In this document: positions 1 to 64,000 of the stretch, piece after piece
Numbering within the stretch: position 1 is the stretch's first letter
Layout: the number at the start of each line of letters is the position of its first letter
DNA from: Streptomyces lydicus
GTDB taxonomy: Bacteria > Actinomycetota > Actinomycetes > Streptomycetales > Streptomycetaceae
Assembly: GCF_001729485.1 (NCBI RefSeq)
Contig: NZ_CP017157.1
Span: 4,278,001 to 4,342,000, forward strand
DNA length: 64,000 nucleotides
Reading direction: 5' to 3'
Notes under the pieces: generated by a model
What the model was told of the DNA's origin: nothing
Seen by the model: only the letters and a program-made list of their open reading frames with translations
Databases searched by the model: none
Made by a program: the position numbers and the translations under genes

Positions 1-838
1 ACCCCGAAAGGAGCAGAGCGGCGAACTGATCCCACAGGGGTTCCAGAAGAGATGATGGGACCGCAGGCACGAGCCCTCCGGGTGATCACTGAGCGTCGAG
101 AACTCCATGATCACTCAGGCTCGTGCCTCGCCTTGCATTCGGGCCCGTCTCAGCGGCCCCGCCCCACCATTTGCCGGTCGCTCTCAACTTCACAGCCTTG
201 GGACAAGCCCGCCCTGCTCCGATGTTTCGGCCACGAAGCGCTCTGCGACGGCTGAGCCGGTTCGTGCGCGGCCTGTTCTGGTGCGGTGGGCGAGGTGGAG
301 GGCACCTGGTCGGGGCCTCTCCCCTCAGGGTCTTCCACCCGTGCTGGACGGTGGCCGGCGGGTGGGAGATGCGCCGGTCCTGCTCGACGGTCTTCTCCTC
401 ATGGGTCTGGTGGACAGGTGGTACCGAACAGAATGCTCCGCAACCGCTGTTGAGCGGGTCCACCGCGGGCGGCTGCGCCGAGCCGTCCCGTCGTGTCCTT
501 CGTGCGGAAAGCCGACCGCGGCGGCAGATCGACTCGCTGTTGGGGTCGCTGCCTCGGGCCGTAGTTGTTGGACTTCGGGCCAGTGAACGGAACGTCAACT
601 GCGCTTCGTTAACGCCCGTTTCGCTCTCTTCTTCTGTCTTAAGAGATGACATGCGCGGTCCATCGATATATGGTGTCGGCCACTGTCACCCAGGGTGGTG
701 CTGTGGCCAACGATTGATGTGCTGGTTGGACGCCGCAGTGGCCGGGGTGCAGTCCCTACCCCCCTCACAGCTCTGCCTGCGTGCACCGGACCCGGTCGTG
801 CCAGACCGGGGTCGTGCACGCCGCAGAAAGGCATGCCC
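1..838. other. No recognisable gene; near-identical TGATCAC repeats
   Basis: Open frames here have poor composition and I recognise no protein family in any of them. The only local structure I see is a pair of 11-bp sequences, TGATCACTGAG (83-93) and TGATCACTCAG (108-118), 25 bp apart. They could be an operator or the worn end of a mobile element. The last part (about 820-838) is the leader of the following metallopeptidase gene. Confidence 0.4.
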
Positions 839-2566
839 ATGTCCCGAATACGGGTCACCAGACCCGCCGCTCTGGCCGCGCTGGCAGGCTTAGGAGCCTG
901 TCTGGCAGTCGTCGTCGTGCCGTCCGCGTTCGCGGGTACGACCACCCCGGCCGGCCACACCTGCACGATCCGTGCCACGGCGAAAGGCTCCGAGGCGCCG
1001 CTCAGTTGTCTCGGCGTCACCACTTCCCTCGACCACCTGCCTGCTGTCGGCGAGCAGGCCACCCTCACCGTGAACGTCACGGCGCAGTCCGACGTCAGGC
1101 ACGCCGGACTGTCCGTCCAACTACCGCCCGCGATCCAGATGACCGGCGAGAGATCCGGCCTCGCTGCACCCACCACGGACACCTTCGGCCAGCGCATCAG
1201 CCGGACGTTCGCCCTCACCCCGGGCACCCGCACCATCAAACTCCAGGTCAAGGCCGTCGCCGCCGGACCCGCCCAGATCCAGGCGGACGTCACCGACATC
1301 GACCGCCCCGACCCGCGTCGTGCCGGGCACGACTCGTTGGAACTCACCGTCGGGACGTCGAAGGGCTCCTCCGGCAAGGGCGTCTCGGTCACCAAGGCCG
1401 GCGCGGCCCCGGTCCACCGCCCCGGGGCCGGCGCCCGCAAGGCGCGCCCGGTGACCCCCAAGGCCGCTGCCCCCGCCCCTGTCTCTGCCCGCGCCTCGGC
1501 TGCCTCGGCCACTGCCGCCCCGCGCGCCGCCGCAGCCACGTCCAACGCCCAGGTCTGCGTCAGCGGCACCTTCCGCAACCGCTTCCAGTCCGCCGAGGGC
1601 GGCAGTTGGAACGGCAAGGCCAACCGGGACGAGCCGGTCAGCAACGCCAACATCACCCTGTGGGGCAAGCCGACCGCCGGCAGCGCTACGCAGAAGCTCG
1701 CCACGGGAATGACCGGCAACGGTGACGGCAAGTTCAACCTCTGCTACGCCCCGAGGGCCTCCGTCACCTCCCAGGCATGGGTGGAGTTCCAGACCCAGGC
1801 CGGCCGCATGTGGTCGGTGGTCGACGGCAACGGCCGCTTCTACTCCACCGCCACGTATGCGCTGAACAACATCTCGCGCAGCACCAGCCTGGGCAACGTG
1901 TACGCCAACGACGGACAGAGCCGTGCCTGGCACGCCCTCGACACGCTCAACAAGCTGTGGTGGAACCGTGGTTCCACGACCAACTGCTGGGCAAGCAGCC
2001 AGCAGGATGGCCACTGCACGCCGATCACCGTCCAGTGGTATCCCGGCTCCACCGACGGCACCTACTGGACCACCAACGACGACAAGATCCACCTGGCCGA
2101 CAACGACCCCGACGCCGAGCACACCACCGTCCACGAAGCGGGCCACGCCCTCATGGGCAAGCTCTACAGAGGCTGGTGGCCGCAGGTGAGCAACTGCTCG
2201 CCCCATTACGTCAACCGCACCTCCTCCACCAGCTGCGGCTGGACCGAGGGCTTCGCCAACGCCGTGGCGTTCCACACCTTCAACGACACCACGTACTACT
2301 GGGGCAACGGCAGCTCCATGAACCTCGCCAATAACCGTTCCACGAACGGCATCGATCCGGGCGACGCCTGCGAGGCCCGCGTGGCCACCGCACTGGTCGA
2401 CCTGTGGTCCCAGGTCGACGGCGGCTGGACCAAGAGCAACGCGATGATGTCGCGGACCGGGCAGTCCAGCTTCCGCGAGTACTTCGTCAACGACCGGCCC
2501 GTCTACGGCCTGGACAGCGGCTCGAAGGCCCGGAACATCCTCTTCAATCACACCATCCAGTACTGA
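839..2566 (+). CDS. Secreted HExxH zinc metallopeptidase-like protein
   Basis: This is a 575-residue exported protein. The ATG at 839 is preferred over the ATG at 833 because GAAAGG lies 7 nt upstream of 839 but only 1 nt from 833. Residues 1-32 form a Sec signal peptide: basic start (MSRIRVTR), an Ala/Leu/Val core and an AFA-like cleavage region. An Ig-like region of about 120 residues follows, then a Pro/Ala-rich linker (about 180-230). A C-terminal domain carries HEAGH at residues 432-436 and a Glu at residue 470 in a GWTEG context, the arrangement expected of a gluzincin-type Zn site. Several cysteines fit an extracellular location. Substrate is unknown. A hairpin terminator follows at 2605-2637, so it is probably monocistronic. 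Confidence 0.8.
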
Positions 2567-2604
2567 TCCTGATCGCTGTCAGGGGGACTGGCGGCAAAGG
2601 GTCC

Positions 2605-2637
2605 CATGGACCGGGTCGACAGGCGGCCCGGTCCATG
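2605..2637 (+). terminator. Hairpin terminator after the metallopeptidase gene
   Basis: Perfect 11-bp arms CATGGACCGGG and CCCGGTCCATG are separated by 11 nt. It starts about 39 nt after the stop codon. No T-tract follows, as is usual in Streptomyces. Confidence 0.6.
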
Positions 2638-2708
2638 CGGGTGTTCAACGGCACCCTCATCGGGACCGGCACCGATTCCTGCCGGCTCGCCGGCACCGGA
2701 CGCGAACG

Positions 2709-3192
2709 GAGCCTCCCGCCAACGTTGAGCTGCACGATTCCGCCGGAGAGCCGATCGCTGTGCTCCGTCCCTCCGAGGCCGCGATCTACGGCCGCTTCGG
2801 CTACGACCCCGCCACCCGCCAGAACCAGTTCCGGTGCGACAAACGATCCCTGCACTTCCGTCCCGGAACCGATTTCGGCGACGGAACCACCCAGCTCCTG
2901 GACCGCGACACGGCCCGGCCTTTGATCGAGAAGGTCTACGACCAGGTCCGGGCCGCCTCGATCGCCTGGCCCGACCGGGCCGAGCGGCTCTGGGACAGCC
3001 GGTTGGCCGATGCACCGCACTCGCGTGGCGGCGCCACATCACTGCGCTGTTTGGTGCATCGCGACGCGGCCGGCGACACCCCCGGCTACGCGGCGCTCGC
3101 TCACCCGCAGATCCCTCGCGATCACCTGGTCGACCGCGACGCGGTCGCTTCCGGAGCCGCAGCCTCCGGCGAGCCGACTACGACCTGGGTGA
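2709..3192 (+). pseudogene. Eis-like GNAT N-acetyltransferase remnant
   Basis: The translated stretch from about 2709 contains PSEAAIYGRFGYDPAT and surrounding residues typical of the central part of Eis-family acetyltransferases. The frame is not preceded by the N-terminal GNAT core, and homology fades after about 3190 where the frame changes. It is a decayed internal fragment. I find nothing recognisable in 3190-3410, though that stretch may hold the worn C-terminal part. Confidence 0.6.
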
Positions 3193-3414
3193 CCAGGCCC
3201 TGTGGAACCCGTCGAACGGGGCGCACGGGGCAGGGCCGCCCGCCTCAGTCTGTTGCACGCCCTCAGACTCGTCACCGGCCGCCGCACCGGCATCGTCCAC
3301 AGCCTATGGCGACAACATGTCACCCAGCTCCTGGACGAAACCGCGTGCGGCCTACGGCCCCGGCCTGCACGGTGTTCCACGAATCCGCGCCGGCCTTGTG
3401 GATCGGTGATGCGT

Positions 3415-3447
3415 GCTCCTCGCTCTCGTGGCGGGAGAGCGAGGAGC
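3415..3447 (-). terminator. Hairpin terminator of the GNAT gene
   Basis: A perfect 13-bp stem (GCTCCTCGCTCTC and its complement) with a 7-nt loop sits 9 nt beyond the stop codon of the minus-strand acetyltransferase gene. Confidence 0.7.
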
Positions 3448-3455
3448 CGGAGAGG

Positions 3456-4055
3456 TTACGGGATGTGGCTGGCGGTCGAGTACTGCGCCGCTTCGCCGGC
3501 CGGTCGGCGCCTCATCGGGATCTCGAAGTGCACGGTGGCGACGCCCGGGCCGTGTTCGCCGGTGGTCCGGGCGTCGAACACCTCCTCGGCCATGCTCCGC
3601 CAGAAGGTCTCCACGCCCTCGACGTTGACGTTGGTGTGGAGGTAGATGCTTTTGTAGCCGGGCATGTTCGCGATGATGTCGCAGGCCGTATGGACCAGGG
3701 TGCGGGCGAGGCCCCGGCGCCGGTGTTCGGGGTGTACGTAGACGCGAACCAATTGGGCAGTGGTTCCGCAGGGGTAGCGTTCGGCGAGCCAGCGCGGGTG
3801 AGGGGGATGAGCCGGGCCCGCGGACCGTACCCCGGTCGTGGCGACCACTTCGCCGTCGTGGACGGCGACGAGGAGCAGATGGCGGGGGTCGTCGAGGTAG
3901 GTGCCCTCGATGTCCAGCACGTCGTGGTGCCAGCGGGGCACGTAGCCGTATCCGAACTCGTGGTACAGCGTGTCCAGCATGATGCGGCGTGCGGGGTCCA
4001 CATCGGCAGGTGTCGCGGGGCGCACGGTGTATCCGCAATGTGCGGTCTCGCTCAC
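3456..4055 (-). CDS. GNAT-family N-acetyltransferase in the Zur-box locus
   Basis: 199 residues. The GTG start at 4055 is chosen because AGGAG lies just upstream on the minus strand, and the conserved family start (YTVRPATPADV) follows at residue 8. The acetyl-CoA-binding motif HRRRGLARTL, following VRVYVHPE, is in the middle of the protein, as in Gcn5-type N-acetyltransferases. The substrate is not apparent. A Zur-box-like palindrome lies about 110 bp upstream (4164-4178), so the gene is probably co-regulated with the hydrolase and the large operon at 5859-17271. It may acetylate an intermediate, or a toxic or immature form of that pathway's product; this is inference. A strong terminator closes the transcript. 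Confidence 0.85.
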   Translation of the reverse strand: MSETAHCGYTVRPATPADVDPARRIMLDTLYHEFGYGYVPRWHHDVLDIEGTYLDDPRHLLLVAVHDGEVVATTGVRSAGPAHPPHPRWLAERYPCGTTAQLVRVYVHPEHRRRGLARTLVHTACDIIANMPGYKSIYLHTNVNVEGVETFWRSMAEEVFDARTTGEHGPGVATVHFEIPMRRRPAGEAAQYSTASHIP

Positions 4056-4163
4056 GGTTTCTCCTGTCCGGCATGCGTTTCTGCGCTGCGCATGCGTCTG
4101 TGTGGCCGGCGTCGCGTGCGGGGCGGCACTGTCGTCGCGGCGCATGCCACCCTGGTAAATTTA

Positions 4164-4178
4164 TGAAAACGATTTTCA
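4164..4178. promoter_or_regulatory. Zur-box-like palindrome upstream of the GNAT gene
   Basis: TGAAAACGATTTTCA has perfect 6-bp arms around a 3-bp centre. It closely matches the actinobacterial Zur operator pattern TGAAAATGATTTTCA as I recall it. It lies between the GNAT start and the 3' end of the hydrolase gene, in position to control the GNAT promoter. A second, related box is at 5754-5768. Confidence 0.75.
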
Positions 4179-4200
4179 GGAAGCTGTTTCGCTCCCGCGT

Positions 4201-5691
4201 TCACGGCACGTCCGGCAGCCCGGGGCCGGTGCAGTTCACGTCCGCCTTCGGTGTCGTGCCGTGGACGAGATAGGCCGCCGCGGTGTTGTCCACGCATGCG
4301 TTGCCCCGGCTGGCGAACACGCCGTGCGAATAGTCCTTGTCGAGCGTGACCAGGCGCGAGCCGGGCAGTAGTCGGCGCAGTCGGCGTGCGCCCTCGATGG
4401 GGGTGACGGGGTCGTGTACGGAGGCCACCAGCAGTACGGGTGGAGCGTCGGGGCTGCCGAGTGGGGTGCGGCGGGCAGGCTTGTGGCGCCAGTAGGCGCA
4501 GGTGGGCGCCTCCATGCCGGTCAGGACCGGCTGCGGGTCGAGCTGGCGGGTGCGGTGGATGTCCGCCAGGATCCGGTGGGGTGTGGGGGCGGGGGAGTCG
4601 GCGCACTTGACGACGCGGTTCGCCGCCTCGTAGTTGCGTGAATCCGGGCTGTCGAAGGCGGTGGTGGGGCGGAGCCCGTCGGGGTGTCCGTCATTCAGGT
4701 AGTCGTGCAGGCCCTCGGCGAGGCCGACCCAGCGTTCGGTGCGGCCCAGTGCGCGGTAGACGGCACGGTCGAACTCGGCGGGCCCGAAGCCTTCCGCGGG
4801 GTGTCTGGTGAGTCCGTGGCGCACGCGCAGGTAAGCCCGGCGCGTGGCGGCCGCGCTCCCGCCGAGGCCGAAGCGGTCCGCGTGGGCGGCGGCCCAAGTG
4901 AAGAAGGTGTCGCGCTGCCGCAGCAGTGCGCGGCTCTGGATGACGTCGAAGTCGTACCAGTCCCACGGGCCCACGACGCTGTCGAGCACCATGCGGCCCA
5001 CGCGGTGCGGGAAGCGCGCGGCGTACGCGGCGCCGAGGTAGCTGCCGTAGGAGACGCCGAGGAAGCTCGTCCGGCGTTCGCCGAGTGCGGCGCGGATCGC
5101 GTCCATGTCCCGCGCCGTCTGTTCCGTGGACAGATGGGGCAGCGATTCGCCGGCGCCCGCGGCGCAGTCGTCGGCCAAGTTCCGTAGCGAGGTGAGGTAG
5201 TTCTTCTCTGCCGGCCTGTCTACGGGTACGGGGTTCGCGCCCGGGCTGGTGAAGAGGCCGCCCATCCGGCCGCAGTTCACGGGGGCGCTCTGTCCGACGC
5301 CACGGGGGTCGAAGCCGATGACGTCATACGTCCGCCGCACGCTCTCCGGGAGCTTGGCCCGCTTCGTGACCGCGTAGGAGAGTCCGGAGCCGCCCGGTCC
5401 TCCCGGGTTCACCAGCAGGATGCCGCGCCGCTCGCCGTGGGAGCCGGATGCGCGTATGCGTGACACGGCCATCTCGATGTGCGGCCCCCGTGGACGGTTC
5501 CAGTCGAGCGGGACCCGGAGCCGTCCGCACTCGACGTGTGTCGGGGCCGGCGGGTTCGGGAGGGAGTCAGGGCATGCGCCGAAGCGTAGAGGGGGCGTCG
5601 GGGTGGCGGCCTGGATCGGGCCGGCGGGGGCGAGGGTGGCGGCGGTCAGCACCGCGCACAGCACGGCGGTGCGGCGTAGGGGAGGGGTCAC
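4201..5691 (-). CDS. Secreted alpha/beta-hydrolase, tripeptidyl-aminopeptidase type
   Basis: 496 residues, starting at GTG 5691 behind GGAAGG. An N-terminal signal peptide (about 30 residues ending near IQAA) is followed by an alpha/beta-hydrolase fold. The oxyanion region NPGGPGGSG (about 94-102), the nucleophile elbow GVSYGSYLG and a C-terminal HDPVTPIEGA / DYSHG pair supply Ser, Asp and His. This is the layout of the Streptomyces SlpD/SlpE and tripeptidyl aminopeptidase group. It diverges from the ATP-grasp operon across a Zur-box-like site at 5754-5768, which should repress both. Possible roles are releasing amino acids from peptides outside the cell or processing the exported product of the operon. 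The role is inferred; the fold is clear. Confidence 0.85.
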   Translation of the reverse strand: MTPPLRRTAVLCAVLTAATLAPAGPIQAATPTPPLRFGACPDSLPNPPAPTHVECGRLRVPLDWNRPRGPHIEMAVSRIRASGSHGERRGILLVNPGGPGGSGLSYAVTKRAKLPESVRRTYDVIGFDPRGVGQSAPVNCGRMGGLFTSPGANPVPVDRPAEKNYLTSLRNLADDCAAGAGESLPHLSTEQTARDMDAIRAALGERRTSFLGVSYGSYLGAAYAARFPHRVGRMVLDSVVGPWDWYDFDVIQSRALLRQRDTFFTWAAAHADRFGLGGSAAATRRAYLRVRHGLTRHPAEGFGPAEFDRAVYRALGRTERWVGLAEGLHDYLNDGHPDGLRPTTAFDSPDSRNYEAANRVVKCADSPAPTPHRILADIHRTRQLDPQPVLTGMEAPTCAYWRHKPARRTPLGSPDAPPVLLVASVHDPVTPIEGARRLRRLLPGSRLVTLDKDYSHGVFASRGNACVDNTAAAYLVHGTTPKADVNCTGPGLPDVP

Positions 5692-5747
5692 GGGGCCTTC
5701 CAGAAGGGCTCGGCGAACAAGGGGGCGGCAAAGACCCGCCCACGAGA

Positions 5748-5772
5748 TGACAATGAAAATGATTATCGTTAA
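5748..5772. promoter_or_regulatory. Zur-box-like operator between hydrolase and metallophore-like operon
   Basis: The core TGAAAATGATTATCG (5754-5768) sits in the divergent promoter region, about 90 bp before the ATP-grasp start and 60 bp before the hydrolase start. On the other strand GATAATCATTTTCATTG also resembles a general Fur-family box. Among Streptomyces regulators the pattern fits Zur better than Nur (nickel), and iron control normally uses the different DmdR/IdeR box. Confidence 0.75.
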
Positions 5773-5858
5773 AGTGTGCGTCGGGCAAACCCGACCCCCT
5801 TCCTCCGAAGGGGCGTTCGGCTGCCCCGTACTCGAAGTCCAAGCCCGGAAGGGGAGTT

Positions 5859-7115
5859 GTGGCTCATCTGCTGGTGGTCGAGAGCTGGGTCGGAGCGATG
5901 AGCCGACTGCTGCCGCGGGCGATACGGGAGGGCGGGCACACCTTCACCTTCCTCACCCGCGACCTGCACCACTACCTGCGCTCCGCGCCCGAGGGGACGG
6001 CGCACCCGCTGCTCGGTGCCCGCAACACCATCACCGCCGAGACCAATGACACCGACGCCCTGCTGCCCGAAGTCGAGCGGCTGCATGCGGTGTTGGCGTT
6101 CGACGGAGTGATCACGTCCTGCGACTACTACCTGCCGACCGTGGCACGGATCGCCGGGCGGCTCGGCCTGCCGGGCCCCGGGTCCGAAGCGGTCGAGATC
6201 GCTTGCCGTAAGGACGCCACCCGCCGCGTCCTCGCCGATGCCGGAGTGCCCGGCCCGCGCTTCGCCGTACACGAGGAGTGGGCCGATCTCGCGGGCGCCG
6301 CCCGGGAGATCGGTTACCCGCTGGTGGCCAAGCCCGTTGACCTGTGCGCCGGCATGTACGTACGGCGTGTGGATGACGAGGTACAACTTGCCGATGTATA
6401 CCGGACGTTGGCGGACGTTCCGGTCAATGCGCGCGGACAGCGGCGCGCGCCTGTGGTCCTGCTCGAAGAGCTGCTGGACGGTTCTGAGGTGAGTGTCGAG
6501 ACCGTCTCGTGTGCGGGAACGGTCCACGTGGTCGGCGTGACCGACAAGAGCATCGGCGGGGCGCCCGCGTTCATCGAGACCGGCCATATGTTCCCCGCGG
6601 CCCTGACGCATGCCGACGCCGAGGCCGCCGAACAGACCGCGCTGCACGCCCTGAAGGCACTCGGGCTCGTCGACGGCGTCGTGGCGCACACCGAGATCAA
6701 ACTGACCGCCGACGGGCCGCGCGTGGTCGAGGTCAACCCGCGCCCCGCGGGTAACCGCATCACCGAACTGATCCGCCACGTCACCGGCATCGACCTCGCG
6801 GCGGCCTTCGTGGAGGTCGCGCTGGGCGGCCAACCCGAGCTGAGGCGTACGGACACCGGACTGCGCAGCGCAGCCATCGGATTTCTGGTGCCACAGGCCG
6901 CCGGCACGCTCGAAGCGCTGGACGGCGGCGAACTGCGGGACGCGCCCGGCGTGCTGGAGGTGCAGCTCACCGACCCCGGCAAGGTGGTGAAGGCGGCTGG
7001 CAGCAACAACGAGTACCTCGGGCACGTCATGGCCGGTGACGCCGACGGGCCAGGGGCCCGCGACCGCGTCGAGGCCCTGCTGGCCGGGCTGCGCGCGGGG
7101 CTGGTGATCCGATGA
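5859..7115 (+). CDS. ATP-grasp ligase, first gene of putative metallophore operon
   Basis: 418 residues from GTG 5859, preceded by GGAAGGGGAG. It has the ATP-grasp arrangement: a pre-grasp region with ITSCDYYLPTVARIA (about 85-100), a nucleotide-binding Lys in PLVAKPVD (about residue 157), and a Mg-ligand segment VVEVNPRPAGNR near residues 288-299. Such enzymes activate a carboxylate as an acyl-phosphate and join it to an amine. In this operon, with a PLP beta-substitution enzyme and an epimerase, it may couple amino acids into a dipeptide-like ligand. The stop codon overlaps the next start (ATGA), so the two genes are translationally coupled. Substrate is unknown. Confidence 0.85.
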   Translation: MAHLLVVESWVGAMSRLLPRAIREGGHTFTFLTRDLHHYLRSAPEGTAHPLLGARNTITAETNDTDALLPEVERLHAVLAFDGVITSCDYYLPTVARIAGRLGLPGPGSEAVEIACRKDATRRVLADAGVPGPRFAVHEEWADLAGAAREIGYPLVAKPVDLCAGMYVRRVDDEVQLADVYRTLADVPVNARGQRRAPVVLLEELLDGSEVSVETVSCAGTVHVVGVTDKSIGGAPAFIETGHMFPAALTHADAEAAEQTALHALKALGLVDGVVAHTEIKLTADGPRVVEVNPRPAGNRITELIRHVTGIDLAAAFVEVALGGQPELRRTDTGLRSAAIGFLVPQAAGTLEALDGGELRDAPGVLEVQLTDPGKVVKAAGSNNEYLGHVMAGDADGPGARDRVEALLAGLRAGLVIR

Positions 7116-7987
7116 CCGCCGTCACCGGGGCGGCCGGCGCGGTGGCGTACGAGAGGTGCCGGACGTACGCCGACCTCGTGGACCGCGTCCGTGCGGGCGG
7201 GCTGGGCCCCGACCCGGCCACGCAGCGGATCGCCGTGGCCTTCACCACCCGGCAGGCCGTACGGCACGACGGGCGCGGCACCGGTTATCGCAACGAAGTG
7301 CTCAGCCTGCGCCTGGCCGAGGCGGTCGGCTCCTGTGCGGTCGAGCCCGGCTCACTGCCCGACAGCGCGCTCGACGACTGCGTGGGCGCGGACGTGGCCC
7401 GGCTTCTGGAGCATCCGCTGCTGCCGATGCGGGTGGCCGCCCTGGACGCCTACCTGATGCACGTCACCCCGCACAGCCCGGAGAGCGGGGCGCGTCCCGT
7501 CCCGCTGCCCACCGGGTCGTCACTGGAGAAGTCCCGGGTGCGGGCGAAGGCGGTTGCCGAGCTGATCGACCTGCCGCCCGGGGCCACCGTGCTGGTGATC
7601 GGAGTCGTCAACTCCCTTCTGGAGGCGCTGCGTGCATGCGGCCTGCAGTATGTCCCGTGCGACCTCAAGGGCGGCGTCACCGAGTGGGGCGAGCCGGTCG
7701 TCACCGATGCGCTCGCGGCGGCCGACCGCTGCGATGCGCTGCTCGTCTCCGGAATGACGCTGGGCAACGGCACCTTCGAACCGCTTCGACGGCACGCGCA
7801 GCAGCACGACAAGCAGCTGGTGATGTTCGCGCAGACCGGCAGCGCCGTGCTGCCCCGCTTCCTCGGCCATGGCGTGAGCGCGGTGTGCGCCGAGCCGTAC
7901 CCCTTCTTCTGGCTCGACGGCGGGGCCGGAGTCGTCCACCGCTACAGGGGGCCGTACGACAACTCCTGTCAGGGAGGCCACATATGA
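7112..7987 (+). CDS. DUF364-like 'heavy-metal chelation' Rossmann protein
   Basis: 291 residues. The C-terminal half resembles DUF364 / DUF4213 proteins, which Pfam labels as putative heavy-metal chelation: a Rossmann-like segment VLVIGVVNSLLEALRA (about 149-164), the signature LLVSGMTLGNGTFEPL (about 210-225) and MFAQTGSAVLPRFL. The N-terminal part would be the small enolase-N-like domain. Biochemical function in the family is not well established; metal binding or a ligand-forming reaction is plausible. Overlaps the upstream ATP-grasp gene by 4 nt and the downstream PLP gene by 4 nt. Confidence 0.7.
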   Translation: MTAVTGAAGAVAYERCRTYADLVDRVRAGGLGPDPATQRIAVAFTTRQAVRHDGRGTGYRNEVLSLRLAEAVGSCAVEPGSLPDSALDDCVGADVARLLEHPLLPMRVAALDAYLMHVTPHSPESGARPVPLPTGSSLEKSRVRAKAVAELIDLPPGATVLVIGVVNSLLEALRACGLQYVPCDLKGGVTEWGEPVVTDALAAADRCDALLVSGMTLGNGTFEPLRRHAQQHDKQLVMFAQTGSAVLPRFLGHGVSAVCAEPYPFFWLDGGAGVVHRYRGPYDNSCQGGHI

Positions 7988-9081
7988 CCGCGACCGCCGT
8001 CCGCCCCGTCGCTCGCCCGGAGCTGCTCGCCCTGCTCGGCCGTACGCCGTTGGTGCGCATCACCGCTGATCTGCCGGGCCCCCACCCCGGATTCTGGGCC
8101 AAGCTCGAAGGGCTCGCAGCCGGCGGGATGAAGGCCAGGGCTGCCGTGTCGATGCTGAGGGGCGCCCGAGCACGTGGCGAACTGCGGCCCGGGGCACCGG
8201 TGGTGGAGTCCACCTCAGGCACCCTCGGCATCGGCCTGGCCTTCGCCGGGCAGGCGCTCGGGCACCCGGTCGTGCTCGTCGGTGACCGGGAACTGGAGCC
8301 GTCCATGAGGCAGTTGCTGTGTGCCCACGGAGTCCGCCTGGAACTTGTCGACCGCCCGGCCCCTGAGGGCGGCTGGCAGGCCGCTCGCCTCGCCCGACTG
8401 CGCGAGCTGCTCGCCGTGCTGCCCGACGCCTACTGGCCCGACCAGTACAACAACCCCGACAACACCGCCGGTTACGCCTCACTGGCCGCCGAACTCACGG
8501 CCCGGCTCGACCACCTCGACGTTCTGGTGTGCAGCGTCGGCACCGGCGGCCACAGCGCGGGCATCATCGGTCCCCTGCGGCGGCACTGGCCCGCCCTGCG
8601 CCTCATCGGTGTCGACGCGACCGGCTCCACGATCTTCGGCCAGCCCGCCCGGCCCCGGCTGATGCGCGGACTGGGCAGCAGCATCCACCCGCGCAACGTC
8701 GCCTACGGCGCCTTCGACGAGGTCCACTGGGTCGGCCCGACCGAGGCCGTGGACAGCTGCCGGCGGCTTGCCCGAGGGAGCTTCGTCAGCGGCGGCTGGA
8801 GCACCGGCGCGGTCGCCCGCGTCGCCGCGTGGGCAGCCCGCGTCCACCCCGGGGCGGAGGTCGCCACCGTCTTCCCCGACGGCCCGCACCGCTACCTCGG
8901 CACCGTCTACGACGACGACTTCACCGCCGCGCACGGCCTCGCCCCGTCCGCCGCGGCCGCCCGACCCGTCGAGATACCGCACCCCCGAGCGGCCGAGGCC
9001 GCCGGGTGGGTCCGCTGTACCCGCATCACCGACCCGCTCCGGGCACCCGAATCCCCGCATCCTTCGGAAGAGAGACTGTGA
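7984..9081 (+). CDS. PLP-dependent cysteine-synthase-fold enzyme
   Basis: 365 residues. It has a fold-type II beta-substitution enzyme signature: LGRTPLVRI near the start, the Schiff-base Lys in GGMKARAA (Lys50), a substrate loop ESTSGTLGIGLA, and the phosphate-binding loop GTGGHSAG. The canonical SVKDR is changed to GMKAR, and GNTG to GTLG, so the substrate is probably not plain O-acetylserine plus sulfide. SbnA- and AesA-like relatives make 2,3-diaminopropionate precursors for staphyloferrin B and EDDS, which makes an amino-acid building-block role attractive. A C-terminal extension of about 40 residues follows the catalytic domain. RBS GGGAGG precedes the ATG; 4-nt overlaps with both neighbours. 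Confidence 0.85.
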   Translation: MTATAVRPVARPELLALLGRTPLVRITADLPGPHPGFWAKLEGLAAGGMKARAAVSMLRGARARGELRPGAPVVESTSGTLGIGLAFAGQALGHPVVLVGDRELEPSMRQLLCAHGVRLELVDRPAPEGGWQAARLARLRELLAVLPDAYWPDQYNNPDNTAGYASLAAELTARLDHLDVLVCSVGTGGHSAGIIGPLRRHWPALRLIGVDATGSTIFGQPARPRLMRGLGSSIHPRNVAYGAFDEVHWVGPTEAVDSCRRLARGSFVSGGWSTGAVARVAAWAARVHPGAEVATVFPDGPHRYLGTVYDDDFTAAHGLAPSAAAARPVEIPHPRAAEAAGWVRCTRITDPLRAPESPHPSEERL

Positions 9082-10133
9082 AGGCCACCCAGCGCACCGT
9101 ACGCCTCGACCTCGCCGAGCCGTTGCGCATCTCCCGCTCCACCATGGCCGCCCGCGACGCCGTGTGGCTGACCGTCGAACACGACGGGCTGCGCGGCCAC
9201 GGCGAGGCCGTCACCAGCGTCTACTACGGCCTCGACGCCGGCACCCTCGAACGGCTCCTCGCTGCCGTCGCCACCGACCTCCTGCGCTTCCGCGACCCCG
9301 AGAGCGCCCTGGCCACCCTGCGGGCGGGCGAACTGGCGGGGGAAGACACCCCGCCGGCCGTCACCGCCGCCGTCGAGTCCGCGCTCCTCGATCTCGCCGG
9401 CAAACACGCCGGCAGCCCGGTCCACCGGCTCCTCGGCGCCGCCACCGCCCCGGTGGCCGCAACGGCCCGCACCATCGGCATCACCTCGCCGGTGCGCGCC
9501 GCGGCCGAGGCACGATGCCTCACGGCGAGCGGCTTCGAGGTCATCAAGGTCAAGGCGGGGGCGCCCGACCCCGAGGAGGACGTGGAGCGGGTGCGCGTCA
9601 TACGTGACGCCGCGCCCCGGGCCCGGCTGCTCCTCGACCCCAACGGCGCCTGGACCACGGCCCAGGCCGACGCCCTGCTGCCCTGGTTCGCGGAACTCGG
9701 AGTCGAGGCTGTCGAACAGCCCCTCGCTCCCGGCGATCCGGAGGCGCTCGGCGCGCTCGCCGCACGCTCACCACTGCCGGTCATCGCCGACGAGGACGCG
9801 GTGAGCCTGGAGGACGCCCGCCGCCTGGCCGGACGCGTGCACGGTGTCAACGTCAAGCTCGCCAAGTGCGGCGGTGTTCACGCGGCCCTGCGCATCGCCG
9901 AGGCGATCGACGGCAGCGGCACCGCGCTGATGCTCGGCTGCCTCACCGCCAGCAGCCTCGGCCTCGCCCCGGCCATCCACCTGGCCGACCGCGCCCGCTG
10001 GGCCGACCTCGACGGACACCTGCTGCTCGCACGCGACCCGTGGACCGGGATCGGCGGCACGGACGGCTTCGTACGGGCAAGCGATCTGCCCGGTCTGGGA
10101 GTCCGGCGCAGCCCGGGGGAGGAGGGGGCGTGA
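9078..10133 (+). CDS. Enolase-superfamily enzyme, dipeptide-epimerase-like
   Basis: 351 residues from the GTG at 9078, overlapping the previous stop. Residues match the muconate-lactonizing / Ala-Glu epimerase group: a KxK pair (Lys157, Lys159), metal ligands Asp187, Glu213 and Asp238, and the opposing catalytic Lys260, with family-typical spacing. A DLDGHLLL segment near the C-terminus also fits. Such enzymes remove and return an alpha proton, commonly racemising one residue of a dipeptide. Here it would set stereochemistry in an ATP-grasp-made product. This recalls the separate histidine racemase (CntK) of staphylopine loci, which is a different protein family. Confidence 0.88.
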   Translation: MKATQRTVRLDLAEPLRISRSTMAARDAVWLTVEHDGLRGHGEAVTSVYYGLDAGTLERLLAAVATDLLRFRDPESALATLRAGELAGEDTPPAVTAAVESALLDLAGKHAGSPVHRLLGAATAPVAATARTIGITSPVRAAAEARCLTASGFEVIKVKAGAPDPEEDVERVRVIRDAAPRARLLLDPNGAWTTAQADALLPWFAELGVEAVEQPLAPGDPEALGALAARSPLPVIADEDAVSLEDARRLAGRVHGVNVKLAKCGGVHAALRIAEAIDGSGTALMLGCLTASSLGLAPAIHLADRARWADLDGHLLLARDPWTGIGGTDGFVRASDLPGLGVRRSPGEEGA

Positions 10134-11389
10134 AGATCTGGCACGAGATGCGCCGATTCCCCCTGGCCGTCCGCCTCCTGCTGGTCAACCAGCTCGGTGT
10201 CAACACCGGCTTCTACCTCCTCATCCCCTACCTCGCCACCCACCTCAGCCAGAACCTGGGCATGTCGGCGGCTGTCGTGGGGATCGTCCTCGGCGTCCGC
10301 AACCTCAGCCAGCAGGGCCTGTTCCTCATCGGCGGCTCCGCCTCCGACCGGCTCGGCGCGCGCGGCGTCATCATCGCCGGCTGCGCCCTGCGCACCGCGG
10401 GGTTCGCGCTGTTCGCGCTGGGCGACGGGCTGACCGTACTGCTCGCCGCCTCCGTGCTCAGCGGACTCGCCGGCGCCTTGTTCAACCCGGCCGTGCGCGC
10501 CTACCTCGCACAGGAGGCGGGCGAGCGCAAGGCGGAGGCGTTCGCCCTGTTCAACGTCTTCGCCACCACCGGCGCGTTGATCGGTCCGCTGCTGGGCAGC
10601 GCACTGCTGCTCGTCGACTTCCGCACGTCCGCGCTCACCGCCGCCGGCATCTTCGCCGTCCTCACCGTCGCCCAGGCCGTTGTCCTGCCCGCGCGCAAGG
10701 TGGAGCCGAGGGAGGGCGGCGTCCTCGCCGACTGGCGTGAGGTCCTCGGCAACCGCGCCTTTCTGGCCTTCGCGCTCGCCATGGTCGGCATGTTCACCCT
10801 GCAGAACCAGCTCTACCTGCTGCTGCCCGACGGGGCCCGGCGGACCACCGGCTGGGACGGCGCGGCGGGCCTCGTCTTCCTCGTCGGCACCGTCACCAAC
10901 CTCACCCTGCAACTGCGCATCACACGCGCCCTCAAAGGCCGTGGATCCAGGGCGCGTTGGATCTCAGTCGGGCTCGTTGTGATGGCGCTGTCCTTCCTGC
11001 CGCCGGCGCTGGTGGCAGGCGGGTCCGGCGCCCCGGACGGCACCGCCGACGCGGTGCTGCGCACGCTGCCCGTCCTGCTCGGTGCGCTCCTGCTCTACCT
11101 CGGCGTCATGATCGCCCAGCCTTTCGTGCTGGAGCTCATCCCCGGATTCGGCCGTACGGAGCTGACCGGCACCTACTACGGGATCTTCTACGTGGTCTCC
11201 GGCATCGCCGCCGCGGTCGGCAACACCGCCGTCGGCTGGTCCATGGACACCGGGGAACACGGCGCCCCCTGGCTGCCCTGGGCGTGCTGCGCCCTGTTCG
11301 GCCTCGCCTCCGCATGCGGCGTGGCCTGGCTGCACCGGCGCAACGCGCTGCCGACGACGCCGAAGCCGGCCCTGACGGCGGCGGCCTGA
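10130..11389 (+). CDS. MFS transporter, probable product exporter
   Basis: 419 residues from GTG 10130, overlapping the epimerase stop codon and preceded by GGGGGAGGAGG. About 12 hydrophobic segments are visible. The MFS loop motif appears as GGSASDRLGARGVIIAG after the second segment. Position among biosynthetic genes and ahead of an importer suggests it exports the apo-ligand, as CntE does in staphylopine loci. It could instead be a drug exporter. Confidence 0.88.
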   Translation: MKIWHEMRRFPLAVRLLLVNQLGVNTGFYLLIPYLATHLSQNLGMSAAVVGIVLGVRNLSQQGLFLIGGSASDRLGARGVIIAGCALRTAGFALFALGDGLTVLLAASVLSGLAGALFNPAVRAYLAQEAGERKAEAFALFNVFATTGALIGPLLGSALLLVDFRTSALTAAGIFAVLTVAQAVVLPARKVEPREGGVLADWREVLGNRAFLAFALAMVGMFTLQNQLYLLLPDGARRTTGWDGAAGLVFLVGTVTNLTLQLRITRALKGRGSRARWISVGLVVMALSFLPPALVAGGSGAPDGTADAVLRTLPVLLGALLLYLGVMIAQPFVLELIPGFGRTELTGTYYGIFYVVSGIAAAVGNTAVGWSMDTGEHGAPWLPWACCALFGLASACGVAWLHRRNALPTTPKPALTAAA

Positions 11390-11401
11390 GGAAGGAGACG
11401 A

Positions 11402-12244
11402 ATGACCCGCACCGCCACCGAGGACATGGACAACCTGCTCACCGACAACCCCGAGCTGTACGAGGCCCGTTTTCCCGACGCCGACCGGCTGGCCGGACGC
11501 TGGACGGAGGACTGCCTGCGGCGGTACGGCGCGGGCCCGCGGGTGCTGGACATGGGCTGCGGCACCGGCCGTGACGCCGCCCATCTGCACGCCGTCGGCC
11601 GAATGGTGACCGGCGTCGACCTCTCCGAGGCGATGCTCGCCCATGCCCGCGCCCACCACCCCGGGCCCGCGTACGTCCGTGCCGACCTGCACGGCTTCGA
11701 CCTGGGCCACAGCGCGTTCGACGCGGTCGTCTGCCTGGACAGTTCCTTGCTGTACTGCCACACCAATGCCCAGCTCGACGGCTTTCTGGCCTCCTGCCGT
11801 CGCGCGCTGACCCCGGGCGGCCTGCTCGTCGCGGAGATGCGTAACGGCGCCTATTTCCTGGGCCGTACCGACCTGCTCGACACCCCCACCGTCCACCAGT
11901 TCGCCTGGCAGGGCACCGCCTACCGGTCCACCACCACGCTCACCGTGGACCGCACCGCCCAACTCCTGCGCCGAACCCGCGTATGGACCGCGGATGACGG
12001 ATCACCGCCCGTCGAACAGCGCTCCGCATGGCGGCTGCTCTTCCCGCTGGAACTCCGCCGTCTCCTGGCGGCGCACGCCTTCGAGGTCCTCGACCTGCAC
12101 GACGGTCCGGGCCCGCGCACCGAGCCGCCCTGGCGAGAAGGCATGCCCCCTGGCGATGCGACCGATGCCGACCGGCTGCACGTCGTCGCCCGGCTCACCG
12201 AGCCCGCACCGTGCCCCCTTCACACCACGAGGACACCCGCATGA
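11402..12244 (+). CDS. Class I SAM-dependent methyltransferase
   Basis: 280 residues with RBS GAAGGAG 5 nt before the ATG. The SAM-binding motif I is VLDMGCGTGRDAA (about 49-61); the motif II acidic residue is in VTGVDLSEAML and motif IV is FDAVVCLDSSL. The rest matches small-molecule methyltransferases with a C-terminal beta-sheet cap. Likely modifies the pathway product by N-, O- or C-methylation. Overlaps the following lipoprotein gene by ATGA. Confidence 0.85.
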   Translation: MTRTATEDMDNLLTDNPELYEARFPDADRLAGRWTEDCLRRYGAGPRVLDMGCGTGRDAAHLHAVGRMVTGVDLSEAMLAHARAHHPGPAYVRADLHGFDLGHSAFDAVVCLDSSLLYCHTNAQLDGFLASCRRALTPGGLLVAEMRNGAYFLGRTDLLDTPTVHQFAWQGTAYRSTTTLTVDRTAQLLRRTRVWTADDGSPPVEQRSAWRLLFPLELRRLLAAHAFEVLDLHDGPGPRTEPPWREGMPPGDATDADRLHVVARLTEPAPCPLHTTRTPA

Positions 12245-13848
12245 ACGAAGAAACCGCCCGCCACCTCGCCTCCCCGGCCGTACCTTCCTTCCCGGGCCTG
12301 CGCCGCCGCGGCTTCCTCGCCGCCACGGGTGCCGCCTCGCTCGGCGCACTCGCGCTCACCGGTTGCGGCGGGCCCGGCTCCGAGGACGGCACGGGCAAGG
12401 GCGACGGCCGGCCCCGACGGGGCGGCCGGCTGCGCGCCGCCTTCGCCGGAGGCGGCGCGAGCGAGACCCTCGACCCCCACCTGGCCAACCTCTTCGCCGA
12501 TGTCGCCCGTGCCAAGGCGCTCTTCGACAAGCTCGCCGACTACGGTGCCGACCTGTCCGCGCAACCCCGCCTCGCCGAGAAGTGGCAGGCGAACAAGGCC
12601 CTGGACCGCTGGCAGGTCACCCTGCGCAAGGCCACCTTCCACAACGGCAAGCCGGTCACCGCCCAGGACGTCCTGTACAGCTACCGCCGGATCGCCGACC
12701 CCAAGAAGGGGTTCCGCGCCAAGGCGTCCCTGGAACCCATCGACCTCGACGCGAGCCGCGCCACCGGCAAGCGGAGCCTGGAGTTCGTTCTCAAGCGCCC
12801 CACCGCCGAATTTCCGAACATCCTGGCCGCGTTCGGCGCGTACATCGTCCCCGAGAAGGCGACCGCCTTCGACGAGAAGCCGATCGGCTCCGGCCCCTTC
12901 CGCTTCGTCTCCTTCGCCCCCGGCCGCTCGGCCGTCCTCCGTCGCTACGACGACTACTGGGAGGGCGCCCCGCACCTCGACGAGATCGAGTTCGTCGTCG
13001 CCAACGAGGAGTCCGCCCGCGTCAACGCACTCCTCGGCGGACAGGTCGAGTACGCGCACGAACTCGACCCGACCACCGCCCGCGCGCACGAGGGGAAGGG
13101 ACAGATCGAGATCGTCCGGCTGCGCAACAGCGCCATGCAGGGCTTCGCGATGAAGACCGACCGGGCCCCGTTCGACGACAAGCGGGTGCGCCAGGCGTTC
13201 TTCCTCATCGCCGACCGGAAGGAGCTCGTCGCCGGCGCCCTGTCCGGTGCCGGCGAGATCGGCAACGACCTGTTCGGCAAGGGCTACGAGTACTACGCCG
13301 ACGGCCTCCCCCAGCGCGAGCAGGACCTGGGCCGCGCCCGCGCCCTGCTGAAGCAGGCCGGCGCCGAGAAGCTCAAGGTCACCCTCGACACCTCGGCCGT
13401 CGCCGCCGGATTCACCGAGGCCGCCAGCATCTTCCGCGACCAGGCCGCCAAGGCGGGCGTCACCATCGACGTCAGGACGGGCAGCAAGGACACGTACTGG
13501 AGCGACATCCTCGACTCCGGCACCCTGTGCTGCTACCGCTCCGGAGCCATGCCCATCGAGGCCCACCTCTCCCAACGGCTGCTGACCGACTCCACCACCA
13601 ACGCCACCGAGTGGCACCACAAGGACTTCGACGCCCTCTACCAACAAGCGCAGTCCACCCGCGACACCAAGGACCGGGCGGCCGTCTACGCACGCATGCA
13701 GCGCCGCCTTTACACCGAAGGCGGCTTCCTGATCTGGGGCTTCGCCGACTGGATCCTGGGAACGGCCCGTGAAGTGCGAGGAGTTGACCGGAAGGCGCCC
13801 GCCAACACGCTCGACTGGGCCCGGTTCGACAAGGTGTGGCTGGCGTGA
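12241..13848 (+). CDS. Solute-binding lipoprotein, peptide/nickel ABC family
   Basis: 535 residues from ATG 12241. The N-terminus contains a Tat-like RRRGFLAAT and a lipobox LTGC with the lipidated Cys at residue 42. The mature part is an SBP family 5 (OppA/DppA/NikA/CntA) domain: KWQANKALDRWQVTLRKATF early, IGSGPFRFV in the middle, then a long C-terminal lobe. CntA-type members bind metal-metallophore complexes. With two permeases and a double ATPase downstream it forms a complete importer, probably for the metal-loaded product of this operon. Confidence 0.88.
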   Translation: MNEETARHLASPAVPSFPGLRRRGFLAATGAASLGALALTGCGGPGSEDGTGKGDGRPRRGGRLRAAFAGGGASETLDPHLANLFADVARAKALFDKLADYGADLSAQPRLAEKWQANKALDRWQVTLRKATFHNGKPVTAQDVLYSYRRIADPKKGFRAKASLEPIDLDASRATGKRSLEFVLKRPTAEFPNILAAFGAYIVPEKATAFDEKPIGSGPFRFVSFAPGRSAVLRRYDDYWEGAPHLDEIEFVVANEESARVNALLGGQVEYAHELDPTTARAHEGKGQIEIVRLRNSAMQGFAMKTDRAPFDDKRVRQAFFLIADRKELVAGALSGAGEIGNDLFGKGYEYYADGLPQREQDLGRARALLKQAGAEKLKVTLDTSAVAAGFTEAASIFRDQAAKAGVTIDVRTGSKDTYWSDILDSGTLCCYRSGAMPIEAHLSQRLLTDSTTNATEWHHKDFDALYQQAQSTRDTKDRAAVYARMQRRLYTEGGFLIWGFADWILGTAREVRGVDRKAPANTLDWARFDKVWLA

Positions 13849-14798
13849 GGGGACTGCGCTCCTTCGTCGCCCGGCGGCTGCTCCTCGGCGTCGCACAGAC
13901 CGTGGCCGTCGTGCTGCTGGTCTTCGCGCTCACCGAGGCGCTGCCGGGCGACGCCGCCGTCGCCCTCGCCGGCGACCAGCCCGACCCCGCCCGTATCGCG
14001 GCCCTCCGCGAGGCCATGCACCTCGACCGGCCGGCATACGAGCGGCTGGCCGAGTGGGCGGCGGGCCTGTTGCACGGTGACTTCGGCACCTCCGTGACCT
14101 CCGGACGGCCCGTCAGCCAGTACCTCGCCGACGGCTTCGGGCCGACCCTGCTGCTGGCCGCGCTCACCGTGGCACTGCTCGTCCCGGCCGGCTTCGGCCT
14201 CGGCGTACTGGCCGCCCGCCACGAAGGGCGACTCGTCGACCGGCTGATCAGCTCCGTGACGCTCGCGGTCCACGCGGTTCCCGAATTCGCCCTCGCGGTG
14301 CTGCTGGTGGCCGTCTTCGCCCTCCACCTGGGCTGGCTGCCGGCCACCGCCGTCGGCTACGGCACCGACCTGCTCGCGCACCCCGCAGCGCTGCTCCTGC
14401 CCGTCCTCGTACTGCTCGCCCGGCCGGTGTGCTCGCTGGCCCGCCTGGTCCGCGCCGGCATGGTCGATGCCCTGGCCGCGCCGTATGCGGTGCACGCCCG
14501 CCGCTACGGAGTCGGCGGCGCCCGCGTCCGCTACGCCCACGCCCTGCCCAACGCCCTCGCTCCGGCCGTCCAGCAGCTCGCCCGCACCATCGACTGGCTG
14601 CTGAGCGGCGTCATCGTCGTGGAGGCCCTCTTCGTGATCCCCGGACTCGGCACCGTCCTGCTCAACGCCGTCGCCGAACGCGACGTACCGGTGGTGCAGG
14701 GCCTCGCCGTGGTGTTCGGCGTCCTGACCGTCGTGCTCAACCTCGGCGCCGACCTGGTCACCCACCGACTCGCACCCCGAGCGGGGGTGGCCGCGTGA
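13845..14798 (+). CDS. DppB/NikB-type ABC permease
   Basis: 317 residues from GTG 13845, overlapping the SBP stop. It begins with the family signature RRLLLGVAQTVAVVLLVFALTE-type first membrane helix, has about six membrane segments, and an EAA-like region near YGVGGARVRYAHALPNALAP. It ends with VVEALFVIPGLG and QGLAVVFGVL, as in Opp/Nik B permeases. Pairs with the next gene. Confidence 0.88.
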   Translation: MRGLRSFVARRLLLGVAQTVAVVLLVFALTEALPGDAAVALAGDQPDPARIAALREAMHLDRPAYERLAEWAAGLLHGDFGTSVTSGRPVSQYLADGFGPTLLLAALTVALLVPAGFGLGVLAARHEGRLVDRLISSVTLAVHAVPEFALAVLLVAVFALHLGWLPATAVGYGTDLLAHPAALLLPVLVLLARPVCSLARLVRAGMVDALAAPYAVHARRYGVGGARVRYAHALPNALAPAVQQLARTIDWLLSGVIVVEALFVIPGLGTVLLNAVAERDVPVVQGLAVVFGVLTVVLNLGADLVTHRLAPRAGVAA

Positions 14799-15661
14799 CC
14801 CGCACGCCCTCCTCGCAGGTCGCCGGTTCCTGTGCGGTCGTCCGACCACGCCGCGCGGGCCGCTACGCCCTCGGGCTCGCCGTCATCTCCGTACCGCTCG
14901 CCCTCGCCGTCCTGGGACCGGTGTGCGCAGACGACCCGGGCACGCGGGCCGCCTCCTTCACCCTCGGCGACGGACACTGGTTCGGCACCGACTTCGTGGG
15001 CCGTGACGTGTGGCGTCAGGTCCTGCTCGGCGGCCGGCCGGTGGTGCTGACCGCGCTCGCCGCGACGGCCCTGGCCTACCTCGTGGCGCTGCCCCTCGGC
15101 CTCATCGCCGCGCTCACCCACCGTCGCTGGCTGGAGGAGACACTGATGCGGCCGCTGGACGTGGTGCTGGCGGTGCCGTCCCTGCTGCTGATCCTGCTGG
15201 TGGCCTCCGTGCTCACACCGGGCGCCGTCGGGCTCGCCCTGCTCGTCGCGCTGGTCAATGTCCCGGACGCGGCGCGGATCGTGCGCGCGGCCGCCGCCGA
15301 GGCCGCGGCGCGCCCCGCGGTCGAGGCGCTGCGCATGCAGGGCGAGACGTGGTGGCGCACGGCCGTCGGTTACGTCGGCCGCTCGATACTGCGCACCATG
15401 GCCGCCGACGCCGGCACCCGGCTCACCGGCGTGCTGTACCTCGTGGCCACGGCAGCGTTCCTCGGCGTCGGCGTCGTGCCGGACGCCGCCGACTGGGCGG
15501 TGATGGTGGACCGCAACCGCACCGGACTGTTCGTGCAGCCCTGGGCCGTGGTGGTGCCCGCGCTGCTGATCGTCGCGCTGACCACGGGCAGCAACCTGCT
15601 CTTCGACGCGGCACTCCACAAGCCCGGCCGGCGCCGGGGAGAGAGGAAACCACGGCCGTGA
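14795..15661 (+). CDS. DppC/NikC-type ABC permease
   Basis: 288 residues from GTG 14795, overlapping the previous stop. The N-terminal HWFGTDFVGRDVWRQVL motif is diagnostic for the C-type permease of Opp/Dpp/Nik transporters. Five to six membrane helices follow, with an EAA-like loop around AVEALRMQGETWWRTA. Forms the membrane channel with the preceding permease. Confidence 0.88.
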   Translation: MTRTPSSQVAGSCAVVRPRRAGRYALGLAVISVPLALAVLGPVCADDPGTRAASFTLGDGHWFGTDFVGRDVWRQVLLGGRPVVLTALAATALAYLVALPLGLIAALTHRRWLEETLMRPLDVVLAVPSLLLILLVASVLTPGAVGLALLVALVNVPDAARIVRAAAAEAAARPAVEALRMQGETWWRTAVGYVGRSILRTMAADAGTRLTGVLYLVATAAFLGVGVVPDAADWAVMVDRNRTGLFVQPWAVVVPALLIVALTTGSNLLFDAALHKPGRRRGERKPRP

Positions 15662-17271
15662 CCGACCGGAACGATACGACTGCACCGACGGGCGCAGACA
15701 CCGGTGACGGGCCGGCCCCCGTCGCGGAGATCCGGGACCTGCGTGTGGAGATCGACGGTCGGGTGATCGTGGACGGCGTGCAGTTGCGGGCTCTGCCCGG
15801 CAAGGTGACTGCGCTGGTCGGAGCCTCCGGCAGCGGCAAGACCACCACGGGCCTCGCCCTGCTCGGCGCGTACCCATCGGGTGCCCGGGTCACCGGCGAC
15901 GTCCGCGTGGCGGCGGACGGCCCGGTCGGATACGTGCCTCAGCATCCGGCGTCCGTGCTCAACCCCGCCCGCCGGGTCTCGGCGCTGCTGACCGACATCG
16001 CCCGCACCCAGGTGCGCGACCTGCCCCGCAACCAGCGCCGGGCGGCCGTCCGCGAACGCATCCTGCGGGCTCTGTCGGACGCTCAGCTCGCGGACGGTGA
16101 GGCGCTGTTGTCGCGCTATCCGCACCAGCTGTCCGGTGGCCAGCAGCAGCGCGTCGTCCTCGCGCAGGCGCTGCTGCTCGGTGCCCGCGTCATCGTCGCC
16201 GACGAACCCACCACCGGCCAGGACGCGCTGACCAAGGCCCGCATCGTCGACCAGCTGGCAGCGCTGGCGGCACGCGGCATCGCGGTCGTGCTGCTCAGCC
16301 ATGATCTCGACGTGGTGCATGCACTGGCCGACGAGGTCCTTGTCATGCGGGCGGGCCGGGTCGTGGAATCGGGCCCGGTCCAGCGGCTGTGGCGCGCACC
16401 GCGTCACGAATGGACCCGACAACTGCTCGATGCCCGGCCGTCGCCCACCGGGCACGAGCCTCCGCAAGACAGCGGACAGGCAGTGCTGCACGTACGCCAT
16501 CTCACCGCGCGCCACCGCGACGGCGTCATCGGTGCCGGTGTGGTGCTACGAACCCCGGAACTCGCCCTGCACCCTGGTGAGTCGCTGGCTGTCGTCGGCC
16601 GCTCAGGCAGCGGGAAGACCACCCTCGCCCGCTGCCTGGCCGGGCTCCATCGTGACCACGACGGCCAGGTGCACCTCGACGGCACCGCGCTGCCGCGCAG
16701 CGTACGGCACCGCAATCGCGCAGAGTTGGCGGCCGTGCAGTACGTCTTCCAGGACGCGCGGGCCGCCTTCGACGAGCACTGCCCCGTCCTTGACCAGGTC
16801 GCCCGCACCGCGGTACGCCTGCGCGGCACCGATCATCTGTCGGCCGCTCAGGAAGCTCTGACAACACTGATCAGCCTCGGCCTCCGGCCCGAAACGACCC
16901 ACCGTCTCCCCTCGGAGCTCTCCGGCGGCGAACTCCAGCGGGCGGCCCTGGCCCGCGCCCTGTTGGCCCGGCCCCGGGTCCTGATCTGCGACGAGATCAC
17001 CTCGGGTCTCGACTCGGTCACGCGCCGCGGCATCCTCGACTCGCTTGCGGTTCTGCTCCGCGACCGTCCGGACATGTCCCTCATGCTGATCACCCACGAC
17101 CTGGAGACCGCACGTCTGGCCCACCGCATCGCCGTACTGGACGCGGGCGAGCTGGTCGAACAGGGCCCGGCCCACCGGATACTGACCGAGCCGCGGCACC
17201 CGTTCACCGTCTCACTCATGGAGACGACGGCACGCCTGGCGGCGGAGACTGCCCCGCCGGGAGCCTGGTGA
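15658..17271 (+). CDS. Fused double ABC-transporter ATPase (DppD+DppF type)
   Basis: 537 residues from GTG 15658. Two complete nucleotide-binding domains lie in one chain. Domain 1 has Walker A GASGSGKTT (about 58), signature LSGGQQQRV (about 158) and Walker B VIVADEPTTG. Domain 2 has Walker A GRSGSGKTT (about 315), signature LSGGELQRA (about 421) and Walker B VLICDEITSG. In most Opp/Nik systems, and in CntDF, these are two proteins. It is the last gene of the operon. I see no clear terminator before the relic at 17302. Confidence 0.9.
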   Translation: MTDRNDTTAPTGADTGDGPAPVAEIRDLRVEIDGRVIVDGVQLRALPGKVTALVGASGSGKTTTGLALLGAYPSGARVTGDVRVAADGPVGYVPQHPASVLNPARRVSALLTDIARTQVRDLPRNQRRAAVRERILRALSDAQLADGEALLSRYPHQLSGGQQQRVVLAQALLLGARVIVADEPTTGQDALTKARIVDQLAALAARGIAVVLLSHDLDVVHALADEVLVMRAGRVVESGPVQRLWRAPRHEWTRQLLDARPSPTGHEPPQDSGQAVLHVRHLTARHRDGVIGAGVVLRTPELALHPGESLAVVGRSGSGKTTLARCLAGLHRDHDGQVHLDGTALPRSVRHRNRAELAAVQYVFQDARAAFDEHCPVLDQVARTAVRLRGTDHLSAAQEALTTLISLGLRPETTHRLPSELSGGELQRAALARALLARPRVLICDEITSGLDSVTRRGILDSLAVLLRDRPDMSLMLITHDLETARLAHRIAVLDAGELVEQGPAHRILTEPRHPFTVSLMETTARLAAETAPPGAW

Positions 17272-17301
17272 AGCCCACCGCCGGGTCACGCGCATCGAAA
17301 A

Positions 17302-17700
17302 TCAGGCGGCGTCCGGCAGTGCCAGCCATTCCTGCCAGGACAGGTCCCGGCCGACGAAGCATGGACGCTCAAAGGGCCACTCGTCAGTGATCCACCGCGG
17401 GATCAAGGTGTCGAGGGCGTGCTCCAGCGCGGTTCCCACGCGCGGTCGTCCACGACCCACCAGGAAATCTCCGCGTCGAAGCCCGCCTTGCGCGCCGGGT
17501 CGATGTAGACGCAGCCGAGCAGGGCGTGCCCGCGTCGTCGAACAGGGCGTAGTTGAAGGACTCGTGCGCCGCAATCTCCCTCTCGGCAGACGTATCGAGG
17601 CCGGGCGCGCCGGGTCCGGGCACTCCGCGTGTCCTGGGGTCCGGTCACGATGGGCAGCCGGGTCCGGGGGTACCCAGGCATGATGAGGAAGAAGCCTGTC
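17302..17700 (-). pseudogene. GNAT acetyltransferase relic with frameshifts
   Basis: Three minus-strand frames join into one acetyltransferase C-terminal half. FNYALFDDAG comes first, then GCVYIDPARKAGFDAEISWW, then WPFERPCFVGRDLSWQEW ending LALPDAA at the stop 17302-17304. The reading frame changes at least twice and no intact N-terminus is present. It lies directly behind the metallophore-like operon but shows no functional tie. Confidence 0.75.
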
Positions 17701-17752
17701 TTGCTGGCGACCGGTGCCGGGACAAGGCGCTCTTGTCCGGGAAGGCGCGGTG

Positions 17753-18761
17753 ATGGCACCTACGGATCCCATCGCAGGCGGTCGCCCTGGCGGCCCGCCA
17801 CCTGAGGCGTTCGGCGACACCGTGGACCTGAACCTTCTGTTTGCCCAGGCACCCATGGGCTTGGCTGTCTACGACAGGGCGCTTCGGGTTCTGCGGGTCA
17901 ACGCGACACTCGAACGTCTGTGCGGGACCCAGGCTGATCAGGTGCTGGGCAAGTCGATCGGTGAATTCTTTCCCACGCATGACGCCGCCTGTTTGACCGA
18001 GCTCTTGGGCACGGTCCTGGAGACAGGCATTCCTGTGGTGACCACGGTACGTCTGACCGTGACAGGAGGTGAGCACGAGGAAGTCTGCTCCCTCTCCGCT
18101 TTCCGTCTGGCTGACTCGAGCGGCGGGACGGTAGGAGTAGCCACCGCCGTCTTCGACCTCGGTGCGCGGCCGACGCCGGGGAGCCGTGAGCGGCTGGCCC
18201 TGTTGGAAGAGGCCACCGCGCGGATCGGCTCGACTCTGGAAGTCGTCCGGACGGCGGAGGAACTGTCCCAGCGCTCCGTACGCCCAGTGCCTGGCCTCGG
18301 GCAAGCCGCTGCTGATCCCGGTGCTGGACCAGGCCGCGAGCCGGCTGGCCCAGGAGCCCGAGCGCGCCGCCAAGATCCTGGGTGCCGGCGCCCACTCGGT
18401 GATGACGGTGCCGCTGCGGGCGCGCGAGACCACGCTGGGCCTGGCGCATTTCTACCGCTGGCAGTTGCCACAGCCCTTTGAACCGGACGATCTGGCCTTG
18501 GTCCGCGACCTCGTCGCACGCGCTGCGGTCTGCATCGACAACGCCCGTCGCTACACCCGCGAGCACCACGCCGCGCTCACCCTGCAGCACTCCTTGCTGT
18601 TGCGGGACGCCGTACCGTCGCGTTGCTCTCTGGAGACCGCGCACCGCTATCTGCCCGCCTGCACCCATGCGGGCGTGGGCGGCGACTGGTTCGACATCCT
18701 CCAGCTCTCCGGTGCCCGCGTCGGCGTGATCGTCGGCGACATGACAGGCCGGGGAATGTAG
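17753..18761 (+). pseudogene. PAS-GAF-PP2C (SpoIIE/RsbU-type) phosphatase relic
   Basis: From ATG 17753 a PAS domain reads well (NLLFAQAPMGLAVYDRALRV and onward), followed by the usual linker RERLALLEEATARIGSTLE. Near 18275 the frame changes and part of the GAF domain is missing. The second frame continues with GAF residues (HSVMTVPLRARETTLGLAHF) and the start of the PP2C domain (HAGVGGDWFDILQLS, VGVIVGDMTGRGM), then stops at 18759-18761 before most of the phosphatase domain. Intact Streptomyces homologues are multi-domain regulators of anti-sigma-factor antagonists; this copy cannot be active. Confidence 0.8.
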
Positions 18762-18842
18762 CGCCGGTTCGAATGCGGTCGGGGGGGTACAAGAGGAAGG
18801 CCCTTCGTTGCGGCGGAGAGCCTTCGTCGTGCCCGGCGCCGG

Positions 18843-19487
18843 TCACTCGAAGCCGTACCGCCGCGTCGACTCCTCCTCCTGGGCCAGCCGGTGCAGCGCC
18901 TGCAGCAACGGCTCGTTGAGGATCGCCCCCAGGATCGCGAACTCGATCCGCTCCGCCTCCGACGGGTACGTCTCCATGTTGTCCAGGTCGAGGACGGCTG
19001 TGCGGTGCATCAACTCGGCGTACGGCGCGAGTTGTTCGGCCCCCCAGTCGTAGCCGAGCCGGCGGAACGCGGCCACCGCCACGACCAGTGAGCGGTACGA
19101 GGGGGAGACGGACGCGAGCTGCTTGGCGTTCTCCCAGCCGAGCCGGTCCAGGAGCGCGGTGACCTCCCGGTGCGCGGCCTGGACGTACTCGTCCTCCTCG
19201 TCCGGCTCCGGCACCTGCGGCAGCGCCCACATCGCCGCGCCGAGGCGGATCGAGCGACCCAGGGAGTCGTCGTCCACGTGCCCGAGCACCTCGCGCACCT
19301 TCGCCACCGGCACCCCGCCCACCTGGATCATCGCCCGCACCAGCCGCAGTCGGCGCAGATGCTCCTCGTCGTACTCGGCCGTCGTGGCGTTGATCTGGCG
19401 GCCCGACGGCAACAGGCCTTCACGCAGGTAGTACTTGATCGTCGCGGCGGACACACCGCTGCGTCTGCTCAGTTCGGCGAGCCGCAT
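18843..19487 (-). CDS. MerR-family transcriptional regulator
   Basis: 214 residues; start ATG 19487 preferred over the upstream alternative at 19523 because it gives the standard MerR N-terminus MRLAELSRRSGVSAATIKYY and has GAAGGGG upstream. The HTH and wing (about 1-70) are typical, including YLREGLLPSG. The C-terminal effector domain has no Cys metal site, so it is not a classical metal sensor. It diverges from the DUF4188 gene, with an inverted repeat at 19516-19541 in between, its likely operator. Confidence 0.9.
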   Translation of the reverse strand: MRLAELSRRSGVSAATIKYYLREGLLPSGRQINATTAEYDEEHLRRLRLVRAMIQVGGVPVAKVREVLGHVDDDSLGRSIRLGAAMWALPQVPEPDEEDEYVQAAHREVTALLDRLGWENAKQLASVSPSYRSLVVAVAAFRRLGYDWGAEQLAPYAELMHRTAVLDLDNMETYPSEAERIEFAILGAILNEPLLQALHRLAQEEESTRRYGFE

Positions 19488-19513
19488 GTCTTGCGCCCCT
19501 TCTCGGAGAACGG

Positions 19514-19543
19514 CACTATCCAATCATCGCTAGTCGGATAGCA
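19514..19543. promoter_or_regulatory. Inverted repeat, probable MerR operator
   Basis: CTATCC (19516-19521) and GGATAG (19536-19541) are perfect inverted arms with 14 bp between, in the short gap shared by the divergent merR and DUF4188 genes. Confidence 0.65.
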
Positions 19544-19570
19544 CCGCTCACCAACGAGGGGGAATGGGTC

Positions 19571-20080
19571 ATGATGTCCCGTACGACCGCCGACGCGAAG
19601 GGCGACGTCGTCGTCCTGCTGATCGGCATGCGCATCAACCGGTTCTGGGCCGTCCATCTGTGGTTGCCGGTGATGCTCGGAATGTTCCGCATGCTGCGGG
19701 AGCTGGAGAACGACCCCGCGCGCGGCCTACGCAGCCGGGTGCTGCTGACTGCTTCGCCACGCACGTACTACGTCGTGCAGTACTGGGAGTCCAAGGAGAA
19801 GCTGTACGCCTACGCGACCGCGTCCGACGCCTTCCATCACGCGGCCTGGGCGCGCCTCAACCGCAAGGAGCGGGCCGGGAAGCTGCGCGGGCAGGTCGGC
19901 ATCTGGCACGAGTCGTACATCGTGCCCGAGGGGTCGTACGAGGCGATCTATGGCGATATGCCCGCGTTCGGGCTGGCCGCAGCGCACGGGCAGATCCCGC
20001 TGGAGAAGCGGGGCCGGTACGCGAAGGACCGGTTCGCCTACCGGTCGCAGCAGGCGCCGGTGGCCGAGAAGACCGCCTGA
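19571..20080 (+). CDS. DUF4188-family protein
   Basis: 169 residues, ATG 19571 (a second in-frame ATG follows at 19574), with GAGGGGG upstream. Contains DUF4188 features: INRFWAVHLWLPVMLGMFRM, then YYVVQYWESKEKLYAYA and WHESYIVPEGSYEAIYGDMP. Members have a ferredoxin-like, heme/aldoxime-dehydratase-like fold and are often paired with a transcription factor; the reaction is not established. Probably controlled by the divergent MerR protein. A strong terminator follows. Confidence 0.85.
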   Translation: MMSRTTADAKGDVVVLLIGMRINRFWAVHLWLPVMLGMFRMLRELENDPARGLRSRVLLTASPRTYYVVQYWESKEKLYAYATASDAFHHAAWARLNRKERAGKLRGQVGIWHESYIVPEGSYEAIYGDMPAFGLAAAHGQIPLEKRGRYAKDRFAYRSQQAPVAEKTA

Positions 20081-20099
20081 CCAGGGGGATCGGGGGATC

Positions 20100-20137
20100 G
20101 AGGAGGGCCTGCCGCGGCGTTGAGGCAGGCCCTCCTC
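20100..20137 (+). terminator. Strong hairpin terminator after DUF4188
   Basis: Perfect 14-bp stem GAGGAGGGCCTGCC with its complement, loop of 10 nt, starting 19 nt after the stop codon. Confidence 0.8.
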
Positions 20138-20248
20138 GGCGTTCCCGGAAGGCTCCCGCTCAGCCCGTGCGGCGCAGGACCTCCGACAGACGGCCGGCGG
20201 CGTCGATGAATGTTCTACCGACACGATGATCACGACTCCGCACAGGCC

Positions 20249-20512
20249 CTAGTTGTTCTGTCCGGGGAGGTTGTGGACGGTGAGGCAGGTCTCGGCTGCG
20301 GGATCTTGAACGGGTGAAGGCCTTCCGGGGTCGGTGTGGATTGCGACGTCTACACCGACCGAAAGGCCCTCGTGCCCCACCGTAATGCACCCTGACCGAG
20401 ACTGGCCGCCTGCGTCTGGCCCGCTCTGGGGCAGCACCGCCGGGGCCGGGACGGCACACACCTTCAATGTCGTCTCGCGTACCGTCCCTGCCGTCATGAT
20501 GCGGTTGCTCAT
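20249..20512 (-). CDS. Small unrecognised protein with strong RBS
   Basis: 87 codons from ATG 20512. An excellent Shine-Dalgarno GGAGGGAG lies 6 nt upstream and third positions are mostly G/C, both arguing for real translation. The product has no signal peptide or membrane segment. It has three Cys, an Ala/Pro-rich N-terminal third (KVCAVPAPAVLPQ) and a distinct tail (ETCLTVHNLPGQNN). I do not recognise the family. The size and tail would suit a peptide precursor, but no maturation enzymes lie beside it. Confidence 0.4.
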   Translation of the reverse strand: MSNRIMTAGTVRETTLKVCAVPAPAVLPQSGPDAGGQSRSGCITVGHEGLSVGVDVAIHTDPGRPSPVQDPAAETCLTVHNLPGQNN

Positions 20513-20778
20513 GGCAGGCTCCCTCCGGTTGCTGAGCCCCCGTCGTCAGGCCCCTACCCGACACCTCCATGAGCGCACCCCGCTGGGGTGCGGCTGGCGT
20601 TCCCTCGATGAGGGTTGTTCGGCCCACCTTCCTGGACCGCCACCCACAGGGCGGAGAGCGGCGGCCGGGGGTGCTGATCGACGGCCAGCCCCGCTCGGGA
20701 CGCCCTGCGGGCAAGGTGCGGGCGAGATCGGTATGGGGGCGGGCTTCCCTATGGAGAGGCCCTGGCTAATCCACCGAG

Positions 20779-21190
20779 CGCGAGGTGCACATCGGCGACC
20801 GGCCGCTGGAGCAATGGCGGGCGGCTCGGCTACGGGCGGCGCGAGACGGTGGTGTGCTTCTCCTGTTGGCGCGGCATCAACGCGCCGGTGGGTACGAAGG
20901 TGCCGTTGCCGGCCCGCGGCCGGATCGGCGGCCCTGTCCGGCCGCACTTCGCCCACCCGGCCGGAACCGCGCCGCCCGGTGGGCACATCCGCGAAACCGT
21001 CCGGCACGTCAACGTCACGTACCGCCTGGCCCGCTGGGCGCCCGCCCTGTCCAACGTCGCCCGGGGGTCGGCCTCGTCGGTGCTGTTTCTGCGGCTGGTG
21101 AGCCATCTGGGGCCGGTGTGTGCGCGGCGGAGTCAGCGCGCGAAGTACTTCGGAATGCCCCTGATGCCCGCGGCTGAGGGCCTTCGCTGA
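20779..21190 (+). pseudogene. Competence CoiA-like protein remnant
   Basis: One frame gives EREVHIGDRPLEQWRAARLR; a shift near 20850 leads into ETVVCFSCWRGINAPVG, then RPHFAHPAG and GGHIRETVRHVNVTYRLARW. The CxxC pair, HFAH motif and conserved spacing resemble the N-terminal region of actinobacterial proteins annotated as CoiA-like. The nuclease half is absent, so this is a frameshifted, truncated copy. Confidence 0.5.
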
Positions 21191-21210
21191 AGGCCCCTTG
21201 CCGCACCGGC

Positions 21211-21744
21211 TCAGCAGCCTCTGCCGAGGGGGGTGAACGTCATCCGGTTGTGGGAGTCGGTGCCCAGGGCCCGGGTGTAGACGGTGCGGGGTACCCGGAA
21301 CCAGCGGGCGTCCTCGCTCTTCACGCCGTTGACGTCGTCGAGGCGTACGCACCACTTCTCGCGGCGGACGAGGCGCCAGTAACTCTCGTTGCCCTTCCGC
21401 ACCTTGTGACAGTTGCGGTAGTGCTCGGTGGTGTACCAGGTGTGCTTGGTGCGGCCGCTGCGCTTGGTGTGGCGGACGCGCTTGGTGCCGGTGGTGCACT
21501 TCTTGACGAGGTGGGGCCGGGTCGCCCGGACGGTCTTAGGGGAGAAGTGGCGGACGCCCTCCCGCAGGCCGGTGACGCTGGCGGAGTGGCCGGGGGCAGC
21601 CGGGGCGGTCTGGCCGTGGGCCGCGCCATGGCCCTTGGGTCCGGCCGGGTCGTCGTGGCCTGCGGCGGTGCCTCCGCAGGCGGAGAGCCCGGCCGCGAGT
21701 ATCGCCGTCAGAGCAGCCCGGATCAGTCGTTGTGGCGTTGTCAT
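21211..21744 (-). CDS. Putative lipoprotein, basic and cysteine-containing
   Basis: 177 residues from ATG 21744 (AGGAA just upstream; the longer in-frame start at 21786 lacks support). Signal sequence RLIRAALTAILAAGL with lipobox LSAC. The mature part is His/Gly/Ala-rich, then strongly basic (KKCTTGTKRVRHTKRSGRTK) with evenly placed Cys and aromatic residues ending in LGRGC. No recognised domain. Likely a cell-surface protein of unknown role. Confidence 0.7.
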   Translation of the reverse strand: MTTPQRLIRAALTAILAAGLSACGGTAAGHDDPAGPKGHGAAHGQTAPAAPGHSASVTGLREGVRHFSPKTVRATRPHLVKKCTTGTKRVRHTKRSGRTKHTWYTTEHYRNCHKVRKGNESYWRLVRREKWCVRLDDVNGVKSEDARWFRVPRTVYTRALGTDSHNRMTFTPLGRGC

Positions 21745-21751
21745 GTGTTCC

Positions 21752-21990
21752 TCATGAGGCTGGGGACCTGCGGTTTCGTTGATCATGGAACCAGATGACC
21801 GGCACCACGAGCGCCGCCGTCAGACCGGACAGGGTCATGACGGGCGAGGGGGACGTCCGGTCCACGACGAGGCCGCCGGCCAGGGCGCCCAGGGAGAAGG
21901 TCGCCTGGAAGGAGGCGGTGAAGAGCACCGAGGCGGCCTCCGGGGTGTGGGGCGCGGCGTGGGCGAACCAGGTCCACCCCGGCCGTCGGC
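21752..21990 (-). pseudogene. C-terminal fragment of an MFS transporter
   Basis: The minus strand encodes VLFTASFQATFSLGALAGGLVVD and the following helix of an AraJ-like MFS protein, ending with a short charged tail. Everything upstream of about 21990 is unrelated sequence, so only the last two or three membrane helices remain. Confidence 0.65.
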
Positions 21991-22190
21991 AGCGCTGCGA
22001 CCGGCGCGGCCAGGGCAGGCCGCACAGTGGACTACTCCACGAAGCGCTGACCGGCTCGGGCGGAGACCTCCTGCCAGCAGCTCCGGCTCGCCCTCGCGGG
22101 CCTGGCAGCGAGCGGAACCGTCGCTCCTCGGACCCGGCGACGATCGAGAGCCGACCAGCAGTCCGGACACACACGAGGGAGGTGACAGCT

Positions 22191-22661
22191 ATGAGACTGA
22201 CGATCGTCGTCCCCTGCTACAACGAGGAAGCCGTCGTCGAGCTGTTCGACCACAGGGTCCGGGACAGTCTGGGCCGGCTCGACGGTGTCGAATACGAACT
22301 GTGCTATGTGGATGACGGAAGCAGCGACAGCACGCTGGACCGGCTGCGTGCCTTGCGGCTGCGACACAGCCGGAACACCCGGTACCTGTCCTTCAGCCGC
22401 AACTTCGGCAAGGAGGCAGCCATGCTGGCCGGTCTGCGAGAAGCCACCGGTGACGCCGTGGTCTTCATGGACGCCGACCTCCAGCACCCGCCGGAGCTCA
22501 TCGCCCGGATGCTCGACCTCCACGCCCTGGGGCATGACCAGGTTGTCGCCCGGCGATCCCGCGACAGGGACGGGGTGGCGCGCTCCACGTTCAGCCGGTT
22601 CTACTACCGTCTGGTCAACAGGCTGGTGGATGTCGAACTCGCCCGACAGGGCGCCTACTGA
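22191..22661 (+). pseudogene. Truncated family-2 glycosyltransferase (GtrB/DPM1-like)
   Basis: Begins normally: RBS GGGAGG, ATG 22191, LTIVVPCYNEEAVVE, the DDGSSDST nucleotide-binding motif, FSRNFGKEAAMLAGL and the DADLQHPPELI metal-binding DxD region. It stops after 156 residues, just where family members continue with the acceptor region and C-terminal membrane helices (usual length about 310). The break abuts the dispersed repeat at 22722. A partial glycosyltransferase fold could be made but is probably inactive. Confidence 0.8.
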
Positions 22662-22721
22662 TCAACCACCAGCCGACCCGCCATGCCAGCGCGCCCCGAC
22701 CTCAATCGCTCCCAAGGTCGT

Positions 22722-23096
22722 AAGGGCTGGCCTCGGCGCTCACACCCGCCGGCCGACGCGCAACACCCCGGGCGCCGTCACGGGCTCCCATGTGGAACGG
22801 ACGTCGCCGCCTGTGGTGCGCGCCCCACAGGGTGCGGGAAGGGCCGACGGCCTCGCACCCTGACCGGTGCGCCTGCCGCGCGGGAGCATCGTCGGTCGGG
22901 CAAGTGCGCGTCGGCCAGGATGACCGCTCACGCGGCTCCAGTGAACCTGCCTCCTCAAGCCGGTTACCCGGCTTGCCTGCGTTCCGGACACCCCGGGCGC
23001 CACGCCGCACAGCGGATACCCGAATGCTTACCCCCACCCGGATACCCGCAGGTGAACAGGATTTATGCCTGCGCGTCGGGCGCGGCCATCACAGCG
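22722..23096 (+). repeat. Dispersed repeat, copy 1 (inverted copy at 57240-57620)
   Basis: About 375 bp that match the reverse complement of 57240-57620 nearly throughout, with scattered substitutions and a few short indels. Indels change frame between the copies, so it is not conserved as a protein. It contains a small hairpin (AAGCCGG TTAC CCGGCTT, around 22957-22974). Identity ends sharply near 23096. Confidence 0.8.
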
Positions 23097-23558
23097 CTCA
23101 TCGGTCACCCCGCCGTGCTCTGCACACCGCACCACCATGACTGACTGGACACGGTCGGCCATGACGCATGGCCGACGCTGGTACATCGGCCATCGGCCAT
23201 GTAGCGGACCGGCCAGGGCTGATGCGACACGCACTCGGCCGTTGACCGTGCGCTCCTCATCGGCCATCGGCTGTGACGACCGTGATCACCGCTTCTTCGC
23301 TGACCCACAACCGAAGGGGCGGCGCCGGCGCAGGCCGCTAGTCCGAAGACCGTGCACAGCGGTCCCGGATGCCGGTGTCGGCCGCAGCCCATATCTCGCC
23401 GTAGTCCGCGATTGAGTTGTCGCTGTACTGCTGAGGTAACGGTCGAGTCCGCCTTGCTGCCGGTGGGCGGATGGTGGTGGGATCACCGGTACGGTCTCGC
23501 GAAGGCGGGGCCAGCGCGGCGAGTGTGGATTGACAGGTGGCCGAGCGGGGGGGCGTGG
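23097..23558. other. Non-coding stretch with repeated CGGCCAT motifs
   Basis: No gene recognised. It contains a palindrome CGGCCATG-ACG-CATGGCCG (23156-23174) and further CGGCCAT copies near 23187, 23194 and 23260. The last 50 bp are the leader of the kinase gene. Confidence 0.4.
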
Positions 23559-25682
23559 GTGGCTTTGCGAATTCTGGGCGGCCGTTACGAGTTGATTGCG
23601 TTCGTGGGCCGGGGCGGTATGGGGGAGGTCTGGGAAGGCCGCGATCGTCTGATCGAGCGCCGCGTCGCGGTCAAGTTACTGCCGCACGAACGGCGCGACA
23701 CCTCCGGCGCCCAGTTGCTCTTCCGCGAGGCCCGAACCGCCGGCAGGCTGAACCACAGGGGCGTGGTGACGGTCTTCGACCTGGGCCAGGACCCCGACGA
23801 CGGCACCCTCTACCTGGTGATGGAGTTCGTCACCGGGCGGGACCTGGACACGGTGCTCCGCGAGGACGGCCCACCCCAGGTGCCCACTGCTGTGCACTGG
23901 GCGGCTCAGACTGCCGAAGCCTTGCAGGCCGCCCATGCAGCCGGGGTTGTACACCGGGACCTGAAACCGGCGAACCTCATGCTCACCCCGGACAACCAGA
24001 TCAAGATCCTCGACTTCGGCATCGCCCGTTACATGGCGTCGACACGCAAGTCGAGCAAGGTGATCGGCACGCTTGCCTACATGCCGCCCGAGCGTTTCGG
24101 CGATCTCCCCGCAGATGCCCGCTCCGACCTGTACTCCCTGGGCTGCGTGCTCCACGAACTCCTCACCGGAAGCACCCCCTTCCAGACCACCGAACCAGTC
24201 GCGATGATGGCCGCCCACCTGAATACGGCCCCGGAGCCACCAGGCCAGGCTCGCCGCAGTGTCCCTGCCGCCCTGGACGACCTGGTCATGGCCCTCCTCG
24301 CCAAGGACCCCGACGACCGGCCCGCAACAGCGGCCGAGGTCTGCGAGCGCCTCCGCGAACTATCTGCCGCACCCCCAGCACTCGGCACCGAAAACCACCT
24401 GTCCGGCGCGGACATGGAAACCGTCACTGCCCCCCTCACCGCTGCCGGCCCCGGCGCAGCCCGAACGCCGGTGCGTGTACCGGGAACGGCCGCAAGTACG
24501 TCGACCCCGGCGGGGCGCATCAGCCGCCGCGCAGCGCTGCAGCTCGGCATCGGCGCCGCCGCCAGTGCCGGCATCGCCGCCGCAGCCTTCACTCTGTTCG
24601 ACCACAACCCCCCCGACGGCCACAACCCTCCCGTGGACCACAACACCCCTGACGACCACAACACCCCCGACCCGCGGCGCCGGTGGCGATACACCACCGG
24701 CAATGCGGTCATGTCGTCGCCGACGGTGGCCGACGGGGTGGTGTACGTCGGCAGCACCGACGGGAGCGTGTATGCCCTGGATGCCGCTACTGGGAAGAGG
24801 AGGTGGGCCTACGCGACCAGCGGTCAGGTCGAGGGGGTGCCGACGGTGGCCGACGGGGTGGTGTACGTCGGCAGCACCGACGGGAGCGTGTATGCCCTGG
24901 ATGCCGCCACTGGGAAGAGGAGGTGGGCTTACGCAACCGGCGACAAGCTCGAAGGGATGCCGACCGTAGCCCATGGGCGGGTGTACATCGGCGGCAGCGG
25001 TAAGGTGTTCGCCCTGGACGCGGCCACCGGGAACGAGAGGTGGGTCGTCTCCTGCGATTCTGGCCTCGAGTTGCCGGCGGTGGCCGACGGGGTGGTGTAT
25101 ATCGCTGGCTACAAGTCCGTGACCGCCCTGGACGGGGCCACCGGGGACGAGAAATGGGCACGCCGCGCAAGCGACTCGGGCCTCGACACAAACGCCGAAT
25201 GGGACCTCGAACCAGAGGATTGGCGTTTCACGTCGCCGACGGTGGCCGACGGGGTGGTGTATATCGGCAGCAGCAAAAGGGTGTACGCCTTGGACGCAGC
25301 CAGCGGGAACAGGAAATGGGCCTACGCCACCGGCAACAAGGTCGGGTCGTCACCGACAGTCGCCGACAAGGTCGTGTACGTCGGCTGCAGCAGCAAGAGG
25401 GTGTACGCCTTGGACGCGGTCACCGGGAACAAGAAATGGGCCTTCGAGACCGGCGACCAGGTCGAAGGGGCGCCGGCGGTGGCAGACGGAATGGTATATA
25501 TCGGCAGCTTTGACCACGACGTGTACGCCCTGGACGCGGTCACAGGGAACAAGAAATGGGCCTACCGCACCGGCGACAAGGTCGAATCGTCGCTGGCCGT
25601 GGTCGACGGAGTCGTGTACGTCAGCAGTCGGGATCACCATGTGTACGCTCTGGAGGCCACTATCGAGGGCAGCCCGGCATAG
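23559..25682 (+). CDS. Ser/Thr protein kinase with extracellular PQQ-type beta-propeller
   Basis: 707 residues from GTG 23559, chosen because the kinase fold starts immediately (LGGRYELIAFVGRGGMGEVW). Kinase motifs: glycine loop, VAVKLL Lys, HRDLKPAN (about 132) and DFG (about 152). A Pro/Ala linker leads to a hydrophobic segment (about 325-345), then an Asn/Pro/Asp linker of repeated HN[TP]PD units, then eight PQQ-like blades with YALDAATGKRRW-type signatures up to the end. Topology is a cytoplasmic kinase, one membrane pass and an outside propeller, as in PknD-like receptors. The propeller probably senses a ligand. The gene ends exactly at a junction with unrelated relic sequence. Confidence 0.9.
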   Translation: MALRILGGRYELIAFVGRGGMGEVWEGRDRLIERRVAVKLLPHERRDTSGAQLLFREARTAGRLNHRGVVTVFDLGQDPDDGTLYLVMEFVTGRDLDTVLREDGPPQVPTAVHWAAQTAEALQAAHAAGVVHRDLKPANLMLTPDNQIKILDFGIARYMASTRKSSKVIGTLAYMPPERFGDLPADARSDLYSLGCVLHELLTGSTPFQTTEPVAMMAAHLNTAPEPPGQARRSVPAALDDLVMALLAKDPDDRPATAAEVCERLRELSAAPPALGTENHLSGADMETVTAPLTAAGPGAARTPVRVPGTAASTSTPAGRISRRAALQLGIGAAASAGIAAAAFTLFDHNPPDGHNPPVDHNTPDDHNTPDPRRRWRYTTGNAVMSSPTVADGVVYVGSTDGSVYALDAATGKRRWAYATSGQVEGVPTVADGVVYVGSTDGSVYALDAATGKRRWAYATGDKLEGMPTVAHGRVYIGGSGKVFALDAATGNERWVVSCDSGLELPAVADGVVYIAGYKSVTALDGATGDEKWARRASDSGLDTNAEWDLEPEDWRFTSPTVADGVVYIGSSKRVYALDAASGNRKWAYATGNKVGSSPTVADKVVYVGCSSKRVYALDAVTGNKKWAFETGDQVEGAPAVADGMVYIGSFDHDVYALDAVTGNKKWAYRTGDKVESSLAVVDGVVYVSSRDHHVYALEATIEGSPA
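24707..25661 (+). repeat. Tandem blade repeats inside the kinase propeller
   Basis: About 120-bp units encode the PQQ-like blades. The first two (about 24716-24835 and 24836-24955) are almost identical in DNA, so they duplicated recently or are kept alike by gene conversion. Later units are more diverged. Confidence 0.8.
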
Positions 25683-25951
25683 CCGAGGCCCGGCGGGCGT
25701 ACGCGACCGAGCAGAACCGCCGCTGGTACAAGCAAACCCGACCGGCGCGGACGCTATCGCCGCCGCGAGGCTGCCGACGCCGCCCGGGAGCGCACCGCGC
25801 AGCACCTGCTGGCGACGCGCCTGGAGCAGCTGCGCGAGCCGGCGGCCGTCCGCACCGAGACGACCGCGGCCGCGCCGTGGACGGACCGGCTGCCCGAACT
25901 CGCCACGCGCCCGCTGGACGGCGAAACGGCGGCCGGGGCGGTGATCGCATG
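25681..25951 (+). pseudogene. Integrative-element-type hypothetical gene, frameshifted
   Basis: Reads IAEARRAYATEQNRRWYKQT, then after a one-base shift near 25752 continues REAADAARERTAQHLLATRL to a stop that overlaps the next start (ATGA at 25949). Charged, helical and GC-biased, so it was once coding. Its 5' end has been replaced by the kinase gene's 3' end. Confidence 0.45.
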
Positions 25952-26080
25952 ACCGCCGAGCTGAGCGGGGGCGACCTCGCGCGCCAGGACCTGGTCGCCG
26001 CCCGGGCGGTGGCGAAGAAGAATTGGCGGGGCGGCGGCCCGAGCCGGCCGCGGACGGCACGATCCCCCTGGCCTGGCTGA
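25949..26080 (+). pseudogene. DciA-like (DUF721) N-terminal fragment
   Basis: Starts ELSGGDLARQDLVAARAVAKKN, which matches the N-terminus of DciA-like proteins found on Streptomyces chromosomes and integrative elements. The conserved C-terminal KH-like domain is missing and the frame degrades after about 25 residues. Confidence 0.5.
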
Positions 26081-26201
26081 TCGCCCAGCGGCCCGAAAGC
26101 GAGGACGAGCCGGAGAGAAGGCCGACGCGAGGGTGGTCAGTGAGCAAGGGGCAGGCTGACCATGACTGCACAAGGAACGAGCGACGGGGGAGGAGCGCCG
26201 T

Positions 26202-26632
26202 ATGGCGACGGCGGCATTCCGGTTTCCGGCACTGCACGCACAGGATCCGGCGGACTTAGGGGACTTCCGGCTGGTGGCGCGGCTGGGAGAGGGCGGCATG
26301 GGGCAGGTGTTCCTCGCCCTGTCCCCGGGCGGGCAGCCAGCCGCGGTGAAGATGATCCGCCCCGAGTTCGCCCGGGACCCCGAGTTCGGGCAGCGCTTCG
26401 AGCGCGAGGTGCGGGCCGCCCAGCGTGTGCGCGGCGCCCATCTGGCGCCGCTGCTCGACGCCGCCCCCTGCGGTGAACAGCCCTGGCTGGCCACGGCGTT
26501 CGTGGCCGGCCCGACGCTGCGGGACCTGGTGACATCACAGGGTCCGCTGCCCGCTTCACAGGTGTTGCTCCTGGCCTGGGGCATCGCGCACGCCCTCACC
26601 GACATCCACACCGCCCGTGTCGTGCACCGCGC
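26202..26632 (+). pseudogene. Ser/Thr kinase N-terminal fragment (broken at HRD)
   Basis: RBS GGGGGAGGAG precedes ATG 26202. The protein begins as a normal actinobacterial kinase (FRLVARLGEGGMGQVFLA, AAVKMIRPEF) but breaks after IHTARVVHRALD, exactly where HRDLKP should follow. Without the catalytic loop it cannot phosphorylate. The frame then runs on through unrelated sequence to 26885. Confidence 0.8.
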
Positions 26633-26814
26633 CCTGGATCGCACCAATCCCCGGCACCCGGCGCACCGAACGCGTGGCAGAGAACGCGGCAGCTACGAGG
26701 GTGGCGCTGTCCGCCGACGACATCGCCGCCCTGAACATCCTCACCAGCACCGGCGTTCACGGCGCCCGTTACAGCCGGCAGCAGATGGCCCTGGTCGACA
26801 CCGCGACCTCCTGA
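26630..26814 (+). pseudogene. Aldo/keto reductase C-terminal fragment
   Basis: In another frame, APIPGTRRTERVAENAAATR, then LSADDIAALN and GARYSRQQMALVD form the classic C-terminal end of an aldo/keto reductase. It is fused to the kinase fragment in the middle of the HRD region, evidence of illegitimate recombination. Confidence 0.75.
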
Positions 26815-26977
26815 CCTGCCCCGACCGCACTGCGTTGTCAGTCGGCGGTGGCGTGCCACCGTGCCCCGTGCCAGCTGAGGGGTAACGGGTCCCTACGTCT
26901 CTGCAGGTCCCGCACCGCCCGGCACGATGACGCCGCTCTGCCGGAGCTTCGAGCCGGACGAGCCCATATCTCGCTGC

Positions 26978-29200
26978 TCATCGAAGATTCTTGGAGCGGA
27001 GCCAGGTGCGGATGGCTTCAATGTGTTGAGCCTTGCTCTCGAGCGGCAGCCAGTGTCCTGCAGGCACGCGCGCCACGGTGAGATCTGAGCAGGCCGCGCG
27101 CATCGGGTCGCCTTGGCTGTTTCCCGAGATGTTGCAGATCGCGTCCCACTCGCCGTTGACGAACAGCACCGGCTGCGTCAGGCGCCCGCCGTCGGGTGCT
27201 TTGCGCGCGTAAGCGATGTTGGCGTCGTCGTTTGTGTACCACGCAGAGGGAGGACGAAAGCCGTGAGTTGCGAACGCCTGCACCAGGGTGTCGAAGTCCG
27301 CCGGTGGCCAGAGGGCCGGATCGGCCGGCGTCGGCGGTGCGCGGTGCGCGGCGCCGAAGCGTCCGCCGTCGCGTGTGACCGTGGCCGTCGGTGAGATGGC
27401 GCCGATCGCGGCGGGGCTGCCCGGTTGATAAACCGATGCCAGCGTTGCCGCCGGAGCCGCGTCAAGGTCGGCGACCGCCGCTCCGAAGTGCGTCGTGTAG
27501 TAGCGGTAGTAGTCCCACTGTCCGTCCGGATACCGGTCGGCCGGGTAGAGCTGACGGTCGACCAGGGGTACGAGCGTGGCCAGGCTGTTGGCGGTGGGGT
27601 AGTAGGCCCACGAGGTCAACACCACGCCGCGGCACCGGTCCGGCTCGTGTGCGGCCACTGCTCCCGCCACGACGCTGCCCCAGTCGTGGCCGATCCAGAC
27701 CGCGGTTCTGCCGCCGAGATGGTCGTGGAGTTCCGTCAGGTCCATCACGACCTCCTCGACGGTGTAGGCGTCGGTATCCGCCGGGGCGGAGGATTCGCCG
27801 TACCCGCGCAGATCGGGCGCGACGCAGTGCCACCCGTCGGCAGCGAACGCCTCCATCTGGGCCCGCCACAACAACCCGATGCCCGGCCACCCGTGGAGGA
27901 AGAACATCAGCGGCCCATCGGCTGGTCCGTACTCCAGGTAGTGCGTGGTGTGGCGAGGCGTGCCGAAAATGCGCGAGACCAACGGCGGTGCGATATCGCG
28001 CCGAACATCGTCCTCGCCATCCCGTCGACGTGCGTGGGCGGTCCCGGCAACGAGAGCGAACAGGACCAATGCGATGTCCAGGGCTCCATACACGACGGCT
28101 GTTGGTTTGAGCCCGAATCGCTCGACAGCGAGCCCGGCGGCGAGCGCAGGCACACTGAAGGCGAGATAGCTGACGATGTACATCGTCGCGAACACCTGGC
28201 CCCGTCGGGCGATCGGTGCCGCCTCACCGAGGGCATGGACGGCGAACCGGAACGTCGCCCCGAACCCGAATCCCGCGATCAGCGACCCGACGACGTAGAG
28301 CGGCAGTACACCCGTCGGCATGGCTGCGACAGTGACCAGGACGCCAATGGCGAGGGGCCCGAGGCCGAACCATGCGCGGTGTCGTGGCGGAGCGAAGGCC
28401 GACGCGACCGTGCCCGCCGTCCCTGCGACGAAGAAGACGCCGAGGATGACGCCCGCGACGAAGTGGCTGTGCACGTCGAGGACGGTGGTGAGGATCGACG
28501 ATCCGAGCGAGAGGTACAAGCCGCCAAGGGCCCACGTCGCACTGATCGACGGCAGCAGTGCGACGAAGACCGGCCGCGTAGCCCGCGGGAGTTGAGCGCT
28601 GGGCAGCAGTGACCGCCAAATGGTTTCCCGGGTTGGCGAGTCGGATCGAGCTTTCTCGGGAACCAGCCAGACGAGTGCCGCGAGCGCCAGGTACACGACG
28701 CTGAGGATCCAGAAGACGAGTTGGCGGGGCAGTGGCGCGAACTCCACCAAGGCGCCGGCGAGGACGGCGCCGATCGCTATCCCCAAGGAAGGGACCGCGC
28801 TGCTGATGGTCGAGCCGAGCCGGGGGTTCGGCGCGGACTCCATGATCAGGGCCGTAGTGGCGCCGGCGGCTGTCCCCACGGCAAGCCCCTGCACAATGCG
28901 CGCGGCCATCAGGCCGCCGACGCCTGCGGCGACGGCGAAGAGCAGCATGCCCAGAGCGAGCAGCACCAGGGCACCGCAGGCGACAGGCCGGCGGCCCACC
29001 CGGTCGGAGACCGATCCGACGGTCAACAGGGCGGCGAGCAAGGCGAAGACGTAGACGGCGAAAACGACCGTCAAGGTGAACGCGGAGAGGTCCCACAGGC
29101 GCTGATAGACCGGGTAGAGGGGGGACGGCGCCGAAGCGGCCGTGAGCGTGGCCGCGCCCACGGCCCCGGCCAGGAAGAACGAAACTGAACGGTTGAGCAC
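26978..29200 (-). CDS. MFS transporter fused to epoxide-hydrolase-like domain
   Basis: 740 residues from GTG 29200, which has GGAGGT 4 nt upstream (the TTG at 29221 gives a longer frame but weaker initiation). Residues 1-405 are a 12-helix MFS protein with GSVSDRVGRRP in the first cytoplasmic loop. Residues about 415-740 are an alpha/beta hydrolase: HGWPG (His436 region), nucleophile Asp506 in GHDWGS, and a C-terminal AGHWLPLE histidine. This is the epoxide-hydrolase/dehalogenase subgroup. The DNA reads through both domains without a stop or frameshift. It suggests coupled transport and hydrolysis of one compound. Divergent from a TetR gene across two palindromes that probably control it. Confidence 0.85.
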   Translation of the reverse strand: MLNRSVSFFLAGAVGAATLTAASAPSPLYPVYQRLWDLSAFTLTVVFAVYVFALLAALLTVGSVSDRVGRRPVACGALVLLALGMLLFAVAAGVGGLMAARIVQGLAVGTAAGATTALIMESAPNPRLGSTISSAVPSLGIAIGAVLAGALVEFAPLPRQLVFWILSVVYLALAALVWLVPEKARSDSPTRETIWRSLLPSAQLPRATRPVFVALLPSISATWALGGLYLSLGSSILTTVLDVHSHFVAGVILGVFFVAGTAGTVASAFAPPRHRAWFGLGPLAIGVLVTVAAMPTGVLPLYVVGSLIAGFGFGATFRFAVHALGEAAPIARRGQVFATMYIVSYLAFSVPALAAGLAVERFGLKPTAVVYGALDIALVLFALVAGTAHARRRDGEDDVRRDIAPPLVSRIFGTPRHTTHYLEYGPADGPLMFFLHGWPGIGLLWRAQMEAFAADGWHCVAPDLRGYGESSAPADTDAYTVEEVVMDLTELHDHLGGRTAVWIGHDWGSVVAGAVAAHEPDRCRGVVLTSWAYYPTANSLATLVPLVDRQLYPADRYPDGQWDYYRYYTTHFGAAVADLDAAPAATLASVYQPGSPAAIGAISPTATVTRDGGRFGAAHRAPPTPADPALWPPADFDTLVQAFATHGFRPPSAWYTNDDANIAYARKAPDGGRLTQPVLFVNGEWDAICNISGNSQGDPMRAACSDLTVARVPAGHWLPLESKAQHIEAIRTWLRSKNLR

Positions 29201-29217
29201 GCGACCTCCATCGAAAA

Positions 29218-29274
29218 GCAATGATCTTTGCTTTAATCCGGGTGGCTCATCCTAGTGGAAGCAAAGATCTTTGC
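29218..29274. promoter_or_regulatory. Twin TetR-type operators
   Basis: GCAAAGATCTTTGC (29261-29274) is a perfect 14-bp palindrome, and GCAATGATCTTTGC (29218-29231) is the same with one change. Their centres are 43 bp apart, about four helical turns, between the fused MFS-hydrolase gene and the TetR gene. Confidence 0.8.
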
Positions 29275-29287
29275 GTATGCTGGTGAC

Positions 29288-29851
29288 GTGTCTCACCACG
29301 CAGCCGCCAGCCGCCCCAGAGGGCGGAGCAGTCGAGTACTGACCGCGATCTACACCTCGGTCGGTGAACTCGTGGGCGAGGGCGCCGAAAAGATCACGTT
29401 TCCCGTGGTCGCCGAACGGGCCGGGGTCAACCCGACGACGCTCTACCGACGCTGGGACAGCGTCCACGCTCTCCTTGAGGAAGTCGCTGTCGCCGCCCTG
29501 ACCCGGGACGGTGAGTCAGCGCCCGACACCGGATCCCTCCAGCAGGATCTGACCGAGTGGGCGCAGGTCATCGCCCGCGACATCACACGTCCCCACCGAG
29601 CCCGATACCTGCGCGCGATGGTGTCGGCCCGCACTGAGATCCTCGCGAGTTGCCCGGTCACGGAGAAACGGCGCGAGCAGGCATCGGAGGTGGTGAGCCG
29701 GGCCCGCGAACGCGGTGAGAAGACACCGAGCGTCCCGCAGATCCTCGACCATGTCATCGCACCTCTGTACCACCACGTCGTATTCGCCTTGCCCGTCGAT
29801 GGTGAGTACGTGCGACGTCTGGTCCGCGATGTTCTGGCCATGGCTGAGTGA
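29288..29851 (+). CDS. TetR-family regulator of the MFS-hydrolase gene
   Basis: 187 residues from GTG 29288. A longer frame from GTG 29255 would place the second operator inside the coding region, so the shorter start is preferred. The HTH reads ITFPVVAERAGVNPTTLYRR, the standard TetR DNA-binding region, followed by a helical ligand domain (TetR_C-like, with DLTEWAQVIARDITRPHRAR). Likely represses itself and the divergent fused transporter gene. Confidence 0.88.
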   Translation: MSHHAAASRPRGRSSRVLTAIYTSVGELVGEGAEKITFPVVAERAGVNPTTLYRRWDSVHALLEEVAVAALTRDGESAPDTGSLQQDLTEWAQVIARDITRPHRARYLRAMVSARTEILASCPVTEKRREQASEVVSRARERGEKTPSVPQILDHVIAPLYHHVVFALPVDGEYVRRLVRDVLAMAE

Positions 29852-30079
29852 CAGGCTGTCCCGCACATGCTGGACGCGCTGCTGGACCTGCACGGTGGCG
29901 TGAGCCGGAGATGGTGGTGCCCGACCACACCTCGGTACCGATGTTCCCCGAGTCCGTCTCACAAACGGTCCTTTGCCCGAGCAAGATCAAACGTCACGGC
30001 CCGGCGGACGCCGCCGGAGGCGTGGCCTGGGCGCTGCTCGAAGGCTTGGGTACAAATGCCCTGGGGTCACTCGCTGCCC

Positions 30080-30854
30080 TGCTTGTCGGCGCAGCCTCCC
30101 ACATCGAGACCGACCCGCGCCTGCCCAGCCCGTTCACACCGAAGGGCACCCGCCAGACCGGGCCGGCCTGGTACTCCACCTCGACCGTCGCCTACGCGGT
30201 CGAACTCGGCGCCACCATCCAGCCGTCCGAGGCGTACGTCCGCCACGAGCACGGGGCCTACTTCGACGCCTGGTACACCCGCCTGCGCGACGCCTACATG
30301 GCCACCATGGCCGACCTCGGCGTCGAAGCCGGCATGAGCGAGGCCGACTTCCTCGCCGCGATGGCCCGGCACAAGAGCGTCGGCCCGGGGCAGGCAGCCG
30401 CGCTCTCCGCCATCAAGTCAACGGTCAAGGGCGGCATCGGCAAGCTACGCGAACGCCCGCAGGGCATCAAGCACAAGTTCGGCGAGCCGTGGCCAGCCCT
30501 CTCCGCGCCACCTGGAGCCCGCACGCCCGGGCAGAGCTGATCGGCAAGGTGCGCACCAACCAGCACCGCAAACTGACGGCATGGGCGCGGGCGGGCCTGT
30601 TCCCCGTGGCAATCCTGTCCGACTGCGCCGTCCACCTCTCCCACGGCCCCAGCCCACTGGACTTCATGCCGCACGCCGACGACGGCAAGCCGCTGCCCGG
30701 AGGGTTCCGCCTCGGCGCCAGCCCCGGGATGGTCAAGCACGAAGGCACCCGCGACTTCCTCTGGCTCGCCCGGACCATCGAGGACGACCAGATCAACCCG
30801 GCCCGGCACATCAAGGGCGACGACGTCCCTGAGAGCGGAGAGCAGGAGACCGAC
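30080..30854 (+). pseudogene. tap: Telomere-associated protein Tap, C-terminal remnant
   Basis: The segment FTPKGTRQTGPAWYSTSTVA, EAYVRHEHGAYFDAWYTRLR and GGIGKLRERPQGIKHKFGEP, and after a frameshift near 30505 HARAELIGKVRTNQHRKLTAW and NPARHIKGDD, matches the C-terminal part of Streptomyces Tap. Tap recruits Tpg to the single-stranded 3' ends of linear replicons. The N-terminal several hundred residues (HTH and helicase-like regions) are missing, so it is inactive. The Tap frame runs into tpg without a stop codon. Confidence 0.85.
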
Positions 30855-31407
30855 GTGGGCATCCTCGGCGACAGCCTGGAGAAAGCCGCGGCCGCCAACA
30901 CCACCCGGCTGATCCCGAAGAGCGCGGGCGCGCAGATGCGCTTCCTGGTCAAGCAGCACAAGGGCTCGACCAAGGCCGTCGCGCAACTGCTGGGCATCTC
31001 CCAGCGCACCGTTGAGCGGTACGTCAAAGACCAGATCAAGCGGCCCCGCAAAGACCGCGCGCATAGGACGCGAGGTCCGCCGCCGCTGGCAGCCCAAGGT
31101 GCGCGAAAAGGCCCAGCGCCGCGCCGTCCAGACCGGCGGCATCACCATCGAGACCCGGGCACGGTTCGGCTTCACCGCCACACCCGGCACCACCGACGAC
31201 GGGCGGATCCGCCTGATCACCCAGCATCTCCCGCCCGCCTACGCCGCCCGCCTCTTCGACGCCCAGGCCGCCGGCGTCCCCGAGCAGCAGCTGCAGAACA
31301 TTGCCGCCGAAGGCTTGCAGGAGATCTACTTCAAGGACCGCGGCCGCCGCGCCGACGGCCTCCTGGTGGAGTTCACCGACATCGACCACGTGGAACTCGA
31401 CTTCTGA
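30855..31407 (+). pseudogene. tpg: Telomere terminal protein Tpg with frameshift
   Basis: GTG 30855 with AGGAG 7 nt upstream starts VGILGDSLEKA, then SAGAQMRFLVKQHKGSTKAV, LGISQRTVERYVKDQIKRPR. Around 31058 a small deletion shifts the frame; the other frame continues GREVRRRWQPKV, IETRARFGFTATPGTTDDGR and ends LVEFTDIDHVELDF at 31407. The full sequence is otherwise a good Tpg, the protein covalently attached to chromosome and plasmid telomeres. The single frameshift makes this copy non-functional unless it is a sequencing error. Confidence 0.88.
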
Positions 31408-31998
31408 CCCACGGCATTCGTGAGGGCCTGGAACCGACTTGTGTGAGCCGAAGCACGGTAGTTGTCACATAGGCAATCTTGTTGTCACCTGTGAGGTGCG
31501 ATGCCGGAAGATCGTCTCAACTCTTGACGGCCTCTGCGATCTGCTGGGCCGCCTGGGCGGGTGTGAGGTGCGTGATGTCGACGACCTCGGCCTCGGCGTG
31601 CGGTCACGTGCGGGCCGCCTCGGCGTAGGGCTCAAGGTATTGGAGACGGAACGGGGAGTTGGGGCCGCCGCTCCTCGACGGCCCGACGGCGGCCAACCCG
31701 GAGGTCCACTTCAACGCCCCGGTCGGCTGACCCGTACGGCCCCAGGGGCGGACCCCGCCGTTCCACCCGCACCGAACGCCCTGGCAGGGCGGTGCGCCCC
31801 GGCAGGCCCGCAGGTCGGCCTGGATGCCGGTGGTGTCCGGAAGACAGCGGACCGCGCGGCACCCGCCTTGCCGGGCGCCCGTGCCCCTGACAGTCTTCCG
31901 GCGCGCGCCCTGCGGGGGCCGGGGCACGGGCCAGACCCCCTGGCCGGCCCCCATCCGTTGACTCTGCCCGATGGACGAACCGACCAGGAGTGCCCGCC
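31408..31998. other. Mostly non-coding, contains a kinase relic
   Basis: Apart from the minus-strand relic at 31517-31690, I see no gene. The final 15 bp carry the ribosome-binding site (GGAG, 31987-31990) of the next gene. Confidence 0.4.
31517..31690 (-). pseudogene. C-terminal relic of an AAA-type (small-molecule kinase) protein
   Basis: On the minus strand PFRLQYLEPYAEAART is followed in frame by a stop and then AEVVDITHLTPAQAAQQIAE, ending VKS. This resembles the end of AAA/chloramphenicol-phosphotransferase-like P-loop kinases. The in-frame TGA and missing N-terminus mark it as dead. Confidence 0.4.
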
Positions 31999-32511
31999 AT
32001 GCCGCGTACGACCTTCCGTGTGCCCCGCATGCTGCTCGCCGCCACGGCGACGGCCGTCCTCGCCCTCGCCACGACCCTCACCACGGCGACCGCCCCGGCC
32101 GTCGCCGCCCCGGCCCCCGAAGCCGGGACCACAGGGGCCACCGGGGCCACCTCCGGCTTCTGGGCCTGCTCCGTCCCGCCCGGCTACACGTACACCTCGT
32201 CCCGCAGCTCCTACACCTGCTCGGCAGGCAGCAGCTACCCGACCACCGAGTTTTACGTCCAGCCGCCCGCCGACGGCCTCTGGGCCTGCACCACCATGCC
32301 CGGCTACACCCACACCGGGGTCATGAGCAGCCGGACGTGCTCCGGCGGCGGGAGCTACACGACCAACCAGTACCTGCTCTACAAGCCCGTGACCGGCATG
32401 TGGGCCTGCTCCGTGCCGTCCGGGTTCACATACACGGCCACCCAGCAGAGCTACACCTGCTCCGGCGGCGCCAGCTACACCACCACCCAGTTCCTGCTGC
32501 GCGCCCTGTAG
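31999..32511 (+). CDS. Secreted three-repeat Cys/Tyr-rich protein
   Basis: 170 residues. Signal peptide of about 36 residues ends near AVAAPAP. The mature part consists of three units of about 40 residues, each with WAC[ST]xPxGYTYT, then YTCS(G)G, SYTTxxxLL. Each unit has two Cys, suggesting one disulfide per repeat. No recognised enzyme motif; likely an extracellular binding or structural protein. Confidence 0.8.
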   Translation: MPRTTFRVPRMLLAATATAVLALATTLTTATAPAVAAPAPEAGTTGATGATSGFWACSVPPGYTYTSSRSSYTCSAGSSYPTTEFYVQPPADGLWACTTMPGYTHTGVMSSRTCSGGGSYTTNQYLLYKPVTGMWACSVPSGFTYTATQQSYTCSGGASYTTTQFLLRAL

Positions 32512-32835
32512 ACGCCGAGGGCCCCGGGCCCGGACGCGCGCTGGCTCACGAGCCCGGTCTCCAGCCGGAGACCACGGGTGCTGATCCGGCTGCTGCTGCG
32601 GGATCCGCGGCTGCCCCCGGGGATCTTGCCGCTGTCGGAGGAGTTCGGGACAGCCGGAGGAGAAGATCCGGGCAGAGAACCTCGGGTTCTCGACCTTCCC
32701 TTTGGTGGCAGAAGGACTGCTGAATGAGCGTGTGTGACAAGTCGGATGCCTCGCCCGTGACAACCAGGATGCTTCGTCCAGTCCCTTTTGCCAGCTTGTC
32801 CGACCTCGCCGGTGCCAACTAACGCGCTTCGGCTC
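32512..32835. other. No gene seen
   Basis: Short frames only, none with a convincing start or family match. It leads into the iteron region before the SGNH hydrolase gene. Confidence 0.4.
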
Positions 32836-32892
32836 ACGTGTGACTGAGCGTTTTGGTTGGCCAGTGAGCGTTGTACTTGGGCCAGTTGAGCG
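32836..32892. promoter_or_regulatory. Iteron-like repeats upstream of the SGNH hydrolase
   Basis: Three spaced copies of A[C/G]T(T)GAGCG (GACTGAGCG 32842-32850, AGTGAGCG 32863-32870, AGTTGAGCG 32884-32892) with a period of about 20-21 bp. The first 29 bp recur inverted downstream of the gene (34191-34225). Confidence 0.6.
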
Positions 32893-32977
32893 TGTCGGCT
32901 TGTGTGCCAGGGTGGCGATAGAGAACTCGCGGGTGCGTACACGCATCCGAACCTGAGAACGTTGGGGAGACGCGACG

Positions 32978-34123
32978 GTGGCGATGCGGGCATTTCCGCT
33001 GGTGGGCGGGCCGGTGGAATTACGGGGTGCGCTGGACTTGGACAGGACGCAGGCGGGGGTGATGCCTCGCCGGTTGCCCGCGTGGACCAAGGAGCAGTAC
33101 CAGGACCCGTCGGTCTACGGGGTGACGGTGATGCCTTCGGGGGTACGGCTGGTCTTCCGTACCGATGCGCGTGAGCTTGAGTTCGAGGTACTCACCTCCA
33201 CAGGACAGCTCGACACCGACCCCCGGCCTCGCCCGACCGGGATGCTGGAACTGTTGGTGGACGGTGCCCCCGCCGGCCGCCGGCCAGCACCGATGGGCAA
33301 TGTGGTGCGGATGGCGAGCCCCGGGGCCGCGCAGCGACTGGTCCCGGGGGAGCCGGGGACCGTGCGGTTCGCCGGGCTGCCGATGGGGATGAAGAACGTC
33401 GAGCTGTGGCTGCCCCAGCAGACCCCCACGGAACTGGTGGCACTGCGCGCTGACGGCGAGGTGCTGGCACCGTTGCCGGACGGTCGGCGCCGCTGGGTGC
33501 ACCACGGCAGTTCCATCAGCCACTGCCTCGAAGCCGACGGCCCGACCGGCACCTGGCCGGTGGTGGCGGCTTCGCTCGGGGGAGTGGAGGTGATCAACCT
33601 CAGCCAGGCGGGCAACGACATGCTGGACCCCTATGTCGCCCGGACGATCCGCGACATGCCCGCCGACCTGATCAGCCTCAAGACGGGCGTCAACATCGTG
33701 GGCCTGGCCACCTTCCGACTGCGGACGTTCGGCCCGGCGGTGCACGGATTCCTGGACACGATCCGGGACGGCCACCCGGACACTCCGCTGCTGCTGATGT
33801 CCCCGGTGAGCTGTCCGGCACTTGAAGAGACTCCCGGCCCGACCGCGATGGGCCCTGACGGGAAGATCACAGCCCTGGGCGACCCGGCCGATGTGGCCCG
33901 TGGGGCGTTGTCGCTGACGGTGGTCCGTGACGAACTGGCTCGAATCGTGGCAGCCCGGCGAGCACGCGATCCCCACCTGCACTATCTCGACGGACGCGAA
34001 CTGCTCGGCCCGCACGAGGTGGATGACCTTGCCGACGGCCTGCACCCCACCGCCGCCGCCTACCGCCGGATGGGCAAACACTTCGCCGCGCACGCCTTCG
34101 CCGACGACGGCCCGTTCCGCTGA
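32978..34123 (+). CDS. SGNH/GDSL-family hydrolase with N-terminal beta domain
   Basis: 381 residues from GTG 32978 (GGGGAGA upstream). The N-terminal 170 residues look like a beta-sandwich (VELWLPQQTPTELVALRADG). The hydrolase part has the nucleophile Ser in HHGSSISH, an oxyanion Gly/Asn in SQAGNDML and KTGVNIVG, and the catalytic Asp-His in DGLHPTAAAYRRMG. No signal peptide. Probably an esterase, possibly acting on acetylated sugars. Transcribed alone: terminator at 34131-34161. Confidence 0.88.
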   Translation: MAMRAFPLVGGPVELRGALDLDRTQAGVMPRRLPAWTKEQYQDPSVYGVTVMPSGVRLVFRTDARELEFEVLTSTGQLDTDPRPRPTGMLELLVDGAPAGRRPAPMGNVVRMASPGAAQRLVPGEPGTVRFAGLPMGMKNVELWLPQQTPTELVALRADGEVLAPLPDGRRRWVHHGSSISHCLEADGPTGTWPVVAASLGGVEVINLSQAGNDMLDPYVARTIRDMPADLISLKTGVNIVGLATFRLRTFGPAVHGFLDTIRDGHPDTPLLLMSPVSCPALEETPGPTAMGPDGKITALGDPADVARGALSLTVVRDELARIVAARRARDPHLHYLDGRELLGPHEVDDLADGLHPTAAAYRRMGKHFAAHAFADDGPFR

Positions 34124-34130
34124 GTGACCG

Positions 34131-34161
34131 GGGCTCCGCACCTGCATCAGGTGCGGAGCCC
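34131..34161 (+). terminator. Terminator after the SGNH hydrolase
   Basis: Perfect 14-bp stem GGGCTCCGCACCTG / CAGGTGCGGAGCCC with a 3-nt loop, 8 nt after the stop codon. Confidence 0.85.
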
Positions 34162-34190
34162 GAGCGTACCGGCAGCCACCCTGTTCGCTC

Positions 34191-34242
34191 GCACGCTCAA
34201 CTGGCCAACCAGAGCGCTCAGTCACACGAGTGCGACTGAGCG
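34191..34242. promoter_or_regulatory. Inverted iteron block downstream of the SGNH hydrolase
   Basis: Reverse complement of the block at 32836-32864 with two differences. It also forms its own palindrome CGCTCAGTC (34215-34223) and GACTGAGCG (34234-34242). It could be an operator for a flanking promoter, or one end of a small mobile unit. Confidence 0.55.
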
Positions 34243-34361
34243 TTCCATCTGGCGGCTGAGTGCAGCCTTCGTGCACGACCGGATGCCGGACTTGCGGCGG
34301 CAATGCCGGGTTCATGCGGACAATGGTCGGCTCGGCCACACGGTTCTGGTGCGGGGCCGAG

Positions 34362-34955
34362 TCATCCGCCGAGCGCGATCGGCCGGCGGTAGGCCGTCAT
34401 CTGGCGCACGGCCAGTGCCACGGCCTCAGACGCGGTGGGGAACCGGCCGAGGTCATCGCTGACGATGCCCTTGCCCACCCCATACGTGCCGTCGCTGTTC
34501 GCGGTCAGACACGGTCCGACGACGGTCAGGCGAGGGCGGGTGGTGGTCGAGAAGCGCAGCGCCCAGTGGCTCGTGAACGGGTAGAGGGCGCGCAGCGTCG
34601 GCTCGGCGTGCGCCGCCTCGATCAGGGCTTGGTAGGTCTCCTGCCAGGAGTACTCCAGTTCGCCGGCCTCCTGGCGCAGGCTCTGCCACTCGGATTCCGT
34701 CAGGTGCGCGGGGTCGAGGTCGGGCACCTCGAACCGTCCGGTCAGGTGCACGAAGGGTGCCGCTCGGCGAATGTCGTTCAGGGCAGCCCCGTCGTGCCAC
34801 GCCCGGGCGGCCCTGGCGACCTCCGTCAGGTCGTCCGCCGTGCCATCGATGAGGGGCATGCTTTGGAACGGTTCCGTGCCGCGGATCGACCACCTCCGTT
34901 CATGCAGCCATGCGCTGAATCTGCAGTGGCTCGCGGTGCAGCAGGGTGCTTGCAA
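34362..34955 (-). pseudogene. DUF6193-family protein, probably 5'-truncated
   Basis: From about residue 30 the translation is a good DUF6193 C-terminal domain: LTEVARAARAWHDGAAL, FVHLTGRFEVPD, then LRALYPFTSHWALRFST. The first 30 residues are unlike the family and carry no signal, and no RBS is visible, so the original N-terminus appears lost. Family function is unknown. Confidence 0.55.
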
Positions 34956-35355
34956 CAGTCGCGTGGAGCAGCGGAGCGGTGTCCGGGGACGTGACGAGGA
35001 CGGCTCCGAGGCAGCTTTCCGGCGCTGCCTGGAGTGCTGTGGCGAGGCTTCCGCAGGCCCGCAACGTCGGGGTACAGGACAGCAGGGTCAGGAGGAGTGG
35101 GCACGGATCCTGATTGTGCCCGAGCCACTGATTCCCGGGACGACTCACCATCGACGGCGGGGGGACCACGGTCGGCGTCGGCGGTGCCGCCTTCGACTAC
35201 CGGATCGAGGCGCGCACCCCGCACCTGTAACGGACTCCCGGACGAACCCGTTCCGGTCGCGCCGGGCCCGTCAGGTCACGACGGACGAACCCCTCCCCGG
35301 TGCCGGACGCGCCGTGCGGCGCGTCCGGGATGACCCAGCACTGGCCGACGGTCCG

Positions 35356-35816
35356 TCAGAAGTTGTACGGCTTCTTGGCGCTCCAGTTCAGCACGTCGGC
35401 CTCGTTCCAGCTGAACTGCGGCTTCGCGCCCTGGAGGGCGACGGAGTAGGAGGGGCCGCTCTGACCGTTCGTGCCGCGCAGCGCGAGGGCGAACGACTGC
35501 GCCGTGTGGTGCTTCGAGCCGTAGTCGAAGAGGTTCACCGCGCTGTATACCTTGCCGCCGGGCTGGAGCGTGAGGCGCTTGTTGCCACCGGGGTTGTCCT
35601 TCTTCGAGTGCGGCAGTACGGCGCCGGCGCCGTCGAGCTTCACGGCCGGGTACGAGGTGACCCAGCACGGCGTGCTGCCCTTGTTCGACGCGGTGACCAG
35701 CAGGTGGTCGCCCTGCTGCCCGGCGAACCGGTGCACCGCGGTGAGCAGCATCTCATCACCGCGGCACTGCCCGGCGCCCGCCGTGGTGCCCTTGCCCGCG
35801 GCCTCGCCGGAAACGC
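35356..35816 (-). pseudogene. DUF4232-type secreted protein lacking its signal peptide
   Basis: An open minus-strand frame encodes TAGAGQCRGDEMLLTAVHRF, LLVTASNKGSTPCWVTSYPA and the rest of a DUF4232 beta-domain, ending KPYNF. A stop near 35818 cuts it just before where the export signal and start codon should be, so the mature domain is intact but not deliverable. Confidence 0.6.
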
Positions 35817-35819
35817 CTC

Positions 35820-36170
35820 ACTCACGTGCTGCAAACATGCCGCGCGAACGGGTCCACGCCGAGCCGCGGGCGCGTTTGCCCAGGCCGGTGCGGGGCGGGA
35901 GCGCAGCGCTGGTTTGTGCCGCCGGGTGGTGCGCTCTGCTGAATGGGTGGCGGGCTCTCGAATCTCTTGTCGGTAGGCAGCTCAGATGGCTTACTTGTGC
36001 TGTCCGACCAGGTGGGCTGCCCATCCCTCCGCTGGGGAACGCAGCTCAGTGGCATCTGCCTGCGCACGCGGCCGCAGGTTCGCGAGGGCACCCACCGGAG
36101 GAATCGTCGGCCGACGCGCTCTCGTGGTGCACCGGCTGATGAGGGTCGCTCATACGTCCAAGGAGGCGTG
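35820..36170. other. No gene seen
   Basis: Frames here are shadows or run-ins to the next gene. AGGAGG at 36161-36166 is the ribosome-binding site of the beta-helix protein. Confidence 0.4.
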
Positions 36171-36866
36171 GTGCGAGCCATCAACCTGTTTCGCTTACTG
36201 TCCGGGGTCGGCGCGGCCGGTGGGCTCTTGCTCACCGCCCCGGCAGCGCACGCACATGCCGCCGGTCCGGCGCTAGCGGTGGTCGTGCCGTGCAGCGAGA
36301 CGGCATTGGTCAATGCCGTCGACGGAGCCAACGCCGCCGGGGGCGGTGACCTGATCCTCGCGCCGTTCTGCACCTACACCTTGACCGGCGCACACAGTCC
36401 GGGTGGCAGCGGAGGGCCGGCGGGCCTGCCGAACATCACCACGCCGATCACCATGACCGGGCTGGCCACCGAGATCACCCGTGCGCCGAACTCGCCCTCC
36501 TTCCGCATCATCGAGGTGGACGGGCCCTCGCAATTCCCGGCCGCCCAGGGGCAGCTCACCCTGGCCACGGTCACGATCAGCAACGGTGACGCCGGCCTCG
36601 GCGTGGGCGGCGGCATCGCCAACCTCGGCGGGTCGGTGACCATGACCGCGGGCGCTGTCCGGGGCAGCCACGCCTCGTTTGGCGGCGGCATCTACACCGA
36701 TACCGCCCTGACGATGACGGCCAGCAGCGTCACCGGCAACACCGCCACCGTCAGGGGCGGCGGTATCTATCGAAACGCGGGCTCCGTCACGCTGCTCGCC
36801 AGCAATGTGTCCGGCAACACCCCGGACAACTGCGCCGCCACTGTCCCTTTGACAGCCCCCTGTTGA
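36171..36866 (+). CDS. Secreted beta-helix repeat protein
   Basis: 231 residues. GTG 36171 is chosen because AGGAGG is 4 nt upstream. Signal peptide ends near AHAHAAG. The mature part has right-handed beta-helix features seen in pectate-lyase-like and polymorphic-membrane-type proteins: GGGIANLGGSVTMTAG, ASFGGGIYTDTALTMTAS, GGGIYRNAGSVTL. It ends shortly after the helix with a single Cys. First gene of the adhesin-like cluster that follows. Confidence 0.75.
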   Translation: MRAINLFRLLSGVGAAGGLLLTAPAAHAHAAGPALAVVVPCSETALVNAVDGANAAGGGDLILAPFCTYTLTGAHSPGGSGGPAGLPNITTPITMTGLATEITRAPNSPSFRIIEVDGPSQFPAAQGQLTLATVTISNGDAGLGVGGGIANLGGSVTMTAGAVRGSHASFGGGIYTDTALTMTASSVTGNTATVRGGGIYRNAGSVTLLASNVSGNTPDNCAATVPLTAPC

Positions 36867-37167
36867 GACCGAAAGAGCCTCAACTTAGCGGCGTGCGCGT
36901 GAGTTCGCGGGGCAGCGACCAACACGTCCTTGCCTGCCCGTACTGCGCTGCGACCGCGAAGGTGAGCGAGTGTGACGGCGCGCCGCGATGCGACGCCGCA
37001 TCCGTTCGGCCAGGACGGTCCATCAGCCGCCCTGAGGCAACGGTCTTCACATGTCTTCCCGCCCCTGCTGCCCACCGGGGCGTCCCCTGCGGCTGCGGGC
37101 CGCGTCAGCCATCCGCCCGCTCTTCTGCCCCCCCGCGGCAGGGCGGCACGTCCGAAGGAGAAAGATC
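36867..37167. other. No gene seen; leader of the IPT gene
   Basis: Contains a weak 6-bp hairpin (GTTGAG/CTCAAC, 36862-36884) after the stop, and GAAGGAG before the next ATG. Confidence 0.4.
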
Positions 37168-37959
37168 ATGGCAACCATCACCTCGTTGGTGGACACGACG
37201 ACCACCACCAACCAGGGCAAGGTCGGCGACACCGTACAGATCAACGGCACCTCGCTGTCCACCACGACGAGGGTGAACTTCGGTTCGGCGGCGGTCACCC
37301 CGATAGCCGTCACCGCCACCCAGGTCACCTTCGTGGTGCCCAGCTCGGCGCCGTGCTCCGGTCAGGTGTCGGTCAGCGTCACGAGCAGTGCCGGCGCCAC
37401 CAGCAACGCGCTGCCGTTCTTCGTCATCGCCACACCGACCACCACCGGGACGAACGTCACCTGCGTGTCAGCCGCCACCGGCGGCGCGGTCACGCTGTTC
37501 GGCACCAACTTCCTCACCGGGACGCACGTCGGGGTGGGCACCGTCGGCAACGTAGCGGTCACCCCCACCCAGTCGAGCCAGGTCACCTTCACGGCGCCGG
37601 CCAACCCGGGCCAGGTCGGTACGGTATCGACCCAGCCGGTGACCATCACCACCGCCGGTGGCACCAGCACCTCGGGCACCACCCAGATCGACTACTACCT
37701 CGCGCCGACCATCACCTCGGTGTTGCCCGCCTCGGGGACGGCGGGGGACGAAATCACCGTCACCGGCACCGGTTTCGTCGGGGTCGACACCGTCACCTTC
37801 ACCGACAGCGCCGCCGCCACCGCCTCCGCGGTCTTCACCCCCGTCAGCGGCACCCAGCTCGTCGCCACCGTGCCCGGCGGACTCGCCACCGGGGCCGGCA
37901 GCATCACGGTCCACACCTGCGGCGGCAACTCCAACGCCGAGCCCTTCACGATCGCCTGA
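37168..37959 (+). CDS. IPT/TIG-domain protein without signal peptide
   Basis: 263 residues from ATG 37168 with GAAGGAG 7 nt upstream. Three Ig-like IPT/TIG units of about 85 residues (VGDTVQINGTSLS, GAVTLFGTNFLTG, GDEITVTGTGFVG). Very rich in Thr, Val, Gly and Ser. No signal peptide or membrane anchor, like its downstream relatives. Possibly surface-binding, but the route out of the cell is unclear. Confidence 0.85.
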   Translation: MATITSLVDTTTTTNQGKVGDTVQINGTSLSTTTRVNFGSAAVTPIAVTATQVTFVVPSSAPCSGQVSVSVTSSAGATSNALPFFVIATPTTTGTNVTCVSAATGGAVTLFGTNFLTGTHVGVGTVGNVAVTPTQSSQVTFTAPANPGQVGTVSTQPVTITTAGGTSTSGTTQIDYYLAPTITSVLPASGTAGDEITVTGTGFVGVDTVTFTDSAAATASAVFTPVSGTQLVATVPGGLATGAGSITVHTCGGNSNAEPFTIA

Positions 37960-38112
37960 CCGTCGGGGACGGCCGGGCACGGACTGCACGACCACCGAGT
38001 CGCCGCCCGTCTGCAGCACGTGGCGCGGACGGGCGGCGACGTCCCCGGGCCCGGGCCGACAACCGCCGGTCAGGCATACCGTCCCAGGCGTCAGGAGAAG
38101 GAGAAGAGCCTC

Positions 38113-39618
38113 ATGGCCCCCGTAGTGACCAGCGTCAGTCCCGCCCAAGGTGCTCCTGCGGGCGGTACCGGCGTCATCATCACCGGTTCCGGATTCACCG
38201 GCGCCACCCAGGTCAGGTTCGGCCCCAACGGCACCACCTTCGTCATCGTGAGCGACACCCTGATCACGGCCAAGACCCCCGCGGGAGCCGGTACGGTGCA
38301 GGTCACGGTCACGGCGCCGACGGGCACCAGCACCCAGAACGTGCTCTTCACCTACACCTCGGCCCCGGCCCTCAGCAGCCTCAGCCCCGCCACGGGCCCC
38401 ACGTCGGGCGGCAATACGGTGACCCTCAACGGCACGCATCTGTCCGGTGCCATCGTGGTCCTCTTCGGGCCCGTCCCGGCCACCGTTCTCACCGATACCG
38501 CTACGCAGATCACCGTCATCGCGCCGGCTGGGTCGCCCTCCTCGGTCGCTGTCACGGTCGCTACGGCCGGCGGTATGAGCAACGCCCTGACCTACACCTA
38601 CGTTGCTGCTCCGGTTCCGGTCCTCAGCAGTCTCAGCCCCCCGTCGGGTCCTCCTTCGGGCGGCAACACGGTCACCATCAGTGGCACCGGTCTTTCCGGC
38701 GCCACTTCGGTGAAGTTCGGTGCCAACCCGGCCACGATCCTCACCGACACCGCGACGCAGATCACGGTCATCGCGCCGGCGAACACCGGCACCGTCAACG
38801 TCACCGTGACCACGGCCGGCGGCACCAGCAACGCCCTCCCCTACACCTACACCGCCACACCCGTCCCGTCGCTCAGCAGCCTCAACCCCACCTCCGGACC
38901 CACCTCCGGCGGCAACACCGTCACCCTCAACGGCACCCACCTCACCGGCGCCACCTCCGTGGAGTTCGGGAGCAACCCGGCCACGATCCTCACCGACACC
39001 GCGACGCAGGTCACCGTGACTGCCCCGGCCGGGCCGCCGTCCTCGGTCGGTGTCACGGTCACCACGACCGGGGGCACCAGCAATCCCCTGCCGTACTTCT
39101 ACCTCGCCGCGCCCACCCTCAGCGATCTGTCCCCCCACCTCGGCCCGGCCACCGGAGGCAACACCGTCACCGTCTTCGGCAGTAACCTGACGCTCACCAG
39201 CGCTGTGACGTTCGGGGGAAACCCGGCCACCGGCCTCATCGTCGTCTCCGACAGCCAGCTCACCATGACCGCGCCAGCCGGCTCCGGCACGGTCGTCGTC
39301 ACCGTCACCACACCGGGCGGGACCAGCACCGCCGCCACCGGAAACCCGTACTACACGTACCTCGGGGCGCCCACCCTGACCAGCCTCACCCCCTCCCACG
39401 GCGCGGACCTCGGCGGCGAGGTGATCGTGCTGGGCGGCAGCAACCTCACCTACACCGACGCGGTGACCTTCGGCGGCATCCCGGCCTCGTTCTCGGCGAT
39501 CTCCGACACCCAGGTCCTCGCGACCAGCCCGGGCGGGGCACCCGGCACGGTGAACGTGGTGGCGCACACCCCGGCCGGCAACAGCAACACCCTGCCCTAC
39601 GTCTACGACCCGTCCTGA
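38113..39618 (+). CDS. Six-repeat IPT/TIG-domain protein
   Basis: 501 residues; start supported by GGAGAAGGAGAAGAG. Six tandem IPT units, each beginning like LSSLSPxxGPxSGGNTVT and closing with an aromatic TYTY-type strand. Units 2-4 are most alike in DNA, suggesting internal duplication. No signal peptide. Same architecture as the neighbours. Confidence 0.88.
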   Translation: MAPVVTSVSPAQGAPAGGTGVIITGSGFTGATQVRFGPNGTTFVIVSDTLITAKTPAGAGTVQVTVTAPTGTSTQNVLFTYTSAPALSSLSPATGPTSGGNTVTLNGTHLSGAIVVLFGPVPATVLTDTATQITVIAPAGSPSSVAVTVATAGGMSNALTYTYVAAPVPVLSSLSPPSGPPSGGNTVTISGTGLSGATSVKFGANPATILTDTATQITVIAPANTGTVNVTVTTAGGTSNALPYTYTATPVPSLSSLNPTSGPTSGGNTVTLNGTHLTGATSVEFGSNPATILTDTATQVTVTAPAGPPSSVGVTVTTTGGTSNPLPYFYLAAPTLSDLSPHLGPATGGNTVTVFGSNLTLTSAVTFGGNPATGLIVVSDSQLTMTAPAGSGTVVVTVTTPGGTSTAATGNPYYTYLGAPTLTSLTPSHGADLGGEVIVLGGSNLTYTDAVTFGGIPASFSAISDTQVLATSPGGAPGTVNVVAHTPAGNSNTLPYVYDPS

Positions 39619-39685
39619 ACCCGCCGGCCGACGAGCCGTCAGCCGCGGTGGTGATCGATTCGGAATTCAGGAAGAGGAGAGCGTC

Positions 39686-39835
39686 ATGATTCCGGTAGTG
39701 ATCAGCACCAGCACCAGCCAACACGCTTCAGCAGAAGGCACTGCGCTCACCGGCAGCAGAACCGGTTTCACCGGTGCCCCGGCCGCCCGTACGGACGGCA
39801 TCCGGGAGCCGGGGGGATGCCATGGAGACGAATGA
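39686..39835 (+). CDS. Truncated IPT open reading frame upstream of the propeller gene
   Basis: 49 residues beginning MIPVVISTSTSQHASAEGTA, with a good RBS (GAGGAGAG) and a start just like the IPT proteins (MAPVVTSVSPAQ). The unit loses the domain after GFTGAP and ends inside the start of the next gene, overlapping by 14 nt in another frame. Either a dead IPT gene or a leader peptide coupling translation of the propeller protein. Confidence 0.5.
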   Translation: MIPVVISTSTSQHASAEGTALTGSRTGFTGAPAARTDGIREPGGCHGDE

Positions 39836-41453
39836 GCCGCTGGTGGCGGACGAGATCCCGGTGGGGCACGCCCCCATCGTGGCGGCGATGACCCCGGACG
39901 GCCGGCACCTCTATGTCACCAACTTCGGCAGCACCAGCGTCAGCGTCATCGACACGACCACCCGAAGAGTCGTCACCACGATCGGTGTGACCAGCGGACC
40001 GTGGGGGGTCACGGTCGCCCCGGACGGACTGCGCGCCTACGTGGCCTGCTTCGGCACCGACAGCGTGGCGGTCATCGACACCACCACCCGCACCGTCACC
40101 GTCAGCATCCCGGGGCTCAACAAGCCCCTGGGTCTCACGGTCTCGCCCGACGGCTCCCGGCTCTACGTCGCCAGCCAAGGTGGGAACCGGGTGGATGTGA
40201 TCAGCACGGCCACCGATACCGTCATCGCCTCGGTACCGGTGGGCACCGGGCCGCGCAATCTGGCGGTCACGCCCGACGGGACGGAGGTCTACGTCACCGA
40301 GGAAGGCGCGAACGCGGTCGCCGTCATCGACACCGCCACCCACACCGTCATCGCGACCCTGCCCGGGTTCCTCTTCCCCCGCGGCGTGGCGGCTTCGCTC
40401 GACGGACAGCGCGTCTATGTGACGGAGTACGGCGGCAACAGACTGTCCGTCATCGACACCGCGACCCACTCCGTCGTGGACACGATCACCGGGTTGCCCA
40501 TCCCCTTCGGCCTGGCGGTCAGCCACGACGGGCTGCTGGTGTACGTCGCGCGCGACGGCGATGACAGCGTCTCCGCCATCGACCTCACCAAGAACGAGAT
40601 CATCGATACGGTGCCGGGCTTCCACGCGCCGTCCTGGCCCGTGGTCACCCCGGACGACCTCGACGTCTACGTGGTCAACAACGGCAACGAGACGGTGAGC
40701 GTGCTGCCCACGCCCTCCGGTGCGTACCCCGACGCGGGGCCCATGTCGGGCGGGACGCCGGTGGACATCATCGGAGACGGACTGGGCAACACCACCGCCG
40801 TCCGCTTCGGATGCCAGCCGGCCGCCTCCTTCACGATCCTCAACGACCGGGAGATCCTGGCCGTCTCGCCGCGCCTCGCCACCGACGTCAAGATCGACGC
40901 CACCATCGGGCGGCACACCACCCGGACCGTGGGCCGCTTCTACTACCACCCCGACTCGGTGCTGACCAAGATCAGCCCGACCGCGGGCCCGCTGAGCGGG
41001 GGCGGCACCCTGACCGTGACCGGCCGGGGCCTGATCACCACCACGGCGGTGCGCTTCGGCAGCGTGGCCGTCACCCCGTCATCCGTCCTGGACGACAAGG
41101 TCACCGTGACGGTGCCGCCCGCGGAGGCGACCGGCCCGGTGCCGGTCACCGTGGTCACGCGAAGCAATTCCTACGGGCGCTCCACCTTCACCTATGTGGG
41201 GCCGCCGGGCCTCACCTCCGTGAGCCCCTCCCTTGGTTCGAGCGCGGGCGGGGACCCGGTCCTGATCGTGGGCACGGAGCTCGCGTCCACGCAGTCGGTG
41301 ACGATCGGCGGTGCCGCGGCCGACTTCGGTGTCCTCTCCGACACCCGGATCGCCGCCGTCACTCCCCCCGCCGCCACCCCCGGCCCGGCGAACGTCACCG
41401 TGACGACGGCGGGCGGCACCGCCACCGCGCCCGGGGCCTTCGTCTACACCTGA
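39822..41453 (+). CDS. YVTN beta-propeller protein with C-terminal IPT repeats
   Basis: 543 residues from ATG 39822. The first 300 residues are a seven-bladed propeller of YVTN-type repeats (PDGRHLYVTNFGSTSVSVID and similar, about 42 residues each). The last 240 are three IPT domains. No signal peptide. Such propellers mediate binding outside cells. Shares a bidirectional terminator with the convergent Ig-like gene. Confidence 0.88.
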   Translation: METNEPLVADEIPVGHAPIVAAMTPDGRHLYVTNFGSTSVSVIDTTTRRVVTTIGVTSGPWGVTVAPDGLRAYVACFGTDSVAVIDTTTRTVTVSIPGLNKPLGLTVSPDGSRLYVASQGGNRVDVISTATDTVIASVPVGTGPRNLAVTPDGTEVYVTEEGANAVAVIDTATHTVIATLPGFLFPRGVAASLDGQRVYVTEYGGNRLSVIDTATHSVVDTITGLPIPFGLAVSHDGLLVYVARDGDDSVSAIDLTKNEIIDTVPGFHAPSWPVVTPDDLDVYVVNNGNETVSVLPTPSGAYPDAGPMSGGTPVDIIGDGLGNTTAVRFGCQPAASFTILNDREILAVSPRLATDVKIDATIGRHTTRTVGRFYYHPDSVLTKISPTAGPLSGGGTLTVTGRGLITTTAVRFGSVAVTPSSVLDDKVTVTVPPAEATGPVPVTVVTRSNSYGRSTFTYVGPPGLTSVSPSLGSSAGGDPVLIVGTELASTQSVTIGGAAADFGVLSDTRIAAVTPPAATPGPANVTVTTAGGTATAPGAFVYT

Positions 41454-41650
41454 TCGCCTGCATCTGATCGCCGGGGCACCGAGGGCGTGGTCCGGGGCGA
41501 TGCCGTCGGTGTCGTGGCTGTCGGGGGCATGAAGCCGTAGCCGTGGTCGGTCGCATTCCAGCAGGGACGGTCTCCGTGGAGGCGAACGGCCGACCATGGC
41601 CCGCGGCGCGGGACCCTCGCCGTATCTCCCGCGCTTATCCTTACGGCAAG

Positions 41651-41687
41651 CAGCCGTCCCCCGTAGTTGCGTTACGGGGGACGGCTG
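41651..41687. terminator. Bidirectional terminator between convergent adhesin genes
   Basis: Perfect 15-bp stem CAGCCGTCCCCCGTA with its complement, 7-nt loop, between the propeller gene (+) and the Ig-like gene (-). Confidence 0.8.
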
Positions 41688-41778
41688 TGGTGTCCGGTCG
41701 CTCATCAGGCGGCTTCTTGCCGGTTCGGTGAGCGCCGGCATGCTCCCGGCGCTGGCCTACGGGAGCCGGGGTGAGGCG

Positions 41779-42909
41779 TCAGTTGAGGCAGGGGCCAAGG
41801 GTTCCGGTGACGGTCACCCCACCGCTGCTCGCGGTGTAGGTGGCGGCCAGCGCCTGCGTGATGCTGAGGTTGGCAGTGCAGGAGGCGTTGCCGTCGGCGT
41901 CGGCCACAGCAGTGCACACCGTGCCTCCCAGCACGGAGAAGGTCACCGTCGAGCCCGGAGTCGCACCGCACACGCTGAACGTGGCATGGGCGAACGCCCA
42001 AGGCACCGGCGGGAAGTTCAGCGCATAGCAGGCCGGCTTGGCCGTCAGCGTGCTCCCCTCGCCCACACCGACGGTCACCGTCACGGTTCCGGAGGCGCCG
42101 GTGCAGTGGCACGTGGTGCGGGCGGTGAGCACCGTGGCCGTGACGACGTTGCTGCCGACGGGCAGCGCGGTGGTGGTCACGCTGGCTTGGCCGGTGGGCC
42201 CGGTGATGCCGAGTCCCAGTGCGCCGCTCGTTGTGGTGAAGAGCACCACCGCGCCCGGGACCGGGGCTCCGTTGCAGGTGACGGTCGCGGTGACGGTGAC
42301 CGGCTGACCCGCGGTCGAGTAGGGCGGCGACGACGTCACCGTGACGACGCAGTTGGTCGAGGCCGCACCGACGTTCACCGTCGCGGTGCCGGAGACGCCG
42401 ACACAGGTACAGGTGGTGCTGGCGGAGACCACGGTGGCCGTAACGACGTTGGTGCCGGCCGGCAACAGACTGCTGGTCACGCTGGCCTGGCCGGAGGCAT
42501 CTGTGGTGCCGACCCCCAGCGCAAGGCTGCCGCCGGCGGCGGTGAAAACGACCGTCGCGCCCGGGACCGGGGCTCCGTTGCAGGTGACGGTCGCGGTGAC
42601 GGTGACCGGCTGACCGGCGGTCGGGTTGGCCGGCGACGACGTCACCGTGACCACGCAGTTGGTAGCCGCGGTGACGGTGAGCGTCGCGGAGGCGGCCCCA
42701 CTGGTGGGGCCTGCGACGACCACCGGCCCCGTCGTGGTCGCAGTGAACGACACGGTGGCACTACCCGTGGCGTCGGCGACTACCGTCTGAGGCGTCGCAG
42801 CGTCGTAGGTGAAGGTGAGAGCTTCGCCCGGCGCGGCACCGGTGGCAGTGACGGTGAAGGTCCCGCCTGCCGCGAGGCTGGAGGGGGAGAGTGTGAGGTT
42901 GATCGCCAT
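41779..42909 (-). CDS. Big/invasin-like Ig-repeat protein without signal peptide
   Basis: 376 residues from ATG 42909 (GAAAGGGG upstream). A first Ig-like unit (LSPSSLAAGGTFTVTATG) is followed by two near-identical units of about 95 residues, each starting TNCVVTVTSSP and holding AGQPVTVTATVTCNGAPVPG and a T[CT]TC-type cysteine cluster; then a C-terminal unit ending LGPCLN. Paired cysteines per unit suggest disulfides and thus life outside the cell, but there is no export signal. Confidence 0.85.
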   Translation of the reverse strand: MAINLTLSPSSLAAGGTFTVTATGAAPGEALTFTYDAATPQTVVADATGSATVSFTATTTGPVVVAGPTSGAASATLTVTAATNCVVTVTSSPANPTAGQPVTVTATVTCNGAPVPGATVVFTAAGGSLALGVGTTDASGQASVTSSLLPAGTNVVTATVVSASTTCTCVGVSGTATVNVGAASTNCVVTVTSSPPYSTAGQPVTVTATVTCNGAPVPGAVVLFTTTSGALGLGITGPTGQASVTTTALPVGSNVVTATVLTARTTCHCTGASGTVTVTVGVGEGSTLTAKPACYALNFPPVPWAFAHATFSVCGATPGSTVTFSVLGGTVCTAVADADGNASCTANLSITQALAATYTASSGGVTVTGTLGPCLN

Positions 42910-43410
42910 CTTGGACGGCCCCTTTCGTGGGCTCCGCGTGGGAGGTGGGGCCGCTGCGATCGCGCTCTCCTGCCGGGGGTGCCCTGAAGAAGCACAACGG
43001 ACTGCATCGTGCAGACAGTCGCTGTGGCCCCCGCCAGGGGATGGGCACCCACCGTCGGTACCCCTCATTGAAGCGATGGGCCTGACGCAGGGCTATGAAT
43101 GCCGCACCGGACAACCCGTACGGCGGAGCGCGCTTCGGCGTGTCCGTACCACCCGCAGGCGCTGCGTGGGGTATATGGAGCCACCTGCTCGCCCCGCCTC
43201 CACTGGACGCCCGTCGCTCGCCATGGCGTGGAGGTCGCTCTCGGTGCGGGCGTGGGTGGGGCCCGGGCCACGGGCCCCACCCACTCCACGAGGCGGGCTG
43301 ACAGCCGGCGTCCTGAGACCGCGGCTGCGGGATCCGGTGTCCGGTGTCCGGTGTCCCGCAGCAGTCTGGAGCCATGCGGAACCATGGTCCTGGCAGGGCG
43401 GTGACCGAAC
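42910..43410. other. No gene seen
   Basis: Promoter and leader of the Ig-like gene occupy the left edge; the rest has no recognised coding sequence. Confidence 0.4.
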
Positions 43411-43853
43411 GTGGGGCCCAGGCAGCACGGCGATGATCCAGGGCCGACGGAGCTGATCACCTTCGGTCACAGCACCGCGGAGCAACAGCAGGTGATCGAG
43501 CTGCTGCGGGGCGCGGACGTGCGGTCTGTGGTCGACGTACGGATCGGGCCCGGCAGCCGTCGCAGCCCCCACCTGTTCCGCCGCAGCCTCGCCCACTGGC
43601 TGCCGCAGGCCGGCATCAACTACCGCTGGGAGCCGGACCTGGGGGGCTTTCGCAAGCACCGGCCGACTCCCCGGACCTCGTCTGGCGCAACACCTCGTTC
43701 AGGGGTTATGCCGCCTATATGCGTGAGCCCGCGTTCGTGGCGGCGATGGACCGACTGCTCGGTGAAGCCGCTCGTTCCCGCACGACAGTGATGTGCAGTG
43801 AGGCGGTCTGGTGGCGCTGTCACCGACGCCTCGGAAGAGACAAGGGCGCATGA
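43411..43853 (+). pseudogene. DUF488 protein, frameshifted and truncated
   Basis: ELITFGHSTAEQQQVIELLR, VVDVRIGPGSRRSPHLF and INYRWEPDLGGFRKHR belong to DUF488. A shift near 43660 moves to a frame reading DLVWRNTSFRGYAAYMR, SRTTVMCSEAVWWRCHRR, then a stop at 43851-43853 before the usual C-terminal strand. Confidence 0.8.
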
Positions 43854-44397
43854 CTCGGCCGAGGTGCCCGGGAAGCGGCTGGCCTCAACTCCTCACGTGG
43901 GCCGAACAGTGCGACGTCCTGCGAGCTCATGCCGGTCCGTGGTCGAAGTACGAGGACGGGGCTTCGCCGGCGGCCGGTGCCGAGCGCGGTGCCGCCGCAG
44001 ACCTCGACAACGGCCCCGGCTTCGACGAGCGTGATCGAGAGCGCCTCGCGGGTGGGTGCCCCACCCCGCGGAGGACGTACGGCCCACCCACGGCGGTGGA
44101 GGGAGATTGCGCTGCTCCCGGCTCATGACGAGGCGCTGTCCGTGTCCGTGCGCCCGCGAGGGGTGCGGGCCGGGCTTCGACCTGGCCGCCTTCGCCGCCG
44201 GCCCTCCTGCCGGGTCAGGGCAGGTTGCACCGGGCGGTGAAGGCATCGGCCGAGGGAGAACTGAGGAGCAGGGTCGACGTTCTGGAACTGGAGCGAGTTG
44301 TCGTCAGCTCACCGCAGGATCGAGGCAGGGGCGACCACCGGCAAGCCGGTACTCGACCTCACCGCGCTGTGAGGTGACGTCTTCCCGGCGCGGTCGG
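43854..44397. other. No gene recognised
   Basis: Several overlapping frames of poor quality; nothing assignable to a family. No obvious rph terminator is visible near 44397. Confidence 0.4.
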
Positions 44398-47004
44398 TCA
44401 AGGCAGGAGCTCGATGTACCCGCCGGTTCCGTGCACGCGGATCCGCTGCCCGTCCCGGATCAGCCGGGTGGCGTGCTCCACGCCCACGACGGCCGGCAAG
44501 CCGTACTCCCGGGCGATCACCGCGCCATGGGTCATCAGGCCGCCCACCTCCGTCACCAGGCCCGCGATTCCGACGAACAGCGGCGACCAGCTGGGGTCCG
44601 TGAAGGTCGTGACCAGGATGTCGCCCGCTTCGAGTTCGGCGTCCGCCATGTCAAGGATGACGCGGGCCCTCCCCTCGATGGTCCCGGCGGAAACCGGTAG
44701 GCCGATCAGGGCGCCGGCCGGCACGTCGTCGCGCCGGTACGCCCCGGTGAGGGCCTCACCGTCCGAGGTGAGCACCCGGGGCGGGGTGAGCGCGTCGTAC
44801 GACCGGAACGCGTCCTTGCGCTGCTTGACGATCTGGTCATCCACCTGGTTCGAGCGCACGACGTCACGGAGTTCCTGGAACGTGAGGTAGAAGACGTCCT
44901 CCTTCTCAGCAAGCACGTCGGCCTGTACGAGGCGCTCGGCCTCCTCCATCAACGCCTGCTTGTAGACGAAGTAGCGGCTGACGATGCCGTACTTCGGGTA
45001 CTCCCGGTACCCGATGAAGGTCCTGACCCGGTCGATCATCCGCTTGGTCTCGTCGGCTTTCCGGTCCCCGTCCGGCAGGGCCCGCAAGCGTGACAGCACG
45101 TCCTGTTCCTTCTTCAGCGCCTTCTGCCGCCCTTGCTCGAAGCGCCGCTCGGCGGCGCCCGGCTCGAAGTTCCTGACGTTGTCGAGGATCACGGGCACGA
45201 GCGTGGTGGGGCGCTCCCGCCAGCGCGGCCTCGTGATGTCGATCTCGCCGACGCAGCGCATGCCGTACCGGTCGAGGTAGCTCTCGATGGCGTCGCGCGC
45301 TTCGGTCCCGCCCGCGAGCTTCGCCAGCTCGTCCAGGAAGGCCGCGTCCTCGGCGTACTCGACGCGCTGCAGGAACGCCACCACCTCCGCATGCGGGCGG
45401 ATCACGTCCGCGACGTCGAGCAGCGCCAGTCCCATCTCCGACGTGATGTTGTCGGGGGCGGACAGGGTGAGCGTGTCAGCCGCGTTCTTCTCGCCCAGCC
45501 ACTCCTGCAGCTTGTCGTTGAGCCACCACGTGGCCTCCATCCCCGCCATGATCGCCCGTATGCTCAGCGGATCACTGAGGACCCGCTTGTGCTCCTCGAA
45601 TGCCTCCAGCAGGAAGTCGAACAGTGCCGGTCCGGTCTTCGTCCGGATGTCGCGCTCCAGGGCGGCGATGGACGCCTGGCTGCGCTCGATCAGCTCGGTG
45701 ACGAGGGCCGGATCGGTCTCGATCGGGGCGGCCGCTCCGCCGGCCGGCGGCCCGCCGGGAACCGCGTCCGGGAGCGAGGGGACCAAATCGTCGCCGTCGA
45801 GGACGGTCTCCAGAGCGTCCCTGACCAGCGGATCGCCTCTCCCCACGAGGTCCAGGAGGGCGGCGCGGCTCGCGGGCGAGGCCAGGCGCCGGGTGACGTC
45901 GACGAACAGCGTCCCGCCGGCCTCGTGCATCGGCACCATGGCCGTCAGCTTCCACATGGAGAGCCCCAGGGGCTTCATGGGGTCGGTCATCATCTGCTGA
46001 TGTCCGACGGAGACGTAGACGTGATTCTCCTGGTCGTCGGTCTCGGGGATGGGGTACAGCGTCGTGATCGGCCGGCTCTGCACGATCTGGAAGTCCTCGT
46101 CGATCAGGCACCATTCGATGTCCTGCGGGCGGCCGAAGTGCGCTTCGATCCGACGCCCGAGCTGCACGAGCCGTACGACCTGCGCATCCGTCAGCGCCGG
46201 CTGCTCCTGCCGCGGCGAGTCGATCGCCACTTCCTGCGTACCGCCGGCCGGCAGGGCGTGTACGGCACGCTGTTTGGCGGCGATCGTCCTGGCGACGACT
46301 TCGCCGTGTCGCACCTTGAAGACGTCCGGGTTCACCAGGCCGGATACCAGTGCCTCGCCGAGGCCGAAGCCGGCGTCCACGGTGGCGACCTTCCGGTTGC
46401 CTGTGACGGGGTCGGCCGTGAACAGGATGCCGGCCGCATGCGGGAAGACCATCTGCTGCACGACCACGGCCATGTGGACCGTCCGGTGGTCGATGCCGTT
46501 CCGCTGGCGGTAGGTCACGGCCCGCTCGGTGAACAGCGAGGCCCAGCACCGGCTGACATGCTGGAGGATCGCCGCCGGCCCCACGATGTTCAGGTACGTG
46601 TCCTGCTGGCCGGCGAAGGAGGCTGTCGGCAGGTCCTCTGCCGTCGCGCTGGAGCGGACGGCGTACGCGGCTTGCTCGCCGAGCCGGGCGAGCGCGCGGG
46701 TGATCGCCGCCGCGACATCGCCCGGGAGGGCGATTTCTTCGATGGTCCGGCGGATCTGCGCGCTGAGCGTGCGGATCGCCTCCCGGTCGTCCGAGTCCAG
46801 GCGCGACAGCTGATCGAGCCGATCGTCGATGGACGGCGCTTCGGCCATGATCCGCCGGAAGGCGTCCGTCGTCACGCAAAAGCCGGCCGGCACGCGGATG
46901 CCTTCGATCCGCGAGAGCCCGCCCAGGTGCGCGCCCTTGCCGCCAACGACCGCGACCTGCGTCTCGTCAATCTCTTGAAGATCCAACACGTACTGCTCGA
47001 TCAT
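44398..47004 (-). CDS. rph: Rifamycin phosphotransferase
   Basis: 868 residues from ATG 47004 (GGAGGG 7 nt upstream). Three domains: an N-terminal ATP-grasp part (KGAHLGGLSRIEGIRVPAG, YAVRSSATAEDLPTASFAGQ), a central helical drug-binding domain, and a C-terminal swivelling His domain with LMTHGAVIAREYGLPAVVGV. The catalytic histidine is His826 here, essentially the position known in RPH enzymes. The enzyme transfers the beta-phosphate of ATP to the C21 hydroxyl of rifamycins, releasing AMP and phosphate, and confers high-level resistance. Length and motifs are normal. A rifamycin-associated element lies about 320 bp upstream, so expression should rise on rifamycin exposure. Confidence 0.93.
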   Translation of the reverse strand: MIEQYVLDLQEIDETQVAVVGGKGAHLGGLSRIEGIRVPAGFCVTTDAFRRIMAEAPSIDDRLDQLSRLDSDDREAIRTLSAQIRRTIEEIALPGDVAAAITRALARLGEQAAYAVRSSATAEDLPTASFAGQQDTYLNIVGPAAILQHVSRCWASLFTERAVTYRQRNGIDHRTVHMAVVVQQMVFPHAAGILFTADPVTGNRKVATVDAGFGLGEALVSGLVNPDVFKVRHGEVVARTIAAKQRAVHALPAGGTQEVAIDSPRQEQPALTDAQVVRLVQLGRRIEAHFGRPQDIEWCLIDEDFQIVQSRPITTLYPIPETDDQENHVYVSVGHQQMMTDPMKPLGLSMWKLTAMVPMHEAGGTLFVDVTRRLASPASRAALLDLVGRGDPLVRDALETVLDGDDLVPSLPDAVPGGPPAGGAAAPIETDPALVTELIERSQASIAALERDIRTKTGPALFDFLLEAFEEHKRVLSDPLSIRAIMAGMEATWWLNDKLQEWLGEKNAADTLTLSAPDNITSEMGLALLDVADVIRPHAEVVAFLQRVEYAEDAAFLDELAKLAGGTEARDAIESYLDRYGMRCVGEIDITRPRWRERPTTLVPVILDNVRNFEPGAAERRFEQGRQKALKKEQDVLSRLRALPDGDRKADETKRMIDRVRTFIGYREYPKYGIVSRYFVYKQALMEEAERLVQADVLAEKEDVFYLTFQELRDVVRSNQVDDQIVKQRKDAFRSYDALTPPRVLTSDGEALTGAYRRDDVPAGALIGLPVSAGTIEGRARVILDMADAELEAGDILVTTFTDPSWSPLFVGIAGLVTEVGGLMTHGAVIAREYGLPAVVGVEHATRLIRDGQRIRVHGTGGYIELLP

Positions 47005-47322
47005 CGGGATCCCTCCGAGGCAGCCGTGTTCCGTCGCACTGCGGTCGCCGGTCGCCTCACCGGCGCCTCCCACTCTGTCCAACCTCTTGTCCGGCACGAC
47101 CTCACCTCTGGTTGCCTTCCCTTCGACGAGCCGGCCGGCCGCTCCGCCCTCTCGGACGGCGCGTACCCCCGCAGCTCCTTCGCCCCGCGCGCCCGCAACC
47201 GCACTGCAGGCCCCACCGGTTCGACGTCACCGCGTCCCCCGTACGTCGACAACAACACACGCACGTCGTGCCCCTCATTTCCGCAGGTTGTGGCATCGGC
47301 CGACGATTCTGTGCCGTGACCC

Positions 47323-47341
47323 GGGTCTTGCCGCAAGCCCC
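47323..47341 (-). promoter_or_regulatory. Rifamycin-associated element (RAE)
   Basis: On the minus strand GGGGCTTGCGGCAAGACCC, an imperfect 19-bp inverted repeat matching the RAE described upstream of rifamycin-inactivation genes in actinomycetes. A TATAGC hexamer lies just before it in the direction of rph, so the element may overlap the transcription start. Confidence 0.85.
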
Positions 47342-47364
47342 CCCTCGCGCTATAACTTGAGAGT

Positions 47365-47388
47365 GGCAAGGAGAGTGCTCTCCTTGCC
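47365..47388. promoter_or_regulatory. Perfect inverted repeat upstream of the RAE
   Basis: GGCAAGGAGAG - TG - CTCTCCTTGCC, a perfect 11-bp inverted repeat, 23 bp beyond the RAE. On the plus strand it is followed by TTTCCCTTTT, so it could terminate plus-strand transcription, or act as an operator. Confidence 0.5.
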
Positions 47389-47951
47389 TTTCCCTTTTAC
47401 CTTCCGCCGGGACCGGCAAGATCTCGCGAAGCGGTGGCGCGCCGCGTACGGGAACGCGTCGCTGGCCCAGGCCCGAAACGGGGGCTCGATCCCCCTCGGA
47501 CGCTCCCGAGGCGGGTGTTGACCAGCTGGAGCCATCTCGCCTGCGACAGGCCGGGATGCCCGCTGGCATCCACGACCACGCGGTGGAAACACCGACGGCT
47601 GCAGCCGGTTCACGGTCCGTGGTCACTCGACGCCGACGGTTCACTCACCGTCCGCGGGCGGAGGGGCTCGAGTGGAGCAATCCCTGACTCGTTGTCGCAC
47701 TGTCCGGTGCTTGATTCGGGACGTGCGGACCGGCATACCGATGGCAAATAAGTGCCCCGGTGAGCGCCTACTCTCAACGGTGCTGACCAGCAGAAACCTG
47801 TTGTGGCAAACTCAGACACCAGGCGCGCGGTCGGTGCGGCCTCTAGTAGTGGAACGGACAAGGAGTAGCGGCGGCAGCGAGTGGCTGCGCGGCGACCCGA
47901 TCGTGGCGCCGGCACGGGGCGGCCGCCCTGACCTCAGCCGTCTTCCCTGCC
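47389..47951. other. No gene recognised
   Basis: No family match in any frame. It contains a GGGGG-CTCGAT-CCCCC stem around 47481-47497, like a tRNA T-arm, but no full cloverleaf. Confidence 0.4.
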
Positions 47952-48146
47952 GTGTTCGCGCAGGCGACGCTCCTCGCGCACTGGCACGTGGTCCACCCGG
48001 TGGTCGATCCGGGCGACGACTCACCTGGCGGCGGAAGCATGGGGAACGTGATCGCCATGCCGCTCTTCGCGGTAGCTGCCATCGCTTGCCTGCTGTTTCC
48101 TCTGCTGTGGGGAATCACGGCCTTCCGCACGCGGGCGCGGCGGTGA
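47952..48146 (+). CDS. Small single-pass membrane protein
   Basis: 64 residues from GTG 47952. Codon third positions are strongly G/C. One clear membrane helix (VIAMPLFAVAAIACLLFPLLWG) precedes a basic tail TRARR. No good RBS; the frame is open upstream (AAALTSAVFPAVFAQATLL), so this may be the 3' part of a slightly longer gene with a frameshift near 47925. Confidence 0.5.
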   Translation: MFAQATLLAHWHVVHPVVDPGDDSPGGGSMGNVIAMPLFAVAAIACLLFPLLWGITAFRTRARR

Positions 48147-48192
48147 AGGATCTGCCGGCAATTTCCGCTGTCCTGCAGGGAGTTGCCTACTG

Positions 48193-48441
48193 GTGGCCCT
48201 TCCTGCCGCCATGACGCTTCCGTACAGCTGGGCCGATGTCACCACACTCGTCGCCGCGGAACTGGTCGCACTGGGCGTCGTGGAGGCAGCCAGGAAGTGC
48301 GGCACCAGTGTCACCCTGCAGCCGGTCGTCGCTCCGCGGACGTGGAGTGGCCCGACCTTCCAGGACGCCGGCGAACTGGCGGCTGTCGCCTTAGCACGCG
48401 CAGAGCAGGGGCGACCCCTGGGAGAGCTCCCCGAGGCATGA
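48193..48441 (+). CDS. Small hypothetical protein
   Basis: 82 residues from GTG 48193 (a second in-frame start, ATG 48211, is possible). GC-rich third positions support coding. Mostly alpha-helical (ADVTTLVAAELVALGVVEAARK), no signal peptide, no family I recognise. Follows the small membrane protein by 46 nt. Confidence 0.55.
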   Translation: MALPAAMTLPYSWADVTTLVAAELVALGVVEAARKCGTSVTLQPVVAPRTWSGPTFQDAGELAAVALARAEQGRPLGELPEA

Positions 48442-48654
48442 CTGGGAGGCGGCAGGGCGGCGCTGTACTCGCCCCCTGCGCAACGGTGGCCGAAGTCCGC
48501 TTTGCCACCCGAACAGATCGCCGCGCCAGGGCACTGAGAACGACGGGAGCTTTCGCTGGCCGCTCGAGCACTGAGCCGGTCTCGGCAGCCCTGGTGCACG
48601 AGTCGGTGCTGCCGCGGATGCGACGTGTACGCCATGTGGTAGGGGCGCGGCATC

Positions 48655-48777
48655 GTGGGATGGCCGGCGGGCGGCTCGAAGAAGAACCCGCGCCTCAACC
48701 CTTACGACGGCACGGTCGTGGAAATCCGGAACGTGCCCCGCACCGCAGCAGAGCCGCTGCCGTCGACGACGATGTGA
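48655..48777 (+). CDS. Tiny ORF coupled to the HTH gene
   Basis: 40 residues (GTG 48655) containing KKNPRLNPYDGTVVEIRNVP. Its last codons ATGTGA overlap the GTG start of the next gene. Possibly the 3' end of a lost larger gene; included because of the coupling and G/C-rich third positions. Confidence 0.3.
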   Translation: MGWPAGGSKKNPRLNPYDGTVVEIRNVPRTAAEPLPSTTM

Positions 48778-49448
48778 CGGTCATCGAGACCGACGAGCCC
48801 CCCAGCAAGGAGGAGCTGAGCGAACGCCGTGACCAGTTGCTCGACGACCTGCGCACAATCAACGGACTTCTGGAAGAGCACGCAGTCCCATCTGCGGAAC
48901 CTCTGCGCTGTCGGTGCGGGCGCCACGAATGCCCGCCTGAGGGGTACACGGTGACCGAGATTGCTGAGCTGGTCGGCGTTACCGCAAACACGGTGAGCGC
49001 CTGGTGCCGCACAGAAGCGCTCGCCGCGCACCGAGTCGGTGGTCGATGGATCGTGCCGGAGCCCCTCCCCGAATACGTCGGCAGAACCCGCATCCCGTCC
49101 AACGCACCGCGCGAATGCCTCCGGACCCGCGCCTGTCGGTTTCGGTCGGCGGCTGTGACGAAGAGAGGTACTTGGCCCCTCCGAGAGGTAGTTGGCCTCG
49201 TGACTGTGCGCGATCATGCAGCCGTGGTGTGCCGACGTGCGGCGGTCGTCACGAAGGCACGCTTGCTGCCACCGAGATCAATCGACCTCACAGCTCGGTG
49301 CATCCGGCTCGGCCTGAAGAATGTTCTGGGCGCGTGCATGGCGCCGATGCCCGCACGTGCGTATAGCCCCCAACCTCATCCTGGAGGTCGGGGGCTTGGT
49401 GGAACTCACTGCGCCGAAGGGTCAGGGCACGAGGGACGCCTTCCATAG
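48774..49448 (+). CDS. Excisionase/MerR-like helix-turn-helix protein with odd C-terminus
   Basis: 224 codons from GTG 48774. An N-terminal helical region (EELSERRDQLLDDLRTINGL), a Cys/His cluster CRCGRHEC, and an HTH YTVTEIAELVGVTANTVSAW ending HRVGGRWIVP, typical of excisionase/DNA-binding proteins of integrative elements. From about residue 118 composition changes: the frame crosses two AGAGGTA[CG]TTGGCC repeats and the hairpin at 49365-49396. The stop codon has probably been lost and the tail is not natural. Confidence 0.55.
   Translation: MTVIETDEPPSKEELSERRDQLLDDLRTINGLLEEHAVPSAEPLRCRCGRHECPPEGYTVTEIAELVGVTANTVSAWCRTEALAAHRVGGRWIVPEPLPEYVGRTRIPSNAPRECLRTRACRFRSAAVTKRGTWPLREVVGLVTVRDHAAVVCRRAAVVTKARLLPPRSIDLTARCIRLGLKNVLGACMAPMPARAYSPQPHPGGRGLGGTHCAEGSGHEGRLP
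49365..49396 (-). terminator. Terminator of the beta-trefoil-like gene
   Basis: 13-bp stem AGCCCCCAACCTC / GAGGTCGGGGGCT with one mismatch and a 6-nt loop, 25 nt after the minus-strand stop codon. Confidence 0.7.
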
Positions 49449-49994
49449 GGTGACGTCGGCGGCGCGGTTGAAGTAGGCGTTGGTGCAGACGGAGTACGCG
49501 GAGCCTGACTCTGTGCCGAGGCCGTTGGTCTCCAGGAAGCCGCCGTTGGCGCTGTAGAGGTTCCACAGCAGGAGGACGTCACCGGCGCGGACGTTCTTGT
49601 CGGTAGGTGTGGAGGTCTGGGCGAAGATCTGCCACCGGCCAGTACCGGGAGCGCGGTCCTGGTTCGGGGAGGTCGTAACGGCGTACAAGCCGCCGGCGGC
49701 CTGCTGGGCGGTGGCTGCCCCCCCGTTGGTGTCCAGGTAGCTGCCGTTGCCGTACAGGTTGCGGAGATAGACCACGTCCCCGCTCTGGACGAGCTGCCCC
49801 GTGGCCTTGCCGGCGGTCGAGAGGATCTGCCACGTGCCGGTGCCGGGGCCGCGGGTGGGGGTCGGTGCGGTCGAGACCTTGTACAGGGCACCTGCGGCGC
49901 TGCTTGTGGAGTTGGTGTCGAGGTAGCCGCCCGCCCAGTTGTTGTACCCGTTCTGTAAGGCCAGTTTGTCGCCGTACTTGAGCTCGTTCGCCAT
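49422..49994 (-). CDS. Beta-trefoil-like repeat protein without signal peptide
   Basis: 190 residues from ATG 49994 (GGGAGGGGAAG upstream). Three to four units of about 45 residues: LKYGDKLALQNGYNNWAGGY, GDVVYLRNLYGNGSYLDTNG, GDVLLLWNLYSANGGFLETN, each ending in a GTW/RWQI-like strand. The layout suggests a beta-trefoil lectin or binding protein. No export signal. Function unknown. Confidence 0.7.
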   Translation of the reverse strand: MANELKYGDKLALQNGYNNWAGGYLDTNSTSSAAGALYKVSTAPTPTRGPGTGTWQILSTAGKATGQLVQSGDVVYLRNLYGNGSYLDTNGGAATAQQAAGGLYAVTTSPNQDRAPGTGRWQIFAQTSTPTDKNVRAGDVLLLWNLYSANGGFLETNGLGTESGSAYSVCTNAYFNRAADVTLWKASLVP

Positions 49995-49999
49995 CTGGC

Positions 50000-50870
50000 T
50001 TCCCCTCCCTGGTTGAAGTACCGCGGGCCCCGGAACTTGCCTCTGGCGCGTGACCCCCGGTTCGCCTACGCGAGTAGGACATGCCCGACATCGGATTAAT
50101 TAACGCCCTGCGATGTGTGATTGCTCCGGGCCTGGTCAGTAAGCCTCCTTACTGCGGGAGATCGGCCGCGTTTACGAGGGGCACTGGGCAGGCTCACCAC
50201 CCACACAACCGGAGATTCTTCGCGGTGCTCGTGACGCGCCGGGCGGAACCTGCCACAGGTCGCAGCGCTGCTCGGGCCCCCTTGTGGTCACCGCGGTGGC
50301 AAGGAGTCCCCGCTCAGGCCGGGCCGTGCACCTGCTGGTGAATGAGGTGCCGTCGACGAAGCTGCGAGGGCGCTATGAGGAGGCACGAGCACGTTGGCAG
50401 GCTGCGCCGGCCTCGTGTCGAGCGCGTACTGCTGGGGCTCGTACCTCGTCGCGCCTGACACGGTGACGGAATATGGTCCCGGCGGTGCCCGTTGCACGCG
50501 CATGAGCACAGACACGCGGCGTCCGGTCACCATCAACCGCAGGACCAGGGCCCCGGCCACGGGGGTGTCGAGCAAGGAACCACAGTGAGGGGGCCTTGCA
50601 GGCATGATCGGCCGCCCCGGCTGGCTGCATCGCCGTGATGCTGGAGCGGGGGGCCCTGGCCGGCGCGGCACACGCCGCAAACTGTGTGCTGTCCTCACCG
50701 GAAGCAGAACAGGCTCTCCCCACCGCTGGTGTGGCGAATTGCTGCGACGGCCATTCGCTACGCCAGCGCCCCCGTTAGGCGAAAGGCGCGATGGGTGAGG
50801 CCGGCCAGGGCTTTCCCTGGCTGGACGTTCGACGACCCACGCGCCGCCGCTTCGAAACCGAAGGGATACT
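50000..50870. other. No convincing gene
   Basis: Several frames up to about 100 codons exist on both strands, none with a good RBS plus recognisable product. The interval is moderately GC-rich, like decayed coding DNA. Confidence 0.4.
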
Positions 50871-50871
50871 T

Positions 50872-51353
50872 ATTTCACGTCATTTCAAGCGTTCAGTAAC
50901 CTTCTTGGCGGCCCTGTCGCTTGCCGTAAGAGGATTGTCGTCACCGGGCCCGAGGCTCAGGCCGAAGAGGTGTGCAGCGGACACAACTGGATGCGGGAGT
51001 TCGACACGCCTGGCGAGAACATAGAAGTCGAATACCAATTCTGCGTTGGCGGAGGCGGAGGAAAGTACCAGGGGCGGGGCTACGGCACGGTCGATGACGG
51101 GGGCGGAGCACGCAAGGTAGACGCATTCATCGTCGAGACCCGGCTGGAGCGGGGCGACGTCGTCATCACGAGCAAGCGCTGCGATTTCACGAAAGCGGTC
51201 AACTCCAGGGACGGCATAAACATCGACTGCGCCAGCCCGTACGCCCTCGGGCGGACTCATTACGCTGGTGACGGCCGCATCTACATCGACATCGACAACG
51301 ACGGCCGCTCCGGCACCTGGTACGACCTTCCCGGCTCGATCCCGCTTCCATGA
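50872..51353 (+). pseudogene. Secreted hypothetical protein with frameshift after the signal peptide
   Basis: One frame encodes a signal sequence (SRHFKRSVTFLAALSLAV) with GAAGGGA upstream but no normal start codon (ATT). A shift near 50935 leads into VTGPEAQAEEVCSGHNWMRE and a full mature domain ending LPGSIPLP at 51353, with several Cys (CSGH, QFCVGG, KRCDF, DCASP). No known domain. Confidence 0.5.
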
Positions 51354-51481
51354 GCCTGCCGCAACTGCGATCGGGCGCTCCACAGTGCTAAAACGCCGTT
51401 TCTTTTGGGCTGCGAGACCTAGGTCGATGGTCCGACGCGCTGCCCGATGTGTTTCATGACATCTGCTGGTCGGATAGTGGA

Positions 51482-51886
51482 GTGAGCGATCTTGTGAACG
51501 AGCCAGGCCCAGCCGTCCGTTTGCGCTTGGCTGAGGAAAAGAACGTCTGGCTGTGCACCGTGCGTCCGGATGGCTCTGCCCACGTCACGCCTGTCTGGTT
51601 CGTCTACCAGAACTCCCGGTGGTGGATCGGTTCGGATCAGAGCTCCGTCAAGGTCAGAAATATCCGCAAGGAGCCCCGCGTGTCCCTGGCTTTGGAGGAT
51701 GGTCGGTTCCCGGTCGTCGCCGAAGGAGACGCATTACTGATTCGTGATGGGTTCCCTCGCGAGGTCGTGACCGCGTTCGAGCACAAATATGGGTGGGACG
51801 TATCCGCGCCCACGCGCCCCGGAAGCAAGCGGGTGCTGCTGGAAGTGCATGTGCGTCGGTGGCTGTTGGCTGGCACGGCCCAGTGA
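51482..51886 (+). CDS. Pyridoxamine-5'-phosphate-oxidase-like / F420-type split-barrel protein
   Basis: 134 residues from GTG 51482 (GTG 51494 also possible). Typical flavin/F420-binding split beta-barrel: VWLCTVRPDGSAHVTPVWFV, KVRNIRKEPRVSLALEDG, FPVVAEGDALL, ending with VRRWLLA. Likely a small-molecule reductase using FMN or F420. Confidence 0.85.
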   Translation: MSDLVNEPGPAVRLRLAEEKNVWLCTVRPDGSAHVTPVWFVYQNSRWWIGSDQSSVKVRNIRKEPRVSLALEDGRFPVVAEGDALLIRDGFPREVVTAFEHKYGWDVSAPTRPGSKRVLLEVHVRRWLLAGTAQ

Positions 51887-51907
51887 CGGCGGTGGCGGGA
51901 GTCAACC

Positions 51908-52358
51908 TCACGCCACGAGCCGACGGTGGCAGATGAGGACTGCGGCGATGCCGACAAAGGCGAGGAAGGCAGCCCCCGTCGCCCGGACCTCGATCCGGTG
52001 GCGGGACCCGCCTTGTGCGCAGGTGGGGTTGGTGACGTTGAGCCGGAGTGCAGGCGAAGCAGGGGCGTCGAGCAACGGCGCGGACTCCAGTACGTGCAGC
52101 TCCGTGACTGCCAGGGACATTGGCTCGGTGCGGCAGGTGCAGGTAGCCGGTGACGCGGAGCTGATCGGGGGCCAGGTCGTGCAGTACAGCGTGTCCCATC
52201 ACCGGGTCGGCGACGCTGCATGGCAGGACCATCTCGCCGGTGCTGTCGTGTGTGGGGGAGACAGTGAGGCGGAACCGTGCGGTCGATCCGGTGGTGTCGC
52301 CGGGCATGGTCGGCTCGTCCAGGAATCCGTCGAGGACCAGACGATCATTGAGCGTCAT
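51908..52358 (-). pseudogene. Integrative-element-type hypothetical protein, frameshifted
   Basis: Starts TLNDRLVLDGFLDEPTMPG at ATG 52358, then FRLTVSPTHDSTGEMVLPCS. Near 52130 the frame changes and continues EPMSLAVTELHVLESAPLLD to a hydrophobic end AFLAFVGIAAVLI. Both halves join into one plausible protein. Sits beside a WhiB relic. Confidence 0.55.
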
Positions 52359-52427
52359 GCCGCCGCCTTCATGCCTGCTGCGGGGTCGCGAAATTTGCGC
52401 TTGCCGGGCCGGTGGCATCGGTTCACG

Positions 52428-52896
52428 TCACGGCTCGTACGGGGTGAGCTGGCTGGGGATGAGTTCCAGCTCCAGCCGCGCCATCACCTGCTCACGTACG
52501 GTCGGCGGCACGGTGCGGACTGCCCGCTGCTTCTCCTGTTTGTGGCGGGCCTGTTCGGCGGCCACGCCGACCCAGTCGTCCCCGAGGCGTCGTACAAGGT
52601 CTGTGCGGAGGATGGTCCGTTGACGGGCGGCGGTTGCCGCTCACACTCCGGTCGGCGTCAGCTGCTTGTTGGCCAGGGCTCGTTGCAGGCAGCCAGTGAC
52701 GATTGGGCAGCGGGAGCAAGGCTAGCCGCGCCTCGGCGAGGGCTTTCTCCCCGCTCGGCGCGGCCGGTGATGTCCTCGATGGCGAACGGCTTCGGTTCGC
52801 TGCGGCACGCCAGCTTGGCCTTGCGGGGGAAGGGGATCGGGCCGTCGGCGTCGGGCGCGGACGGGGGGTTGGGGGGCCGGTGCGGCGGCCGCTCAT
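52428..52896 (-). pseudogene. WhiB-family regulator relic
   Basis: Joined frames give KAKLACRSEPKPFAIEDI and then CSRCPIVTGCLQRALANKQL, the CxxC...C pattern of the WhiB iron-sulfur cluster. Where the family has GVWGG, the codon is TGA (GV-stop), followed in frame by ARQRTILRTDLVRRLGDDWV and a tail to 52428. At least one frameshift plus this Trp-to-stop change inactivate it. ATG 52896 overlaps the stop of the relic upstream. Confidence 0.65.
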
Positions 52897-53120
52897 GAGG
52901 TGCCCTCCGGAACGAGGTGGGGGAGTTGGAGGAGGACCTGGTGCACGAGGTCCTTCGACGGCCACCACGGTCCGAGTTGCCCGCGTGTGTTGGGAATCGA
53001 GAGGGCGAGCTCCTGGACGTCCGTGAGGATGAGGCGGTGTGCATCCGGCTGCGCCCAGGGGGAGCAGGGCGGGGCGCCTGTGGTGTCGCCGAGGCGGGCG
53101 ACGCCGAGAGGGCGCCGGTG
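52893..53120 (-). pseudogene. Relic of a gene upstream of the WhiB relic
   Basis: An open minus-strand frame with strongly G/C third positions reads RPLGVARLGDTTGAP, LILTDVQELALSIPNTRG and LVHQVLLQLPHLVPEGTS, stopping in an ATGA overlap with the WhiB start. No start codon found upstream. Confidence 0.4.
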
Positions 53121-53184
53121 TGCAGCTGGCGGCCGCGGATCGCTGTTGGCGACCAGAGGGTCCCACAGCGGGGCACGCTCGGTT

Positions 53185-53236
53185 ATCTGGAGGTCTCGCT
53201 CGTAAGCACAGCTCCTGGGCTACGGGTATGTGAGTC
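53185..53236 (+). repeat. 52-bp direct repeat, copy 1
   Basis: Matches 53768-53819 with five differences over 52 bp. It lies about 230 bp upstream of a small secreted protein gene. Confidence 0.75.
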
Positions 53237-53464
53237 GGTGTTGGTGAGGCTTCTCCTTTGCTCTGGGTCTTGATCGTTCGGCGGAGACTGGTCCGTGCTG
53301 CGCTCAGCACGCCCGCGCGAGTGCAGCTCCGGCGGCCCCGGTCAGCGTGCGAGGGCCAGTGCGCGCCGGTGGAGTGCCGCGCGTGCGGGGTGTACGACAC
53401 CATCGACGTCCGCAGATACTGCTGGTCAGCTGGTTCCCAACCAACTCGACCCGAGGATGTCCCC

Positions 53465-53668
53465 ATGCGTCGTGCTCTTACAGCGGTTGCCTTATGCGCC
53501 GCGACCGTTGCTCTCACGCTGGGAAGCGCGGGATTCGCCAACGCGGATACTTGGATCTCCCCGCAACAGTGCCTGGACGGGGGCGGGCAGGTTATGCAGA
53601 TCGAGCCCGGGCTGGGCAACTGCGTCGGCGGGACGTACGACGGTATCGAGGTGCGAGAGCGACCCTGA
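53465..53668 (+). CDS. Small secreted protein
   Basis: 67 residues from ATG 53465. Signal peptide (RRALTAVALCAATVALTLG, cleavage near ANA) and a short mature part with two Cys (PQQCLDGGGQVMQ, GNCVGGTYDG) likely joined by a disulfide. Followed by a terminator. Function unknown. Confidence 0.75.
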   Translation: MRRALTAVALCAATVALTLGSAGFANADTWISPQQCLDGGGQVMQIEPGLGNCVGGTYDGIEVRERP

Positions 53669-53699
53669 GCCCCCCATTCGATTCCACTGTGATGGCATC

Positions 53700-53724
53700 G
53701 CCCCGCCGAACTGTTCGGCGGGGC
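53700..53724 (+). terminator. Terminator after the small secreted protein gene
   Basis: 11-bp stem GCCCCGCCGAA / TTCGGCGGGGC with a 3-nt loop, followed by TTT. Confidence 0.8.
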
Positions 53725-53767
53725 TTTGACGAGGGCAACCGGAGTACGTCAGAAACGTGCCCTGGTC

Positions 53768-53819
53768 ATCTAGAGGTCTCGCTCATAGGCGCAGCTCATG
53801 GGCTACGGGTATGTGAGTC
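53768..53819 (+). repeat. 52-bp direct repeat, copy 2
   Basis: Second copy of the element at 53185-53236, ending 21 bp before the ATG of the next gene, so it could hold that gene's promoter. Confidence 0.75.
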
Positions 53820-53840
53820 ACGTTGAGGGACCATCCCCTC

Positions 53841-54212
53841 ATGGACAGAGTTGTTGATCTCGACGAAGTGGCTGTCGTTCTGGCCGAGCGGGCCGTGGGC
53901 TGGACGGCGGCCGGCCTTGAAGTGCGCCGAGCGACCTGGAGGGATGCGGAGGCGTCCTGGCCTCAGCCCCTGGAGACCGACAGAGACCGGGTTCGTGATC
54001 CGGACTCGGTCGGCATGGTCATATCCGGTCAGGCGGAGACCGTGCTGTCCGTTGTGCTGTTCCGTGGCGGCTGGGCCGACGTGGACTTCGTCGCTGGCCT
54101 TGACGACGCCGGTTGCTTGCCGGCTTCGGATATCACCTCGGTGTCGGACTTCAGGACCCGGATGGATCAGTGGGTGACCCGTGTCTTCGGGAGCCTTGAC
54201 GGCGTTCAGTGA
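53841..54212 (+). CDS. Hypothetical protein, acidic
   Basis: 123 residues from ATG 53841 (GAGGGA upstream). No signal peptide. Contains VVDLDEVAVVLAERAVG and TVLSVVLFRGGWADVDFVAG; acidic, alpha/beta, like many toxin-immunity-type proteins, but no partner toxin lies next to it. Family not recognised. Confidence 0.6.
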   Translation: MDRVVDLDEVAVVLAERAVGWTAAGLEVRRATWRDAEASWPQPLETDRDRVRDPDSVGMVISGQAETVLSVVLFRGGWADVDFVAGLDDAGCLPASDITSVSDFRTRMDQWVTRVFGSLDGVQ

Positions 54213-54232
54213 GCGCCGATACCTTCCCCGGC

Positions 54233-54532
54233 TCACCTGGCCGCCTGTTGTTCGGCGCGAGCGCGGGTGCTGGCGAGTCGGTAGGAGTCAGTGCCGGTTT
54301 CGGTGATGTTGCCGTCGAAGGTGAGGCGGTCGACGATGGCCGCGCAGAGACGGGGATCGGCGAAGGTCTTGGTCCAGCCGGAGGAGGACTCGCTGGAGGC
54401 AATGGCGACGCTGTTCTTCTCCTCGCGTTCAGTCAGGACCTGGAAGAGGAGTTCGGCGCCGCGGCGGTCGAGTTCCATGTAGCCGAGTTCGTCGATGCAG
54501 AGCAGCCTCGCTGCGCTCGGCCGGCTGGCCGA
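54233..54532 (-). mobile_element. IS21-type IstB ATPase remnant
   Basis: Minus-strand LLCIDELGYMELDRRGAELL, then SGWTKTFADPRLCAAIVDRL and ETGTDSYRLASTRARA form the C-terminal half of the IstB/DnaC-like transposition ATPase. The Walker A half, IstA and the IS ends are absent. The cut lies about 50 bp before the start of the kinase gene, so an insertion or deletion shaped this junction. Confidence 0.85.
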
Positions 54533-54580
54533 CTGAAGGCCGCACCCCGCTTCGACGCTTTCCCATGGAGACGCCCGGTC

Positions 54581-55408
54581 ATGGAACCCACCGCCTCGTC
54601 CACCGCCCTGGTCTCCGTCGCGCTCGACGCCCTTGGCGTGGGCGGTCCGCCCAAACACCTCAGCGGCCGTAAGGGCGCCAACGTATGGCGGGCAGGCGAC
54701 TGGACCGTCAAGACCGCCGTGCCCGGCGCCCGCGGGCACCTCGCGCACGAGACTGCCGCGTACGGCCTGCTCCAGCACCAAGGGCTCCACCCCGGCGCCC
54801 GGCACGGTGACGGCATCGGTGGACGGTGGTTGGCCGTGCCCTGGATCGACGGCTCCAGCCTCTGGGAGGTCTTCACCCCCGCCCGCGACGGCCACACCAC
54901 CACCGACCAGCGCACCGCCATGCGACAGACGGCCCGTACCGCGCTCGCCGCTCTGGAGCGACTGCACGAAGCCGGCTGGATTCACGGCGACATGCAGGCC
55001 GAGAACGCTATCCTCGCCGGTGATGGCGTCGAGTTCATCGACTACGACAACGCCGTCCACCACCCCGGCCTCCCGCTGTCGCACCCCTACCGCGGCGGGC
55101 TGATCCACGTCATCGCCCCGGAGACCGCCCACCAACTCCTGTCCACCGAAGAAGACCAGCACGTCCCGCTGATCGCGCTGGCCGAACTCTTCGCCCTCGG
55201 CGCCTCTCTGTACTGGGCGTGGACCGGACTGCGCATCACCGATTACAGGGGCGACCCGGCGGGCGCGCACGCTGATCTGTACGCCGACATCTCAGCCGGA
55301 CGTCGCCGCGATCTCACCGTCGACCGGCCCTGGAACGACCCCGAGCTCGAACGGCTCATCCTCGGTGCCACACGCCCCCGACCGCAGGAGCGGAGCTATC
55401 AGGGCTAA
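54581..55408 (+). CDS. Aminoglycoside-phosphotransferase-like kinase
   Basis: 275 residues from ATG 54581. Kinase-like fold: AHETAAYGLLQHQGLHPG, the catalytic loop IHGDMQAENAIL and the metal-binding FIDYDNAV. The substrate is unclear; similar proteins phosphorylate antibiotics, sugars or proteins. Context is relics, so no operon partner. The 5' region abuts the IstB remnant. Confidence 0.75.
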   Translation: MEPTASSTALVSVALDALGVGGPPKHLSGRKGANVWRAGDWTVKTAVPGARGHLAHETAAYGLLQHQGLHPGARHGDGIGGRWLAVPWIDGSSLWEVFTPARDGHTTTDQRTAMRQTARTALAALERLHEAGWIHGDMQAENAILAGDGVEFIDYDNAVHHPGLPLSHPYRGGLIHVIAPETAHQLLSTEEDQHVPLIALAELFALGASLYWAWTGLRITDYRGDPAGAHADLYADISAGRRRDLTVDRPWNDPELERLILGATRPRPQERSYQG

Positions 55409-55519
55409 CGCCGCCTCTGCCCCGGGCCCTCACCCGTACGTGCTGTGCGCTTGGTGGTTGCCGCCGCAGCGTCTCCCCAGCCGGTCAGTACGCCAGGCTC
55501 GCGGTCCGATGCCGCCGGA

Positions 55520-55790
55520 GCGGAACCCTGGACACACCCGGCAAGGTCGCCGACTTCCTCCGCACCACCGAGCTGGAGCCCGCCGAGCGGGCCGCGCTCG
55601 ACCCGGGCGTGACCGTACGGCGCGGCCAGGGCTACACGCTACGCGTCAGCGTCGCCCCCGCCGTGCACCGCCAGCTCCTCGTCCGCTGCCAGCCGCTCGA
55701 CGGCGGTCAGGGGGTCCCGGCGGTCCCGGCCCAGCGCAAAGCGCGCCGCGAGTACGAGAACCGCGTCAGCACCCTTGCATCGCCCAAGGG
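55520..55790 (+). pseudogene. Remnant of a conserved hypothetical protein
   Basis: The frame TLDTPGKVADFLRTTELEPA, VTVRRGQGYTLRVSVAPAVH, LVRCQPLDGGQG and AQRKARREYENRV is well conserved in Streptomyces as I recall, but there is no start codon and no upstream part. Confidence 0.45.
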
Positions 55791-55862
55791 GCGCCGTTCT
55801 CGGCGCCTATGGCTGGACCGACCTTGGCGAGGGGTCGCCGCTTTGGGTTGCGGCGGGTGTGC

Positions 55863-56828
55863 TCAGGCGGCGTGGTGGGTCTTGCGGCGGTGTACGGCGA
55901 GGGCGGTGCCGCCGCCGGCGGTGATCAGTGTGGCGGCCAGGCCGGCAATCACTGCGGTGTTGTCGTTCGTGCCGGTCTCGGCGAGGTCAGAGCCCTTGGC
56001 CGCGGTCGACGGGGCGCTGTTGGTCTTCATGGTCTTGTCGATCCAGCTCGCGTAGGCGGGCGCGCTGGTGTAGAGGCCGGGGCCCTGCGAGCACGGTACT
56101 TTCGGGGCGCCGGGCCCGGAGGTGACGCCGATCAGCTCCCAGCGGCCGTTGCGGCCCTTTTGGATCTGCGGTCCGCCGGAGTCCCCGAAGCAGGCCATGG
56201 CCTTGGGTACGGTGGTGATCGTGCACAGCCGGGTTCGGTCCGCGTATCCGGGCGCGCACTCGGACTTGGCGCCTCTGCGGGTGTTCAGCTGCTGCAGCCG
56301 GTCCGGGAATTTCAACTCGGGCTCGACGGTGGTGCCGAAGCCCAGGAGCCGGGTCGGCGTGCCGGGCTGCCCTGGCTGCTCGGCGATCTTGATGGGTTGC
56401 TGGGTGACCGGGCGGTCCAGGCGTATCAGTGCGATGTCGTTGTTGTTGGCGACCTTGTTGTCGCCGTTCGTATAGCCGGGGTGGACGAAGGCCCGGTCGA
56501 TCTTTCGGACGGTGCCGCCGGACTTGCGGTGGTCGCTGCCGACCCGCACGATGCCGTCCAGCTTGAGCCCCTCGCTCTTTATGCAGTGAGCCGCCGTCAG
56601 CACCCACTGTTGATCGATCAGCGACGCCCCGCAGTTCCCGTCGAGCACACCCTGGTCCGGGGCGGACTCCGGGATGACCGCCATGAACGGGTAGCTCTCG
56701 GTGGAGTCCGACCCGTTGACGATGGCTCGTGCGCTGCCGGCCATGACGGTGATGCAGGCCGCAGCGGTGAGAGCGCCGATGGCAGCGGTGCGGGCGGTAC
56801 GGCGGCGCGGCGGCTTGAAGCTGATCAC
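55863..56828 (-). CDS. Sortase-anchored trypsin-like serine protease
   Basis: 321 residues from GTG 56828 (AAGGGA upstream). Signal peptide with RRRTARTAA, then [15 protein letters not shown], the mature N-terminus typical of chymotrypsin-fold enzymes. Triad: His in TAAHC, Asp in NNDIALIRL, Ser in GDSGGP. Six Cys for disulfides. The C-terminus has LAETG, a membrane helix and RRKTHH, a class E sortase sorting signal (LAxTG). The protease is therefore displayed on the cell wall. Confidence 0.9.
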
Positions 56829-57239
56829 AGAGGGTTCCCTTGTGCTTGGTGGGCGGTATGCATTCAGCCTCGTTGTCCGATACCTGCAGGACCATCCGGC
56901 CAGCGGGCCGGTCGATGGTGGGGTCAGCCCCCTCTGCACGGGGGAAAACCCGGCGCCTGGAGTGTGGCTTGCCCTAGCCCCGTTCGCCAGGAGCATCCCG
57001 ACGCTGTCCCAGCAAGAACCGCAGTGCTGTCAAAGCTCGTGAACATCACCCGACCGTCGATCGGGGCGCCTCCACTCCCGTGAACAACCGCTGTCACGAC
57101 CCGCGAATAAAGCCACCTGTGCCTGGAAACCGCCGGCCAGCCCATCCGTCACGTGGCGAGCAGCGGTCGTGGCCCGGTCGCCTGGGTTGCCGCCTGTGAA
57201 GAGGCGTAGGGGCCGCGGCCGCAGATCTGGTTCATCGAC
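56829..57239. other. No gene recognised
   Basis: Leader of the protease gene, then frames of low quality up to the dispersed repeat. Confidence 0.4.
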
Positions 57240-57620
57240 GCTGTGATGGCCGCGTCCGACGCGCAGGCATAAATCCTGTTCACCTGCGGGTATCCGGGTG
57301 GGGTTAAGCATTCGGGTATCCGCTGTGCGGTGTGGCGCCCGGGGATCCGGAACGCAGGCAAGCCGGGTAACCGGCTTGGGGAGGCAGGTTCACTGGAGCG
57401 GTGCGAGCGGTCATCCTGGCCGACGCGCACTTGTCCGACCGATGATGCCCCCGGCGCGGCAGGCACATCAGTCAGGGTGCGAGGCCGTAGGCCGTTCCCG
57501 CCCCGTGTGGGGCGCGCACCACGGGCAGCGACGCCCGTTCCACGTGGGAGCCCGGGGTGCGCGACGGCGCCCGGGGTGTTGCGCGTCGGCCGGCGGGTGT
57601 GAGCACCGAGGCCGGCCCTT
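57240..57620 (-). repeat. Dispersed repeat, copy 2 (inverted copy of 22722-23096)
   Basis: Reverse complement of 22722-23096 nearly throughout, ending sharply at about 57240. A few bases of indel relative to copy 1. No open frame is shared between the two copies. Confidence 0.8.
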
Positions 57621-57891
57621 GGAGATGCCGCGGGTAGAGGCGTCGTCGCGAGGGCCGCGATGCCGCCGCCCGGACCCGCGGAATCTCTTGGTGATCGAGC
57701 GATGTTCGGTCGTGGTGACGGGCCCGCGAGGGCAGTTTGTTGTCGGGGGGCTGAGTACCGCCTCACGCGCTCGGCCGAGAATTGACAGTTTGTTATTCGC
57801 TACCGCTGGGTTCTGTGGTGCGTCTGGCCGAAACGGTCGAACCTGACAGGGCGCACATGCCCCACGCCTCCGAATGCCGGACCGAGACGTA

Positions 57892-57922
57892 TTGCGTTAG
57901 AGCGCACTTCAATTCCTAGGTT
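57892..57922 (+). promoter_or_regulatory. MerR-type promoter with 19-bp spacer
   Basis: -35 TTGCGT (57892-57897) and -10 TAGGTT (57917-57922) are separated by 19 bp, characteristic of promoters activated by MerR-family proteins. Inside the spacer is AGAGCGCACTT. The predicted start of transcription is at or next to the ATG at 57930, so the mRNA is probably leaderless. Confidence 0.65.
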
Positions 57923-57929
57923 CGGAAGT

Positions 57930-58940
57930 ATGCGATACATCAAACTCGGAACGACCGGACTGGAAGTCTCCGCCATCACCCTCGGCTGCATGAGCTTCGG
58001 CGAGCCGGACCGGGGCGGCGAGCCCTGGTCGCTGGGCGCGGACGCCAGCCGGGACATCATCAAGCAGGCCCTCGAGAGTGGCGTCAACTTCCTCGACACG
58101 GCCAATGGGTACAGCGCCGGAAGCAGCGAGGAGATCGTCGGCCGGGCGGTCAAGGACTTCGCCCGGCGCGAGGAGGTCGTTCTCTCCACCAAGGTCTGGA
58201 TGCGGATGCGCCCCGGTCCGAACGGCGCCGGGCTGTCCCGCAAGGCGATCTTCGCCGAGCTCGACGCCTCCCTGAAGCGACTGGGGACCGACTACATCGA
58301 CCTGTACCAGATCCACCGCTGGGACTACGACACCCCGATCGAGGAAACTCTTGAGGCGCTGCACGACGTGGTCAAGTCCGGGAAGGTCCGCTACATCGGA
58401 GCCTCTTCCATGTACGCCTGGCAGTTCGCCAAGGCCCTGTACCTGGCTGACCTGAACGGCTGGACCCGGTTCGTGTCGATGCAGGACCACTACAACCTCA
58501 TTCACCGAGAAGCAGAGCGGGAGATGCTCCCGCTCTGCGCCGACCAGGGCATCGGTGTGATCCCGTGGAGCCCGCTGGCGCGGGGCAGGCTGACGCGGGC
58601 CAGGGACACCGCCACGGCGCGTGCCGAGACCGACCCGGGCGGCAAGATCCTCTACCGCGACGGGGACCAGGCGGTGGCCGAGCGCGTCCAGGAGATCGCG
58701 GGCAGGCGGGGTCTGTCCGCGGCCCAGATCGCCCTGGCCTGGGTCATGCGCAACCCGGCGGTGACCTCGCCCATCGTCGGGGTCACCAAGCCGGCCCAGC
58801 TGGCCGACGCGGTTGCCGCGGTGGACGTCGAACTCGACGAAGACGAGGCCGCCTACGTGGAGGAGCCCTACCAGCCGCACGAGGCCGCCTACCTGGAGGA
58901 GTCCTTCTACAAGCCGCACCCGGTGGCGGGCTCCCGGTAG
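57930..58940 (+). CDS. Aldo/keto reductase
   Basis: 336 residues. ATG 57930 has no Shine-Dalgarno; probably leaderless. Conserved AKR features: GLEVSAITLGCMSFG, DTANGYSAGSSEEIVG (catalytic Tyr), VLSTKVW (Lys), DLYQIHRWD (His) and the C-terminal SPIVGVTKPAQL NADPH site. The C-terminal tail contains a duplicated EAAY[VL]EEPYQPH / EAAYLEESFYKPH unit. Likely an NADPH-dependent carbonyl reductase induced by a stress-sensing MerR protein encoded elsewhere. Confidence 0.92.
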   Translation: MRYIKLGTTGLEVSAITLGCMSFGEPDRGGEPWSLGADASRDIIKQALESGVNFLDTANGYSAGSSEEIVGRAVKDFARREEVVLSTKVWMRMRPGPNGAGLSRKAIFAELDASLKRLGTDYIDLYQIHRWDYDTPIEETLEALHDVVKSGKVRYIGASSMYAWQFAKALYLADLNGWTRFVSMQDHYNLIHREAEREMLPLCADQGIGVIPWSPLARGRLTRARDTATARAETDPGGKILYRDGDQAVAERVQEIAGRRGLSAAQIALAWVMRNPAVTSPIVGVTKPAQLADAVAAVDVELDEDEAAYVEEPYQPHEAAYLEESFYKPHPVAGSR

Positions 58941-59183
58941 TCCGGGCTACCGCCGGGGCTTCGACGAGTCCTTGGCCTCGGCTTTCACAGCCCTGTGGTC
59001 GGCCCGGCGGTGCTTGCGGGCGGTCGCGCGCGACTGCGTGATCCGCGCGCTGCCCGTCACCGCGGCTGGCAGCAGGGCCACGCGCGCGCTGCGGGAACGA
59101 GGCGGAGGCCCCTGGCTTGATGTTGCCGAGGGGGAGGGGTCGTTGCGGGGGTCTGTGAGGGCGTGAAGGGTGCGAGTGCTAGG
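58941..59183. other. No gene seen
   Basis: Intergenic region with no convincing coding sequence; it leads into the operator before the glycosyltransferase gene. Confidence 0.4.
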
Positions 59184-59211
59184 TTCTCAACAAGCGTTTA
59201 TTTTTTGAGAA
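59184..59211. promoter_or_regulatory. Inverted repeat before the glycosyltransferase, probable TetR site
   Basis: TTCTCAA (59184-59190) and TTGAGAA (59205-59211) with a 14-bp spacer, overlapping a TAGGTT -10-like hexamer. Likely bound by the TetR protein encoded downstream. Confidence 0.55.
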
Positions 59212-59278
59212 GTTGGCCGTGAAGTCCGCGGTGCAGCCCACAGGTTGGGGCCTGCACCGCATCGTGGAGAGCGAGCAC

Positions 59279-60466
59279 ATGCGCATCCTCATCACCGCAC
59301 AGGCAATCTATTCGCACCTCGCCCCCTTGGTTTTGCCGGTGGCACAACGGGCCCGAGCCGCGGGCCACGAGGTGGCCGTCGCCACTGGGCCCAGCGTCAT
59401 CGAGCACGTCGAGAAGCGTGGACTCACCGCGTTGACGCTGCCCCACCTCCAGTCGATGGGGGAGGCGTTCCAGAGCGGTGAACTCCAGCCTCCGCCGGGC
59501 ATGGAAAAGGCCGGGTCGGTGACCCTCGAACTGGCGCCGGACTTCTTCGCGGCGACCTTCGTCGGGCACCTCGCCGAGTCCAGCGCCCAGGATCTCCTCG
59601 AAGTGGCGAAGGACTGGCAACCCGACCTGATACTCCACGAATCAACCGAATACGGCGGCTATCTGGCGGCAGAGCGCCTCGGTATCCCACACGGCGCTTT
59701 GGACATCGCACCCATGGCGCCCTATGCCCACCCCGCCGTGACCAAGGAGCTCAACCGGCAGCGGAGCAAGCTCGGCCTGGCACCGGTCGACGACCCCTGG
59801 CATCCGTTCCGCGCCTTCCGCGCAGGGGTCGTTCCGGAGGACTTCTACCCCACAGACAGCCGACTGCCCAACGCCCGCTACTACCAGGTCCCTGCCCAGA
59901 CAGCGCAGGCCGGTCTCGACCCTGCCATCGCCCAACTCCCCTCCAGTCGGCCCCTCGTCCTTGCCACCCTCGGCTCCAACGCCACCCGACTTCCCGGCGG
60001 TGCTCACACCCTGCTCAACACCATCATCGAGACGCTGGGAGACCTGCCGGTCACCGGTGTCGTTGCCCTGGGCGCCGACCGCGCCCCCCAGCAGTGGGAC
60101 GGGGCACGCCCCGACAACGTCCATCTGACCTCCTTCGTCCAGCAGGAACTGCTGCTCCGCTCCAGCGACATGTTCCTTACGCACGCAGGTTTCAACGGGA
60201 CGCGAGAGGCGCTGACGGCCGGAGTCCCCATGGTCGCCGTGCCGTTGTTCGCCGAGCAGTCCCACAACGCCAGCCGCCTCCAGGAACTGGGCGTCGGAAC
60301 ACGAATAGACGTCCAGAACGTCACACACGACTCGCTGGCCGCAGCGGTGCGCAACGTACTCGACGACCGCTCCTACCGATTCCGCGCCCAAGGCATCCAG
60401 CGCCGGACCCACGCTCTGCCGGACCTCGACCGGCTGGTGAAGGACGCAGCAGCACTGGCTGCCTGA
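59279..60466 (+). CDS. Macrolide-type GT1 glycosyltransferase
   Basis: 395 residues from ATG 59279 (GGAG upstream). GT-B fold: HLAPLVLPVAQRARAAGHEV near the start, LVLATLGSNATRLPGG in the middle and the donor-binding FLTHAGFNGTREALTAGVPM with PLFAEQSHNASRL near the C-terminus. This pattern belongs to MGT/UGT-type enzymes that sugar-tag macrolides and other aglycones. In operon-like order with a TetR gene, consistent with a self-regulated detoxification pair. Confidence 0.9.
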   Translation: MRILITAQAIYSHLAPLVLPVAQRARAAGHEVAVATGPSVIEHVEKRGLTALTLPHLQSMGEAFQSGELQPPPGMEKAGSVTLELAPDFFAATFVGHLAESSAQDLLEVAKDWQPDLILHESTEYGGYLAAERLGIPHGALDIAPMAPYAHPAVTKELNRQRSKLGLAPVDDPWHPFRAFRAGVVPEDFYPTDSRLPNARYYQVPAQTAQAGLDPAIAQLPSSRPLVLATLGSNATRLPGGAHTLLNTIIETLGDLPVTGVVALGADRAPQQWDGARPDNVHLTSFVQQELLLRSSDMFLTHAGFNGTREALTAGVPMVAVPLFAEQSHNASRLQELGVGTRIDVQNVTHDSLAAAVRNVLDDRSYRFRAQGIQRRTHALPDLDRLVKDAAALAA

Positions 60467-60623
60467 GCGGGACGGCTGCCGCCCGCACACGACCACCGGG
60501 AAGCTTGCACCGCACCGCTGCGCCGCGCTCCGGCTGTGGAGACTCCACCGGCCGGAGCCCGGCGGCGCTCCACCAGCCGCGCCGCGGCCGGGCGACACAG
60601 GACGAAGTGCAGCCGAGGTGGAT

Positions 60624-61394
60624 ATGCCCTCACCCGTGCCCGATGTCGGATTCTCCCCTGCGAAGTCTTCCGGGCCCGCCCCTTTCAAGCGCTCGGCGTC
60701 GCCCAAGGCACTTGTAGCATCAGGGCCCGCACCGGAAAGGGGACCGACGTTGACCTGGGCCGATGGAGGGACGAATGCGCCCGGACAAGCCGCGCGGCGA
60801 AAGGCCGCCTCAGGCGGCCCCGCCACGGAAGCCGCCCTCGACGAGCGCAAAGGCGAGCGCACACGACGGCGCATCCTGGCGGCCGCGCGGCGGAAGTTCG
60901 CGGAGGTCGGCTACGAGCGCGCCACCATCCGGGCCATTGCGACCGAAGCCGACGTGGACAAGTCCTCGGTGATCCAGTACTTCGGCTGCAAACAGGACCT
61001 GTTCCGCGAGGCCGTCCAATGGCGGATCCCCCATGACCAACTCACCACAAACGACCCCGACCACACGGCGGAGAACCGCCTGCGCGGCATGCTGGGCACC
61101 TGGGCGGCGGATCCGGACAGCCCCATGGCAGTGCTCCTGCGAACCAGCATGACGAGCGACGAAGCAGCAGAACTGCTGCGCCGGCATGTCACCGCGGAAG
61201 TCACCGATCACATCGCTGCCACCATCGACGCCCCCGACGCACGACTGCGAGCCGCACTGTTCAGCGCGATCATGATGGGCATCGCCACCCAACGCTTTCT
61301 GCTGCACATGCCCGACCTGGCCGAGGCAGACGTGGAGGACATCGTCCGCATCGCCGCCCCCCTGCTCCGCAGCCTCGTCGCCCCGGACGCTTAA
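60624..61394 (+). CDS. TetR-family regulator of the glycosyltransferase
   Basis: 256 residues if translation begins at ATG 60624 (GAGG 5 nt upstream); a TTG at 60750 would give a more usual 214 residues and has GAAAGGGG upstream. HTH: RRRILAAARRKFAEVGYERA, then TIRAIATEADVDKSSVIQYF. C-terminal part PDSPMAVLLRTSMTSDEAA matches TetR_C-type domains. Probably represses the preceding glycosyltransferase gene through the site at 59184-59211. Confidence 0.85.
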   Translation: MPSPVPDVGFSPAKSSGPAPFKRSASPKALVASGPAPERGPTLTWADGGTNAPGQAARRKAASGGPATEAALDERKGERTRRRILAAARRKFAEVGYERATIRAIATEADVDKSSVIQYFGCKQDLFREAVQWRIPHDQLTTNDPDHTAENRLRGMLGTWAADPDSPMAVLLRTSMTSDEAAELLRRHVTAEVTDHIAATIDAPDARLRAALFSAIMMGIATQRFLLHMPDLAEADVEDIVRIAAPLLRSLVAPDA

Positions 61395-61769
61395 GTAGCT
61401 GCTGCCTTTCCGATCTTCAGAGATGTGCGTCGACCGGGAGCCCGATCAGGTGACGCCGGATGCTGGATACACGCGAACGCGGCTGGCTGTACAGCTCGTT
61501 GCTGTCAAGTCACCGCGCAACATCAGCAGGTACCTGCGTCGCAGTGATGTGTGACGATGGCCAAGCAGTCCGGTTCAGCCTCCATGGAGTGTGACGGTCC
61601 GACTCACCGGTTCGGAAACGCTGCCGACGGCTGGATGCGCGGCCGCGGCGGCCGACCGGCGGCGTACTACCACCGCGCGATGTCCGATGCCGGCGACCCA
61701 CCTGCGGGCGTTCACCCACGCTGCCACGCCACCGCGCGTGCTGGGGCGCGCCCCGAGCGGCTGACCGAC
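61395..61769. other. No gene recognised
   Basis: Short frames on both strands without family matches. Confidence 0.4.
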
Positions 61770-61802
61770 GGGGCCGGGGCAGGAAGACCCTGCCCCGGCC
61801 CC
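61770..61802. terminator. Strong hairpin of unknown partner
   Basis: Perfect 14-bp stem GGGGCCGGGGCAGG / CCTGCCCCGGCCCC with a 5-nt loop. No intact gene lies just before it on either strand, so it may be left over from a lost gene. Confidence 0.6.
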
Positions 61803-61889
61803 ACCGCTCGCCCGTGCGCAGCTATGTCCAGCGCATGCCGGTGTTGGAGAGCTGCTGCACCCGTTCCGCCGTGAGGGCAGCGGCTCGGG

Positions 61890-62326
61890 TTGGGCGGGGT
61901 CGACTTCTCCAAGGCTCCCAAGCGCGACATCACACATGCCCGGTTCGACCGCCGACACCGTGACCTGGACAAGACCACCAAGACCTCCACGCAGGCGGAG
62001 ACCAGCTACCGAGGCACCGAGCGGGTCTTCCTGGGCGCCTCTGGTGAACGCGGAGGCGGTGGTGGCGAGCCCACCCCGTCGCCCACGCCGACGGACTCCG
62101 GCAGGCCCACGCCGTCGCACAGCCCGTCGACCCCGGCGCCGGATCCGTCCGCACCCGGTGGCGGCCACAGCGGGCCGTCGGCGACGGACAACCCTGGCGG
62201 CGGCCTCGCCCACACCGGAAACACCACCGCCGTGGGTCTGATCGCGGGCCTGGCCGTGGCGCTGGCCGTGGCGGGGGCGGCCTCACCTGGTGGATGCGCC
62301 GCCGCAAGCAGGGCCCCACCGGCTGA
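61890..62326 (+). pseudogene. LAxTG surface-protein C-terminal relic
   Basis: FSKAPKRDITHARFDRRHRD and TSYRGTERVFLGASGERG are followed by a Pro/Thr/Ser spacer, then NPGGGLAHTGNTTAVG, a membrane helix and, after a frameshift near 62275, LTWWMRRRKQGPTG ending at 62326. This is the sorting signal of a class E sortase substrate. The N-terminal body is missing. Confidence 0.65.
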
Positions 62327-62543
62327 GGGGAGCAGGTGGCTGTGTCCCGCGCGAGGGCCTCACTCCCGCATCCGGGGGTGGGGCCTCTCGCATGGTTGGA
62401 GGAGATTCTCAGGTGGTGGTGGGTGTGGAGTGTCCGTTGTGTGGGGGGGGGTGGGTGTATCACGCCCGGGAATCCGGTGATGCTCTGTGTGGCTGGCTTA
62501 CTTCTGTTTGGCTGGGGTTTTGAGGGTAAGGGGGTTGGCGTTC

Positions 62544-62843
62544 ATGGCGCTTACGCATTGGGGATTCATCTACACCGCGGCCGGCAGCGCTGCGGGTGGC
62601 GAGGTCAATGTCGTGGATACCGGCAGGTGTCGGACTGTTTTGGTGGGGGTGGGCAGGCCCGAGGAGGGTGTTGAGGCTGCGCGGCGTCTGGTGGAGGAGG
62701 GTGTGCAGTTGATCGAGTTGTGTGGGGGGTTTGGCCCTGTGTGGGCTGGGCGCGTCATCGAGGCGATCGGCGGGGCGGTCCCGGTGGGCACGGTCGGCTA
62801 CGGTCCCGAAGCAGTCGATCAGGTTCACGCAATCTTTTCCTGA
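62544..62843 (+). CDS. DUF6506 protein
   Basis: 99 residues from ATG 62544. Matches DUF6506: HWGFIYTAAGSAAGGE, RCRTVLVGVGRP and VQLIELCGGFGPVWAGRVIE. Small soluble alpha/beta protein; function unknown. No clear operon partners. Confidence 0.8.
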   Translation: MALTHWGFIYTAAGSAAGGEVNVVDTGRCRTVLVGVGRPEEGVEAARRLVEEGVQLIELCGGFGPVWAGRVIEAIGGAVPVGTVGYGPEAVDQVHAIFS

Positions 62844-63089
62844 CCGTACGTCGCAGGCAGCGGTCAGCCGGCGGTGCTTGGGCACGCGGGCACCGGGTGC
62901 GTGCTGCCCCTGTGACCCTTACCGCGAGATACCTGGCTCAAGTAGCGGTAGGGAGAGGGGAATAGCAGGTGGCCGGCCTGCGCTGACCAGGACGGCCTCA
63001 GGCGGGGCAGCATCATCTGTCCCATCGCCGGCCGCGTCATCGGGGCATGACCCATGGGCCTTGCGGCCCGCGACCTACGGGGGACAACC

Positions 63090-63488
63090 GTGAGCGAGAC
63101 CCGCACCGTCGTCGAGGAGTTCTACCGCCGTCTGGACAACGGGGAGACCAACCGGTTGGGCGAGCTGTTCGCCGATGAGATCGAGTGGGACATCTATGGC
63201 GCTGAGGAAGTGCCTTGGACCGGCCGGCGCACTACGCGCCAGCAGGCCGTGGAGTTCTTCGCCACGCTGCCCGACCACCTCCAGCCGGAGGACTTCGCGG
63301 TCTTGCACCTCCTTGTCGAGGGCACCGAGGCGGTGGCCCTGGGCACCATGCGCCACATCGTGAAGGCGACGGGTAAGACGTTTTCGTCTCCCTTCGCTTT
63401 CCACTTCACGGTCGCAGACGGCAAGATCACGCGCTATGTCACCTTTGAGGACAGCCTTGCCCTGGCTCGGGCCTTCGAGGCGGTCTGA
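63090..63488 (+). CDS. SnoaL/NTF2-like protein
   Basis: 132 residues from GTG 63090 (GGGGGA upstream). NTF2-like fold: VVEEFYRRLDNGETNRLGEL, FADEIEWDIYG, AVALGTMRHIVKATGK and FHFTVADGKITRYVTFEDS. Members act as isomerases, hydrolases or ligand carriers. A hairpin follows. Confidence 0.88.
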   Translation: MSETRTVVEEFYRRLDNGETNRLGELFADEIEWDIYGAEEVPWTGRRTTRQQAVEFFATLPDHLQPEDFAVLHLLVEGTEAVALGTMRHIVKATGKTFSSPFAFHFTVADGKITRYVTFEDSLALARAFEAV

Positions 63489-63503
63489 ACGGCGGGAAAG
63501 ACC

Positions 63504-63539
63504 GGGGGAGGCACCTGACGGCCACCGGGTGCCACCCCC
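63504..63539 (+). terminator. Hairpin after the SnoaL-like gene
   Basis: GGGGG-A-GGCACC pairs with GGTGCC-A-CCCCC (one mismatch), 16 nt after the stop codon. Confidence 0.5.
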
Positions 63540-64000
63540 GGGCACCGTTCTCTCCGTCCGGATGCCGCTCGACCGGCTCACGCACGGCCTCGCCGTCCCC
63601 CTTCAGCTCTGGCCGGCTACCGCCATCGACGCTCCGTGGCCCGACTTATCTTCCTGAGACGTCGGTCCGCTGCCTGCTCAGGTTGCGGGGCGCCCACGCG
63701 GGCGGGCCAGTAAAACGGCCAGGCGGACGCACCCGACACACATCCTGTGCCCAAGGGGGCTTCACATGCGCTGGGTTCGGCCAGTTTTCCAAGCAGGCTC
63801 CGGCCGGCTGCGGGGGAGGGGGTGGAAGACCGGGTGGCTGCGCCGGCCGGGTTCGTAGCAGGAGATCAGCCGGATGGGGCGGGAACTACTCGACGGGCGC
63901 AGCAGACTTCTACGGCAGGCCGGCACTTGCGAAGGCGAGCAGGCTGCACGTGACGCACCTGTGCGAGCCGTACCACGCACTGGCTCCCGCCGGGGGCACA
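63540..64000. other. No gene recognised
   Basis: Frames at 63747-63953 (+) and 63762-63980 (-) have no family match. An unstopped frame from ATG 63873 reaches the window edge and could be the start of a gene beyond it. Confidence 0.3.

Follow-up and report, generated by a model that had tools for sequence, protein, structure and literature searches.

A predicted Zur-controlled operon in Streptomyces lydicus as a candidate NRPS-free zincophore locus

The window, i.e. the whole 64-kb stretch of Streptomyces lydicus DNA that we analyzed, contains ten plus-strand genes (5859-17271) that are all present, co-directional and mostly overlapping, the sole gap named in the operon being one of 12 bp before the gene at 11402. 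The first gene codes for an ATP-grasp enzyme of the L-amino-acid-ligase type (5859-7115; PF13535, PF18603 LAL_C2, PF18130). It is followed by genes for a DUF364 protein (7112-7987; PF04016, putative heavy-metal chelation), a PLP-dependent beta-substitution enzyme that resembles CysK2 and SbnA and is predicted to use O-phosphoserine (7984-9081), an enolase-superfamily enzyme of the dipeptide-epimerase type (9078-10133; PF13378, PF02746), a predicted MFS exporter akin to those encoded beside CysK2-type genes (10130-11389; PF07690) and a SAM-dependent methyltransferase (11402-12244; PF13649). The remaining genes specify an ABC importer, namely a family 5 solute-binding protein (SBP) of the Nik/Opp type (12241-13848; PF00496, 255.7 bits), permeases of the OppB/NikB type (13836-14798, alternative start 13845; PF00528) and the OppC/NikC type (14795-15661; PF00528), and a fused double ATPase (15658-17271; PF00005 in two stretches). 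Upstream, on the minus strand, lie genes for a TAP-like alpha/beta hydrolase (4201-5691; PF00561, PF08386), probably secreted, whose N terminus reads like a signal peptide, and for a GNAT acetyltransferase (3456-4055; PF00583, 54.7 bits). The ten-gene operon had been proposed in an earlier, sequence-only reading and is borne out here; the span given for the locus (4055-17271) contains the operon but starts at the start codon of the GNAT gene, leaving that gene just outside.

Relatives of the ATP-grasp gene are present in 40 of 150 Streptomyces genomes. From the 39 other genomes with this type of locus (type A) one, G099, was left out, and all ten genes were recovered in the same order in 33 of the 38 fetched relatives, which belong to a single genus and are not independent of one another. 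In the loci L030, L045 and L047 some of the downstream genes are missing, although no contig ends there. The hydrolase and GNAT genes, which do flank the operon as had been claimed, turned out to be optional: the former is found upstream in 19 of the 38 relatives and the latter in six, and as genes of some loci only they are likely to be accessories.

Two Zur-type palindromes accompany these genes. One with a 7-1-7 arrangement, TGAAAACGATTTTCA, is situated upstream of the GNAT gene (4164-4178) and departs from TGAAAATGATTTTCA at one position; the other, TGAAAATGATTATCG (5754-5768), departs from it at two and occupies the promoter region common to the hydrolase gene and the operon. This second box sits between the predicted -35 and -10 hexamers of a plus-strand promoter-like element (ATGACA-17-TAAAGT, 5747-5775), the only sigma-70-like match in 3400-17600, where shuffles gave an expectation of 0.3. 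The two palindromes are the only sites in the window with up to two mismatches to TGAAAATGATTTTCA, and none of 100 shuffles of the window reached an equal number of matches. Across the 8.2-Mb genome the same limit returned just one further place, at the 5' end of znuA, where two Zur-type sites are found; a Fur-family gene adjoins znuBCA. The loose published Zur consensus TGANNATSATNNTCA, with one mismatch, matches 98 genome sites per strand (against 20 for a reversed control pattern) and hence proves little by itself. No iron-type (DmdR) box was detected in the 64-kb window.

A scoring matrix was built from znuA promoters only, the final version omitting four of 30 znuA loci (L096 and L097 with split frames; L085 and L094 with wrong orientation or start). 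Among the 63,986 window positions it ranks the GNAT-side palindrome first (score 28.9) and the operon box second (16.8). The best znuA-type site of a locus lies no more than 250 bp 5' of the ATP-grasp gene in 37 of 39 cases, against 0.53 expected from a matrix version that still contained L085 and L094. Scores of 13 or more were obtained in 34 of the 39 ATP-grasp promoters and at a single one of the 772,799 other positions in these loci, which is the window's GNAT box; among 80 control loci with another PLP-MFS gene pair, four had any such site. As regards the promoter-like hexamers, an TGACAATGAAAA element is present in 28 of the 39 loci. The right half of the operon box deviates from the ideal palindrome, in the relatives too, and the site of L047 scores a weak 5.5. 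The two Zur-box-like palindromes of the sequence-only reading thus stand. At the level of sequence, Zur control of the operon is strongly supported, and its induction by zinc scarcity is predicted.

Turning to the enzymes, the ATP-grasp protein scores 53 bits against LAL_C2 (PF18603; cut-off 29.4), placing it by domain content with L-amino-acid ligases, and its best solved relative is the L-amino acid ligase 3vot. The enolase-type protein, aligned with 3iji, 4gfi, 3jva and 3rit, retains the KxK motif, the second lysine, the metal ligands and the DxD motif, whose roles we take to be those they have in dipeptide epimerases, although it misses the cut-offs of the named equivalogs. The earlier reading, which proposed a dipeptide-like metabolite, gains support in that a dipeptide-type ligase and epimerase are predicted; the product itself may be a dipeptide. 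The DUF364 protein agrees with PF04016 in Pfam gathering score and in fold; a structure paper of 2010 is said to have described such proteins as putative heavy-metal-chelation enzymes, and we know of no reaction assigned to them since. Among the solved structures related to the ligase and the PLP enzyme are BacD and CmnB from antibiotic pathways, which would suit an antibiotic or metalloenzyme inhibitor induced by zinc starvation, that is, a zinc-chelating dipeptide directed against neighbours, with the ABC system recycling peptides and not zinc. The gene for a probably secreted hydrolase at the promoter, in 19 of the 38 relatives, points the same way. However, a complete importer, which an antibiotic locus would not need, lies within the operon in 33 of the 38 and the operator matches that of znuA, and we regard such a product as unlikely.

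The best NCBIfam model for the PLP enzyme is SbnA (TIGR03945), at 241.8 bits below the cut-off of 349.95, and SbnA is also its best solved relative. Among the key SbnA residues named in PMC12414870, the equivalents of Lys47, Arg132 and Tyr152 are retained and that of Ser185 is Gly. Together with its membership of the PALP family, these features place the enzyme, by sequence, in the O-phosphoserine beta-substitution group (the SbnA/CysK2 fold group), with a predicted substrate. Outside its own clade it is closest to mycobacterial CysK2-type enzymes (55-60% identity). The mycobacterial genes adjoin a related MFS gene in seven of nine fetched loci, and a relative of the operon's MFS gene lies directly 3' of the PLP gene in all 80 Streptomyces loci of another PLP clade; in these adjacent pairs (mycobacterial lpqS-cysK2-Rv0849-Rv0850 and the Streptomyces paralogues) the MFS proteins are 41-58% identical to that of the operon. 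Published studies describe CysK2 as an S-sulfocysteine synthase and assign the mycobacterial pair to the copper (RicR) regulon. Given the former, the nucleophile of the window's enzyme may be other than an amine, and both the identity and the shared MFS neighbour would fit an enzyme that works like CysK2, forming S-sulfocysteine or another sulfur amino acid, with the operon yielding either a zinc ligand of the thiol or sulfonate type or a metabolite of redox stress. Yet the lysine loop reads MKARAA in the window's protein and MKDRPA in the CysK2-type family, and the operon goes beyond such a pair with genes for four further enzymes, four genes for the importer and an operator of the Zur type. 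The CysK2-MFS pairs are without relatives of the ATP-grasp, DUF364, epimerase and methyltransferase genes, have importer-like genes near few of them, and carry their best Zur-type site away from the promoter. We therefore hold this alternative to be quite improbable.

The operon's enzyme set fits none of the known zinc-scavenger pathways with which we compared it. Staphylopine and pseudopaline (cnt) loci follow a make-export-reimport scheme with an MFS exporter and a Nik/Opp-type ABC importer, and the operon likewise pairs an exporter and such an importer with biosynthesis genes, so that the gene logic earlier ascribed to it is upheld by the order kept in most relatives. Their nicotianamine-synthase-like protein and opine dehydrogenase, however, have no Pfam or NCBIfam match among the locus proteins at E up to 0.001, and the importer models stay below their cut-offs. 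Pfam found no NRPS adenylation, condensation or carrier domains in the ten operon proteins, in agreement with what had been claimed of these three enzyme types, and the operon proteins gave no match to an NIS synthetase of the IucA/IucC type. Coelibactin of S. coelicolor is, by contrast, an NRPS product. Its cluster is given as a Zur-controlled Streptomyces metallophore cluster in PMC6103462. The staphyloferrin B pathway has a similar PLP enzyme in SbnA, but the window locus gave no match to SbnB or to an NIS synthetase.

A further comparison is with the NRPS-free aminopolycarboxylates EDDS of Amycolatopsis japonicum and EDHA of Streptomyces scabiei. EDDS shares Zur control and, according to PMC4993170, is made by neither NRPS nor NIS; PMC9248904 refers to the EDDS cluster where it deals with diaminopropionate (Dap) precursor genes. 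Together with the SbnA-like PLP enzyme, this could make the product another member of the family, a zinc or iron ligand of the same chemistry, and the earlier statement that the enzyme set is unlike that of EDDS may not hold for this enzyme. Of the SbnB-type dehydrogenase and PLP decarboxylase that would be expected from that citing paper and from the chemistry, however, no sign was found: TIGR03944, PF02423 and PF02784 have no match at the locus. The locus L126, where PLP, SbnB-type, LysA-type decarboxylase and MatE genes are adjacent, shows what such a locus might look like. The ligase, epimerase and methyltransferase would moreover be surplus to such a set, and we consider membership in this family very unlikely.

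With respect to transport, the SBP has an N terminus that reads like that of a twin-arginine lipoprotein. It scores 156.5 bits with a NikA-type model (cut-off 600), the permeases 214.5 bits with Opp2B (cut-off 350) and 127 bits with Opp2C (cut-off 300), and the double ATPase is best matched by NikD, CntF and CntD models, all below their cut-offs. The SBP, one permease pair and the ATPase scoring best with nickel models, together with the four Fur-family genes of the genome, could indicate a nickel or cobalt ligand, with Zur control incidental or another Fur-family protein as the regulator. On the other hand, the operator was detected with a matrix derived from znuA promoters alone, and the Nik/Opp-type importers of the staphylopine system carry zinc-opine complexes too. 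A nickel or cobalt ligand hence appears highly improbable.

We consider it probable, from sequence evidence, that the ten-gene operon is a zincophore locus of a new class, controlled by Zur and free of any NRPS, and its product is likely to be a small amino-acid-derived zinc ligand that is made, exported and re-imported. Zinc-loaded Zur would block the operon promoter. Upon zinc starvation the PLP enzyme would transfer the serine skeleton from O-phosphoserine onto a nucleophilic amine, yielding a diaminopropionate-type unit on which DUF364 might perform the next step; the ATP-grasp ligase would then form a peptide bond, and the dipeptide would be epimerised by the enolase-type enzyme and capped by the methyltransferase. 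The ligand would leave the cell through the MFS protein and, as its zinc complex, would return via the ABC system of Nik/Opp type. If this is true, soil bacteria would have a new route to acquire zinc and a short enzymatic route to metal chelators would be added to those known; many streptomycetes would gain zinc through a ligand class that genome mining based on NRPS, NIS or opine genes is expected to miss. It would also provide a testable function for DUF364 and tie the CysK2-MFS pair of the mycobacterial copper regulon to metal-ligand biosynthesis.

A second DUF364 lineage (type B), 38-40% identical to the window's DUF364 protein, was recovered from 22 Streptomyces loci (L132, L133 and L246-L265), comprising 20 fetched from 27 hits plus L132 (G088, among the 27) and L133 (G475). 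An O-phosphoserine-type PALP, only about 30% identical to the window's, is encoded beside DUF364 in all 22, and 17 have an MFS gene differing from that of the operon. Their importer is of the FecCD type (19 of 22) instead of the Nik/Opp type, and a GHMP kinase replaces the ATP-grasp and epimerase genes in most. A Zur-type site was found in 21 of the 22, and we found no published name for these loci. This picture raises the prospect, which we judge to be evenly balanced, that DUF364 is the signature enzyme of an NRPS-free zincophore superfamily, in each case building a zinc ligand alongside an O-phosphoserine-dependent PLP enzyme. Such a superfamily would include at least two lineages under Zur control, either of which would take the place of the other: type A with ligase, epimerase and Nik/Opp importer, and type B with GHMP kinase and FecCD importer. 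The two co-occur in only one of 150 sampled Streptomyces genomes, and their signature genes are together found in 66 of these.

The arrangement proposed in the sequence-only reading was borne out by the sequence and its ORFs: in the window (positions 4278001-4342000 of an 8.2-Mb single-contig genome), a tightly packed ten-gene operon occupies 5859-17271 on the plus strand, while a GNAT gene (3456-4055) and a TAP-like hydrolase gene (4201-5691) lie on the minus strand. The closest named DUF364 proteins are from Streptomyces. The two predicted Zur-box-like palindromes are likewise present, each of 15 bp with a 7-1-7 layout, one in front of the GNAT gene (4164-4178) and the other between the hydrolase and ATP-grasp genes (5754-5768). 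They are the sole matches in the window to TGAAAATGATTTTCA with up to two mismatches, a count reached by none of 100 shuffles. At the same threshold the whole genome offers only one further place, at the 5' end of znuA; adjoining it is a second site that has three mismatches. The neighborhood of znuA reads recO-uppS-fur(zur)-znuBCA, as confirmed with Pfam, and it is on this neighborhood that the identification of the Fur-family gene, one of four in the genome, as zur rests. From the S. coelicolor Zur ChIP consensus tGaNNatSatNNtCa (excerpted from PMC5472717) each window box departs at one specified base; this consensus was not relied on, since many other genome sites also fit it at one mismatch (98 per strand, versus 20 for the reversed pattern). 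Between 3400 and 17600 there is a single sigma-70-like match (ATGACA-17-TAAAGT; shuffles give an expectation of 0.3). The operon box is its spacer, and a repressor bound to this box would presumably block RNA polymerase. Across the loci with a relative of the operon's ATP-grasp gene (type A; the window and 38 relatives), TGACAATGAAAA is kept in 28 of 39. At 17714-18761 the window also holds a shortened PAS/GAF/phosphatase-like frame (SpoIIE-type by eye), which is divided between two frames and looks like a decayed gene.

A matrix built only from znuA promoters (52 sites in 26 genomes; 30 searched, 4 left out) ranks the GNAT box first (28.9) and the operon box second (16.8) in the window, with the next site at 8.6. 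In 37 of the 39 type A loci, against a chance expectation of 0.53, the highest-scoring site of the whole locus is found no more than 250 bp upstream of the ATP-grasp gene, the relatives being all from one genus and not independent of each other. The two exceptions are the window, where the GNAT box scores higher still, and L047. Scores of at least 13 occur in 34 of the 39 ATP-grasp promoters and, elsewhere in these loci, at one of 772,799 positions, namely the window's own GNAT box. ATP-grasp relatives were found in 40 of 150 genomes of the genus (E ≤1e-60, own genome counted) and in 9 of 396 sampled genomes of the phylum (E ≤1e-40), where all matches with at least 71% identity are within the same genus. 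All ten genes stand in the same order in 33 of the 38 fetched relatives; of the remaining five, L053 and L056 run into the end of their contig, whereas some downstream genes are missing from L030, L045 and L047. Upstream, the hydrolase gene is found in 19 and the GNAT gene in 6 of the 38. In L027 the GNAT gene is preceded by a znuA-type site of lower score (10.9), some 1.64 kb upstream of ATP-grasp, which echoes the separate GNAT box of the window; in L047, L049, L051 and L057 the GNAT gene is instead right at the operon promoter. In L129, from another actinobacterial family, ATP-grasp (41%) and PLP (38%) relatives adjoin each other.

Beyond the palindromes, their conservation, the gene order and the enzyme families, which are directly evident in the sequence, a scheme may be proposed in which Zur-zinc represses the operon. 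A diaminopropionate-type unit would be synthesized from O-phosphoserine, with DUF364 performing some further step, and ligation, epimerization and methylation would then yield a small dipeptide-like chelator, which the MFS protein would export and whose zinc complex the Nik/Opp-type importer would take up. Least certain in this scheme are which nucleophile is used, what DUF364 catalyzes and which metal is actually carried. The staphylopine-like logic invoked earlier holds to the extent that the operon would work in the same way, but membership in that type was rejected because its two defining enzymes were not encountered in the operon. EDDS, as excerpted from PMC4993170, shares with it Zur control and a chemistry outside NRPS and NIS, but the operon is without the SbnB and decarboxylase functions, both of which would be expected for the EDDS family. 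A search of open-licence PMC papers returned nothing pointing to the operon, which we rate as a candidate new class of Zur-controlled zincophore locus.

Relatives of DUF364 with 38-40% identity led to a second lineage of loci (type B), with genes for DUF364, a GHMP kinase, PALP, MFS and a FecCD-type importer; such DUF364 relatives occur in 27 of 150 genomes of the genus (E ≤1e-70). Among the 22 type B loci examined, L132, L133 and L246-L265, PALP is present in all, FecCD in 19, the GHMP kinase in 18 (directly 3' of DUF364 on the same strand in 16 of these) and the type B MFS in 17. A Zur-type site scoring at least 13 is found in 21 of the 22, L260 being the exception, and five loci reach 30.1, higher than both window boxes. 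Of the 17 loci with this MFS gene, 13 have their best site in the interval from 400 bp upstream to 100 bp downstream of the aligned MFS start. In three others it is 104-169 bp inside the MFS alignment, the start of which is early within an overly long query; in L246 a second site of equal score falls in that interval. In L261, L262, L264 and L265 the Zur-type site is 1.2-7.0 kb from DUF364. The O-phosphoserine residues of the PLP protein are common to both types. That two lineages with differing importers and partner enzymes both possess Zur-type sites argues for DUF364 and the O-phosphoserine-type PLP enzyme as a probable zinc-related core. Of 150 genomes, 66 have the signature genes of at least one type, and one has those of both, versus 7.2 expected (P 0.0012, phylogeny not taken into account); the type A copy of that genome, L047, is without methyltransferase and importer.

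The PLP and MFS genes also occur as a pair. They adjoin each other in 7 of nine fetched mycobacteriaceal loci (L120-L128; the PLP position in L128 being taken from the PLP homology search), no MFS gene being beside PLP in L125 and L126. In M. tuberculosis lpqS-cysK2-Rv0849-Rv0850 are co-transcribed, and the RicR copper regulon lists cysK2 and Rv0849 (excerpts of PMC10470581, PMC10956863). A PLP alignment scan gave at least 572 confirmed stretches, of which the best 80 (L138-L217) are all from Streptomyces and have an MFS gene, 41-58% identical to that of the window, directly 3' of the PLP gene. In these 80 stretches, each spanning at most 15 kb, no relatives of the ATP-grasp, DUF364, epimerase or methyltransferase genes were seen, importer-like relatives occur in a few, and only 4 have a znuA-type site of at least 13. 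Judged from identity and gene order, the operon would derive from an old PLP and MFS pair for making and exporting a product, which gained the ligase, DUF364, epimerase, methyltransferase and importer and came under the control of a Zur-type operator. A conserved leader (core about TGGCG..TAGRCC) precedes the PLP gene by about 80-276 bp in 45 of the 80 stretches by pattern search; it gave no Rfam match in the three loci searched, by eye resembles the last codons of a small ORF located upstream (..RWRI-stop), and is perhaps an attenuator. One stretch, L138, has a cobalamin riboswitch match (1150-1331; 32.8 bits, cut-off 31.5) about 5.7 kb from the CysK2-type PLP gene, to which it is probably unrelated. 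In the mycobacteriaceal locus L126 (6340-13691), a multicopper oxidase gene lies beside a PLP gene (59% to that of the window) along with genes for an SbnB-type dehydrogenase, a LysA-type decarboxylase and a MatE exporter, and this locus looks like an aminopolycarboxylate (EDDS-like) pathway close to a copper gene.
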